Source of the DNA: Erigeron canadensis
Lineage: Eukaryota > Streptophyta > Magnoliopsida > Asterales > Asteraceae
Direction of reading: 5' to 3'
Assembly (NCBI RefSeq): GCF_010389155.1
Contig: NC_057763.1
Coordinates: 34,268,645 to 34,332,644 of the forward strand
Length of the DNA stretch: 64,000 bases
Shown here piece by piece: positions 1 to 64,000 of this stretch (positions are counted from its first letter, which is position 1; every line of letters begins with the position of its first letter). The notes beneath the pieces were generated by a model. The model was not told the origin of the DNA. It saw only the letters and a list, made by a program, of their open reading frames with translations, and did not search any database. The position numbers and the translations under genes were made by a program.

Positions 1-348
1 TTAAAAAGCTGGGCGCCAAATCAAATACTTACATTTTGGGTACCTAGAGAATTTTGGGATCAGTGACTCCATTTCAGCATTTCTTCTTCTCCAATCAAGG
101 GTTTAGATATGTGACTTTCGAAAAAAAAATACAGTACAAGTTCTTTTTCATAAGGTAAACAGAACAAACCTTCTTCCTTCTTTATTCTTTCTATTTTTGA
201 ACAATAGTGCTGATAGTAGTTTGGTTACCATTTCTATATATATATATATATATATATAGGTAAGTAGATCCCTTTAAATTTCCATCACTTTTTTTTTTTT
301 TGCTTATTTGTTTAATAATATCAATCATCAAACTTGCAAAAAACAACA
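1..348 (+). promoter_or_regulatory. Upstream region of the PMD gene
   Basis: AT-rich leader and probable promoter of the gene starting at 349. It holds a short (TA)n run at about 235-258, followed by a polyT stretch at 289-301. The TA run could serve as a TATA region or simply be a microsatellite. No other gene is visible. Confidence 0.3.
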
Positions 349-2011
349 ATGTTGGTAGATACTAATATTATGGAAGAAAGGGAGGAACTTATGGTATCAC
401 TAAACCCCACTAAAACCCATGACCCGACCCGAAAATCTGGCTTGTTTCTAAAACCCACTTCTACTTTCACAAAGCTCGGAAAACCCTTTTACCCAAATCA
501 TTATTGTGAACAAAAAATGTGTTCTTTAAGGGTTTCATACAAAGGGTGGAAAATGCAAAGAAGGAGTGGGAGATGGAAAGAATGGGTTGATAGTATGCAT
601 TCCTTACATAAGTCCACTTGGAAAAAAGCCGGAATTTACGAAGCGGTGTTAAATTCGTGTTACAATATCAAGAAAGATGATAACTTGATTCTTGGGTTTG
701 TTCAAAAATGGTGTGATGAGACTAAAAGTTTTGTGTTTAGTTGGGGAGAAGTTACAGTTACATTGGAAGATATGATGGTTATTGGTGGTTATTCTGTTTT
801 GGGTGAATCTGTAGATCGTGTCATGGTTAATGAGGATTTGGAGAAGGTTTTAAAGAAACTGAATGAAGTAAGGACCGGCATAATGAAATCTAGTTCTAGA
901 AGAGCTGATCCGTTTTTATGGATAAAGAAATTCAAAAAAAAGTGGCAGCGATGTCGAGCATGAAGCATTTCTTGTATCTTGGTTATGCAGGTTCGTTTTC
1001 CCTTCATCGACCATTGTAAAACATGCTCTCATCATTGCTATTCATTTAGCTCGAGGGGTTAAACTTGCTCTTGCACCTGCTGTTCTTGCTAGCATTTATA
1101 GAGATTTAGGCTTGCTAAAAGATAAAATGGTTGGTTCGAAAGACAATGACGAGACTGCGGCTATTGTTTGGGCTCCTTTTCAATTTGTTCAAATTTGGAT
1201 TTGGGAGAGATTTCCAAAGCTTAGGCCTAATCCTAGTTATAGTTGCAGTCCGAGATTCGCTAAATGGGAGAAGAGGTTGCCTGTGAAGGATGTTAGTTCA
1301 TTTGTTGGTTCTGCATTGGAAGAGTTTTGTTGGCAACCTTATGGTGAAGATATAATTGACCATTTGGTGTTGTCGAAGGTGTATCAAGATGTGGGAAAGT
1401 GGGTCAACGTTGATGTTTGTTTAGATGAAGGATTGGAGTCATGGGCTCGTTGTTTGAGAGTTTCTGAGTTAGTTGGGATGGATGGGAACTGTATGGAACA
1501 ATATTTACCCCATAGAGTTGCAATGCAATTTGGGATGAACCAAGATGTTCCTGGTGATGTGGTCCGAGCCAATGAAACTCCTGAAATCGCCTGGAAATTT
1601 TACACTCGGCCAGTCAAAGATGTTAAGTTGTATTTGCCATCACGAGTCTCTGAATCTCATGTCACTGCTAGATACTTGAAGTGGCAGAATAAGTCAACTG
1701 GCTTATGTAAATTGTTGTCTCGTTTGCGTGACGATGAAGGTAAAATTTTTGTGAAAGATGAATTAAGAACAGAAGGATCTGAAGATGCTATGGGTAATAA
1801 CGATGATGGTGATGATGGTGGCAATGGTTATGGTAGTTATGGCGACAATGATGATGCTGAAGGTGGTAGTTATGGTAGTTTGCGTGACGATGAAGATGAC
1901 GAGCTTAATGCATTGGGATTGGAACTTGAAGCCAGAATTAGTAAACTTGAGGAATTATTTCAATATCTCAGAGCTAAAAAACAGAAGGTGATACAATTAG
2001 AATCTTACTAG
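349..2011 (+). pseudogene. Plant mobile domain (PMD) protein, frameshifted
   Basis: Single-exon gene for a plant mobile domain (aminotransferase-like PMD, MAIN/MAIL1-type) protein. The domain is domesticated from transposons, and characterised members act in the nucleus in silencing and meristem maintenance. I choose the ATG at 349; another in-frame ATG lies at 370. Frame 1 runs 349-963 and carries the typical N-terminal half (WKKAGIYEAV, FSWGEVTVTLEDM, GYSVLGE). The family's EHEAFLVSWL-type segment then continues in another frame from about 942, through FVFPSS, ALIIAIHLARG and LAPAVLASIYRDLG, to the stop at 2011. The frames meet at a run of eight A (934-941); one surplus base explains the break. 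The C-terminal part has an Asp/Gly-rich low-complexity stretch (about 1785-1900) and a short predicted coiled coil. The break may be a sequencing error, since both halves are otherwise open. Confidence 0.8.
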
Positions 2012-2478
2012 GGCATATAAGTTGGCTTAAATTCCACTATTTGCTCAAAAGCCTGGAAATGCCAAGAAAAACTCATTTATGCAGACTGCAGAGTCTCTTA
2101 CTTTGTTTTTGTTTATCTATATGACTATATCTGTATGACTGTATCTATCTATATCACATATATGGTTTTCTGAACAATGTCAACATGAAAGAAGGTGTTC
2201 TTTGTGTTTTTCTATTGGGTGGCAATGTGGCTGGACTTGAATGGTTACAAATTGAATTGACAAGGCCGTAGCATTAAATGTTTTTGAAAAATTAATGCAT
2301 ATATATTAGATCAGGAAAAGCTGGACATTGTAGAGCATTTTCTTGCAGCTCACCAAACAAGATAAGAAAAAAAGAAACACATCTCCAATGTGACTTAATG
2401 GTCAATTGGTAAGACATTACTTCCCATGAACTGACATCTTATGGCATGCCACATTGCCATTAGAAATCAGGTATATCG
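2012..2478. other. 3' flank of the PMD gene
   Basis: AT-rich sequence with no coding signal. It includes the likely 3' UTR of the PMD gene. A short stretch at 2397-2440 resembles the head of the 'ctattggtaag' SINE-like family seen at 11690 and 17871. Confidence 0.3.
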
Positions 2479-3708
2479 ATGGAACATATTCATGTGAAGG
2501 GCGGTTTTGGATGGCATCCCTACAATGCAAGCATTACAGGCTCGAAATTTTATTTTTTTTTGAGATTCGATTTGCGTGTTGTGTGGCGATGGAACTAATT
2601 CGGTTGAACACTTGTTTTGTGAGTGTGGGGTGGCAGCTAGAGTTTGGCAGGCAATTTGGGATTGGTGCAATATGACACTAATTTATGTCTTTTCTATTAA
2701 AAATCTACTAGAAATGCATGACCAGTCCGACAAGCGTAGATGGGAGAAAGAGGCAATTAAAGGCATCATCATTATAAGCCGGAGCATTTGTAAGGCGAGG
2801 AATGACATCAAATTTAACAATGTTTCGGTTAATGTATGGGAATTACACAAAGTATTAAGTCGGTTGGGTATTTTTGGTTCAAAAATAGAACGAAACATAG
2901 AAGCCTCTCTTGACATCAGTGGCGGATTCAGACTTTTTTAAGAAGGGGGCCTAATTTGTTCTCCCTTTATTACTGAATTTGTTAATGCACATATGAAATA
3001 TATATAAACTTATAAAGAAGTTGGGCCTTAAGTTTTTTTATGCACATGTCAAAGTGGAAAAAATTTACATTATTTAATTTTAGACAAAAAACACTCTAAT
3101 TAAAGGGGTTATAATCTAGTCAAAATAGGTGTCACATTTCTTATGAAAAATATATTATCTAAACATATAGTAAAATCACAAGATATATCGGTATAGCGAT
3201 AGTAGCTTTAATATATAAAAATTTTGCATGGTATATCGGCTAAAAATTTATTTATTTATTATTCTATGATAAAACTTAAAAATTTATTGTTGTTATGCAA
3301 TGTATGATCTAGATATTTAAATTTAAAAAAAATTAACATAAAAGGGGTTACAACTTACAAGTAATGTAATAATGCCGTATATTCTATTCGAACAATAATA
3401 GACATATATGATAACACTATGCATTTTATTCCTAACAAATAATAACTTGGAAGTTCAGGGACTAAATTGAAACTTCAGATGTACAAAAAGGACTAAATGG
3501 ATTAATACTAGAAAATAGTTCTACTTTATCTTCTACATCAAATAAAACCTCCGCTGCAGACATAATCTCAAAAACAGTCGCCGCCGGAACTTATTAGACT
3601 TAAAAAAAAATACTAACAAAAATGGGTTGAGGGTGGGGCGGTGACCCCCCTGTTTCTACACTGGATCCGCCACTGCTTGGTATGATTGGTGTAATTTTAA
3701 GTAGTTGT
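2479..3708 (+). mobile_element. Decayed LINE 3' end (zf-RVT region), interrupted
   Basis: Remnant of the C-terminal part of a plant L1-type LINE ORF2: the zinc-binding region after the reverse transcriptase. Readable pieces are RAVLDGIPTMQALQARNF, then CVLCGDGTNSVEHLFCECG, VWQAIWDWCN and KARNDIKF. Two in-frame stops (near 2494 and 2560) show it is dead. The ORF stops at a 759-bp hAT-like insertion (2917-3675). It resumes directly after with W-Y-D-W-C-N-F-K and a stop at about 3706-3708, matching the usual LINE C-terminus (the LINE at 9580-10205 ends D-W-C-N-F-K-L-M). I do not see the 5' end. Confidence 0.75.
2917..3675. mobile_element. Non-autonomous hAT-like element with TIR and 8-bp TSD
   Basis: The terminal inverted repeat reads CAGTGGCGGATTCAG at the left and the reverse complement of CAGTGGCGGATCCAG at the right. 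The flanks are CTTGACAT (2909-2916) and CTTGGTAT (3676-3683), an 8-bp target duplication with two mismatches, as expected for hAT. There is no coding capacity inside. It sits within the LINE remnant, and removing it rejoins the LINE C-terminus. Confidence 0.8.
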
Positions 3709-4458
3709 AAGTATTATATGTTTGTATATATACACTGTCGATGATTTACTTGGGTGAGTAAGAATATAAGATTCCCTTTTTAAAAAAGAAAAGGTATATC
3801 TATGGAAAGAGAGATTGACATGACATTTTATGTTGTGAACTTGTGATTGGTTATACATTACAAATTTTGAAGCTTTAACATCTTCCTAGCATTTGACAAG
3901 CATTTAATGCATCATTTGTCAATCATCTCCCATCATTTAACATGGTATAATGTTCAAAAAAATCATTTAACATGGTATGATTGATTGTTGTCGAGCCAGA
4001 TTTTGGCATCTTGTCAACCACACGGTCCACATCCGTCACCCTAAGTCCCTAAGAGATTTGGGTTTGAACTTCATTAGGTAAACATCTTGAGATGACAATG
4101 AAAAGTCTAAGTCTAGGAACGGCCACGGGAATACCAATTAGGCAACATACATTGGAGTCAAAGACTCGACTTATCCTGGGTAGCTGTACCCCACTCTGAT
4201 TACCTCCATTTTTCAAGATCAGGAAAATAACCACCCAGATAGAATAAATGAGCACATGACCAAAATCAACAAACCAATATCACATACAAAACTTTTTCAC
4301 TACTCTTTACGCAATAAATGGAAATTCAAACCAAGGATACAAGCCTCATCTTGTTTGTTTCATCTACATCTGATGTCAAAGCTAATAAAACCAAATATAA
4401 TCACTAATTTCAATCAAAGATTATAAACTTCCACATCAATATAAGCCTTCATCTTGCT
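3709..4458. other. Spacer between LINE remnant and TOR1-like gene
   Basis: Non-coding. It should contain the end of the LINE 3' UTR on the left and the 3' UTR of the minus-strand gene on the right. ORFs here are short and show no family resemblance. Confidence 0.3.
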
Positions 4459-7400
4459 TCACTTTTCTAGCTGATGCAGATCAATATCCCAGGCTGATGC
4501 CAGCTGCAACAAGAGCTGGTCTGGCACCATGCCTTCCCAGTCCTCAGGAGGCTCAATAGTTGAAGCGGCCTCATTCAGATTCACTAAAATCTCCTTTTTC
4601 ACTTCTATTGGAATTCCCACATTATCTGTTCCATTCTCTACAATCATATCAAGCAACTGTAGACAAAATTGAGATACAAATGAATAACGAACCCTTTTTA
4701 TTTCGGGGGGGGGTGGTTGTTACCTTAACATGACCCCTAATCTTTAACCAATAAAACAAAATGCTCATATTCTTCCCTATATATCACCATATCCCTCCCA
4801 CCTTAAGTTGGCTATTTGTTGCAAATATACTTCTAAAGTGTCTATAATGATACTACTGTCCATTTTTTTTAGTTTAGAATCAGGTCACAAAATAATGGAT
4901 TTGCACAGGATACTGGAATAACCATAATACTAGAATGGATCATTATATGTGAGTATCATGTTTGGTTGCTTATGGTGTACTTGTGTATGAAGGTATACCT
5001 GTTGAAGCCACGACAAGCAGATATCAAACACATTCTGGTCTGGAAGAAACTGGGCAACAGCATGCAGAACTTCAGTCCCTACCTCACTTGAAAGCTGGTC
5101 AATTACCGGGCCTGTTCTGTCCATTAGCTTCACAAGCAATAAATCATCCTCAGTAGACAAGACTTCAGCAAAAGCTGTATCAGCGTCACCCATCTGAAGT
5201 GCATCCATGGCATTAGTCCAAGATGTCCAAACTGGGTCCCGATCCTGCACATTCTCATCTCCCATTGCTTCTGCAGTCATTTCAGGAACCGCTACTCGCG
5301 CAGTCCGTACAGGCACATTGTCTTCACCTGCCACCCTAATCGCTTCCAATGTGGCTTCATCTTTTGAAGCTTGCCAAACACTCCTAGCCGAGGGGCCCTC
5401 CCCGAACCTAGCTGGGCCAGATCCTTTATCCCCCCAACCCCTTCTATTCACAGGTTCAGTTTCGTTTTCTGATTTAGGTGACCTGCCATCCATAGCCCTC
5501 CTTAAACCCATTTGCGGGTTTCTGCCATATGAATGGTAGTCCCAGCTTTCGGGACCATCTGCTCTCCAAGAAGATCCTCTACCCCTCATACTTGAACCCA
5601 TGTAAGACATCGGGTCATCAGTCCTCCCTAATTTTGAATTAGGATAGTCAGAAAATCCGTTGTACTTTCCTAATGGTCTACCACTAGATTCCTCAAATCC
5701 CATCATATAATTTCCACCCCTTCGACTATTACCCGCTAATGATAGATCACGTGCCATGTCTTCAACTACTCGCTCCAGACCCCGCACTCTGTTTTCCAAA
5801 GTCAACATGCCATCGTGAGATCCACCCATGAAATCCTGCAATAGCAAAAACCTTGTAACAGAAGGACATGCAAATTAAAGGTGGCAATCTGCATCTCATT
5901 TGTATGGAAATGGGTCAATTCAAGTTGAAAATTATTGTTCACAGGTCAAGAAGATGCCAGTAAAATTTCACTTGAGATAAAACTAGCCAAAGGGGTCAAG
6001 AAAGGTTTATAGTGTCTTCAGATGCTTACAATCTCTATCGTTTTATTTGAAACAGATTACATGTTTGTTTTACTTATATAGTTTAGTATTTAGTAATCAT
6101 AATTAATATATTATTATTTCTATAAATTTCAAACAATAAACAAAAAAGTATGCGCGGTCCAGCCACAACTAAACCGTTAGACCGGTACATGGAATTATCC
6201 TTCTTGCCTCTCTAGGTAAAATGAACTCACATACCTGCAACATATTCATGAGATGAGCCTGTTGTTTCTCAAGTTGCAGTAAGTGCCGCTGGATAGCCAA
6301 CAAATTTCCTTTATTGCTCCTGGATCCCTCCCTTTGACTCAGGTCATTCATATCTTCAAATTCTCGCCTTCTAGAAGGACCACTGATTCCTCGGTCTAAT
6401 CTTTGGTAGCTCTCTTTTGACTGTGACCCGGCATCTGCATCATTGTGGCCAGATTCTTCTCCATTTTGCTCATTAGAGGACTTCACAAATCTACGAGGGA
6501 CAACCACTTCAACTTCACCAGAAACCCGTCTTTCAAGTCTTTGAAAGAACTCGGGGTTTAGTTCTTTATCACACAAAGCAGGTGCTTTCTTTTTCAAGAT
6601 TCCAACAGCCTTCTCAGGTATGTTACTACCCTCAGGTTCATTATTCTTTGGCGGGGCCTCTGTTTTTTGTTCATCTAACGTGGCTGGTACTGAATCTTCA
6701 CCAACTAACGAATAACAAACATGAGCACATGTGGTAAAATGGGTGGGTTGGGCAGGTTCAGTAACAGATCGAAATGGGTTCGTATCAAAACATATAACTT
6801 TTGTACAGGTCAGTTGGTTGACAATACATTAGTCATAACAAAATACAAAAAAAAGGCCATATTTGTTAAATATGATCATTGACACTTTTTATTACAGTAG
6901 TAATCTAACTTCATAAAGAAAATGATATAAGAGGATGCCTCCATTCAAATACACTTATAAACTTGGGGCGGCTTTTAACCTGTTTGGGTCTGATTGACCC
7001 ATAACCTCTTTAGCTATTTCTTTTTGTTACAATTTCCAAATCGAACAATTATAAAAATAAATGGGTCCAAACAGCCACTTCCACAAATCATTAAAAACAT
7101 AAAATAATAACAATACACTTTATGCTCAGTTGCTCACCTTGAACAGGTGCTTTTTGATCGCCAGAACCTCCTGCAAGACCTTGCCATTGTTGCAAAGCTT
7201 CAACTATACTTTCTCTTGCCGGTTTTATCTGTAAAAAAACTAAAAGTTTAGTGTTGTTGACTGTCGAGTTGACTTCTTTAAGATCTCAAGCGTAGAATTT
7301 ATAAGCTAACCTTATCAAAGCGGCAAGCCTCAAGAGCAGTTATAGTTGGGCCTGTTTTTCCTGTTATCAAGTTGCTAGAATGCAGAACCAAGGCAATCAA

Positions 7401-9290
7401 TGCATCAGCAGCTGCCTTTCGAGTTGCCCAATCAGAATTGCTAAGACAGTCATGTATGCTTTGAAGCAGTGGCTCCAAAAATTGTGGAGAAATAGCACCA
7501 ACCTGCAACAAGTATATACAAAGTTTTTATTTGCATATTGTGCCAATTCCTCCCCAAATTACTTAAATACAACATCCATATTAAAATCACACAAACCATC
7601 TCCCTCCAAGGACCAGTAAATGGAACCTTAAATTTGACATTGCTGAGCTATAGAATTTCCTTCTAACAAAGATTTACACATCTTATGACCTGAAGGCAAA
7701 GTCATGCAGTATGATTACAAGTATATGCTTACACTTAGAAAATGTTCAAGGAAAAAAAATTGAAAACTTGAAATATGTATCCTTGTTATACCCTTAAATT
7801 ACAAACTTCGTTTTCGTTGGTATAAAACTGATTACCCAAAAATTTGAATACTTGACCCCTAAAACTCTTTCCTAATCGTGAAATGCCATATCGATAAAAC
7901 ATTTAAATTGATACGGCTAAGCCACATTCTCCCTCCTAATTAATATTTTCACATGCTATAAGTTCATAACCTAAAGACAAACTCACATGGTATGATTTCA
8001 AGTACATCCTACAGATAGAAAATTTCAGATGCACTCTCAAACTAATAACGTTACATTCGCATATAAACATATATGCTATGATTAACTAGCTAAATTGGCA
8101 TGGCTAAGTGCTAATGACTTGAATATTTTGGCATGGCTAAAATCTAATTACCCTTCTAACAAAATACTTACACATACTATAAACATAAGGCAAACTCACA
8201 TCATACAATTTCAATTAAATACTTACTGTTGGGCGACAATAATAATATACGAACTAGAAACAGAAAAGTAAAAGACAGGGATTTTAAAGTGTTTGTGTAA
8301 TCAGTTCAATCCACACACAAGATTCAAATATATCTTATTCGACTTATGAATAGTTATAACCACATTACTCCTTGAGAGTCAAGGAACCCTGACAAGTTGG
8401 GCACTCAGCCTGTTCCGTCTACTTATCCTATAAGAAACCGCACCAGGTTCGGCTATTTCCCAATACGAGCCAGGCTATAGTTACATCCGTATCCACGATA
8501 TAATGCAAAGTCATACTCTATTTTCTATAACTTATAAGAACATAACATTTACAAAAAATGTCACAAAACAAAATAGAATCACAATTGCATATATCAACCA
8601 AACCTGAGAAAGACTAGAAACCACGTGCAAAAGTGCAGCTTTAGCCAAGAAATTCGGGTTATTAAGATACTTGCAAATTCTCCCACAAAGTTTTTGAAAA
8701 GCCGAAACAGGCGGGTCAGAAGCCATTTCAACCATCTTAGCTAAACACATTGCAGAGCCAGCTTGCACCACTTTATTCTGATCATTCAAACCTTCAAACA
8801 AAGGCCTAACAAACAAAGTAACAGCAACAAGCCCATTTTCACCTTTCAAATACAAACGAGAAAGCTGACCAATTGCATCACCACACGTGTCTCTAACACC
8901 TGAATCAGAATCTTTAAGCCTTTTAACAACATGGGCAATAATTTTAGTCAAATGGGTCGACGCAGATTCAGTATGGGCAGCACATAAGTAACATAAAAGC
9001 CTTAAAGACTCTTTCTTGACGGCGGGTTTGTTGGAATCTGAGGCGGCGCCGTCATAAAGGGAGTTAAGGGTCAATGTGATTCCATCTGGGGTTAGTGTTT
9101 GGATGATTTTTTCAAGATCTTCAATGGCGATTTGGTGTGTGTCTCTGTCTGAAAGCTTGGAAAGTGAAGTCAAGATTCTGTGTTTTAACTCAATCATGGC
9201 AATATGTGATGGTAAAGATGATGGCTTTGTTGAAGATTGCGGGGATAAATTTGATGGGGGTTTCCTGGATTTCAATGATTTTGTTGACAT
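4459..9290 (-). CDS. TOR1: TORTIFOLIA1/SPIRAL2-type microtubule-associated protein
   Basis: Six exons on the minus strand: 9290-8604, 7502-7311, 7228-7138, 6704-6235, 5835-4999 and 4656-4459. Their lengths sum to 2475 bp (824 aa), all with GT-AG borders and consistent phases, close to the 820-865 aa of Arabidopsis SP2L and TOR1/SPR2. Exons 1-2 encode the N-terminal HEAT-repeat (TOG-like) domain, recognisable by SLYDGAASDSNKPAVKKESL, DSDSGVRDTCGDAIGQLS and NSDWATRKAAADALIALV. A Ser/Arg-rich linker follows with a short coiled coil (LLAIQRHLLQLEKQQAHLMN). The last two exons encode the conserved C-terminal domain (AFAEVLSTEDDLLLVKLMDR, then DQLLLQLASAWDIDLHQLEK). Family members bind cortical microtubules, stabilise minus ends and prevent helical twisting of organs. 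I cannot say whether this is the TOR1 or SP2L paralogue. Intron 2 (7503-8603) is the longest and holds only AT-rich sequence. Confidence 0.92.
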
Positions 9291-9566
9291 TGTGTTTGGA
9301 TTTTGAGATTTTGTAAGTTTTTTGAAGAATGGTGGTGTGTTTCAAGATTCACGAATTTAGTTCAAAAATGGTGTTTCTAAATTTGAGTTACAAAAATGGT
9401 GGTGTTTCAAGATTTGTAGAAGAAGGGGGGTGGGAAAAGGTGAAGAAAATGGGATGAAGATCTGGGAAATTGAAACCTCATAGAGCTATAGCTTTGTTTA
9501 ATTATTGTTAAAAATATATAAAAATAGATATAATGCACATATACCACGTAGTAGAGGAGTAGTGTA
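9291..9566 (-). promoter_or_regulatory. 5' UTR/proximal promoter of the TOR1-like gene
   Basis: About 275 bp of unique sequence separate the TOR1-like ATG from a LINE insertion. It contains the leader and probably the core promoter. The AT-rich stretch at about 9495-9535 is a possible TATA region on the minus strand. Confidence 0.35.
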
Positions 9567-9579
9567 GCTTAGTTTAGCT

Positions 9580-10205
9580 TTTTTTTTTTTTTAAATTAAC
9601 TTTTATTCACAAACTGCCTACATCAACAAGTCGTGATGAGGCTCCTTACAAGTAATATTTACATCAACTTGAAATTACACCAATCGTCCCACGTAAGTGA
9701 ATGGAACTTGGTTCTATTCCTATATCATAAAAAGCCTAAAGTCTTCACATCTTAAAAAATCTTCTCGACGTGAACCTTCCCATTATCAAACTTCTTCTCA
9801 TTCCGAGCCAACCATAAGCACCAACAAGTGGTAAAAGATAATACCTTGTAATCCTGAAGCCAATTTTTTCTCCAACCTAGCATTAGAATGCACTTCGAAC
9901 AGGTCTTTAACGATGAACAAGAATATAGGTTGGATGCCACACCAAGATGAAACCTTCTGCCAAATTTCCATACTAACTTCACAAGAACATAAAAGGTGAT
10001 TGACGTCCTCCTCCTCCTTCTCACATAAGGCACAAAGAAGCGAATTAAAGCGGCACTTTCTGTCTCTAAGAGCAAGCATAGTAGGAATACGTTCCAAGCC
10101 AATCCTCCACATAAGGATATTACATTTTTTAGGAGCCCATTTAGACCAAGAAAACACAAATTTGTTGTTACTATCTATTCCGTCCCTTAGCCAATCTTTC
10201 ATTAT
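9580..10205 (-). mobile_element. 5'-truncated LINE with 13-bp TSD and polyA tail
   Basis: Short L1-type insertion on the minus strand. It carries the C-terminal zinc-binding region of ORF2 (WAPKKCNILMWRIGLERIPT, LCALCEKEEEDVNHLLCSCE, CWCLWLARNEKKF). The frame shifts near 9860-9880, and the ORF ends in D-W-C-N-F-K-L-M plus stop at about 9672. A polyA tail (T-run at 9580-9592 on the plus strand) ends the element. The 13-bp duplication GCTTAGTTTAGCT occurs at 9567-9579 and again at 10206-10218, defining both ends. The perfect duplication suggests a fairly young insertion, although the ORF already contains a frameshift. Confidence 0.88.
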
Positions 10206-10218
10206 GCTTAGTTTAGCT

Positions 10219-13200
10219 AGTTTATTAACTTGTGAACATAAATAATTTTTGTTGATAATATTTAATAATTGTTTATTATATAAAAATATTAATTTTATTT
10301 TATAAGTGATTTTTTAAAACGGTGGACACATTTGCCTTTATATGGTCATGGGTAATTTCCTCATGTAAAGACTAAGGTTGTTTCTATCATTTAAATATAA
10401 GTTGGAAGCAACATTTTACTTAAATAAAAATTACATTGTTTATATTTTAATCTTCTTCGTATAACGTTAAATTTTGGAATTCAAAACCCCTATAAAAAAG
10501 CACTAAATATTAGTTACTTTAGGTATTTTTTAAATTAATATTTCAACTTAAAAGTTACAAAATTTATGTTACCTTGATGATTAAATAAAGTAATTATTTA
10601 AATAATGATGTTTGATGAAATATTTGAGTTAGATATACGCATATTTTATGTTGTTTTTTTTTATAAAGATGCACTATTTGTAATGACATTGACAGATTTA
10701 CAACAAAGGATAATGGTTAGATTTAATCTTTTAAGATGACTTACGTTAACTTCATATGTTAAAAACCTTTCACATCTTTCCACTTAAAGGTATTTTGGTT
10801 ATTGGGTCATTTTTCACATCCTATCTAAAAGTTTTTTCTTGTAAAAACCTATCATGACTTCAAAGTGATGTGATACATCAAGTTTTTTTTTTAAGAACCC
10901 TGTTCGAGATAAAACTTTATAAGAAAAAATGTATAAAAATAATGAATGATTCATACATATATATCATTCAGAAAAAGCAATGAAAGGATAGGTTTCACAA
11001 CAACTTAACCAGATTCAAAGGATGGTATTATTATATAAATAAAGTTATAAAGTCTCATCAATAGCGCAAGGTGCGACTAAACGAAATAACTTTCACCTGT
11101 TAGGAGTCATTTGCAAGGGTGGATTTATTGGAGGTTTTTCGAAAGTCATGAACTTCATCTTAGTCTTGCGTATAATTTAGGAATATGAGCAAGAGTAGGA
11201 TAAAATGTCGCTGTAAAAAAATATATGATAAAGAAAAACAATTTTTGTTGTTGTAAGTTGCGATTCATGAGTTGTACCATATGATATGATACGACCACAC
11301 GGGTAATATAAACATCTCGCAACAATTAATTTGTATCCACGCGTACTCGCTTTAAAAGGATCCTTTTTTATAATGTTGATTATATATATGTATATAAGGC
11401 TTGTGTCGGTTTACATGTGTGCCTTTTTTTTTTTTTTTTGCAAAACTAGTCCTTGTTGTTAAATGCTTTTGCAATAATAATCTCCATCGTTAAAAAAAAA
11501 TTAAAATCTTTAACAAGCGCTAACAAGTGTCATGTTTCGTTTGGGTGTTTAACGAAAATTACAATAACGGCTGCAAATCTGGTCCTTTTTTCTAACAGTA
11601 AAATGGGTCCTTTTTTCTCTAAAGGGTGTTAACCATTGTTAGATACTATTTGAGTGTTTAATGAGACTTACATAAGCTGATAGATCAATGTGTTGGTGAT
11701 CTATTGGTAAGGTCTTAGACTTTGGGAAAATCCACCGAGATTTGAGTTCCATTTTCTACAATTATAGAGGCGGATTATTAGGGGTTTTTTCAAGAGTCTT
11801 GGGTTTTATCTCAGATATGTTTGGTTCGAGCTCCACATAGTGCCAAATTGAATGTCATTGTGGTATCTCAAACCGAAATCCGAACCGATACATTCGGTTT
11901 TTAGAAAACCAAAACCATTAGATTCGGTTTTTCTTCGGTTCGGTTTTGTCGGTTTTCCGGTTCGGTTTGGATCGGTTTCGTTTTTTTTATTATTTTTTAA
12001 ATTTCTTTGTTTATTATGTTATAAATTTAAGTTTCAATCGTTGAGAAAAAAAATGATACAGTGACTAAAATATAAAGATGTTTTTTATTAACTAATTATA
12101 TTTTTTAGGTGTTAAAATTGGTATAACTTTTATAAACTAAATTGTTTTTATTGTACGTTTTCATTTAAATTATAAAATTTATATAGATTTGTACACTAAA
12201 AAGACAAAAAATTTAAATAATATTAATACATTTACAAATTATAATTAATAAATATAAATGTATTATGATATATAGGAAAGTTATTTTTACAACAACGCTT
12301 TACAAGAGTGGTGACGGTGGTCGGAAAATCACCACCACTTCCCTTCACAGCCTCAACCACTAGCCACCCCATTTTTACCGTAACAACCCTTCACCGCCAC
12401 TACTTCCCTTCGCAACACCCCTTTTTTCCACCCTGCTCTTTTTTCGACCACCCATTCTAGATTTATATGTAGATGTAAGATTTAGATCAAAAGTTTGTAA
12501 ACACAAAATTTAGATTTAGTTTAGGTCAGTGCATTTGTGGTTGTAATTTGTTGACTTAGTATATGCAGTGGGTTTGAATTTGGGTTTTGTATTGAATTGG
12601 ATTTTTTATGTGTAGATTTATCTATGTATGTAGGTGCTTGAATGTACTGTATATTGGGTCTGCAAAAGGAAGAATAAGAATGAAAGAAGAATAAAACAAA
12701 CTGTTAAAACAAACTGATTCGCAGCAGCTCCAGGTGCAAAATTATGTTTTTACCCTTCACATGCAAGTCACGTGAAAGGGGGGGGTGTTTAACGAATGCG
12801 TGACGGCGTTGGGGTATGATTTGCGTAATTTCGAAAGGAAAGGTATAAAACCAGGAATATGAGTCAAACGTGAGATACCATTTCAGTAATTAACTCTAAA
12901 TATAAATTACATAAAAATATATTAGGTTCGGTTTCTTGACATATGAAACCGAAACCCGAACCGATCCGTTCGGTTTTTAGAAAACAAACACCAAACCAAT
13001 GGATTTTGTTCAGTTTTTGATTTTTTTATTCAATTTTGTTGTTTTTTTCGGTTTTTGGTTTTCCGATTCAGTTTTTGCTCGCTCCTGGTTTCTATTAGCA
13101 ATATCTAGTATATCGATAGATAGATTTATGGATTTATCAAAAAGTAAAGTTTGATAAAATAAAACGAAATAAAATTTGGCGCAAAAAATCCGGAAGCTTA

Positions 13201-13275
13201 CCTGTCACACTCACACACACACACAAAAGAGCTGGACCATCTTTGTCGACGGTGGTTAATCAGTCACCGGAGAAA
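10219..13275. other. Intergenic region with SINE-like and TCGGTTCGGTTT repeats
   Basis: AT-rich DNA without a supported gene. Two SINE-like pieces of one family lie at about 11041-11222 and 11690-11830. A repeat rich in 'cggtttcggttcggttt' occurs at about 11868-11985 and again, same orientation, at about 12925-13080. The inverted words 'tggtatctca' (about 11859) and 'tgagatacca' (about 12872) might bound an element, but this is weak. Confidence 0.35.
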
Positions 13276-13368
13276 ATGTCTTACCACCACGCTACCACCG
13301 CCACCGGAAAACCACCAATCTCATCGCACTCTTCCCCAATATCATTTAGGCATCTTTCTCTCTCTAGG
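13276..13368 (+). CDS. Candidate transit-peptide exon 1 of LCNP (phase unresolved)
   Basis: The ATG at 13276 opens a Ser/Thr/His-rich, acid-free N-terminus (includes ISSHSSPISFRHLSLSR) that looks like a plastid transit peptide. It is followed by a plausible donor at 13369. This fits as exon 1 of the downstream lipocalin. However, the exon ends in phase 0 while the next exon needs two bases from it, so the join is out of frame by one base as written. Possible explanations are a small missed exon, an unusual donor or a single-base error. Confidence 0.45.
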
Positions 13369-14662
13369 GTTTGATGTTGATTAATAATTGATTTTGATAA
13401 TTCATTTTGGTGTGTATGATGTTTTCCATACACCAAGAATGGTAGTTAACATATAACTTTTATTCTATATTATCCGGTTTATAGATGGTTTATGTAAGTT
13501 ATTATTAAATATGCTGAAATGATTTGAATAATTTGATGCAAATTGATATTCTCGGAAATAGATTAGTGACAATGTGATTAGTGTATGTTAAACTTAGTTA
13601 TATTGTCGTTTAGAATTAGGCGTTTGCTAAACGCATCCCTTAGGTTATCGTTAAAGTGCAGTAATATGTTGTACGTAATGGTTGAAAATTATTTCTAGTA
13701 GCGGTTATTTTTAATTTTTTATACACTTGACAAATTATTGCGTGTTAACGATTGTGAAATAGGTAAAGTTAAAGTTGAATTGTGAAAACGATGCTGTTCA
13801 TATAAGATTTGGATATAGGCGCCTTTACGCACATAATGTGAATGTGTATAAGAAGTTCAATAAGTGATGAGAAATAGTTTAATAACAATGTGCATATCAA
13901 CTGTTAGAGTGTTTAGATAATATCGATTAGTATTAGTTTCGGTATGGTTAGCAGCCTGAATGTATATACGGGCATAGGGTTTTACCAGCCTAATACAGTT
14001 ATCCTTGTCGGTTTTCACAAATTAATAGTATCAACTATGTGTATATCTATTTTGGGAGAGGTTGAATGTTTTGAACTCGGTTTGGAGTTTTTAAGGATGA
14101 TGACTAGAACTAGATATTTTTCACCAGAAGTGCACATAAAGTTTGTCGTATGGTAAAGAAAAGGTGAGAATGAATAATTTGTTACCGCTTTGAGTGTTCC
14201 AGCAAACAAGCACTTTAGCCTTTTAGTCGTTACCGGCAACATGAAAACTCTTCAATTCAGACCAAATATATTAGGCTTGTATACAACTACTATCGTTCTC
14301 CTAGCGTAAGCAAATAAGTATCTGCCGTATATGTACTGAAAACGATCTATACCTAGAAATTTATTAGTCATATTGGTTTTTTTTACCAAGTTAAAATGGA
14401 TGTGGATTCCGAACATATTGAGAAAAGGCAGGTAATACACTAAACTCTACAACAGAGTGTTTCTAACAGAGAAATGGCGGTGGTAAATTTGTAGGAAAAT
14501 TGTAGCGACATCTATATGACTATTGATTTTATATCTGAAAATATACAATAATTTTGAGCATATGTTGAATTTGAAACTCTTTGTGCTATTTAACTTGATG
14601 CCTTCTATTTCATTTGCAGTCTCAGTTGTTGTTAAATTTGTAACTTTTGTCTCCTTGTACAG

Positions 14663-17437
14663 GAAAGCTCCAACGAATAAAACATTCAAGTGTTCTCTTG
14701 AGTTACCAAAACCAATATCAACAAAGGATGCAGCTAAACTTGTTGTATCTGGCCTTGCTGTCTCCTTGTTACTTCTGTCCCCAACAAACCAGGTTGGTAG
14801 CTTGTATTTTCATACTTGAAAGTTTGTACTAACCGAAATGTCTATCTATGTTTTAATTAGATTATTACATCTCTGGTTCCATGAAAAACGAAATGGGGAC
14901 ACATGTAGTTGAAAGACGTAGTTATCAGCCTATTGGGCTATTGTTCAGCTACTAGCCACGGTTTGTAGGTTTGATGCTTGAAACGAATAGAGTGTGTGGT
15001 TTGACCATTTCAAATAAAATAAATGGTTAATTATCAACTAGATGTGGGACAACGGAAGGATCAGGCGAGGTAAGTTAGGTTACAGGTCATAAGGGTAATC
15101 ACTTGGTACATGTCAAGAAACATTGGGTTGAGTTAAATTAGACAGTAAACCACTCTTTGTCTTGTCGAGAACTGATATATCCCCCTAACTTTTTCTTTTA
15201 ATTATCCTCCTACCATCACATTATCATTTTATCTTTTTTTTGAGTCAGATATGATTACAAAAATACATTACTGCGATAATAATCTGAAATTTTGAGCAAA
15301 AATGTTTAAGGATGTTTTGTGCATCATATATACACTATAGGCAACCTTCGACACCCTAATTATTTCTTTTTTTACCCATTTGACACAATAGATATGATGT
15401 ATAACCTGGATCAACTCACACATAAGAATTTAGTTAAAATTGTCAACTCTACTATTAATTCAAATGTTTAAATACCTTTTAATAAAGGATGCTTTAAGAG
15501 AATCATGTGAACCTAAATGAATATGTCAGTTAACAGTTACAACAGGTAAGCAAGTATTTTCAGATTAAAATAGCTACTAAAAAGGAAACTTTGTATTTTC
15601 ATGGATACATTAAGAACAAGGAACATTAAATGGACACCGCATTTGCAGGTCATGGCGACAGAACTTCCACATAATAACTTATGCCAAATTGCCAGTGCCA
15701 CCAACAATTTGCCAACCCTTCCTATTGATGAGGAGGGTACAAATATGATGATGATGAGAGGTATGACAGCAAGAAACTTTGATCCTGTAAGATATTCCGG
15801 TCGATGGTTTGAAGTTGCTTCGCGTAAACGTGGATTTGCTGGTCAAGGTCAAGAAGATTGTCATTGCACCCAGGTAGAGTTTGAGGGCAATTTTGGATGT
15901 TAGAGAGTTATATGTTTATATGATTCTGTAAGATTCACATTGCAGGGAGTATATACAGTCGATACAGCCGCTCCAGCCATCCAGGTAGATACCTTTTGTG
16001 TACATGGAGGGCCTGATGGTTATATCACTGGTATACGGGGTAGGGTTCAGTGCCTTTCAGAGGGAGATAAGGATAAAACTGAAACAGACCTGGAAAGAGA
16101 AGAGATGATTAAAGAAAAGTGCTATCTTCGGTTCCCCACGTTGCCCTTTATTCCCAAATTACCTTATGATGTGATTGATACCGATTATGACAATTTCGCC
16201 ATTGTTTCGGGAGCAAAAGACAAGGGCTTTGTTCAGGTACACCTAATGAAATGCACTTATATGAAACTTAGAATGTCACATTTGTTAATCTTTACAATGG
16301 TGATAATAGAGCTTTCTCTTTGTCACATCATGAAAAACTACCCGATGCCCAAAATCATGTGTTGTTTGACTATCTACTTTCCTATAGTTTTGTTGCTTGC
16401 TAGGATCAGGCCGATCAGCCTCATTAACAAGACAGTCGGCCCTCACATATCCTTGTCTATAACCTATGTCCAACAGTGCAAGTATCTGGGAAGATAATTT
16501 GTGTTTTCTTCATACATGTGCTCATATGTCAACTAGGTTTAGCTTATTATAGATACAATTTAAAGGTTTTGAATCACTTTCCGTACCATGTATGTTCACT
16601 TTTTTGTAAATAGTGGGTGGTGATATTGACTCTGTATTTATTATCCATCGATTTGGGTCGTATTTTATCTCATGAAATGAATCAGCAGAAATAGCTAGAA
16701 ATTGGTGGGGAGATGTTAAATGGGTTGAACGGGTAAGTAGTCCAAAATCTTTTTAAATGCATCTAAACTCCTAAATCGTTATTGTTCACGGATTTATATC
16801 CTTGTTGTATTAATATCTTCTCTGTTATCATATACATAAATAACAAGGATTAGTGGCTCAATCTGACCTGACCTATTAGCCAACTTTGATATGCTATTAC
16901 CTGCAAACCTTGCTCTAGTAATTATCTTTATATTCGTCTTTAAATGTTAGGTTGTATAAATAAGGGCTCATTTCATTTGGTATTTATATATTCGACAGAT
17001 AGTATCAACACCTATACACCCGTTGCCAAATCGAACCTTACCAATTTTATTGACTCAAAAGTGTTCATTTTTAATTTACTTTAAGGGTTATACACTGAAC
17101 CATAATATGACTTGGTGGTTCAATGTATACTTATGTTTACATGTTTAATGTTTTTGATCAGATATACTCAAGGACACCAAATCCAGGGACAGAATTTATT
17201 GAGAAGTACAAATCTGTGTTGGCAGACTATGGTTATGATGCAAGCCAAATTAAGGACACCCCACAAGACTGTGAGGTTTCTGATAGCCGATTAGCTGCAA
17301 TGATGTCGATGAACGGAATGCAGCAAGCTTTAACAAATCAATTTCCTGATCTTGAACTCAAATCTTCTGTTAAGTTTGATCCCTTCACAAGTGTATTTGA
17401 AACCTTGAAGAAACTTGTGCAGCTATATTTCAAGTAA
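14663..17437 (+). CDS. LCNP: Chloroplast lipocalin, exons 2-5
   Basis: Plastid (thylakoid lumen) lipocalin, LCNP/CHL family, which protects thylakoid lipids under stress and is required for sustained photoprotective quenching (qH). Exons are 14663-14792, 15649-15873, 15946-16236 and 17162-17437. Together they give about 306 residues plus exon 1, against about 353 in Arabidopsis CHL. The lipocalin GxW motif is clear in ARNFDPVRYSGRWFEVAS, followed by KRGFAGQGQEDCHCTQ. Next come VDTFCVHGGPDGYITGIRG, the TDY motif in DVIDTDYDNFAIVSGAKDKG, and the conserved C-terminus FDPFTSVFETLKKLV. Exon 2 carries a hydrophobic segment (LVVSGLAVSLLLLS) that fits the luminal targeting signal. The methionine-rich stretch MMMMRG before the domain is a family trait. 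The start is uncertain (see the candidate exon at 13276). Confidence 0.92.
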
Positions 17438-18791
17438 TTTTAAAGTGTCCCTTTTGGTGTTAGAATATGTGGAATGGACAAACACCTGTGTACAGCCAAA
17501 ATTTCACTTAATCAAAGTTTTGTTTTTGGTAATTTATAGAAGTAATTTACAGTCATTTTGTTTGTCTTAACATCAGTAGTAGTTTAATGGGTTATTGGTT
17601 GTTTAATCACTTGTATTTTTTTTTTTTGAAAAGTAATCACTTGTATTTTAATATAGTTTCTCTCAAAGATCTCATTACTATAATTCTTCTATTTTTTCGT
17701 TTAAACAAAATATATGAGAGAGTGTTATTTGCTATTTTTGGGAATTTGCCAACCATAGTCTTCATGGCTATAGATAGTTAACATTAAACCAAATATTATA
17801 CATAAAAATAATCATTCCTTAAAAATACAAGGCAAAGAAAAAACTTGTTCATGTTTTTTCAATAGTCATGGTGGTCTATTGGTAAGATATTTGTATCTTG
17901 AGTTTCCCATCAGGGTTTCAGCCTTCGTAGGGTGGTATTTTCGAGCATTTTTATGAATCTTGGGTTTCATTCTAATCTTCGAGTTAAATTAATATTCCAG
18001 TCAGCTTATGATAAAGAGTAGGATAATTTGCTGTAAAAAAAGGCATGTCGATATTATTAGTGATGTAGCACCACTTCCTTGTTCGTCAAAAATTCATGAA
18101 TGGACAAGAAAGTGATCGTGCGCGCTACACAAAAGAACAAAATCAAAGCCAAATGACAACATATATTGGCTTCATGTTCATAAACTCCACATGACATGTT
18201 TTCAGATCTTTCCAATGATTTTTCTTTCACATTAGAAACTTGACATTATATCTATAATATATCCATAGTAAAGAACAAGCAAGTAGAGAAAAAAGAAATA
18301 CAACCCATTTATCCCAACACGAATCTTTTAACATATAAAAAAAAGTAGAAACTTTTGTCATCTGTCTACTGATACATCTTGTTGACTCATTGAAGGTTGA
18401 CTTTGCACCCTTGACCTTTAGAAAGCTTAAGGTGAGTTTCTCAGGACAGTGTTGACATAAACCGGTAAATGGATGAGATCGTTCAGTATTTAGAAATGTG
18501 ATACTTTTGACACAGATCTACGTAGGCCTGACCTCGTTATTCCGAAGAACGCTTCCAAACCTTTCCCTGGTCGCCCAAAGATGGACAAGTTTTCACATAC
18601 TTCCAATGATTTTCTTTCGACAAAGGAAACTTTGAAATGTGCATACACAATGAACAAGCAAGTAATCAACAAAAAGTTTTCAATCCCATCACTCCCATAC
18701 TAGGAATATTGTATACGATAAACCATATTTAAGAGGTGAAATGTTTGTCATCTGTGTATTAATAATACATCTTTGCGAATCCATTGCAGCT
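17438..18791. other. Spacer with SINE-like copy and duplicated gene 3' end
   Basis: Holds the LCNP 3' UTR, a SINE-like element at about 17871-18041, and a duplicated stretch. About 235 bp at 18208-18442 recur at 18602-18838 in the same orientation; the second copy overlaps the 3' end of the minus-strand gene at 18792-19334. No further gene is seen. Confidence 0.45.
17871..18041 (+). mobile_element. SINE-like element ('ctattggtaag' family)
   Basis: Starts with a tRNA box A-like stretch (tggtctattggtaagat). It has a box B-like gggtttcagcc about 45 bp downstream and ends in a short A-run (gctgtaaaaaaa). Two partial relatives lie at 11041-11222 and 11690-11830. Target duplications were not identified. 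Confidence 0.5.
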
Positions 18792-19334
18792 TTACTTTAC
18801 GCCATTGGCTTCAGAAAGCTTGGAGAAAGTAAGTTTCTTCAGTTTATTTGTTATGGGATTTGCCCACATTTTATCAGGAACTCCACATTTTACATCCACT
18901 ATCTCAACCATGCAAGATCCCTTCTTGTCATTCCTTTTACGGTTAGGAGTTCCACTTCCATTTCCATTTCCATCTACAGATACACTGTCCGAATGAAGAA
19001 AAGGATTCCTGCTATCTCTTCTAGCATGCTGGTGTTTGGCTTTATGCGAAACGCTGGCGGGTTTTTCAGCGATCACGTTCCCAATATTGTTGCTGCTACT
19101 GCTGGAACTAGTACTTGCTTCATCTGCTTGAACGTTTGTTTTGGAATTGGTGACTGTAGCAAGATCATTAATTTCCCAGGCTCTTTTTGGAGATTTCATT
19201 GTGAATGGAACTGCTCTTGGAGATGCAACTTTAGCCGACTGCATTTCCCTTGACATTAATGCGTTGATGGTGCCAGTGGTTCCAACTTTTATGGAACCAC
19301 CACCACCCCTGATGGCTTCCAGCGTCTGAACCAT
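18792..19334 (-). CDS. Plant-specific protein of unknown function
   Basis: A 180-aa single-exon ORF beginning M-V-Q-T-L-E-A-I with a Gly-rich patch (RGGGGSIKVGTTGTINALMS). It has a Ser/Asn-rich middle (about residues 70-90), a basic stretch (HKAKHQHARRDSRNP), and a conserved-looking end (GSCMVEIVDVKCGVPDKMW, NPITNKLKKLTFSKLSE). I recall a similar small uncharacterised family in Arabidopsis (At1g13390/At1g68490 type), but no function can be given. A good donor on the minus strand at about 20312-20317 and a possible acceptor just upstream of the ATG suggest a 5' UTR intron of about 0.9 kb. A possible TATA box lies at about 20503-20512. Confidence 0.75.
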   Translation of the reverse strand: MVQTLEAIRGGGGSIKVGTTGTINALMSREMQSAKVASPRAVPFTMKSPKRAWEINDLATVTNSKTNVQADEASTSSSSSSNNIGNVIAEKPASVSHKAKHQHARRDSRNPFLHSDSVSVDGNGNGSGTPNRKRNDKKGSCMVEIVDVKCGVPDKMWANPITNKLKKLTFSKLSEANGVK

Positions 19335-20779
19335 GATTTGTTGTCTATCTTGATCACTCTCGACTTTTTGAAACTTTTGAAATCCTGGACTATGTGCTAA
19401 ACCATATCAAGTATAAGAAAACAAGACTACAAGTATTTAAGAAAGACTAGTACCCAATTCGTCCTAAAAACAGGTCTTTGCTAATCAAATGGGTTGCTTT
19501 TAACTTTAAAATTATCATGGATTCTAAAAGTTTTGAAAGCTAAAAAGGAGTAATGACCATTCTTGCTAGGGATCAAGTAAGCAAGGACCTATATCACATC
19601 TTTATTCATTAACATATCATAGATAAATAGGACCACAATCTAAAAGTGTTAAAAGACCAACATGTATAAAGCTGTATAGCATGTAAGGTTTCATTTAAAT
19701 AGTGCATTCAAATTAATTTCCATCTTAAATCTCTAGGCTTTTTTCTAATAACTGTCTCCAAAAAGTTTGTTTTCCAAACTAGCACTAGTACATTTCAAAT
19801 TCAATTCCACAAAAGGTCACTTATCTTAAAAAAAGTTGTATTTCAATATATAAGTATCATAGTTACCAAAATTTCATGACAATATGATAATTACTCACTT
19901 TTAAACAACAACACTACTCAATCTTTCCATTGACAGAATATGGAAAGATGAAATGTAATTGATTTAATCCCTACCTAAAGATATAAAAACAGCTTTCAGT
20001 ACTCAGTAATCTAAAAAACCATGCTAAAATGAATAAACAATAAACTCAAGTTGGAAAAACAAAGTTATTGGCCTTTTGAAATTTCAATAAGCCTCTTAAC
20101 CAAAAAAATAAGGCAATATATACAAATATATATAAACTACATACTCAACTAAATGTGTGTGAATGTTCACACAACATTATAAGATCTAGCATGAAAATAT
20201 AATCACTTAAACTCCAAAACAAACTATAACAAGATACAAAACTAAACAAATAACAATGATAACCAATCTCGTCAAAGTCAAATACGAAAGAACACGATAC
20301 AAAACTCATGAACTTACCCAAGATCAAGAAAGCTTCAAAGTCCAAAATGAAGATTTGATTCTAGTAAAAGTGTAGAAAATCACTTCAAGTTCTTGATATA
20401 AACAAGTGAACAAGATATACAGTGTATGTATGTAGTGTAGTGTATCTAGACTAGAGGTTTTTGGTACTTTAGTCCTTGGTTACAGTGTATGTAATATTTT
20501 GTATATATATTCGATAGACAAGATCCGGCGTAAAGTATTAAATTTACCGTATGGGAAATCACAAAACATAAAGGTCCACAATGCATACACCAAATTCAAA
20601 ATACATTTATAAAACTAAATTTGCATTGTGTTTATGTCCCATCTTTCTTATTCTTTGACTGAGAGTTGCTACTTCATACCTATATTATTTATTATTTATT
20701 TTAATAATAAATAATGCCACTAGCTAGATATAATAAAATAGTAATATAAATATGTTGATAAAAACGGAAAAAAGTTAAA
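19335..20779 (-). promoter_or_regulatory. Probable 5' UTR intron and promoter of the unknown-protein gene
   Basis: AT-rich, without coding signal. Minus-strand reading gives a TATATATA stretch at about 20503-20512, a leader at about 20318-20460, a strong GTAAGT donor at 20312-20317 and possible acceptors near 19400. The intron is inferred from splice motifs only. Confidence 0.35.
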
Positions 20780-22033
20780 TTAGGGACTCCTTTTTTAGGG
20801 ACTGTTAGGGACTCCTTCTACCTCCTTCCCCGGCCACCACCACCATCATCTCTGACCACCCCATCACGGCATGATCATCTCCGACCACCACCATGATCCT
20901 CCGGTGACAGAGACCATCTCCGGCGAGACTTACACATGTGTAAGTAACTTACACATGTTTTAAGTACAATTTTTTTTAGGTAGACCACCTATTATTGGTA
21001 GGGGTGTTGATGGGTCGGGTTAATTGGGTTTCGGGTTTCAAAGAATTATAAGTTAACCCGTAACCTAAACCAAATAATATTTGGGTTACTTGGGTTCGGG
21101 TTGTTTGGATTCGGGTTTTTTGGATCGGGTTTTGGTTAATCCAAATAAAATGTCATTGAATTTACGTGCATTAGTTACGCAATATTGCAACAATATAATT
21201 TCAATTTCAAAAACTTGAATAATAGTGATACTTATATAGACTAAGTTCTTTATTTTCAAATGTGTTGAAACACTTTTGATTATGCGTTTTTTGAATTCTT
21301 GAATGAAAAAATGATAATATTGTTAGAATAAAAGTCATAGACAAAACAAATAAATTACAAACTATATAAAAATATAGAAACTACTGATATTAAATAAACA
21401 AATTTTGACAATATTTAACTCTTTTTATATTCATATTTTTATCATCTTTTATTAGTGTATTTTTTAACATCCATTATTATTTAACTTTGCACGTTTCTGA
21501 TTTTGTTTATAGATGAAAATTTAATATTCAAATAATATATACTTTAAACAAATTTAATGTGTTATATTAGTGTATATATATATATATATAAACGCATCTT
21601 ATTTGGGTTGACCCAAACTATAACATTTTCACCCACAATCCAAACCGATTAAGCTTTAGGTTATTTGGGTTAACCCAAATGATGACCCACAAACCAAATA
21701 ACCCAACCCGTATCACCCAAACCCATTCGGGTTGGGTCGGGTTATTTGGGTTTGGTTATTTTCAACACCCTGGCACCCATTACCGATCACCCCTATGACA
21801 TATTACCCTCTATGACCTATCACACTATAACCTATCACCCTTAATGACCTATCACCCCCACCAGCTTTGGTTTATGAATATCCTTAAGGGCGAAGCCCGC
21901 TCCAAATCATAATTTTTATTCAACATTTACACATGTGTAAGTCTCGCCGGAAATAATCAATGGTGATTAGATCTGATGGAAATGGATGGTCTAGATCGAG
22001 TCCCTAACAGTCCCTAAAATAAGGAGTCCCTAA
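20780..22033. mobile_element. TIR element (TTAGGGACTCC) with a nested second element
   Basis: The ends are a roughly 40-bp inverted repeat. The left arm, from 20780, reads TTAGGGACTCC, then TTAGGGACTGTTAGGGACTC. The right arm, ending at 22033, is its reverse complement with few changes. Deeper inside, GGCGAGACTTACACATGTG (about 20922) also recurs inverted at about 21925, so both arms extend past 150 bp. No transposase is seen. The MULE-like assignment is a guess, and no target duplication is convincing. Confidence 0.65.
21001..21771. mobile_element. Nested element with GGGTGTTGA ends and Gly-codon-like GGGTT repeats
   Basis: Inside the 20780-22033 element. The left end is GGGGTGTTGATGGGTCGGG. 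The right end is the reverse complement of AGGGTGTTGAAAATAACC. Both arms are rich in 'ttgggttcgggt'-type words, reading as 'acccaacccg' at the right. No target-site duplication was found, so the boundaries are approximate. Confidence 0.5.
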
Positions 22034-23206
22034 TATAACCCACCCCGATAAAGACGTTTGTATTCATATAAATATAAATAGGGAAAATGATCCGTACTGC
22101 AGACTTTATTTAAGCTTAAGTACTACCACTTAAAAAAAAAATTACAAATTAAACCTTTGTACTTGATAAACATACATAGTCCCCACCAAATTTTACATAA
22201 CTCTCATTAATTTTACATAACCTTCCATTCTTTTATCTATATAGGTATTGGGTGCTTTCTTTAACCTTTCCCCATATAAATATATTGATTTTCCATTTAT
22301 CCACTATGTCTCATCAAAAATGTTTCACTATGATTTTGTGAGGTGTTTATTGACTCCAGGAGTCAGGTGACAAAGACATGAATCACATGATATTACTCCG
22401 TATTTGTTTGTGTCATACATATCAAGATTATTATACAGTATTAATTTTATTTTATTTTACTTTTTTTTTTAGAACAGCTATACAGTATTAATTAATCATA
22501 TGAAATAAGCAATCATATAAGCTAAAATTGAAAAATAATGGTAAATCAATATCACATTGTAATTATATTGAATCTATCTTAATATTTATCACAATTACGT
22601 TGGAAACTATAACCATGTAATATCTCACGATATACTTTTTAATTAAAAATAAAAACAGTTTATAAGGCACATTAGCTTGGCGTGATCACAACCACACTAA
22701 AAAGTCAAGTCAAGAATCACTATAGACCATGCAGAAATTTAGATGTGATTTCTGTACTGGATTTTAAAGTATGTTTTATTGTTTACCTTTTACCTCCATA
22801 TAGTCAGTGTATCGATATTATGAAATTATTGTCATTGTTAGTTGCTTCAATTCAAGTCATGTACCCTTCGAAATAAATATAAAGTTATTCGATTAACTAC
22901 AAAAGTTGGTGTATACTTTTACGGAAATTTATAGCTTTATGTCTTTATCAAATATTTAATCTTAAATTTTATGAGACCTAATTTTGAAAGGTTGTAATTT
23001 CCTGTTCACACGAACTTTAGTACTCGTAGAAATTTGCTAATCTTATCCCTTAAAGTTATGATTAACACGTAATAAAGTATCTTGTACATAAAAAAACCTT
23101 TTTTACAAAAATAGTCAACCACAATGTATAACACTTTACAGGAAGTTGACTATAATTATAATTAGCAAACTTTTTTCTTTTAACATTAGTTCATTTTCAA
23201 TTTTAC
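22034..23206. other. Intergenic, no gene seen
   Basis: AT-rich DNA with no coding or structural signal that I can support. Confidence 0.3.
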
Positions 23207-23224
23207 AACTTAGAATTTGCACAA

Positions 23225-23453
23225 CCAAAAGGGTTGGATCGTTGAAGCTCGTGCCTCTGGAAACAGAGGTCATGGGTTCGATCCTCATGCCCAGCAAGGC
23301 TGGAGGTCCTTTTCTACCTATGGTGGAACCTGGAAGCAGCCTCTCTACCTTTGGTAGGGGTAAGGTTGTCTACATATCAACCCCCATACACCGTCAAAGA
23401 CGGTATTAAGACCTAAAACCCATAAAAGACGGCATTGAAAGTTACTTACTTCT
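23225..23453 (+). mobile_element. tRNA-derived SINE, copy S1
   Basis: Box A-like GGGTTGGATCGTTGAAGC and box B GGGTTCGATCC are followed by a conserved body (CCCAGCAAGGCTGGAGGTCC, CTGGAAGCAGCCTCT, GTCAAAGACGGTATT). A perfect 18-bp duplication, AACTTAGAATTTGCACAA, flanks it at 23207-23224 and 23454-23471. Related copies occur at 27786, 52882 and 59425. Confidence 0.88.
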
Positions 23454-23471
23454 AACTTAGAATTTGCACAA

Positions 23472-24564
23472 AGTGGACTTATAATTCCTTACCTTCAAAA
23501 CATCAAAACCTGTTTGACTTTGATGGCTGGTAAAGTTATCAATCCCAATATCTATCAATGGCTTAATAGCAATATCTATCAATGGCTTAATAGCGTAATG
23601 GCATCTTGGTGATGGAATAAGGCCTAGTGACCATTAGGTCATGGGTTCAAAACCCACATTGGGGGGTTTTCTCATATTTATTGAGTTTTCTCCTGAATTG
23701 ATGTATTGACATCATTGCCTAGTGAAGATATGATCGGGTGGTACCCTGATGACACGATGATACTCAAGTGGTCTGTCAGTGATCCAAATTTGTCGTTAAA
23801 AAAAATATCTATAAAAAAATAAACGTTGACTTGTCTCCGCAAATAAGAGCAACCAAGTTGGCTATTGGTATCCGCAAGTTGCTTTATCTCGGTAATTTAA
23901 TCAAAATGTCAAAAGTCTTCTAGACGCCTGTGGTCGGGATGTTCATGAATCGGTTCGGTTCAAAAGATTTAAATAAAAAGTTAAAAACCAACAATAACAA
24001 CATTGGTGATCAAATGGCGGGTACTTGCATTACACTTACCCCTGTTTGGACACTCGAGTAGATGGAACATATAGTTAAACACATAAGATGATGACTGCTA
24101 GTTACAAGAATCCTTGATGGAACAATGGGAAGACAACAAACAGGACGAAACTAAATTTAACAGTAGGCCATATGGGACACAAGCAATCCACATAAAACTC
24201 GGTTAGCCCAAATTCGTTCACTTGGGGCTCTCAATTTGACGATTATTGTTTTTTACTTTTTCTAGGTGTAAAGTTAACACTTTCTGATGTTGATTAACTT
24301 CTCCTCGAAATCTTGAATTGCATCACCCGTACCTCTTATTCATCAGTACAATAGAGTCTTATACAACATCATCTCCGAATTTCTTAATATTGTGGGAGCA
24401 GATCATCACTGATTTACAAAAATATTAAGTAGATATGTTTGACATTTCGTAATGTTCATGTATAGTGATGTTTGGTAAAATAAGATTATACTTTCAACCT
24501 GTGGGAGCATATTATCACCAACATGAAATTTTATAGGTTAATGACCCAAATAAATAAGGGAAAT
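23472..24564. other. Intergenic with a second SINE-like sequence at 23594-23812
   Basis: A tRNA-like stretch with T-arm-like GGTCATGGGTTCAAAACCCA begins near 23594 and ends in an A-run near 23808. It is preceded by two tandem copies of a 24-bp word (AATATCTATCAATGGCTTAA then TAGC). AATATCTAT recurs just after the A-run, as a target duplication might. The rest is AT-rich without a gene. Confidence 0.45.
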
Positions 24565-25189
24565 TTCATTGGCTCAAGTATTCTACATAGCAAACAACCA
24601 ACTATTACACAAGCTGTCAACATAGACTACTCCCTCTGGTGAGCATACAAAAAAATGGATCTTTTTTCTCATCATTAACTCTGTCCCTTGGCTTCTTTGG
24701 AAACTACCTGTCATTAGCATTCGAAGGTTGCGGTCTCTTCACAGATATGAATGCAACTTTTTTTTTTGGTTCGGGTTTAGGTACCGGAAGATCCGAGGGA
24801 ACCAATAACCTGGAGCTCAGTAACTGTTCTGGTCCTAGGGTCTTGATGGAAGGAGATTGGACACCCGAAAGATCTTTTGCATCACTTTGACAGCCAACTT
24901 CTTTGCAATCATTAGTAAGACCCTCCTGTGAAGAACGACTGTCCATTTTGACAGGAATGGTATCTTTTTCGGGAGTCCAGTCCGCTATTGTATCCACTGG
25001 TTTATTGTCTATGTCAACGAAGCATAAATTATAAATCAATTTATCAAAGGCATCCAAATAGACAAGGAAAAAGCAATATGAATTTTGTAGCTGGCCTTAA
25101 GGTTACTTAGAATCAGAATGCTAACCCATTTCGGTCTTATTTCCATATGAAGGTAACCATTGTTTGTTATGAAAGAAAAAAAACCCTTT

Positions 25190-26015
25190 GGGGGTGCTTG
25201 GTTTAAAGTGAGTAATGGGAAAGGGAATGGGAAAAGGAATATAAAGGGAATATTATCATTATACACTTTTCTCTCTATGATAATACTCTCTATATCACAG
25301 ACCCTTTATCACACCCACTGATCCACACACCTCACTCCCCCTCCCCCACCCCCCACCCCCCCTCTCTCTCTCTAATAATATACTGTAACTACTACCGCCC
25401 ACCGGAATTATCTCCGGCCAAGACCATTGAACATAGTGGCTTCTCACTTTAATAATACACTTCTAACTACCACCACCCACCGAAATTATCTTCGGCCACC
25501 ATTGAACACAGTGGTTTCTCACCATAATACTCCAATCGAGTTGTCGAAGGTGGTCGCTGGGGTGGTTGTGGTGTTTCTTCGGGGTGTTGAGGAAGGGTGG
25601 TGGTGGCTGTCGGAAGGGATGGAGGTTGTCGGAGGTGTTAAGGAGGATGGGTGGTGGCGGCTATTGGAAGTGATGTCGGCGTGATGGCGGATGGCGACTG
25701 TCGAAGGTGATGGCGGATGGTGGTTGTCAGGAGTGATGGCGGATGGCGGCCGTCGAAGGTGATGGTGGATGGCGGCTGTCGGAGGTGATGTTGGATGACG
25801 GTTGTTGGAGGTTATGTGGGGTGATTCGGGTAGAGAAAGGATAGAATCATAGAAGAGGAGATTTGTGAGGATTGATTACCTTACCCCTCAAATTATTGGG
25901 TAATGCTCCATTACCTACTCTTAGGTATTGATTATATTTCCTTACCCCTACCAAGCATTAGTATTAATTACCTTTGCCATTCCTTACCCCTAAAAACCCC
26001 CAACCAGGCACCCCC
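25190..26015. mobile_element. TIR element with internal minisatellite, present only in copy A
   Basis: The ends are GGGGGTGCTTGGTT and the reverse complement of GGGGGTGCCTGGTT. The arms continue into 'gggaatgggaaagg'-like sequence. Copy B has the uninterrupted site near 50560. The centre (about 25600-25800) has imperfect tandem units of about 36 bp built on 'gtgatggcggatggcggc'. No coding capacity is supported. The target duplication is unclear. Confidence 0.7.
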
Positions 26016-27785
26016 AAACTTCCAACAAAATTGAAGAAAATCCTCAAACGTTGAAATTTTGGATGAAAACACTCCAAATTTTCAAGAAATACCACGTTAA
26101 CTTTATATTTTAGGGTCGACTATTACCTGCTATCTTAGCTAACCATCTTTATTCTCTTGCCAGCAACCCTAAAACTTCGATGCAAACACTCAAGAGTTTC
26201 AAAATAACAATGTTGACTATATTTTAACACATGCCTGATATATTATACTTTAAAAAGCTTCGATAAAAACAATCCCAAGTGTTTCAAAATAAACAAGGTT
26301 GACTATATTTGAACACAGGGCTGACCTAGTATTTGGATATCGATTACCTACTGTCAAGGTTGAAGATTACCCTAAATCAAAATTTTATGTAGTTTGAAAT
26401 TTTTTATAATGCAAACAAAGTTAGTTACCATTTTATGCAAATAAGTGAATACTAAACCATATTTACCTCCAAGAATAATTTCAAAACTTTGATACTCCAC
26501 TGCAGATAAACCTTGAGCTACAACGTCATTTTCTATTGTCCCTGGGAGTTTGTTTTCGGGTTCACTCTTCTGCTCGAGTAAGATGAACTTATCAGTTTCC
26601 CAGATACACTCCAAAAACACAGCTTCCTCATTTTTCAGGCAATATTCCCTAAAAACCTAGAAATTATTCACACAGAAAGACGGTTTACAAGGCTATAAGA
26701 TCAAACCAGGTAAAGACTAAAGAGATAATTTATCATGTAGAAAAATGAAAAATACATCAATTCCTTCTTGATTCAGCTTAATAGACTGCCGCTTATTGGA
26801 TAGAGATGAAACCATGTTGAATACCAAAACAACATCGAGTAATATCTGCTCAAAGATAAGATTGCATGATCATGTGTGAAGTGTACAAGTATTTACATGT
26901 AAAACTGTAGCATGCTGCATGCATACCATCGCATAAATAATAAGCCCTGTAAATACTAATAAAGATCATAAAGACAATAATCATCATAATACTAAAGTGG
27001 TGCTTACTTGCTGGGTCAAATCTCGAAGACGTGCAAGCAGGGCCAACAGAGTCGTGGAAAAACCCATGAAGAAGGATCGAGCAAGCAAAGTAGATATTTC
27101 TCTTCGAAAGGTCAAGGAGATGAACAAATAATTGCATGATAATATAAATACAGTACTAAACAATTCAACCAATATAAATCAGAACTATAGCCAAGAGTAT
27201 ATGTAGTAGTGTCAGCAGTAACATGCTCTTCCACACTCCAAACAAAATTGCTTGAAAAGTATAAGGGTCACATGTTCCAACTAAGACAATAACGGCTATG
27301 ATAATACCTTGTGAATTACGCATGTATACCAAACAGCCAATTGATCATAGATCAACTGGTATTGCCGCCGCTATGCTCAAGAAGGCCTAACATGTGAGGT
27401 TATTTGTGGTTAGGTGATCTGCAGGCGTCCTTCCCTTGCGGGTGGGATTGGCTAGTACCAAAATTGTACAGGGGATCAAGGGGTGTTCTCCAAAGTACCC
27501 ATTTTTTTTCCAAATGTATACCAGACAAGAAAAAAAAAATGCATATGAAAAGCTTAATGAATAATATGAAACAAATAAAAACCACAAAATACTCGAGTAT
27601 TTTGGAAAGTAGGATACATAGCTGCCTTTACCATAGGTTCGACCATCTGCAAAGAAAGCAGCAGATATTATTAGACGGAAATTCATGAACAAGTCCATCT
27701 GACAACGCCAGTTCTACACATAAACAACTCATAAATGTCTAAAATATACAAGATTATACTACTAGTGATACTATACTTCAGATAA

Positions 27786-28037
27786 TCATACACCAATTGG
27801 GTTGGATCAAGTGGCTGAAGCCCTTGCCTCTGGAGACAGAGGTCAAGCGTTCGATCCGCATGCCCAGTAAGGCTGGAGGTCCTTTTCTACCTTTGGTAGA
27901 ACCTGGAAGCAGTTTGTCTACCTTAGGTAGCGGTGAGGCTGTCTACATATCAAGCTCCCTCACACACTGTCGAAGACGGTATTGGGACCCAAAACCCGTG
28001 GAAGACGGCATTGGGTGTTACTTACTTACGTTTTTTA
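27786..28037 (+). mobile_element. tRNA-derived SINE, copy S2
   Basis: Same family as S1 (box A GGGTTGGATCAAGTGGCTG, box B-like CGTTCGATCC, body with GTCGAAGACGGTATTGGGAC). The flanks are GATACTATACTTCAGATAA (27767-27785) and GATACTATACTACAGATAA (28038-28056), a 19-bp duplication with one mismatch. It lies in an intron of the copy A pseudogene, and copy B has it at the same place. Confidence 0.85.
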
Positions 28038-29494
28038 GATACTATACTACAGATAACAACGATAAAAGCTAAAGGGGTTCGGTAATGGCTGTCAAATTAC
28101 TTGGTCTTTGCCCATTCTATGTCAGTAAAATAGACAACATCAGTATGGAAAGCACCGTCTGCACAATTATAGGATTTATCTATTTTCAATCTGTCATGAC
28201 CAAGTAAAACCATAATGTGTGAAGGGTTGTGAACGCAAGTAATGGTGAACTTATATGAAAATAACGAAACCTTTGTAAGTTTCTTAAGTCACTCCACATA
28301 TATCATCCCGAGACAAACTCCAAAACCCGACCTACGGGGCATGAAACTTGCAGAGCTACACCTATAATAGTCCTAACAACTTAGGGCAGACACGACAAGT
28401 TTCAAGCTATTTAACCATTTTCAAGGATAAAACAAAAGAGATCATGAGTGAACCCGTAGAGTCTTTTCCAGTATCAAATGTTTTCACGGGAGCCACACTC
28501 TAGTATATAGAAAATTCGTGCTTTCTGAAATTATAAAAATCACCTACGAAAGTAGACGTGCAGCACCCAGAAGTCGAACCAGAAAATTATGTTTGCCACC
28601 ATCACTTTTTCTTTTCAAACTGGGGGATATAAAAATGTCAAATTCAATACAAAAGGTTGCAATATTTGCAGTATATATAAAGAGCAAACAGGTTTGCCTT
28701 GAACTTTTCTTACATGGCAAGTCACTTAATACCACCCTGCCCCAGAATATCTTCTATTCATACCATCCTTGAACTGACTACCTCACCCTATATCCATTCA
28801 AAACCAGACTCACTGATAAATGTTTCTTTGCAATTAAAACAACAAATTATATTTGTAAGAAATGACTGTAGCAAGTTGCAGCCATTTTATCTACTGCAAG
28901 GACTAAACTTATAGAGCTATTAGTAGCCAGTTTTCCATCTCTTGCAGGAGATAAAGATAGTTGCAGATTGCTGCAGGTATCGTTTCCTCTTTATGTTATG
29001 TGTAAAGCAAAACCATTTTAATCAAAGTTAAAGACAAATTACTAATGCACACGCGACGTTTTTATAGCAAAACCTTATATAGCTGCAGAACGTCAGATAC
29101 AGGACTTTTGAGCCGCACCCCATACTCATCCCAAATCTAAAAGAGGTTTGGCAACAAACCCATTTGTTAACACCCCACATTCACTTCATGTGAGCAGGGT
29201 GAGATAAAACCCGACAAAAAGCATTCCATTTCCGTCTCTTATAAGCAACAAGGAATGTAAATCAGAAACATGGATTCAGACATAAGAGAACTAAATCAGC
29301 TATAACTATTTTCATCATCAAAGTGTTTAAGGGTAACCAATTGCCATTTTAACTATAAAACAATAATTGATCCACCTTCACAAACAAAGTATATGACGCC
29401 ATGTCAGTTTCATTTGAGGAAGTTATACTAAAACAAAAATGAGTAGCTATACCTTTCCAAGAGCTGCACTTTTTGCTTCAGTCGATTGCCATTA

Positions 29495-30362
29495 AGGTGT
29501 GTTTGGTAGGAGGAAATGAGTTTAGAGAAATGAAAATGAGATCATTTCTTACACAATATTGCGTATACCCTATCCCCTTTTATTTCTCCGGTCTCACCTT
29601 CTCACCCAATCATTCCTGATGATTACAGGTATATCAATATCATTTCTTCACTTCTCCTTACATATATATTTTTTCATCACCTACCCAAATTTGGTGACCC
29701 TCTCCTCCGACAACTCCGGCATCTAATCGCGGGTAAAGTGATCCATTTCATCTTCTTCATTTTCGGATGCGGGGTAAGTTCTGAGAATTCTTATCACTAA
29801 TTCCCTTTCTAATCACTAGTAACGAATCATATATAATGTTTTATTAGTGGGTTTCTCAAATTTCTAGAATTTGATTTCTCAGAAATGGTAACTAACCAAT
29901 ATTAATAACAAATGTCACCAATTTTAGGGTTTCATTTGTATTTTAATCCAAAAATTAAAGTTATCCGATCAACTTTAAAAGATCTATATATCAATCTGAA
30001 AAGTGAATGGACGAAGTACTTGACAAATAACAACTTTTAAAATTTTTGTGCAAAATCTGAATATTCTAATATGACCCCTCTATAATCTTTTTCACCTTTT
30101 TTTTCCGAACACTCAGTAAATATTCGACATCACGCAACACCTCACCGTATAATTATGAAGTCATGTACGTACTCTAGACTATGAGACACCATAAGCCGTT
30201 ACATATGATACAAGGGAAAAGCCTCCAGAACATGTCACTCTAAAGAGTTGAATCCAAACCTGAAGTAAAATCAAGGATAACTTAAATCAGTTGATCTAGA
30301 CGCTTCATCTTTTTCAGTTTATGTTAAAATATAAACAAACATGATGACAATATTTAATATAG
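29495..30362. other. Sequence beyond the copy A border, possible MITE end
   Basis: Immediately after the duplication border comes 'ggtgtgtttggtaggagg', similar to the termini of MITEs elsewhere here (41001, 48904). A right end was not found. No gene is seen. Confidence 0.3.
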
Positions 30363-30545
30363 ATCAGTGTTGCAATGTGTAAATATTGACCATATTGGTC
30401 GATATATTGGATATCGAGATATACCTTTACGAGATTTCAAATATTGACCATATATATCTGTTTTGGTTAGTAACGATCAATTTCGGGATTAACGGTCATT
30501 ATCGGGATTGATTTGTCAATATAGGGAATTATCGGTAAAAAAAAG
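30363..30545. repeat. Relic of the TATCGG-rich hAT-like family
   Basis: Begins cagtgttgcaatgtgtaaat and continues with words such as 'ggtcgatatattggatatcg' and 'ttatcgggatt'. It resembles the termini of the hAT-like element at 52222-52784. Only one end is recognisable. Confidence 0.4.
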
Positions 30546-30671
30546 TTTAACTTTTATTTTTCATGTTTAACCTATTACTTTTTATAATTTTAAAAATACT
30601 CGTATAATTTTATGTTTAATGTAAATAGTCTTATGTTTTATTTAATGTTTTACTTTTAGGGGATAACTTAG

Positions 30672-30811
30672 ATGATGTTAACATCATCTTGGTTAGATGA
30701 TGTTGCTCTCACAAACCATAAAAATCATGAGGGCTTTTTGACATGTGTAAAAATTGATTTAAATGAGTTTGTGAGAGCAATATCATCCAACAAAGATGAT
30801 GTTAACATCAT
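30672..30811. repeat. 140-bp palindromic MITE
   Basis: Arms of about 42 bp: 30672-30713 (ATGATGTTAACATCATCTTG...) and its imperfect reverse complement at 30769-30811. About 55 bp lie between them. No target duplication is visible. Confidence 0.65.
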
Positions 30812-30899
30812 AAATCATTTTCCCTTACTTTTATTATTGTATTCTTTGTTTATGTTGATACTACAAAGCATAATACTTAGTTCTCTAAGCTTAAGAATA

Positions 30900-31690
30900 T
30901 GACATATTAATCTTGAACCGGGGCATTTATGTCGGTCATAATGTCATGACCCCTATATACCTTTCCTTTTACAAACATCAACTCAGTCAAAAATCCACCG
31001 GTACTTTTTTGTTGATCAATGAAAGTAGTGACTTGAAACAATTCACAATCTTTTATCATCTTTGACATGATACGCCACGTACAACCTTTTTGATCAATTT
31101 TACACTTTCTTTCAAAACGATGCTTATCTAATCTTGAAACAACTAGTTAATAGCCATCTTTCATATATTTTGTATACAAAGCTATCTTCAAGTCTTCTTT
31201 TATATGGAAACAATCACCTTTCTTAACACAAATAACTTTGGTGCAACAACCAACATGTATCTTTACTAAATATTCTTCTCGTATTGAAAATAATTCTGAC
31301 ATGTTCTGATAGCTAGTACTCGTGTGGCTCTTTAAAACTCTTACCTCTCTTGTTACAAACTTTTTTTTTTCTCATCAAGGACTTCTTTTTCTTTTTCCCC
31401 ATCTTCTAGGTTAAATGAATTAAAAAATGGGTGTTCAACAATTTTTTTCACAACAATATCCTCTACATCATCATCAATGATTTGTCCATCGACATGAACT
31501 CTTTCTTTTTGTTTATATTCACAAAAAAAAACAATTTGAATCATATTCAATATCATCGTTAGAACTAATATCATCCAAGTTTTCGATATGAAAGATGTAA
31601 TTTGGGTATGAATATTGATACAAGGTTGGATCAAAGAATTATGGATTTTGAAAGAGACATGAATTAAACATGAAAGAGACATGGACTAAA
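30900..31690 (-). pseudogene. Relic of a MULE-type transposase N-terminal region
   Basis: Minus-strand translation gives KEDLKIALYTKYMKDGY, a stop at about 31150, then VSRLDKHRFERKCKIDQKGC followed by TWRIMSKM. The Cys-x(6)-Cys-x-Trp pattern matches the DNA-binding N-terminus of plant Mutator-like transposases. An acidic upstream segment (DGQIIDDDVEDIVVKKIVEH, about 31410-31480) fits the same family. No catalytic domain was found, so it is a fragment. Confidence 0.6.
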
Positions 31691-32925
31691 TATGAAAAGA
31701 TAGAGGTCACTAAGTTATTTTCTTATCTTTTATGTGTAACAACTAACAAGTATAGAAAATTCAGTAAAAATCTTATCTAAAACATCCAAAATGTTATCCC
31801 AAAAAGTCAAAATCACAAATTTGATTTGCGATTTATTGGGTATTTTATGAAAACTCAAAAAAAGTGGATATTTTCGTATATTTATAGTGATTTTTTGGGT
31901 ATTCACGTTATTCTTTAAGATTTCCTCTCTCTCAATATTTTGTGTAGCTAAAAACTATTATTATTATTATTGAAATATATATTATATCCTATTTAAAAAA
32001 GTTTTTATGTTAACGTTAAATAAATTAAGCATGATTATCTAATTGGCATGTAATAAAAATAAAATTACTCTCCAATAACACTAAACCAGCCTCTTAAATT
32101 TCTTTTTTGATTAAACCACAACCATTAAATGATAAGATAATAAATTTATGGTCATTGGATTACCTGCTGACTTTTCTTCCTTTTTAATTTACACTAATGT
32201 AGCCACCCTTTCAACTCATTAATATTAGTTTATTAAATTATTTACAAAATTTATAAAGTTTATACAGTTTTAGGTGCTCTTTGAGTTCTTAATATAATCT
32301 CAATACATATTAACAAAGGTCTTTTAATTAATAAACAGGAATAAAGTATCAACTAAAAATTGAGTTTATAAGTTTAAAAGAAAAATGTTGGGTCGATCCT
32401 AACGATATCCATATCATTTAAAAGAGAACACATATTTTTATTTTTAGTTTTAGAACGACACTTGCATGATTAGAACGGGTTATTTCTGAAACGAACATGT
32501 TTACATGACACGATATGATATTAACAAGTTTTGTTTTTAATCTTAACAGGTTCCGTGTCTTAATGGACGTGGACCTAGATATACAATTGTATCAATACAT
32601 AAATTAATTTTGATTATTATTATTATTGTTATTTTCTAAATTAGGTTAATTTCATCAAAATCTAACATGCTATTCAAAAATATTCATTTTGTATCATGTA
32701 TTGTTTTTTATCTAGGCCATTTATTACTTTTATTACTTATAAAACATTAATTGGATTATTTAAAATCATATTTTGAATTGTATTCTCAAAATTCACATAA
32801 CCTTATACATAAATATCACGAGACTTTAAAAATGAAAAGTATGATGACTCAGTTGAAAAGATGTTTGAAATTGAGTTTTAAAGTGATTATCAGATTGTTG
32901 CGTTTACATCATGTAATTAATGTAA
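31691..32925. other. Intergenic, no gene seen
   Basis: Very AT-rich sequence without coding signal or clear repeat borders. Confidence 0.3.
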
Positions 32926-32929
32926 AAAT

Positions 32930-34388
32930 GTGTTTGGCAAAAAGTGATTATCTACATTTTTATATGAGAAAATTACATTTTTCGTCCCCCAAGTTGACAG
33001 GATTTTCAGTTTTTGCCCTTAAGTGAATTAATTACAAAAAACTCCCCGAAGTTGGTCAATTTTTTCATTTTTTACTCCGTAACTAAACGCCGTCTATTTG
33101 ATCCGTTAAGTCAGGGGCAGATTCGTCATTTCACTCTCCTTCTTCTTCTTCTTCTTTTTCCATACTCGAACACTATCAGATCAAATCAAATATTGATACA
33201 CAAAACCATAATAAATATATAAGTCTCCATATCTATCTACTTTCATTACGAGTACCAAACCCCCGTATTTATTATAGAAAATCATCAAACCACCAACAAT
33301 TTTTCGCCATCCCCAAATCCAACCATTGTAGCTGTCATTCATCTGTCCCACCTGTTTTATTTATGTTTTGACGTTGTTGTCGGGAATGAAAGATATATAG
33401 ACATAGATCTATATATAACGAATATATGGATCAGAGAACTCCACCAGATTCGGCTAACCACCAAGTGGATCATCACTAAACCACCATCGTCGAACACCAC
33501 TAAGAGCTGCTGCTGTCGACCACCACCAAGGTAACTACCGCCGCAAACCACCACGAACTGATAGGTCAGGTTAATATACATGACTGAATTAAAGAGCCCA
33601 GATGAGTCGACTTCGAGTAACGGCTGTGGTGGCCAGATCTGATGAGTTGAGTTGTGGTGGCTGGATTTGATAAGGTCGAATCGAGTAATGGGTTGGCTTC
33701 CCTGTCTCTAAAAAAACTATTTTGTTTAACTTTGTCAAGTCCAGTAGGAGGACTTGACAACACTTGAAACCAAGATCCCAAGCCCATCAGAGTAAAGACT
33801 ATCACATTGACTTCGAAGTGGCCATAAGCAATTGTATGTTTAACTTTGTCAGTGTCGAAGACAGCTTGTCTATGTGTTGGTGATTTTATATTTTTATTTT
33901 GATTGATCTGGTAAAATGAATTTTGATAATAGAAATAGAAAGGGTAATTCTTATGAATTTATATATAAATCTTGTTTTGCTTTTAGGATTTGGTTGGTAA
34001 AGATGGATTTGTTTTGATGAAGATAAGTACGTATAGATTGATTGTTTTGTTTTTTCGTATAGATACTATTTTCATTTTGATTTGATCTGGTGGTGTTTGA
34101 GTATGAAAGAAGAAAGAGAGCGAAATGACGAATCTGCTTTTGACTTAACGGACCAAATAGACGGCATTTGGTCACGGAGCAAAAAATGAAAAAATTGACT
34201 AACTTCGGGGTTTTTTTTTTTTGTAATTAATTCACTTAAGGGCAAAAACTGAAAATCCTGCCAACTTGAGGGACGAAAAATGTAACTTTCTCAAAACGCA
34301 GTTTCGAAAAAGCATATTGAGACATTTTTTTTAAAACGCTCTTTTTAAACGCGAAATTTATTTTACATAATTAATCCCAAACACCCCC
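32930..34388. mobile_element. Outer MITE (GTGTTTGG ends) split by a larger element
   Basis: The left part, from 32930, starts GTGTTTGGCAAAAAGTGATT. The right part (34293-34388) ends TTAATCCCAAACACCCCC. These are inverted termini of the 'gtgtttgg' MITE type. The two parts are separated by the 1.3-kb inverted-repeat element at 32966-34292, which appears to have inserted into it. Confidence 0.5.
32966..34292. mobile_element. 1.33-kb element with about 225-bp inverted repeats
   Basis: The left arm (32966-33190) and right arm (about 34065-34292) are near-perfect reverse complements. They start GAGAAAATTACATTTTTCGT and GAGAAAGTTACATTTTTCGT. Long TIRs without a transposase fit a non-autonomous MULE-like element. 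No reliable target duplication was found. Confidence 0.75.
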
Positions 34389-34789
34389 TAATTATATGTA
34401 TATATAAGTTCACGATTGGAAATAAACATTGAAAAAGGAAAATACTCCATGTGATAAATCTTTGACTTTAAGCATTCTAAATTACTCCTGTACGAGAAAA
34501 ACAAAATTTTACTTTTGATAATAACATGTTTATTAACTATATTATCGCATTTCTAATTTTAAGGGATTAAAACAAACTATAGCATATAAATATTAACCTT
34601 TCAGATAATATTATATTTTCAGTAGTTAATATCTAAATTTAACTTTACATCCTCATCATACAAAGATATAACATATATCTATCATACAATCATCTCGTTA
34701 CAAAATATTGTTTTAGATAATAGTATCATAATCTTCAAAATGTCTTTCCTAATATTACTAAATTAGTTATTATAAAAAGTTTAATATAT

Positions 34790-34823
34790 TTATCCCGCGT
34801 ATTACGCGGGAAAATAATCTAGT
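34790..34823 (+). mobile_element. Helitron-like 3' terminus
   Basis: The perfect short hairpin CCCGCGTATTACGCGGG is followed after about 8 nt by CTAGT, the standard Helitron 3' structure (hairpin then CTRR next to T). The matching 5' end was not located. Confidence 0.6.
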
Positions 34824-35974
34824 AATATAAGAAACTATCGATAATATTCAAGCAACCAAAAATATTCGAGTTCTTCAATATAATATTTAACATTTAATTT
34901 ACACCCTTTTTATATTTATTTTGCTTTCAAAAGTTTAAATGTTTATCTAATAAATATCAACTACATTACTTAATAGTTAATAGTCCTATATTGGGTTTAA
35001 CACTTAAACACAACCTTAAAAATTTACTCCGTATTATTTACGTTTCACATGTATCAGTCTACCTTTGATCTATCATTAGCTTAAATAACTTCTTCAAGAT
35101 TAATAGTTGTTTTCTCTTTATTGTGGCTATGTCTTTGGCAGATGACTTTTTTATTGCTTCAATTAATCCCCATAACAACTTAATCTACAATTGTTATTCG
35201 TATTTCCTTTTACTAGCTAAACACCTTATCATTTGTTAGTCAAAAGCTATAAGTTGGCTACAACTTTTGTTTTTGAAGGACATAACATACTCATGTACTA
35301 AATACACGTTACATTATAACGTAATTATAACACTTTTTACTTGCTAATAAGCAATTATTAACTTGTTTTAAAGCATAGTGTTACCAAAAACGTTAACAAA
35401 AAAAAACCATGTTGCATCCTAAAACTCAAAACCAAAGAATAGGTGTTATCCCCCGCCACCATAACACTAGTTTAGATATTCTTTTGGAGTTGAAATCATT
35501 GGATTGGAGATTGGAAATAAATAACAACATTTAGGTGAGGTTATAGTAGAGGGACGTATGGTGAAGATAACGAAAGTATGGCATGCTTTGACCATCCAAC
35601 CAATCTCACGTGATATAAAATAACGTGTATTCACTCCATTATTAGTTAATATTTATATTAATCATATAAAAAAAACTATCCAACAAAGTCATTTTATAAA
35701 ATATTTTGATTTGATTATTTATTTTTATTGAAAATTGAGATGTTACAACACCGATAATATAGTTTATATTTTTTTATGATATAAATTATTATGTAAAATG
35801 GATGACCGTGTATCACCAATTGAAACATTATTAAGTTTTAGATTTTTGTAAGATTTTTTATTTTACAAAAAGTTAAAAAGTGTAAATTAGTAATAAAAAT
35901 CAAAAAATAAATAAATTAATGAGACATTTTTTAAAATTATTGTGGGTCCATAATTTATAGTTTATATAATTATA

Positions 35975-36010
35975 ATTAGATTATTTTCTCGCGTAATACA
36001 CGATATAACT
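35975..36010 (-). mobile_element. Helitron-like 3' terminus, minus strand
   Basis: Read on the minus strand, an imperfect hairpin (TCGTGTATTACGCGAG) is followed by AAAATAATCTAAT, closely matching the terminus at 34790-34823. The body would lie to the right of it. Confidence 0.5.
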
Positions 36011-36040
36011 ATATGAAGTTTTCATATTAATATATATGAA

Positions 36041-36228
36041 GGGGGTGTTTGGTATTGCGCTTACAAAACAAAATTTGCATTTCAAAAAAACATGTAGGTT
36101 CATCCTTCTCCAAAACTGCGTTTTCATAGCCAAAAATCACTTTTTCATACAAACATTTTTTTAGATTATTTGCGTTTTATAAATTTAATAATCAGATAAT
36201 CACTTTATACGTAATTCCAAACACCCTC
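36041..36228. mobile_element. 188-bp MITE (GGGTGTTTGGTATT ends)
   Basis: The left end GGGGGTGTTTGGTATTGCG and the right end (reverse complement of AGGGTGTTTGGAATTACG) form inverted termini. It is the same general type as the split MITE at 32930. Confidence 0.6.
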
Positions 36229-36230
36229 TA

Positions 36231-36910
36231 AGTAAATTACACAAAAAAGTATCCAACTTTTTTAATTTTAAATTTAAGGTATTCAACTTTTTTTCGATCT
36301 ATAAATTGTATCTAACTCTCCAAAACATAAAAAATAATTTTTTTTTTGACCTCTTTTGAATGCAGTTTTCGTACATGAAGAAGCCATTGGGTGTTCAAAA
36401 CCATGTATATCTGAACCCGTAATACAATCCGATTTTATCTAAAATATCCAACTTGTTGAATTTGGATATTGAAATCCACTATCCAAAATTTTGGATATCC
36501 AACTTTGAAAATTCTTGGGAACCACCGCTCTTATTTTCAACCACCGACACGGCACAAATAAATAATTCGTCACATAACAATTAAGTTGGAAACTTAAAAT
36601 ACAATAAAGTAGAATATTTGAATTTTCGGATAGTGGATTCCAATATCCGAATATTGCTCGAAAAGTTTGATACTCGATGTTTGAAGATATCCAAATTCTT
36701 AGATAGAGTTGGATCGGATTACAGGGTCGGATTCAAATAATTTTGAACATGTCTAATGGTTTCTCCATGTACGAAAACTTCACGACAATCGCAACTAAAA
36801 ACTATCATTATTTTAAAAGTTGGATACTTTCTATTGATCAAGAAAAACTTAGATACCTTTAATTTTCAAATCAACAAAGTTGGATACCATTCTATGCAAT
36901 TTTCCCTTCT
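36231..36910. mobile_element. Foldback element, arms of about 300 bp
   Basis: Almost the whole 680 bp is one long inverted repeat. The left arm starts AGTAAATTACACAAAAAAGT; the right arm ends as its diverged complement at about 36910. Internal pairs also match, for example TTTTCGTACATGAAGAAGCC (about 36367) against the inverted stretch near 36765-36781. Transcripts would form a long hairpin. Confidence 0.7.
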
Positions 36911-37220
36911 ATATAATACATGTTAAAATATAATTGAAATTATTATTAAAAAGTATTACATATTGAAAGTTAGTAAAATATGTATGACATATTGTTGTAT
37001 AATGATGGTATAAAGTTAAATATACATACTATTTGCTTAAAATGATGATATTATCATTTGAAATGATTAGTTTGTATATGTTTTTAACACACGAGTTATA
37101 TATTTGTATAATAACGATAAGAATTAAATATAGATAACACATTTTTAATTACTATAATAAAATCTTAAAAGAAATTTATCTATAATTCTATACAAAAATC
37201 ATATACCCTTGTTTAAAAGT

Positions 37221-37520
37221 TACGTTTTTATCATATAAAAAATAACCAATATGCTCTCTTATCTATTTACATCATGCATTTCTTTACCCTAAAATATATA
37301 TACTACTCCCATTTTATCAATTATCTTACATCAAATACCTACATTATAGAATGTTTAGACTCATGTTGAAAAATAAAATTTTTATGATATACAAAATAAC
37401 CAATATGCCTCTCTTATCTATTTACATCATGCATTCCTTTAAATTATATTATATATATATATATATATATAATACTCCCATTATATCAATTATCTCATAT
37501 CATTTAACTACATTACTCAT
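37221..37520 (+). repeat. Tandem duplication of about 150 bp
   Basis: Units at about 37221-37345 and 37378-37515 share 'aaataaccaatatg', 'cttatctatttacatcatgc' and 'actcccattatatcaattat'. The second unit contains a (TA)n run near 37447-37471. Confidence 0.6.
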
Positions 37521-37716
37521 GTCGACGCCACCACTACAGGTCATCGCCACCACTACACCGCCACCGTAACATTACGCAAATATCTTTTTAGTTATCTCTC
37601 AAATTTTACCATTACTTTTTTCAAAGACCTTTATATTGTGTGCAAAAAGTATTAGGGTGTTATAGTTAAAAAAAAATATTGGAAACGTGATAAAGGAATA
37701 CTAAGACACTTAATAT

Positions 37717-38500
37717 AAAACGGAGTATTACCTAAATAACAAATAATTAATTTAAACTAGAATAATCAAAAGATTCATAACTTTAATAATTAATATTTCA
37801 ACTTAATAATTAAAATATACACATGATAAAGGAAGGAAGGAAAGTTGCGTACGCCAACATATAGTTTTTATATTTATTTATGGTTTATAATATGATTTTA
37901 GGGGTTGTTTTTTCTTCTAATTATATAAAGTAAAAATATTAATATTGTCATTTATAAAGATAAAATAATTAAAGTTGATCTAATGGTTTTTAATCAAAGT
38001 TATTTTGACTGACCAAGTCTTTTTTTTTCCGACTTTGACAGTAAATATCTTTATTTGTGCTTTATATTAATTGATCAAAGTTATATTAATAAAAAGTACA
38101 TTTAAAACTCAATCAATTCATATATGTTACATCAAGTTTTATATAACACAAACAAAAAAAATATATGGTCAAAGTTGAAACAAAAAAACTAAAAAAATAA
38201 TAATAAGATATTTAATATGGAACGGATGGAGTATTACCTAAATAACAAATAATTAATTTAAACTAAAATAATCAAACGATTCATAAATTGAATAATTAAT
38301 ATTTCAACTTAATAATTAAGATATACACATGATAAAGGAGGAAGGAAAGTTCCTTCGACAACATATAATTTTTGTATTTATTTATATATTATGATATGAT
38401 TTTAAGGGGGTTTTTTGTCTAATCATATATAAAGTGAAAGTATTAATATTGTCATTCTATAAAGATGAAATAATTAAATTAGATCTAATGGTTGTAAATC
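37717..38500 (+). repeat. Direct repeat, about 280-bp unit, spaced 506 bp
   Basis: The stretch at 37717-37992 recurs at 38223-38500 with a constant offset of about 506 bp ('attacctaaataacaaataa', 'atatacacatgataaaggag', 'tattaatattgtcatt'). It may be a tandem duplication or long terminal repeats of a small element; no internal coding sequence distinguishes these. Confidence 0.65.
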
Positions 38501-38878
38501 AAAGATGGAACTCATCCAAAGGTTTTTATTTGTTTAAAAATGCATTTAGGACCTTGTTATATATATATATATATATTGGTAGATAGAAAAAGTTAAATTT
38601 AAGAAAAAAAATTTTTTTTTTTTGAAAAAATCAAGTAATTAAGACAATTGTGTTTCTATATAAGGAGATTCAATTGTAATTTTAAACTAGATACAAGAAA
38701 AATTAAATCAAGTATAATAAATTGGTATTACAAATTGACAGTTATTTTAAAATACTACAAAACACCAGCGTATTATATCAATACATACAAGTTATCGTCG
38801 TTATTATTTTACGAGTATTTTCGTTAATATTTCACATTCACGGTATCACCAACCACCTCCTTGCTGCTGCTGCTTCTT

Positions 38879-38909
<31 letters not shown>

Positions 38910-39003
38910 TTCTTCTTCATTTCTGAAATCCAACGCCCGTTGAGAATCACCCATCAAGGAAATTAATTTTTTTATAAAAAAAAACCCTTTAATTAATATT
39001 AAA
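38501..39003 (+). promoter_or_regulatory. Upstream region of the chimeric gene with (CTT)n
   Basis: AT-rich sequence ending in a TTC/CTT microsatellite at about 38873-38920, typical of plant 5' UTRs. By eye it does not match the region upstream of the intact TSB gene, so the promoter may not be inherited from TSB. It also contains a short (TA)n run near 38560-38576. Confidence 0.4.
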
Positions 39004-42000
39004 ATGGCGGCTGCTTATTATTCTTTCGCATCCACATCATCCATAATAATCCCAACCCGCACCACAACAAATCCTTTATCAGCTTGTTCACCACTTGTGA
39101 AACCCAACACACTTTCAAAATCACCAATAATCAAGAGAAAAGGGCCACCTAGCTCATCACTAAACCTGTTAGCAACTTCTTGTAATATTCTTCGCGGCAA
39201 AGGATCAAGGGCTCAAATGGGTTCTGTTCAACATGATTATGATTCGGTTGGCTGGTTTGGGAAATATGGTGGCAATAAGTATGTCCCTGAATCCCTGATG
39301 TCTGCTCTTGCTGAAATTCAATCAGCTTCTAAAGCAATTTTTACGACTGACCATGAATGCCAGGTAAAATTAATTTTACTTTTATACTTGATCGATACTC
39401 AATATAAATAAACAACTTTTGTGTCTCTCGATCAGTCTGCTGTGTGTGTTTGTTTCGTGATAAAAGTACTAAGAGCTCTCGCAGTGGCTGGTTCGTTATC
39501 ACGAGCTCTTAATTGGTTCGTGTAGGTGTACCGGTGATTCGTGACTCTAACCGAGAACGATTTTGGTCTTTTTTGTTTACAGTGAGCCATGGTTATAAAA
39601 TAAATAACCGTGGCGTTTTTGAGGTGGGGGAAGGGTGAAAAGAAAATCGCGATCCGAAATTGAAAGGATAAGGGTGATCGGAATTTTACCGATGGATTGA
39701 CGGGGAAGGATGGTGATAGGAAGTTAGTTGTAGGTTCTTTTGTAACTTGGGTTGGTGAGGTTGATCTCAATTACTCAGATATATACATATGGGAGTAGGT
39801 GAGTTCGGGGTAGTTGAGGTTTAAGGTTTTTATACATTTTTAATTTACACATGGGAGTAGGTGAGTTAATTACAAATTTCGTTTTATTGTCCACCGTAGC
39901 TTTTGTTTTTAGACCAATCTTAAAAGACAAGGTAAAAAAGATACGTGGAAAAAAGATGATGTAAAGATAAACTGTTAAGAACTAGTGTTAGGTTAAGTAA
40001 AATGGTGAAGCGGGTTAAGTGATTTGGTTCACCTAAGGTAAAAGGATAAAAGTGGGGTCCATTTTGTTTATATTATTTGTGTGGTATTTTCATTGGGTAT
40101 ATTGTGAAGTATAGTGACACAATGTGGATAATAATGAGGTATTAAGATCAGAAGGTGAACGGTTAAAGAAGAAAAGAAAAGATAATACTGATGCTGATAT
40201 GATAAAAAAAATTTAAGTGAAAAAAATTAACGGTTATGAATGGTCTTAACTATTGTTACATTTTTGGTCCAATTTTTTTTCTTAGTCAATAAATTTTGTC
40301 AACATAAATAACAACTTTTAAAATTAAAGGCATGTGTCGAGCATGTGAGGATAAAATGGTATGTTTTTATCTATTAAAAAAAAGGGGTAAATGGTTGACA
40401 ACATCCTATGTATTGTCTTGGTACCCATAACGTACATTGCATAGAACTTATGCTCAGTAAATCACCGTCCTCACAAACAGATTATAAGATATATTCAAAA
40501 GTATTCTTTTAAGGCAAAAGAAGTGACAACATCCTTTGAAATTGGTGGAGCTACCTCAAATTCAAATACTGATAATGCCCTAAAAGATTTCCACTTGTCT
40601 ATTTTAAATAATTATAGCATTACAAATACCCTTTCTATCTATTTGGCAATATTTGAAGTTTTGAACCCATGACCATAAGATAGAACCCTTTGAAAGAAAT
40701 AATTATGGGATTATCTGTTATTCATGTTATATTTGAGCTTTAATAATTTGAATGTTGCTCTATCAATTGTGTTGCTCAAATGGATATTATTTGTTTTTGT
40801 AGCAAAATTCTACTACAATGCACCTTGGGAATATTATTAAAGAGACAAAAGGTATGGTTTTTTTCTTCTTATTACATGTATTGTTTATTTTAATAAGCTT
40901 ATTTTTAAAACATTACAAGCTAAGTCTTATAGATTATAGATTCATGATAATCAACTACTAACTTTAAAATTGGTTCTATTTTTTAAAATTTGAAAAAGTT
41001 TAAGGTGTGTTTAGTTGGGAAAAACATTTCTTGTTTTCTATTTTTGTTTTATAAGAAAACATGAGAAACAAAAAATGCGTTCAAATCATAGTTTTGCAAA
41101 AATGTTTTCCATGAGATCAATAAACACTGTTTTTTCTCCTTTTTATGAAAATTTAGAAAATAATTTTTTATCGTTTTACACTTTTCGTTTTCCATTTTTT
41201 AAATTTTGAAAGTCTCATTGTTTTTCATTTTTTCTAGTTTTGAACGCGTTTTCAAAATATTCTTTTGTTTTTTAGGAATGAAAAACTTCTTTTATTTTCT
41301 AGAAAATTGAAAATAGAAAACTAAAAAATGTTTAACGTGCCCTTATGTTTTCATTTTCTTATAAACAACTAATTACTTTTTTATATTGATTGCAATCCTA
41401 AGATTATAAAAAAAACTTATTTAAAACTTGAATTAGTTTAATTTTGATTCCTGCTTATTCTTATACAAGGAATGCATTGAACTATTGAAGTATCTATATA
41501 TGTATGTTAATCATTAACCTCTTTGGTTCATTCTTATTTGATACTTGATAGAACAATATCAATATCTGTGACTTAGACAAAATATGATATATTCAAGAAA
41601 AAAAAAAAAGAACAGTGTAAGGGAGTAAAACATTCAATAGTAGAAAAGGGAGTTAAAAGTTCAAAATGGAATGACTAATGTAAATTCATATATCTTAAAT
41701 TCTTAATCTAGCGATTTACCCAAAAAAAATTCATATAGCTTGCTAACCGACTATCCTTGTATTATTGAATCTTAAATCGTATTTTTTTTCTTTTCCAACA
41801 ACACTTAGCTATGATCAAAGTAGTCATGTTTAAACGATTAATTAAATATCTGATAGTTCATTATTTATTTATAATAATTATTAATATTTTATTACGTGTG
41901 TTTTGATTGATAGATCAAAATCTAATCATGGACTTTGATATGTTCACAGATGGAAGAACAAAAATTTTTAGCCAAAGTTGTTCCAAAACGCAAATTCCTT

Positions 42001-44821
42001 TTCAATTACGTAAATTCTACCTCGGCGCGCTATATGTATATTGATTTTGACTCGGCTTAATATTCACCATTGATCATCATTTGTAATCTTCAGTTTAAAG
42101 TCATATTAGAAAATCAAGGTTTCTTCATGTTTTAATTTTCTATCTTCATACGGAGTAAATAACTTTAGATTTATTTATTTATTTGTTTTTTACATTAGCT
42201 TATAATTTAGTTGATCGAGACTTTAATCATCAAGACTTAGAGGGGAATATCCTCTCTCTACATTATAACTAAATTAATATCAAAGTGTATAAAACTATTT
42301 TAATGCATTCTTATTTTTGTATGAATCCTTATATTTGTGTATCCAATATAAGACTTTTAAGTGTATGTAGATACTAATTTTATGATTAAAAATAATATAA
42401 ATCATCTTCCAAAGACTACTATATTATGGAATAAAACTTTATTTGTAGAATTTCTTACGTAGTTATTTTGATCCAAATAATGCATTACACAACATAAATA
42501 TTCGTATATAATAGCTTACGTTCTGAGACCCCAAACTCAATATTGAATGTACGTTGTTTGGCAACTCTTAAAACTCCTACCTGTTTGTTTATTACAGATT
42601 ATCGTATAGTATTTAAAGGGATCTCAGAAGCAATAAAGCAAAAACCTGAAGTTTTAAAGGGACCACTAGCGGATGTGCTTTCAAAGCGGTCTCTCACTTG
42701 GGGCTCAGTGTCTACGTCATTGCTACTTGTATATGAACAAACTGTTAAATCTAGAAAGGAAAGACCAGAAGAAATTTCATTTGATGATTTAGTAGGTCTA
42801 AAAGATGCCAAGGCTGACGTGAAATTGGTAATTTGACACTTTTTCAGTGACCTTGACTCTTAACTTGTAGATTAATTAACTCATACAATTTTTATGTAGA
42901 TTTTGGAAACACTCAAAGGGGATCGTCAATTCGTAGAATTTGGAGAAAAATCACCCGGGGGGGTTTTGATTTGTGGTCCAGAAGGCACAGGAAAGGAAAC
43001 ATTGGCCAATGCTATTGCATACGAAGCCAATGTTCCATTTTTCAATGTTTCAGCTGAAGAAATTACAAGGGATGGTGCAACTAAGGGAATTGCAACAATA
43101 ATAAGTCTATTCTTGGTGGCAAGAATTTACCCGCGATGTTTAATCTATATTAAGGATATAGATGCTATCGATGGAAAGCAAACAACTAGTAAACCTGGTC
43201 CGATTTTATTGCAGGTAAACATAACAAGCATATGCACATATATATATATATATAGGGGAGGTGAGAGATTGTCCTCCATTTAAGTTTAGTTGAAAGACCC
43301 TGACATTTTAAATTATTAATTAATAAAAATTATAAAGCCCAAAGCATTTATCTATTTATTTTTACCAAATTTTAAAATATTTGTATGTAAGGTGTTATCA
43401 TTGAAAGCTTAAATGAGCGACAATCTCGTATTCATTTTGTCTAAAATTACATTTAATTTAATTTTCTCTTTGCACACGATTTTTGTCTAAAGTTACATTT
43501 AGTTTAATTTTCTCTTTGGCACCGTGTGCATCTTAGCTAGAGGTTTATGGAAAACTGGAAGTTTGTGGGGATTGGTTGTAGATATCATTGATTGGTTGTG
43601 GTGAGATGTGGTGTTTAGTCAGATTCTTTACCCCTTTTGAAATAGATGTGCAACCACCTCTTTTCTGCAAGTGATATCAGATTTGCTAAGTGATATTATT
43701 TTGCTAATGTTCGAAAAAATAATCAGATTTGCTAGAGTAAAAAAAAGCACAATCTATAGATTAATTATATGATTTAGAATATTGTAATCTAGTGTGATTT
43801 TAAATGTATCCCTTTTTTTTTTAACAGCAGAAAGTAACATATTAATAATAAGTGTTAATCGACTAGAAAGATGCTAGTTATCAAGTACAATAGTCTAAAA
43901 ATACAACTACACATTTTAGACCCATCTCGAAACTTTAAATGTGTCCCTTTAAAACAATACATTATGGAGTATCATTCTTCAAAACATAATCGTTTCATTC
44001 ATTGCTTTTAATGTTATACGAGTAGCTGCTAACTGATATGGAGAAATGCAACAAGGATGGACATATGGCAATAGTTATCGGAGGTACTACCAAGGAACCT
44101 GAGTTGCTGGATCCAAAATTGAGGAATTCTGAACTTTTCTTAAGAGAAGTGCGAGTGGACAAACCAGATAAGGATGCAAGGGAAGGATTTATTGATTTAT
44201 ATTTGACAAAATATACGACACAGGAAAACAAAAAGGAAATATGCACTCTTATCGTTTCAGAAACGGAGGGCTTAGTAAGAAATCATATCAGTAGAGTGTG
44301 TAAGCTATCTAAACAAAATGCTTACGAGAAAGGTATGTTTTAGAGCTGGAGATCGAAACATTTTTTCAAAAAGGAAATGATACATCTTCCTAAAGATTAG
44401 TCTAAATTTTTAAAATTTTTTTTTTTTAAGACAATGACATGTGTATTCCTCTAAATCACTTTCCTAATTTTATCTCTTCTTTTTTACACAAGTCTATCAT
44501 CATTTGACTATTTATATAGGAGGAATAATCATTTTCCTTTTTCAAATGAAGCACACTAATGTAGTCGGTTTCTTTTAATTAGATGGTAAGTACGTTACCA
44601 CTGCAAATGTGATCGAAGCTCTTAAAACGGTCAAGGCAAGTATAACTACTTCGATGGCACAACAAAAGCAGCTCACCAAAGGTACGTTTGTAAACTATAC
44701 AAATTATATATCAAATAATGAAGCAGATATTTCTTTTAAATGATGGATAGTGATGTCTGTTTTGTTGATTATAGATGGTGAGTACGGGAACAAGGTAAAC
44801 ATTCTTGAAGCTCCTAACTAG
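39004..44821 (+). CDS. Chimeric TSB exon 1 - FtsH-like pseudo-AAA protein
   Basis: Seven exons: 39004-39363, 40803-40851, 42598-42827, 42900-43214, 44026-44332, 44583-44681 and 44775-44821. They total 1407 bp (468 aa), with GT-AG borders and consistent phases. Residues 1-120 are a diverged copy of tryptophan synthase beta exon 1: a Ser/Thr-rich transit peptide, then MGSVQ...FGKYGGNKYVPESLMSAL, ending at the same intron as TSB. From about 137 the protein resembles the AAA+ domain of plastid FtsH/FtsHi proteins (ERPEEISFDDLVGLKDAKAD). Walker A at 239-246 is GPEGTGKE, with Glu where Thr/Ser binds Mg. Walker B at 293-299 is CLIYIKD, with Lys and Asp replacing the usual Asp-Glu. LLDPKLRNSELFLREV replaces the Arg-finger region. 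There is no HEXXH protease domain. I infer a plastid-targeted protein without ATPase or protease activity. The gene call rests on open, in-phase exons; transcription is unproven. Confidence 0.75.
41001..41345. mobile_element. MITE in intron 2 of the chimeric gene
   Basis: The left end TAAGGTGTGTTTAGTTGGG and the right end (reverse complement of TAAGGGCACGTTAAACA) form imperfect inverted termini. The arms are 'tttctattttc'-rich. No coding potential. Confidence 0.45.
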
Positions 44822-47611
44822 AACAGGCAAGTCAAGTATCACAGCTTCAAAAAGTGAACCAATGGCATCAGAAACGCAGTTGGTCAACAGAGTTCATTAG
44901 ACAGTGATTTTTCTTCAAACTAGCAACATATTTTTACATTTGTCTACAGTCAATCAACTGGTTTTGTAGTCGGGCTTGAAAGGGATAAGGTCATATAGCC
45001 ATACACGAATGTTAAGATTATACATCAAACTATGATATTTAATTTTGTAAAATAATTTTCCTATATGAAAGCACATCTTTAGAACTTGACCCTAGTACGA
45101 CAATCACACTAAAAAGATCTTTCATCAGAAAATACCCAAATCATATGAGTAATTCAAAAAACATGAGTAATAGTGTAATACAGCTGGACTATATTAATAC
45201 TGATACAAGTAACATTACATTAGTAAATAGTAGTGCCTGTCTGCCTGACCTGCTGTTGAAATTTAGCAACTACTGGTCAATTCACTAAGTCACACTTCTG
45301 ACAGAAAATTTTGTTATATATAACTAGCTAGGTGGTCTATTGCGCTTCGCTATGGATTTTAACATTTTAACAAAGAATGAACATGGTGTAAGTCGACTTC
45401 GTTTTAGATTCCAAATCATAAGTTTTATTTAGTCAGTGATTAATCTACCCAAATTACCACATTACTGAGTTATAAGTTTTGTTTGATGATAGTTATAAAG
45501 TGTAGCCTTGTACTCTATTCACAGTCTTGTAATTACAACACAAGAAGTTAACAATTACAAAAGTAAACTCTATTTCCTCCAGCAGTTGTGTTTTGTTTCA
45601 AAATATGTTGGTATTCCGCTATTTATGCCTTCTTATCTCCCATTAACATCAAACAGGAAACATTAATAGATATAAGATATGTTCCAAATAAAGTTTTTAA
45701 CTAGATTACCTATGAGTTGCTTATGTTTAATTAAGTAAAAAGAATGCATCAAAGCCTAAATTAGATATTTAATACAATCTAAGGAAATTTCTATTCTCTA
45801 TAAACTATAATTCATGTGAAGTGTTGTACCTTTTAGCTTCTGATGTGAATTGTTTCAAATTTCATGAGTGTTCTTAGGAAGAAGTTCCGTAATTCATGCT
45901 GATTGCTTCTGACTTTGATGATAGCTTTTGAGGACTGAAATTAGTTACATAAGAAGCTGTATGCATATAAATGCTAATTAAACAGGAGGTTATTGTTTAA
46001 CTTAACTCTTCCACGTAGTTGCTTGTGTCTGAAAATGTTGGATTGATCCCAACCGGAGTTGCAAAGTTGTTTCCAGCTGGAACCGTTCTTAAATAGACCA
46101 AAGTAGCTTTTAATTTTGCTTTACCTTCTTAGCTTTCTGTGGCATTATCCCATCTTTACTAAGAATTACAAAACGATGTCAAAGGGCTTCCTTTTCCTTG
46201 TTTTTTTCTTCCTATCCTTTCCCCTCAATCTTGCTCTTTTAAACCTCACAAGATCAAAGTACTAACTCTTCTTCAAAATATTGCATATATAGAGATAGTC
46301 AAGAAGTAGCTTTTAATTAATTAAATAGACCAAAGTAGCTTTTAATCAGTTTTCATGAATATATATGCACTCGTAATAGTAAAAGATCAGGAAATAAAGT
46401 TAGTTATCTCCATCATATAATAAATTATCATATGAGAAATAGGGACAATTACCGAATCAAAAGACATTGAAGATCACATAAACGACTAAACGAGCAACTT
46501 TCTTTGTATTTAGACGCATCCAAGGCAAGAACCTAAATCTATATAAATCTTCGACTTTATCATATATCAAGTCAAACGTTAAAACATAATACTCATTATT
46601 AAGCTAAAATATATATATGGAATTATGAACTCAAAGGGTGTAGTTTCCAAGGAAATCACATTTGTGCACGTTTTACCTAGACACTGTTTTAATCGATATT
46701 TGCTATATCTATATTTTTTTTATCTCTAATTTAACTACGTGTACTTTATTAAAAGCATTAACCCATTTTAAGAATTTAACTCCAAGATACCTTCTCTGTT
46801 TAGTTTAAATATTTATCAACTCCTCTAGTTTACCAAAACTGCTACTTCGTATTGACAATAGGCCTAAAAAAATATCTAGAAAATAAAAGGTTTATATATA
46901 TGTACGCCGTCGAAATAAGGAACCATTGGAATAGATTTCATCTTGAGAGAGTTGAATAAGTAGTAAGCACTGTCTGAAAAGTTTTATACGTCTGCCCTTT
47001 CTCAATGCATTTTTTTAAACAAGGTAAAGCAAAGAATAATTGTACCGATTTGCTGAAACCGCCACACCAAGTCTTTGTCACAAGTTCTGAGTGGATATGA
47101 TCTACCATGATATGCTACTTTTGTCTTGCTGCGAGTGATTGCAAAAAAGAAGCTAGCCAATCGTCGTCTATCACCATCGCCGCCGTCATCACCAATCGCC
47201 TTTGTTACCACCAAGAGTATGAATTGAACCAATCACCGATGTCACTGCCGCCACCTCCAATCGCCACCGACGTCGGTACATCGCCATGGCTGCACGCCAC
47301 CATACCCGTCACCGTCACCACTGCCGCAACCAGAACACCGCCGCATCACGCATGTACGCTTCTAGTAATTTAAAAAATATTTGACATGGCCTTGACAGGT
47401 GCCACACAGGGGACAAATAATCTGCATGAAAACGTTGAAAGTATATCATTTCTGGTATAGATCGAGGTGGTGTTTTTAACAAAAAGTCAAAAACGGTTTG
47501 TCAAATTTCAGAAACGCAAAGAAATCTACTTAACTGAGCAAGAACTTCTAAACATGATACGGAATATAGATTTCTAAATTCTAAATTGGTGATAATAAAA
47601 TATATATATAT
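44822..47611. other. Intergenic spacer
   Basis: AT-rich and without a supported gene. A 21-bp word (aaatagaccaaagtagcttt plus t) occurs twice, near 46093 and 46322. A possible minus-strand Helitron-like end lies at about 45326-45352, where the hairpin around GCGAAGCGC precedes CTAG. A GC-richer patch at 47160-47350 has short ORFs of low-complexity composition only. Confidence 0.35.
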
Positions 47612-47654
47612 AAATTCGGATCTTAATTCAAGCATCAATTAAACGGAAGCGAAA

Positions 47655-48759
47655 AGAGAAGGGAGAGTTTGGGTCCTATTGACCAATCAGAACGCGACAT
47701 GTGTCTAGATAAAAAAAAAAGCGCGGTGGCAATTTCGTAAATAATTTAAAGTTTTGTGAAGCTTGGTCAACTTCAACTCTCAGTGGGTTGGGTCAGCCTG
47801 AGTTGGATCAGCTTAGTTTGGGTTAGCTTGATCAGGTTGGGTCAGCTTATGGTCTAGGTGAGTTTGGGTCAGCTTGGGGTCTGGTGAGGTTAGGTCAGCT
47901 TGGGGTTGGGTCTGGGTCAGTTTGAATCAGCTTTGGGTCAGGTCAGGTTAGGTCAGCTTGGGTCAGCTTGGGGGGTTGGGTCAGTTTGGGGTCTGGGTCA
48001 GGGTTGAGTCAGCTTGACACACAATCTACACAAATGTAGATTATGGGTTTTGGGTCAGCTTGGGTTCTGGGTTGGGTCAGCTTGGGTTCTGGGTTGGATC
48101 AGCTTGGGTCAGGTTGGGTTAGCTTGGAGTTGGGTCAGCTTGACACAATTTACACATAATCTACACAAATGTAGATTAATCTACACAAATGTAGATTATG
48201 GGTTTTGGGTCAGCTTAGGTTCTAGGTTGGGTCAGCTTGGGGTTGGGTTAGCTTGGCACAATTTACACATAATCTACACAAATGTAGATTATGGGTTTTG
48301 GGTCAGCTTGGGTCACGTTGGGTCAGCTTCGGGTCTGTGTCAGGTTGCATCAGCTTGGGTTCTGGGTCAGGTTGGGTCAGCTTGGGTTTGGTCAGGTTGG
48401 GTCAGCTTGGGGTTGGGTTAGCTTGACACAATTTACACATAATCTACAGGTTTTGGGTCAGCTTGGGTCACATTGGGTCAGCTTCGGGTCTGTGTCAGGT
48501 TGAATCAGCTTGGGTTCCGGGTCAGGTTGGGGTTGGGTTGGGTCAGCTTGGGGTTGGGTTGGGTTAGCTTGGGGCTGACCAACCAAGCTGACCCAGAACC
48601 TGGGATGACCAAACTGACCCAAGCTGACCACCCAAGCTGACCCAGAACCTAGGCTGATCAAAAGTTTGATTAATTTACAAAAATGTCACCGCGCAATTTT
48701 TTTTTATAAACGACGTGTCACACTCTGATTGGTTAATATAACATTCTCTCCCTTCTCTC
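47655..48759. mobile_element. MITE with about 100-bp TIRs carrying a minisatellite
   Basis: The left arm (about 47655-47760) and right arm (about 48655-48759) are inverted copies, sharing GAGAAGGGAGAG, CCAATCAGA, GCGCGGTG and CAATTT-like words in the same order. The interior is almost entirely a GGGTCAGCTTGGG minisatellite. A 46-bp direct repeat (from AAATTCGGATCTTAATTCAA) abuts the left end at 47612-47657 and recurs at 48824-48869 after a (TA)n run. Confidence 0.7.
47780..48655 (+). repeat. GGGTCAGCTTGGGTT minisatellite with higher-order units
   Basis: Dozens of imperfect copies of about 15 bp (GGGTCAGCTTGGGTT and variants). They are interspersed with a longer unit containing ACACAATTTACACATAATCT and the palindrome CTACACAAATGTAG. 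Strand composition is extremely skewed, with G and T rich on the plus strand. Near 48575-48655 the motif appears inverted (AAGCTGACCCAGAACC), so the array ends in a potential hairpin. Confidence 0.85.
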
Positions 48760-48781
48760 CTTAACACACCTTCTTATTTGA

Positions 48782-48784
<3 letters not shown>

Positions 48785-48823
<39 letters not shown>
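48785..48823. repeat. (TA)n microsatellite
   Basis: Pure TA run of roughly 35 bp ahead of the second copy of the 46-bp direct repeat. A shorter TA run precedes the first copy at about 47600-47611. Confidence 0.8.
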
Positions 48824-48827
<4 letters not shown>

Positions 48828-48903
48828 CCGGATCTTAATTCAAGCATCAATTAAACGGAAGCGAAAAGAAAGACCGGAGCCGAGAAGGGCCCCAAAACAA
48901 TCA

Positions 48904-49233
48904 GTGTGTTTGGTACAATGGAATGGAAATGATGGAAAAGGAATTAGAAAGATTTTATATGTTTGGTTGCGATGAAGAATGGGAAAGAGAATTGAGAATC
49001 GATTCCATTCTCTATACATTGTAGAGAATGGATGAGAATGAAATAATATTTTTTTTTTATAATGTTATATGTATTAAATTTAATATTTATTTAAAATTTT
49101 GTATTTTTCATATTTTCATTCTCTGTTTGTACCAAACGACGGAATCCATCCTCTTTTCAAATACTCATTTTCTTTCCGACTATATTCATTATCTATTACA
49201 TTTTCATTCTATTCACTCGTACCAAACCCCCCC
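48904..49233. mobile_element. 330-bp MITE (GTGTTTGGTAC ends)
   Basis: The left end GTGTGTTTGGTACAATGGAA and the right end, ending GTACCAAACCCCCCC, form inverted termini with 'ggaatgg'-rich arms. A small ORF inside has no family resemblance. Confidence 0.6.
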
Positions 49234-49933
49234 TAAATATAAACCTTAAAAGCAAAAAGTTTAATACATACAAAAATACAATCAATATAGTTAAACTTAT
49301 GGAGACATGAATGACAACAACTGAAGCAAGTTCTACTTCATAATGGATTGGAATCCAATGGGAGAGATGCACTGATAAACACAAAAACGGAAACATAAAA
49401 ATATGCTCATCGATGTACATTGATCATGTATTCTTGTGCTAGGTTCCGTATTCGTGCAACATTGTATATGTATCCATATATATGTATATAAATTCTATAT
49501 GGAAAATCCTCTAATTAACTTACTCATTAAGATGGGAGCACATCAATTCCACTTGATCCTTGATCTAAAAAGAGCCATTTCAAGATAGGCAAAAGATCAG
49601 AATATAGAACACCCGAGCAGTTGCATACACGTACATCTGGAGACAATCAGACTTGCCTTTCATGCCATACAGTATACACATATATGGAGGCGAGCTAATT
49701 ATAGGATGTGGCGCTTAGTTTTTAGGTTTTTCAAGCCCACATCAGAATTAATTGTTTTAAGCCCATAAAAGTTTTTAAAGGTCCATTTATTTTCTATCAC
49801 TCAAAAGGTCCATATTTTGGTATTTAATTGTAACAACTAGACTACGAATGTATTTGCGTAAGTGGTCGCCTCTTGTAACAACAAACAAGTAAACTATGAT
49901 GGCAATGAGAAGGTTATTATCGGGGATCTCAAT
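49234..49933. other. Spacer before duplication copy B
   Basis: AT-rich sequence up to the left border of copy B. No gene supported. Confidence 0.3.
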
Positions 49934-49990
49934 TTTCATTGGCTCAAGCATTCTCCATACCAAACAAACAAACAAATATTACACAAGTTG

Positions 49991-52900
49991 TCAAAAAAGA
50001 CTACTCCCCCTAGTGAGCATACAAAAAAATGGATCCTTTTTCTCATCATTAACCCCGTCTCTTGGCTTCTTTGGAAACGCCATGTCATTAGCATTCGAAG
50101 GTTGCGGTCTCTTCACAGTTATAAATGCAACTTTCTTTTTTGGTTCAGGTTTAGGTACTGGAGGATCTGAGGGAGCCAATAAACTGGAGCTCGGTAACTG
50201 TTCGGGTCCTAGGGTCTTGATGGAAGGAGATTGGACACCCGAAAGATCTTTTGCATCACTTTGACAGCCAACTTCTTTGCAATCATTAGTAAGACCCTCC
50301 GGTGAAGAAAGACTGTCCATGTTGATGGGAGTGGTACCTTTTTCGGGAGTCCGGTCCGCTATTGTATCCACTGGTTCATTGTCTAGATCAATGAAGCATA
50401 TCTTATATATAAAATTATCAAAGGCATTCAAATAGACAAGGAAAAAGCAATATAAAATTTGTAGCTAGTCTTAAGGTTACTTAAAATCAGAATGCTAACC
50501 CATTTCGGTCTTATTTCCATATTAAGGTAACCATTGTTTGTTGTGAAAGAAAAAAACCCCTGAACTTGCGACAAAATTGAAAAAAAAATCCTCAAACGTT
50601 GAAATTTTGGATGAAAACACTCCAAATTTTCAGGAAAAACCACATTAACTTTATGTTTTAGGGTCGACTATTACCTGCTATCTTAGTTAACCATCTTATT
50701 CTCTTGCCAGCAACCATAAAACTTCGATGCAAACACTCAAGAGTTTCAAAATAACAATCTTGACTATATTTTAACACATGGCTGATATATATTATAATAA
50801 AAAAAGGCTTCGATAAAACACTCCCAAGAGTTTAAAAAAAAAAAACAAAGTTGACTATATTTGAACACAGGGCTGACCTAGTATTTGGATATCGATTACC
50901 TACTATCAAGGTTGAAGATTACCCTAAATCAAAATTTTCTGTAGTTTGAGGTTTTTTATAGTGCAAACAAATTTAGCTACCTTTTATGCATAGAAGTGAG
51001 TACTAACCCAAATTTACCTCCAAGGATTATTTCTATACTTTGATACTCCACTGCAGATAAACCTTGAGTTACAACACCATTTTCTATTGTCCCTGGAAGT
51101 TTGTTTTCCGGTTCACTCTTCCGCTCGAGTAAGATGAACTTATCAGTTTCCCAGATACACTCCAAAAAGACAGCTTCCTCATTTTTCGGGTAATATTCCC
51201 TAAAAACCTAAAAATTATTCACACAAAAAGACGGTTTACAAGGCTATAAGATTAAACCAGATAAAAAGATAATTTATCATGAGAGAAATGAAAAATACAT
51301 CAATTCCTTCTTGATTCAGTTTAATAGACTGCCGCTTATGGGATAGAGATGAAACCATGTTGAATACTGAAACAACGTCAAGTAATATCTGCTCAAAGAT
51401 AAGATCGCATCATCATGTGTGAAGCGTACAACTAATTACATGTAAAACTGTAGCATGCTGCATGCATACCATTGCATAAATAATAATACCAATAAATACT
51501 AAAAAAGATCATAAAGACAATAATCATCATAATATTAAAGTGGTGCTTACTTGCTGGGTCAAAACTCGAAAACGTGCAAGCAGGGCCAACACAGTCGTGG
51601 AAAAACCCATGAAGAAGGATCGAGCAAGCAAAGTAGATATTTCTCTTCGAAAGGTCAAGGAGATGAACAAATAATTGCATGATAATATATATACAGTACA
51701 AACAATTCAAACTAAAACAAATCAGAACTATAGCCAAGAGTATATGTAGTAGTGTCAGCAGTAACATAAGCTTCCACACGCAAAACAAAATTGCTTGAAA
51801 AGTATGAGGGTCGCATGTTCCAACTAAGACCATAAAGGCTACAATAATACCTTGTGAATTACGCATGTATGCCATACAAATAGATCAACCGGTACCGCCG
51901 CCACTATGACCAAGGTCTAACATGTGAGGTTATTTGGGTTAGGTGATTTGCAAGCGTCCTTCCCTTGCGGGTGGAACTGGCTAGTACCAAAATGGTACCA
52001 GGGATCAAGGGGTTCCCTCCAAACTACCCATTTTTTTCCAGATGAATACCAGACAAGAAAAAAAATAGCATATGAAAAGCTTAATGAATAATATGAAACA
52101 GATGAAAACACAAAGTACTCGAGTATTTTGGAAAGTAGGATACATAGCTGCCTTTACCATAGGCTCAACCATCTGCAAAAAAAGCAGCAGATATTATTAG
52201 ATGGTAGTTCATAAACAAGTCCAAGGTTGTAAATATCGGTTATCGGTTTCTTATCGGCCGACCCCCGATAAGCGATATATCGGGGATATATCGGATACCC
52301 TAAAATGTAAAGGAATTTATCTAAAATTTATATATATACTAACAAATAAACAATTTGTAATGCAATACATCAATAATTAGAATATAAAACTATAGAAAAG
52401 AAAATAATTACAATTAAAGTTTCGAAATTTAAGTATCTATAGCCTATATTTAAAAGGGAAAAACGGTAGTAAAGAAAGTAATTACAATTTACAACTAGAA
52501 TTTAAAAGATTATTAAAGATAAACTCAAAAATTAAAGAATTAATTAAAAATCAGCTAGAAAAAATTGATTTAAAGAAAGTAATAAACCCTAATATTTGAT
52601 AAAAACCCAGTTTTTTTTTAAAAAAAAATTGGTCATTTTTTTTTACCAATATGGACCGATAAGTGCCGAGTTTGACCGACTAAAACGATAAATTGCCCGA
52701 TAAGTCATTTTTCTTATCGGTGAAGGGCCGATAACCAATATATCGCCGATATATCGGCCGATAAATCCGATATTTACAGCACTGAACAAGTCCATCTGAC
52801 AACACCACTTCTACACATAAACAACTCAAAAATGTCTAACATATACAAGATTATACTACTAGCGATAATATACTTCAATTAATCATACACCAACTGGGTT

Positions 52901-55257
52901 GGATCAAGTGGTTGGAGCCCTTGCCTCTGGAGGCAGAGGTCAAGGATTTAGGGTTCAATCCTCATGCCCAGCAAGACCCGAGGTCCTTTTTTACCTTAGG
53001 TAAAACCTGGAAGCAGCCTCTATACCTTGGGTAGCGGTGAGGCTGTCGACGTATCAACCTCCCTCATACACCGTCGAAGACGGTATTGGGACCCAAAACC
53101 CGTGGAAGACGGAATTAGGTGTTACTTGCTTGCTATTTTTAAATACTATACTTCAGATAACAATGATAAAAGTTAAATGGGTTCGGTGATGGCTGTCAAA
53201 TTACGTTTACACTTTGGTCTTTGCCCATTCTATGTTGGTAAAACAGACAACATCAGTATGGAAAGCACCGTCTGCACAAATTATAGGATATATGTATTTT
53301 CGATCTGTCATGACTAAGTAAAACCAAAATGCGTGAACGGTTGTGAACGTAAGTAATGGTGAACTTATATGATTCTAATGAAACCTTTGTAAGTTTCTTA
53401 AGTCACTCCTCATATATTATCCTGAATCATTCCACTAACAAACTTCAAAACCCAACCTAAGGGGCATAAAACTTGCAGAGCTACACCTATAATAGCCGTA
53501 ACAACTTAGGACAGACACGACAAGTTTCAAGCCATTTAACTATTTTCATGGATAATACGAAAGATATCAGGGGCGGACCCGTAGAGTCTTCTTCAATATC
53601 AAATGTTTTCATGGGAGCCACACTCTAGTATATTATAAATTCGTGCTTTCTGAAACTATAAGAAGTACCTGTGAAAGTAGACGTGCAGCACCCAGAAGTC
53701 GCACCAGAAAATTATGTTTGCCACCATCACCCTTTCTTCTCTTCAAACTGGGGGATATAAAATGTCAAATTCAATACAAAAAGGTTGCAGTGTTTGCACT
53801 ATATATAATGAGCAAACAGGTTTGCCTTGAACTTTTCTTACATGGAAAGTCACTTAATATCCATCCTGCCCCAGAAAGAATTTAATCTATTCATACCATC
53901 CTTGAACTGACTACCTCACCCCATATCCATTCAAAACCAGACTCACTGATAAATGTTTCTTTACAATTTAAAATACAATTTATATTTGGATAAAATAACG
54001 ACCGTAGCAAGTTGCAGCCATTTTATCTACTGCCAGAACTAAAGTACAAGAGCTATTAGTAGCCATTTCTCCATCTCCTGCAGAAGCTAAAGATAGTTGC
54101 ATATTGCCACACGTATCATTTCCTCTTTACGTTATGTGTAAAGCAAAACCATATTAATCGAAGCTACTAAAGACAAATTACTAATGCACACCCGATGTTT
54201 TTATTGCAAATTTTATATTGCGGCAGAACCTCAGATACAGGACTTTTGAGCCACACCCCATATACTTTCCAAATCTAAAAAAGATTTGGCAACACACCCA
54301 TTTATTAACACCCCACATTCACTTCATGTGAGCAGGGTGAGATAACACCCGACAAAAAGCATTCCATTGCCTTCTCTTATAAGCAACAAGGAATGTAAAT
54401 CAGAAACGTGGATTCAGACATAAACAGACTAAACCAGCTATAACTAATTTCATCATCAAAGCGTTTAAGGGTAATCGATAGCCATTTTAACTATAAAGCA
54501 ATACTTTTTTCTCTTTGGATAAAAAGGATTACCCTTTTGAACTATACAACAATCTTTGATCCACCTTCACAAACAAAGGAATGTAAATCAGAAACATGGA
54601 TTCAGACATAAGAGAACTAAATCAGCTATAACTATTTTCATCATCAAAGTGTTTAAGGGTAACCAATTGCCATTTTAACTATAAAACAATAATTGATCCA
54701 CCTTCACAAACAAAGTATATGACGCCATGTCAGTTTCATTTGAGGAAGTTATACTAAAACAAAAATGAACAAAATGAGTAGCTATACCTTTCCAAGAGCT
54801 GCACTTTTTGCTTCGGTCGATTGCCATTGATAACAAGAAAACATGAACTAACAATTTCCTCCAGGTTAGTCGCTTGAAGAAGCTTACAGTCTCTCCTCAC
54901 CTACATTACAACAACTCTCGTCACAAAACTCGAGAAAATGCAGCCTCTAGGTACAATGCTACCATTTATTCTAAGGGTTATGGTTAGCAAAATCCTATAA
55001 AGAAAAGCGCTTTTACATAAAGTAAACTTTTCGAGTTTGGCAGGCCTATCTACTTAGTAAATATCGCACATGGGCACCGAAATACATAAGACGGAATAAC
55101 GACAAAGTAAGGTAAGGTATACCTTCAGCAAGTATTGGAAATATGAGCTTCTTCTATGTTGGTTTTTATTCTTGTGAATGATTCTATCAAGCACGCCTAA
55201 CTCTGACTGAAACTGACTTATAAAAGATTGTAACCTTGTTTCAACTTCAGCATCCAT
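49991..55257 (-). CDS. NEPRO/RMP1-like nucleolar protein (DUF4477 type)
   Basis: Eight exons on the minus strand: 55257-55123, 54900-54788, 53747-53669, 52172-52144, 51644-51551, 51388-51299, 51207-51018 and 50382-49991. They total 1122 bp (373 aa), with all phases consistent. The N-terminal domain (LQSFISQFQSELGVLDRIIH, NKNQHRRSSYFQYLLKVRRD, GGKHNFLVRLLGAARLLSQ, VEPMVKAAIEISTLLARSF and ALLARFRVLTQQILLDVV) matches, from memory, the plant 'nucleolus and neural progenitor protein' family. That family is related to the RNase MRP subunit Rmp1, so a role in RNase MRP/pre-rRNA processing is inferred. A basic C-terminal patch (PEPKKKVAFITVKRPQP) could be a nuclear localisation signal. The gene is head-to-head with TSB, 1.9 kb away. 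Its 5'-truncated duplicate is at 24704-29494. Confidence 0.82.
52222..52784. mobile_element. hAT-like element with perfect 8-bp TSD in copy B
   Basis: A 563-bp insertion flanked by AACAAGTC (52214-52221 and 52785-52792). The ends are CAAGGTTGTAAATATCGG and the reverse complement of CAGTGCTGTAAATATCGG. The interior is rich in TATCGG/CCGATA words. Copy A retains the empty site with a single AACAAGTC near 27690. It lies just upstream of exon 4 of the NEPRO-like gene, in intron 3. Confidence 0.9.
52882..53141 (+). mobile_element. tRNA-derived SINE, copy S3
   Basis: Same SINE and same insertion site as S2 in copy A, with decayed flanking duplications (GATAATATACTTCAATTAAT at the left, AATACTATACTTCAGATAAC at the right). 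It was therefore inserted before the segmental duplication. Confidence 0.85.
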
Positions 55258-57128
55258 ATTATTAATATTATTGTATCTATAACATAAATGAAAAGGAAAA
55301 AAAAAATAAACAAGATAATATAAGTTGGTCAATATATACACAATAGTATAGGTTGTATCTATGATCATAAGTGTTTAAGTGTGTATATGTGTGTGTGAGA
55401 GAGAAGCATAGTGATAGGGTTTTCATACCTTGTTGGTCTGTCGGGGTGCCACCGGCCGATTGTTCTGTGCTGGCGTCGGCGATAGTGGCGGAGGTGGGAA
55501 AGAATGGATATGTTTGGGCCGTAATTTTTTTATTTTATGCATGTGATGAAAGAGCCCATTCATGTTTGGGTTAATGTCGGATTATCAAGTCCATAACTAA
55601 ATAAAATGATAAAATTAGAAAGTTGAAACCGATGCCGTTAAAAAAAAAAAGAAAGAAAGTTGAAACGGATGTTTTGATTGTTTTCAGAAGCAGATCAGAT
55701 CTCATACCGGTCTATAATACTATTAATGAAATATTTTCAATATACATTGCTTAACTTTTAAAATAATTATATTACCTTTTTTAAATCAATTATTTTTACA
55801 TTCGTCATCGCACTATTATCATCAAGACTTTGTTCTCACGTATAATACTATTAATGAAATATTTTCAACATACATCGTTTAACTTTTAAAATAATTGTAT
55901 TACCTCTTTTAAATCAATTAATTTTACATTCATAATCACACTGTTATCATCAAGACTTTATTGTCACGTATGTTTTCTTACATACAATAAACATAATTTC
56001 GAGTTGTTTACATAAAATACACATAACTTTATTTATTTACCACTATAGACATTCTTTCAAAGTTTGTTACATTCCAGGATACTAATCACTTTTTCTATTC
56101 ATTTGTTTTTATATTACTCTATAATACCTTTATTGAAATAAATTACAACATAGATACTCTAATCCTTAAAGAACCATATTAACCCCTCTTAAGTCAATTA
56201 ATTTGCATTCACCACCACGCCACCACCACCATCACTGTTGTTACAACTTCGTCGTTGACGCTATCACCGTCGCATCGCGCAGACATCCGTCTAGTATTTT
56301 TCTATTCATTTGTCTTTTTATTTACTTTTTACTTTTTTTCCCTCTTCTTATAGAACCAAACTCGAAATATATTGGAAGTGTTTATCACATATTCACATCT
56401 TTTCAGAAACACGTTTATATTTTAGTGTTTATGATATAACAATTTTGTAAGAGAATCTTCAATGGTAGATCTTGAATAGTTTTTTTTAGAAAGATATAAG
56501 AATTTGTAAGAGATTTTTTATAGAAAACCTTAATCTCCAATGATAAAAAGATTTTTAAAGCTTGAAACTAAATAAAAAATAGTACAACAATAGGCTCAAT
56601 TAGGAACTTATAGGTCGATGGTTATCAAACTTCTCTCACATTCTAAAAATTGTTATTTTATTTAGTTTCAAACTTTTACAAGTTTTTTGTCATTGAAAAT
56701 AAAACTTTTTTCATAAAAACCTTTTACATATTCTTACATGTTTTTTCTATAAAAATACTATTCAAAATTCACCATCAGATGTGCTCTAACAACTTTAAGT
56801 ATTGAACTATCTATTATTTATGATTTTTCTTTTCATAAAAGTATAATTAAAACCTTAATTTACGTACTATATCCTATTATAAGTATCTCATACATTTACT
56901 AAAAAGTTTTGGCTAAGAGGGCCGTGCATTTGCACGGCTAATAATTCTCTAGTACGTATATTGGAAGTGTTTATTACATATTCACACCTTTTCAGAAAGA
57001 CGTTTATATCCTACATTCCATACAAAACTTCCATCAGTCACTTGTATATACATGACAAGTTCCCCACCTAAAAAAAAAGAGACAAAATTAAAACAAACCA
57101 AACCCTTTTAATCCCAAAAGAAAGAAAA
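55258..57128. promoter_or_regulatory. Shared upstream region of NEPRO-like (-) and TSB (+)
   Basis: A 1.87-kb divergent intergenic region. The part next to NEPRO-like (55258-55560) looks like leader and promoter. From about 55700 to 56955 it is filled by Helitron-like sequence. This includes a direct repeat of about 140 bp ('ataatactattaatgaaata' at about 55709 and again at about 55840) and a plus-strand terminus at 56925-56955. About 170 bp remain between that terminus and the TSB ATG. Confidence 0.5.
56925..56955 (+). mobile_element. Helitron-like 3' terminus near TSB
   Basis: The hairpin GCCGTGCATTTGCACGGC is followed after about 10 nt by CTAGT. The 5' end may be one of the TCTATAATAC-type starts at about 55706 or 56117, but the expected flanking A is not present at either. 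Confidence 0.55.
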
Positions 57129-60100
57129 ATGAAAATGGTGGCTGCTTCTTTCACACCCACACTCCCAACCCACACAGCCACCATTTCCAATCCATCCTCT
57201 TCATCTTGTTCACCATTTCTGAAACCCAACTCACTTTTACAATCACCTCTTAAGAAAATCGAGCCCAGCTCACCAAACCCATTTACAGTTTCTTGTGTTC
57301 TTGCTAAAGAATCAAGGGTTCAAATGGGTTCTGCTCAAGATGATTCCTTTGCCCTCCAACGACCCGATTCGCTTGGCCGGTTTGGGAAATATGGTGGAAA
57401 GTATGTCCCTGAAACCTTGATGTATGCTCTTTCTGAACTTGAATCAGCTTTTAAAGCCCTTTCTACGGACCATCAATTCCAGGTTATTTTATTATTTATT
57501 TACTTATAGACAGTTGATACACATTTGTTATTTTTGGTTATTAATCTTTGGGTTTTTACAGTCTGATTTTGTACACGTGTACACTTTACAGTTGATTAAG
57601 GCTTAAAGTTTAAACTTGTGTTTGAATATGGGTTTGAAAGTAAGTATTTAATAATTGAATAATCCTAGCCACAAAAATAAGAAAATAACATGTGGATGTG
57701 CTTCTGCAATTTGTAATATTAATTATTAACAATCTTTGTCTACAAATGTTGTTGTGGCTAGTGTTTGACAATTTTGAACTGCCTAAACTAGTTATTCATA
57801 TAGTGTTGTAAAAGTTTAGTTTTGTTGCAGATTACTTGCTTCAAAATGCACATCGAAACACTCCCATAAAAAGTTGGAAAATTTGTTCAATATTACTTTT
57901 CAGTCGGACAGGACTGTGTGTCCATGTCAAAAGTTTAAATGTGTGCTACCTTGCATAAGTTTGCAGTAATTGGTGTATGATGAAAGCTCTTCGCTGCGAA
58001 AATCTTAATTTCTACGTTTACAAATTATGTGAATGCAGGAGGAATTAGATGGGATTTTGAAGGACTATGTTGGTAGGGAAACCCCTCTATATTTTGCAGA
58101 GCGACTTACAGAACATTATAAGCGTCCTAACGGTGAAGGACCCGAAATCTATCTTAAGAGGGAAGATCTTAATCATACTGGTGCACATAAGATAAATAAT
58201 GCGGTTGCACAAGCTTTGCTGGCTAAGAAGTTAGGGAAAGAGCGAATCATTGCAGAAACTGGTGCTGGGCAACATGGAGTTGCAACTGCCACTGTATGTG
58301 CACGATTTGGGTTGAAGTGTATTATTTATATGGGTGCTCAAGATATGGAAAGACAAGCCCTTAATGTGTTCAGGATGAAGCTCCTTGGAGCAGAGGTTTG
58401 TTTGCTATATTCCTTTTCATATTAATGCAAAGTACTCAATATTAGACTAGAGTTTATATCATATCCTGTTAACTTTTAAAAATGATTATTTGGGCTACAA
58501 TAAGATATTAGTTGTTGAAACTGTGTTATCTTGTTTGATTAAATTTATGTAAGATAGAACCTGCCTTTCTTCGAAATTTGCATCTAGATGTGTCCTTGCT
58601 TTACCCATGGTAATATGGTATACCACTAGGCACTAGAGGTGGCAAAATGGGTGGGTTTTAGAACCGGGTTTAAATGTTCTATATTTATATACATTTTATG
58701 AGTTAGTGGCGTTATTGCAATGATGTGTGTTTACCATGCATACAGTAAATATTCTATAATTATAAATGCCTGATCTTGTTCTACTCACAACATACCTCCG
58801 TTATTGCTAGATGGACGCAAATGAGAACTTTTACTCATTGTCCTGTGATTTTGTGAACAGAAATTTGTTGAACGGATATTTGTAATTGCTCTAGTGTAAG
58901 ATATTCAACTCGTATACTGTGAGACCAACTTTCTAGATAGAAGTTAGCCTTCAGATGATTGTATTGTAATTGTACCACTTAGGATAGCTGAAGATAAGGA
59001 TTATAATGAGATGTTTGCATGTGCTGCAAAAGTAATTATTGTGACTTGATGTCCACATAATCAGTTCTGCAATATTCGGTAAAACTCAGTCTTTAATCAT
59101 TTTTTTTAGGACGATAATAATCATATATGTAGAGGTGGACAAAGAAACAAAGACTTTCTATGAAATAACTGATTTCTGAACAAATATGTGAAACTACATA
59201 GCTGTCTGTAACTTTAATCAGTTTGATTATCTGACGATGTAATTATCTGATTACAGGTGTTTATATATTTACTCTAAAAAGACACATCCATACATTTGCT
59301 TTTCCATATGAGATGTTATTATGGTATCTTGATGCAAAAAATCTACACCAACTTCTACCTAGATCTTGAATGGTCTGAAGAATAGCTTCATGTTTCTCTA
59401 TCTTTAAGTAAAAAAAATGAATTAAGTAACACCCAACGCCGTCTTCCACGGGTTTTGGGTCCCAGTACCACGACGGTGTATGGAAATGAATGTGATAAAT
59501 ATTCTCCTAAGTCCCAACTTTCAGTTGGAGAAGCTTATTTTCATTTAAAGATTCCATGATTACTATTTTGAGTAAATAGATACAATTTCATTTCTAGTTT
59601 AGCTTTTAACGTGAAATTTTGCTACAACATAGAGGTACTAATTGCTAAATTCAATCCAGTTAGTTATGGGAGGTCAAATAAAAGATTTAGCTAATAGGGG
59701 GACTGGTCAAACCGATTGAAAGCCACCTGAAGTCTATTGTATTGCATACAACATCTTAAATCAGTTTAGTCAAAGATTTAGATCACTATTGTAACAAATT
59801 TGCAGTATTGCTTGTTATCTGTAAAAATGTGTAATTGGCAAAAAAGTTTTTGTGGGTCAACCTACCCCACCTGGCTCGTTTCAGCAGGTACTTGAAATTG
59901 ACCCAGCTTGACCTGAACAATTTACCCAAACTTCCCATCTTGCCATGTGCCCATGTATACTGTGACGTAATATAAGCTGATGCTTCATCTGTTCATCCGG
60001 CCATTCACAGCGATTGTTAACATTTTATAGGTTAGAGCAGTTCATTCGGGGACAGCCACACTAAAGGATGCAACATCAGAAGCCATACGAGACTGGGTGA

Positions 60101-61494
60101 CCAATGTGGAAACTACCCACTACATCTTGGGCTCTGTTGCAGGCCCACACCCTTACCCCATGATGGTAAGGGACTTCCATGCAGTGATTGGTAAAGAAAC
60201 AAGAAGGCAGGCGTTGGAAAAATGGGGTGGAAAACCAGATGTTTTGGTTGCTTGTGTTGGTGGGGGATCAAATGCTATGGGCCTGTTTCATGAGTTTGTT
60301 GATGACAAAGAGGTTAGATTGATTGGAGTAGAGGCTGCGGGTTTTGGCCTAGATAGTGGAAAACATGCAGCAACCTTAACAAAAGGAGAGGTCGGGGTGT
60401 TGCATGGAGCCATGAGTTATCTGTTGCAGGATGACGATGGGCAAATCATTGAGCCTCATTCTATTAGTGCAGGGTAAACTGAACATTTGACCTTCCTTTC
60501 GTCTACATTAGATGTGGCAAAATAGATGGGTTGGGTAATGATCAAAATGTTTCGGTCAAATTAGGTCTGGTTTGGGTTTGAGGCAAAACACAAAGGTATA
60601 TTGCTTTTGTTAAAGAATAATTATTGTGTCATATGATCATGATGATTTATGAGTTTTAACAAGGATCTTAACCTTTGAGCAAGTTTGACATGTTTCCTTT
60701 TTACCCATCAGAGTTTAAACATTGCCTGAAACAACTCATCTACAATATAATGGGCTGAAATTGCCACCTTTAGTCTAAATGTTTCCGGGTTGCCTGCTCC
60801 TTTCACTACATGTTTCTGATTAGTCACCTCTTCTTGATGTTAAATCATGGTGCGTTGTAGGCTGGACTACCCAGGAGTTGGACCAGAGCACAGCTTTCTG
60901 AAAGATCTGGGTCGGGCTGAGTATCATAGTATCACTGATGAGGAAGCATTGGAAGGTACGTTTATTATTCACAGGGTATTTTTACATGCATCATTACAGC
61001 TACAACAAAACAAAATTGATTATCAGAGTTAATAAAATTACTTATTTATCCTCTCTTTTAGCCTATTCTAGGAAATATTTACTGTCTATTCAGAAGATAA
61101 TTCTCATCTGGGGAAGTCCATTCTTTTATCAAATACTATTGTCATCAATCTGTCTTATTAGACAAGCTCTCTCGGTATTCACTTTCAGTTTGTGTATCAA
61201 AGCACCCCTTAATGATCTTAAAAAGTGTCGTTTTCTTCTCTAGAACCACGTTTCCTTTCAGTATTTTGCATTAGAGAGTAATTGTTTTTCTTTTATTCTT
61301 GTGTTCTTGTAAATGCAGCTTTTAAGAGACTATCGAGATTAGAGGGAATCATCCCAGCTCTGGAGACATCTCATGCACTAGCTTATCTAGAGAAACTATG
61401 CCCAACCTTACCTAATGGCACCAAAGTTGTTCTTAACTGCAGTGGCAGAGGAGACAAAGATGTTCATACGGCCATCAAGCATTTGCAGGTTTGA
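57129..61494 (+). CDS. TSB1: Tryptophan synthase beta subunit, plastid
   Basis: Five exons: 57129-57482, 58039-58395, 60031-60473, 60861-60955 and 61319-61494. They total 1425 bp (474 aa), and all phases fit. The enzyme condenses indole with L-serine to give tryptophan, PLP-dependent, in the plastid stroma with the alpha subunit. Residues 1 to about 65 form a Ser/Thr/Pro-rich transit peptide. The mature part starts near [13 protein letters not shown]. The PLP lysine is K169 in [13 protein letters not shown], the catalytic Glu is E191 in [13 protein letters not shown], and the phosphate-binding GGGSNA is at 314-319. The Ser/PLP-ring region CSGRGDKD is at 457-464. Every key residue is present and the length is normal. 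Whether it is TSB1 or TSB2 of this species is unknown. Exon 1 has a diverged copy at 39004-39363. Intron 2 holds a SINE fragment. Confidence 0.96.
59425..59480 (-). mobile_element. tRNA-derived SINE fragment, copy S4
   Basis: Minus-strand 3' portion of the S1-S3 SINE family (CACCGTCGTGGTACTGGGAC, ACCCGTGGAAGACGGCG) in TSB intron 2. The 5' half with boxes A and B is missing. Confidence 0.75.
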
Positions 61495-62400
61495 TGCTGT
61501 AGCATCAAGAGGTCAGAGACCATAAGAGTCATAATACTATCGGAAAAATTTGTTATATGTTCTTTGTTTCTTTCTTGGATGACAAATTACAGAACTCACA
61601 CCTTACTATCATGTTTGTTCAAGACATTGATTTTCTTGTTCCTTTTCTATCTGCATTTTATGAGCAAAGTCTCATCTTCAGATGTAAAATTCACACTCAT
61701 GTGTGTGCTTGCGTGTATAAATGATTTCATACATCTTAGATGATAAACCATATAGAACACTAATTTTATTTCATCCAGTTTTATGAGAAACATGCTTTAA
61801 AAAGGTAATCATTTTGTTTTTGGATGTTTAAAGTAAGCAGAGAAGCAATTCAAGGAAATGAAATGGCTGAGAAATTGTGAAGAATTCCACAGTTGATGAC
61901 TACACGAATTGACGTCATTATTTCAAGTCTGTTGGTTTTTTCCTTTCTTCATATTTGTTACTGTATTACAGTTTCTTACTTGGCTGCATTTTTTACTCGA
62001 AATTCATCCCCAAGATGCGTGTGTGTGTGACTGTAAAGAGCCATTAATCTCAACCCGAATCCTCTTCGGCAGGAATATCTTGACCATGTCATTATATAAA
62101 ATGGACTATTAATCCGTTACTCACAAAGAGGAAATTCAGAGAAGTCCATGCTGTCATGATGCACACACTATATACTTATATAGTATATCAGTGTACACTT
62201 AAAATGTCAACAGAGGCACAGAGCACTTCACAACTCAAAAAACAACAAAATTAGCATAATCCAACTTAAGAAACCATGAGCCTAAATCAAAAACTTCAGT
62301 GCAAAAACACGTAAAGAAAATGGATGAACAAGGTGATCGTTGATGATGATGTCAAACGGACACCAGTGAAGATCAAAATCGGCAGTGGATTGAAGTGAAA
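61495..62400. other. 3' UTR of TSB and convergent spacer
   Basis: AT-rich sequence between the ends of TSB (+) and the BAHD gene (-). It contains the 3' UTRs of both and no further gene. Confidence 0.4.
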
Positions 62401-63807
62401 TTAACAAAAGGCAAGTAGTTCAGTGTCGGCTTGAACAATTTCCATGTCCTGTTTTCCTAGACTCACAAGTGCTTCTATACTACCATCCCCATTCGGGCCA
62501 TCCATCAGTATAAAGCTGTTCTTGCCTACATTTCCAGCAAGAGTTACTTTAACGGGCTTTCCCCATCCAAAGTCGATACCATATGTAGGATACCCACATA
62601 CGCTTGTACACACATAATAATCCTTCATTTTGTTTCGCTGCCCTTCTGCATAATCTTCAGAAAAATTGTTCAAAATGTGCCCATAGATAGTTTGGATATC
62701 TTTTATGCCTCCAATTTCCATCTTTTTCTTCCTAAGTTCGCCAATTATATACCCGGGATTCATTTCACTTTCGTTTCTCGTTTCAACATCCAACATTGAG
62801 AGAATATTTCCAATGCTGTTTTCAGGCAAGGGCTCGATCATTTTCCTTCTTATGTTGACAGCAATGCTAATACCTGTGGGTTTATAAGGGCCTGAATTAT
62901 TTTTAGTAGCTGCTGCCACAGAATATTTATAAAGTAACCAAGTCAAAGCTTCAACACGAGTAGGGTTCATGATGGGTTGTCCGCATTCCATAGACATGGC
63001 CATGGCTTTGAGTTTAAGGTCGTTTATCTTTGAGCCCGGGAACATGAAACTCCTTGTGACACAATCCTTTGGGGTATCGATATAGACTCCTGAGAAATTT
63101 ATGTTAGTATGTTCACAAGTAATAAAATGAGGGTCAATGAGAATCTCAGGTGTATCTTTTTTGGAGCAAATTCGTGTCATTTTAGCCCAGTCGCTAAAGA
63201 AATGGTACAGACTACTACCATCTGCTATCTTGTGAGATAACGACACTGCCACCGCTACTCCTCCACATTCAAAATGATTGACTTGAACTGCTAGAGGGAT
63301 CACACTGTTGTTTAGAAGATGATCATCACTTTGAAGGTTTATGCTGTTAAATACTCGACCGTATGGAAAACATTGGTTGAGATCATCATGTTGTGAGTTT
63401 TGGAGATATTTCATGAGCGTGCTATTAACAGATGCTTGTAGAAAGTCAACTCCCTCGTCGTTGCAATCAACATAGGTCGGGGCCATTTTTGCATACCTAC
63501 CAGCGAAAGGGTAATATTTTGTAAGAGTTTGAGATAACGAGTTCTTGAGTTCAAGCATTTTATCATGGGAACTAGGATATGTGCCCGTGTTTTGGTAGAA
63601 TGTAACTAGCGGAGTGAATGTGCTTGTAACAATTTGATCAAGCGACGAAAGATTGTATGCTCTTCGGTGAGGAGGAGTTGGAGAGGAAGGTTTGATCAGT
63701 TCTCGTGAGACAATTGTGTGAATTCGCCTTCTACCAAGTAACACTATTAGACTATTGATTATTGTCATCTTCACAATGGAAGGGCTAGCTTTTTGTGATA
63801 ACACCAT
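62401..63807 (-). CDS. BAHD acyltransferase
   Basis: Single-exon, 468-aa BAHD family acyl-CoA-dependent acyltransferase, cytosolic, of specialised metabolism. The catalytic HXXXD motif is H192-K-I-A-D196 (SLSHKIADGSSLYHFF). The structural DFGWG motif is at 412-416, followed by KPVKV. The N-terminal signature SRELIKPSSPTPPH, and the overall shape, fit the clade that contains vinorine synthase and similar alkaloid/terpenoid O-acetyltransferases. The acceptor cannot be predicted from sequence. The N-terminus is about 25-30 residues longer than usual before the SRELIKPS motif. A TATATATA stretch on the minus strand at about 63833-63841 is only about 30 bp from the first ATG, so the in-frame ATG at 63766-63768 (residue 14) may be the true start. 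Confidence 0.93.
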   Translation of the reverse strand: MVLSQKASPSIVKMTIINSLIVLLGRRRIHTIVSRELIKPSSPTPPHRRAYNLSSLDQIVTSTFTPLVTFYQNTGTYPSSHDKMLELKNSLSQTLTKYYPFAGRYAKMAPTYVDCNDEGVDFLQASVNSTLMKYLQNSQHDDLNQCFPYGRVFNSINLQSDDHLLNNSVIPLAVQVNHFECGGVAVAVSLSHKIADGSSLYHFFSDWAKMTRICSKKDTPEILIDPHFITCEHTNINFSGVYIDTPKDCVTRSFMFPGSKINDLKLKAMAMSMECGQPIMNPTRVEALTWLLYKYSVAAATKNNSGPYKPTGISIAVNIRRKMIEPLPENSIGNILSMLDVETRNESEMNPGYIIGELRKKKMEIGGIKDIQTIYGHILNNFSEDYAEGQRNKMKDYYVCTSVCGYPTYGIDFGWGKPVKVTLAGNVGKNSFILMDGPNGDGSIEALVSLGKQDMEIVQADTELLAFC

Positions 63808-64000
63808 TGTGATTTCTCATATATTCTCTCTCTATATATACAGACAAATTTGAATAAATAAGTAAACAAGGTAAATGAATATATAAACCAAGCATGAGGT
63901 TCGATACTGCTATATACAATCTCGGGTGACCAGGAAAGGGTTTGAAACGGTCATCTCCCGGATAGGTCAAGTACATATGAGTCAAAATACTTGTTTTTTC
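63808..64000 (-). promoter_or_regulatory. Promoter of the BAHD gene
   Basis: Core promoter read on the minus strand: TATATATAGAGAGAG at about 63827-63841, close to the start codon. The rest of the promoter runs off the window. Confidence 0.5.

Follow-up and report, generated by a model that had tools for sequence, protein, structure and literature searches.

A tryptophan synthase beta first exon joined in frame to an FtsH-like AAA gene in Erigeron canadensis: a probable presequence exchange by exon shuffling

In a window of 64,000 nucleotides of the horseweed (Erigeron canadensis) genome (NCBI RefSeq assembly GCF_010389155.1, contig NC_057763.1, positions 34,268,645 to 34,332,644), a gene that starts like tryptophan synthase beta (TSB) continues as an FtsH-type AAA protein. 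The locus raises the question of how the two parts came together, and whether this is the birth of a new plastid-targeted gene by exon shuffling, as proposed in a first-pass annotation made from the DNA letters. The gene model, in positions of the window, is as follows.

39004 to 39363, forward strand: exon 1, a diverged copy of TSB exon 1 (presequence and about 50 former mature TSB residues), with a phase-0 donor.
40803 to 40851, forward strand: exon 2, homologous to the third exon native to the recipient family, with a phase-0 acceptor and a phase-1 donor.
42598 to 42827, forward strand: exon 3, linker whose membrane helix is weakened, followed by the beginning of the AAA region; 230 nt, the same length as in paralogue C1a.
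42900 to 43214, forward strand: exon 4, with Walker A (GPEGTGKE) and Walker B (IYIKDID), both degenerate.
44026 to 44332, forward strand: exon 5, degenerate sensor 1, arginine-finger region and lid.
44583 to 44681, forward strand: exon 6, end of the lid; in paralogue C1sib a stop codon closes the corresponding exon.
44775 to 44821, forward strand: exon 7, 15 codons and the stop codon TAG.

The seven exons form a coding sequence of 1407 nt and 468 codons without an internal stop, and all six introns are GT-AG. The translation is identical to P0001 (UniRef/nr, Erigeron, 468 aa), publicly named 'probable inactive ATP-dependent zinc metalloprotease FTSHI 3, chloroplastic', which settles the start of exon 7 at 44775. 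The model first proposed, with seven exons, 1407 bp and compatible phases, is therefore borne out, and its junctions 39363/40803 and 40851/42598 are exact as coordinates. An annotation artefact, in which prediction joined a leftover TSB exon to an AAA gene or pseudogene with its own start and the phases match by chance, is unlikely. Such an artefact is suggested by the 1439-nt intron between exon 1 and the 49-nt exon 2, by an in-frame ATG at 40818 in exon 2 from which a 343-aa protein lacking a presequence could be made, and by the phase agreement, which by itself would arise by chance roughly one time in three. However, the exon 2 acceptor is the family's own and in relatives requires an upstream phase-0 donor, exon 1 has retained both its open frame and its donor, and an independent annotation gives the same model, though perhaps from prediction alone.

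The nearest relative of exon 1 lies in a TSB gene approximately 18 kb downstream of the fusion.

57135 to 57482, forward strand: exon 1 of the TSB gene.

The two exons align over 109 codons with 56% amino acid and 76% nucleotide identity, all seven alignment gaps between the coding sequences have lengths divisible by three, and the homology spans the splice donor, with DNA likeness continuing about 20 nt into the intron. Exon 1 is thus a diverged duplicate of TSB exon 1 that ends at the same phase-0 intron, as first described. Its description as a transit-peptide exon holds for the presequence, where residues 1-75 contain no acidic, nine basic and 21 Ser/Thr residues by composition, but the exon also encodes the stretch of former mature TSB. 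Searching the genome at the DNA level with exon 1 as query yielded two matches from two candidates, namely itself and the TSB exon (72%), and a protein search with TSB additionally found, on C5, exon 1 of another TSB gene. With this partial TSB query, which was without the exons between 58425 and 60031 and after 60477, only three TSB exons and the fusion exon were matched in the window (16 matches genome-wide), and no further TSB exons were found near the fusion. A search for other fusions with residues 1-140 found P0001 alone among 78 candidates, and is insensitive to the fusion N-terminus, since plant TSBs of matching length were likewise not returned.

Two further features lie upstream of the start codon.

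38918 to 38963, forward strand: second, partial TSB-exon-1-like fragment, just before the fusion start codon; local score 42.
37600 to 38568, strand not assigned: dispersed repeat, searched from 37600 on, with its right end 436 bp before the start codon.

The score of the fragment against TSB exon 1 exceeds the best of 2000 block shuffles (31). The repeat has a 93% identical copy at C3:2848406-2849363, plus further long copies. A single simple tandem duplication of a block X together with TSB was considered and is disfavoured, because pieces of X and X' share 87-96% identity, more than exon 1 and its TSB counterpart, and intron 1 is dissimilar beyond its first 20 nt or so.

The remainder of the protein, which the first-pass annotation took to be an FtsH-type AAA region, is confirmed as such by a Pfam match to PF00004 (AAA) at residues 235-362 (E 2.9e-19) and by FtsH as the best NCBIfam model, at 123 bits far under the cut-off of 600. 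A search with residues 121-468 returned 22 proteins from 3659 candidates, P0001 followed by FtsH proteins of about 30% identity that are prokaryotic wherever a source is named, and Foldseek placed an E. coli FtsH model first; the rows just after it included proteasomal ATPases and Ycf2-FtsHi chains. The top PDB sequence matches pointed to a VCP-like ATPase, an origin that was rejected because the VCP alignment listed splits into domains of 73 and 91 bits, whereas FtsH scores 106 bits in one domain and is the best NCBIfam model. The protein stops after the lid, and at E up to 1 there is no M41 match that would carry the zinc-protease HEXXH motif, nor any match to the N-terminal FtsH membrane part PF06480, which is precomputed for the canonical FTSHI3 protein P0073. 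P0073, encoded on C8, retains Walker A and B, the pore loop, the arginine finger and PF06480; in the fusion these four motifs are altered, unlike in FTSHI3 orthologues, and the best 19-residue hydropathy ahead of the AAA part is 0.87 compared with 1.86 in P0073. Outside the AAA part, an AlphaFold model built from an alignment of 18 rows is of poor quality (mean pLDDT 59, residues 1-168 below 50), and it is uninformative on exon 1.

The AAA part is a member of a clade of FTSHI3-like proteins that are AAA-only and catalytically degenerate, here seen in Asteraceae. Six copies of this clade lie within 47 kb on another chromosome (the C1 cluster). From exon 2 of the fusion onward, the exons and phases of the relatives match those of the fusion, and the exon 2 acceptor (TTTTGTAG, with the exon opening on C..) and donor (GTAWGS from the first intron base) recur in C1a, C1b, C1g and C1sib. 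In C1a, C1b, C1g and C1f, two native presequence-like first exons precede this point and end in phase 0; the public C1a model, P0023 (259 aa), has a later start than predicted here and is without the native exons. In the tree, the clade includes P0024 (Erigeron canadensis), P0025 (Tanacetum coccineum), P0026 (Artemisia annua) and P0027, all of which share with the fusion the altered Walker B, pore loop and arginine finger. None of these four AAA-only relatives has a TSB-like start: P0024, P0025 and P0027 have N-termini of the native type, comparable to the native first exons, and the annotated P0026 starts near the native third exon. The tree, which is midpoint-rooted and leaves out C1b, C1c, C1d, C1e, C2a, C6 and C9a, sets the AAA-only clade on a long branch opposite canonical FTSHI3, with three bacterial rows on the FTSHI3 side. 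Descent of the clade from FTSHI3 is suggested by similarity and by shared intron places, canonical FTSHI3 having introns at the same two positions of the AAA part as the fusion.

Homology through the TSB donor, the family's own phase-0 acceptor and the absence of the native upstream exons make the joining of the two genes by exon shuffling well supported. Among the matches listed, which in the window are those from 11203 on, none is a convincing relic of native exons 1-2 before C1sib or near the fusion, and the best in the window (E 0.002 at 12271-12321) is far from the fusion. As the TSB exon occupies the place of the native N-terminal exons, a presequence swap is more likely than a first gain of targeting. 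The address was probably exchanged, given the presequence-like N-termini of relatives in Erigeron and Tanacetum and the plastid localisation of FtsHi3 in Arabidopsis (PMC8261292). These same two observations argue against a first gain, in which the AAA copy moved without a presequence and the TSB exon became its first plastid address. Although the nearest relative, C1sib, has no recognised native first exon, that loss may be secondary, and a first gain is quite improbable. The original proposal of a newly plastid-targeted gene thus stands as regards shuffling, but probably not as regards first targeting.

Selection on the two parts appears uneven. Over 274 codons, the AAA part has, by our own NG86 routine, an omega of 0.32 (bootstrap 0.22-0.46) relative to its nearest paralogue, C1sib, a comparison that also covers time preceding the fusion. 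Exon 1 differs from TSB at 29, 24 and 25 first, second and third codon positions, with 11 nonsynonymous and two synonymous changes on the fusion branch. The Ka/Ks comparison of exon 1 with TSB, named in the first-pass annotation as a check, gave a near-neutral omega of 0.71 (0.45-1.17), with the frame nevertheless kept. The AAA part therefore shows apparent constraint, and change in exon 1 seems almost neutral apart from its frame. Simulated decay of the AAA part (1044 nt) left it free of stops in 6 of 500 runs at 0.1 substitutions per site and in 0 of 500 at 0.2, and left exon 1 free of stops in 7-22% of runs (3000 per setting), so that the view of the open frame as unlikely under random decay is upheld for the AAA part but only weakly for exon 1.

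It is possible, though on the less probable side, that the fusion is a real shuffled chimera in decay, with a functionless product and an open frame that reflects youth alone. Exon 1 changes in a neutral-like manner and the catalytic motifs are gone; decay is common in the family, C1b having an in-frame stop and C1sib a one-base deletion, and because C1sib also lacks recognised first exons, the fusion lineage itself may be decaying. However, the stop-free AAA part and its low omega speak against this reading, as does the fact that relatives whose frames are open, among them P0025 and P0026, have lost the motifs too.

The preferred course is that a copy of the tandemly amplified AAA-only FTSHI3-like gene of the C1 cluster landed behind a duplicated TSB exon 1 on C3, having arrived without the two N-terminal exons of its relatives. 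The phase-0 acceptor of its first remaining exon would have met the phase-0 donor of TSB exon 1, giving an in-frame splice. The predicted product would enter the plastid through the TSB-derived presequence as a non-catalytic AAA protein without a protease domain, Walker B, pore loop or arginine finger. As the membrane helix ahead of the AAA part is weak, it may be mainly stromal and, if it acts, would most likely partner an FtsH-type ring as a regulator or decoy. We infer the direction and order of these events and the transcription, import and function of the fusion, and consider the course as a whole reasonably probable.

Capture of a transit peptide by exon shuffling is already known. Nuclear rpl32 of Populus and other Malpighiales obtained the transit peptide of plastid SOD-1 in this way, from a duplicated nuclear gene encoding a plastid protein, as reported in PMC8018952. 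There, rpl32 was a recent arrival from the plastid genome that acquired an address and has a clear function (PMC8018952), whereas the horseweed recipient is a copy of a nuclear AAA family whose relatives already have their own N-terminal exons. Recruitment of a transit peptide through an intron has also been proposed for the chl-fus gene (plastid elongation factor G), where the intron is phase 1 and the event ancient (PMC4522979); the horseweed fusion is phase 0, with donor and recipient family in one genome. FTSHI3 is described as a plastid pseudo-protease (PMC8261292, PMC8197885), and the fusion resembles it in having an FtsH-type AAA domain without HEXXH and matching introns. In a literature search mainly of titles, with subscription papers mostly outside its scope, no title describes a TSB-AAA fusion or the AAA-only clade. 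The horseweed fusion is a new, well-resolved case beside rpl32 and SOD1 (PMC8018952).

Because one genome shows the donated exon, the family that received it, the native exons it replaced and the phases of the introns, the passage from two separate genes to a chimera is directly testable. If the gene is expressed, the swap, the weaker helix and the motif loss might have made a soluble decoy in the stroma out of a membrane-bound FTSHI3-like protein. Such a decoy would regulate the plastid FtsH/FtsHi machinery in a lineage-specific way, possibly with TSB-like expression, a reading to which we give little probability. The fusion also draws attention to the catalytically degenerate AAA-only relatives of FTSHI3 in Asteraceae.

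The gene at 39004-44821 joins a first exon resembling that of tryptophan synthase beta (TSB) to six exons encoding an FTSHI3-like AAA region. The seven exons, separated by GT-AG introns and with the last beginning at 44775, add up to 1407 nt (468 codons), and the translation is identical at every residue to the public Erigeron protein P0001, which shows that a separate annotation, itself a prediction, arrived at the same gene model. The in-frame structure described in the first-pass annotation is therefore upheld, and the gene structure is a genuine chimera; its expression and the import of its product are predicted and plausible. In this plant genome of 426 Mb, where the window spans C3:34268645-34332644, the fusion lies between two copies of a block, X, and to the left of the TSB gene:

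24561-29493, minus strand, block X
39004-44821, plus strand, fusion gene
49931-54828, second copy of X
from 57129, plus strand, TSB gene

X is a low-copy block in tandem duplicate, with copies 88-96% identical in pieces and 87% identical over a separately searched stretch. The part searched genome-wide, 27800-29360, has only two full-length copies, and its first 250 bp contain a short repeat of which additional copies exist; the one X ORF tested (24704-25096) has no Pfam match. Elsewhere in the window are a probably transposon-derived ORF with a plant mobile domain (926-2011, plus strand, PF10536, E 2.9e-63), a TORTIFOLIA1-like N-terminal exon (8532-9341, minus strand) and an acyltransferase ORF without interruptions (62401-63816, minus strand; Transferase family, PF02458). 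Intron 2 of the fusion contains a short repeat (40999-41328), probably a small transposable element, whose copies, about 80% identical, are spread over numerous chromosomes (40 of 733 candidates scored).

The alignment of exon 1 with TSB exon 1 spans the start-codon context, runs through the splice donor and continues for about 20 nt of intron, confirming a diverged duplicate with a shared splice boundary. Over 109 codons, identity is 56% for protein and 76% for DNA, with dN 0.26, dS 0.37 and omega 0.71 (NG86; 0.45-1.17, 500 bootstraps). All seven coding gaps are multiples of three in a DNA alignment made with a raised gap-opening cost, and some could be TSB-branch events, for which selection would hold the frame. 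With the TSB gene on chromosome C5 as outgroup and two one-codon fusion insertions removed, the fusion branch accounts for 11 nonsynonymous against 2 synonymous changes in 39 mature-part codons, near the ratio that neutrality predicts (nonsynonymous expectation 0.76). In the Ka/Ks comparison proposed in the first-pass annotation, the reading frame was thus preserved as drift altered the former TSB residues.

The relatives of the AAA part on chromosome C1 suggest what exon 1 may have replaced. Paralogues C1a, C1b, C1g and C1f have two short first exons, both ending in phase 0, which in C1a encode MTTMIKTSVCNPNFPSL.. and IPSRIHHPVSL... The following exon in C1a, C1b and C1g has the same acceptor as fusion exon 2, TTTTGTAG/CAA, and that of the matching exon in C1sib is similar, TTTTTGTAG/CTT. 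In P0024, the C1g protein of the same Erigeron canadensis genome, both native exons are present with the intervening intron read through, and the N-termini of P0025 and the AAA-only relative P0027 are comparable. TSB exon 1 therefore occupies a phase-compatible boundary at which relatives have two native exons, and there is good support for exon shuffling as the origin of the chimera. The closest precedent is the SOD1-rpl32 chimera (PMC8018952). Neither the native exons nor a TSB exon was found in the approximately 3.5 kb between C1b and the first exon of C1sib, so the copy that moved may already have lost the native exons. Relatives possess N-terminal exons of their own, which weakens the proposal that a plastid address was newly gained.

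A second fragment, matching part of TSB exon 1 (38918-38963), lies 41-86 bp upstream of the fusion ATG and resembles TSB more than it does fusion exon 1. Further upstream is a dispersed repeat of about 1 kb (37600-38568), ending 436 bp from the ATG. Together with the two X copies, these elements mark a site of repeated local duplication. A single simple duplication is not favoured: the X copies resemble each other too closely for the divergence seen in exon 1 and intron 1, unless X underwent later homogenisation. A weaker relative of the dispersed repeat (about 74%) is present upstream of C1f (L039).

The AAA part matches the Pfam AAA domain, and its top NCBIfam model is FtsH, with a score far under the cut-off; Foldseek placed an E. 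coli FtsH model first, closely followed by proteasomal ATPases and Ycf2-FtsHi chains. A genome search with the AAA exons returned 65 exon-wise matches (98 candidates), the nearest lying in a 47 kb row of six copies on C1 (41390140-41436765), with C1f and C1g 2.4 Mb away. These six tandem AAA-only copies (L033-L038) are partly open and partly broken, and the family seems to be both amplifying and decaying. C1a, read from its exons, has no stop across 386 joined codons (phases 0,0,1,0,0,1) and shares a 230-nt exon with fusion exon 3; its public model, P0023 (259 aa), starts later and omits the native first exons. C1b has one stop codon, and C1sib, the nearest relative of the fusion, has a one-base deletion within a T run. 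The best 120 of 2496 proteins include AAA-only relatives from Tanacetum (P0025) and from Artemisia (P0026), and the clade therefore predates Erigeron. A 19-row tree groups the fusion with C1sib (93/89) and next with C1f (100/99), with the AAA-only clade on one side and canonical FTSHI3 together with bacterial FtsH on the other; taken alone, this tree does not show FTSHI3 descent. Canonical FTSHI3 on C8 has introns in its AAA part at the same two places, which point to such a descent. Between the fusion and C1sib (274 codons, excluding the first 54 and a frameshifted stretch), dN is 0.31, dS 0.97 and omega 0.32 (0.22-0.46, 1000 bootstraps), a value spanning periods before and after the fusion. 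A study of glyphosate-treated horseweed includes, among changed genes, a transcript best matching FTSHI 3, of ambiguous source locus (PMC8535903).

Plastid presequences typically have basic and Ser/Thr residues and lack acidic ones. Among fusion residues 1-75, 9 are basic, 21 are Ser/Thr and none is acidic, a composition that fits such a presequence. The Walker A motif reads GPEGTGKE in the fusion and is intact in C1a and P0027. Walker B is IYIKDID, against IFIDELD in FTSHI3, and the pore loop and arginine finger are lost, changes common to the fusion and other AAA-only rows; no peptidase follows the AAA part. The most hydrophobic 19 residues preceding it score 0.87, equal to P0027, compared with 1.47 in C1sib, 1.64 in C1a and 1.83 in P0025. 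From the lost motifs and the weak hydrophobic stretch, the product would be expected to be imported, to be largely soluble and to act without catalysis, as a partner or decoy of an FtsH-type ring.
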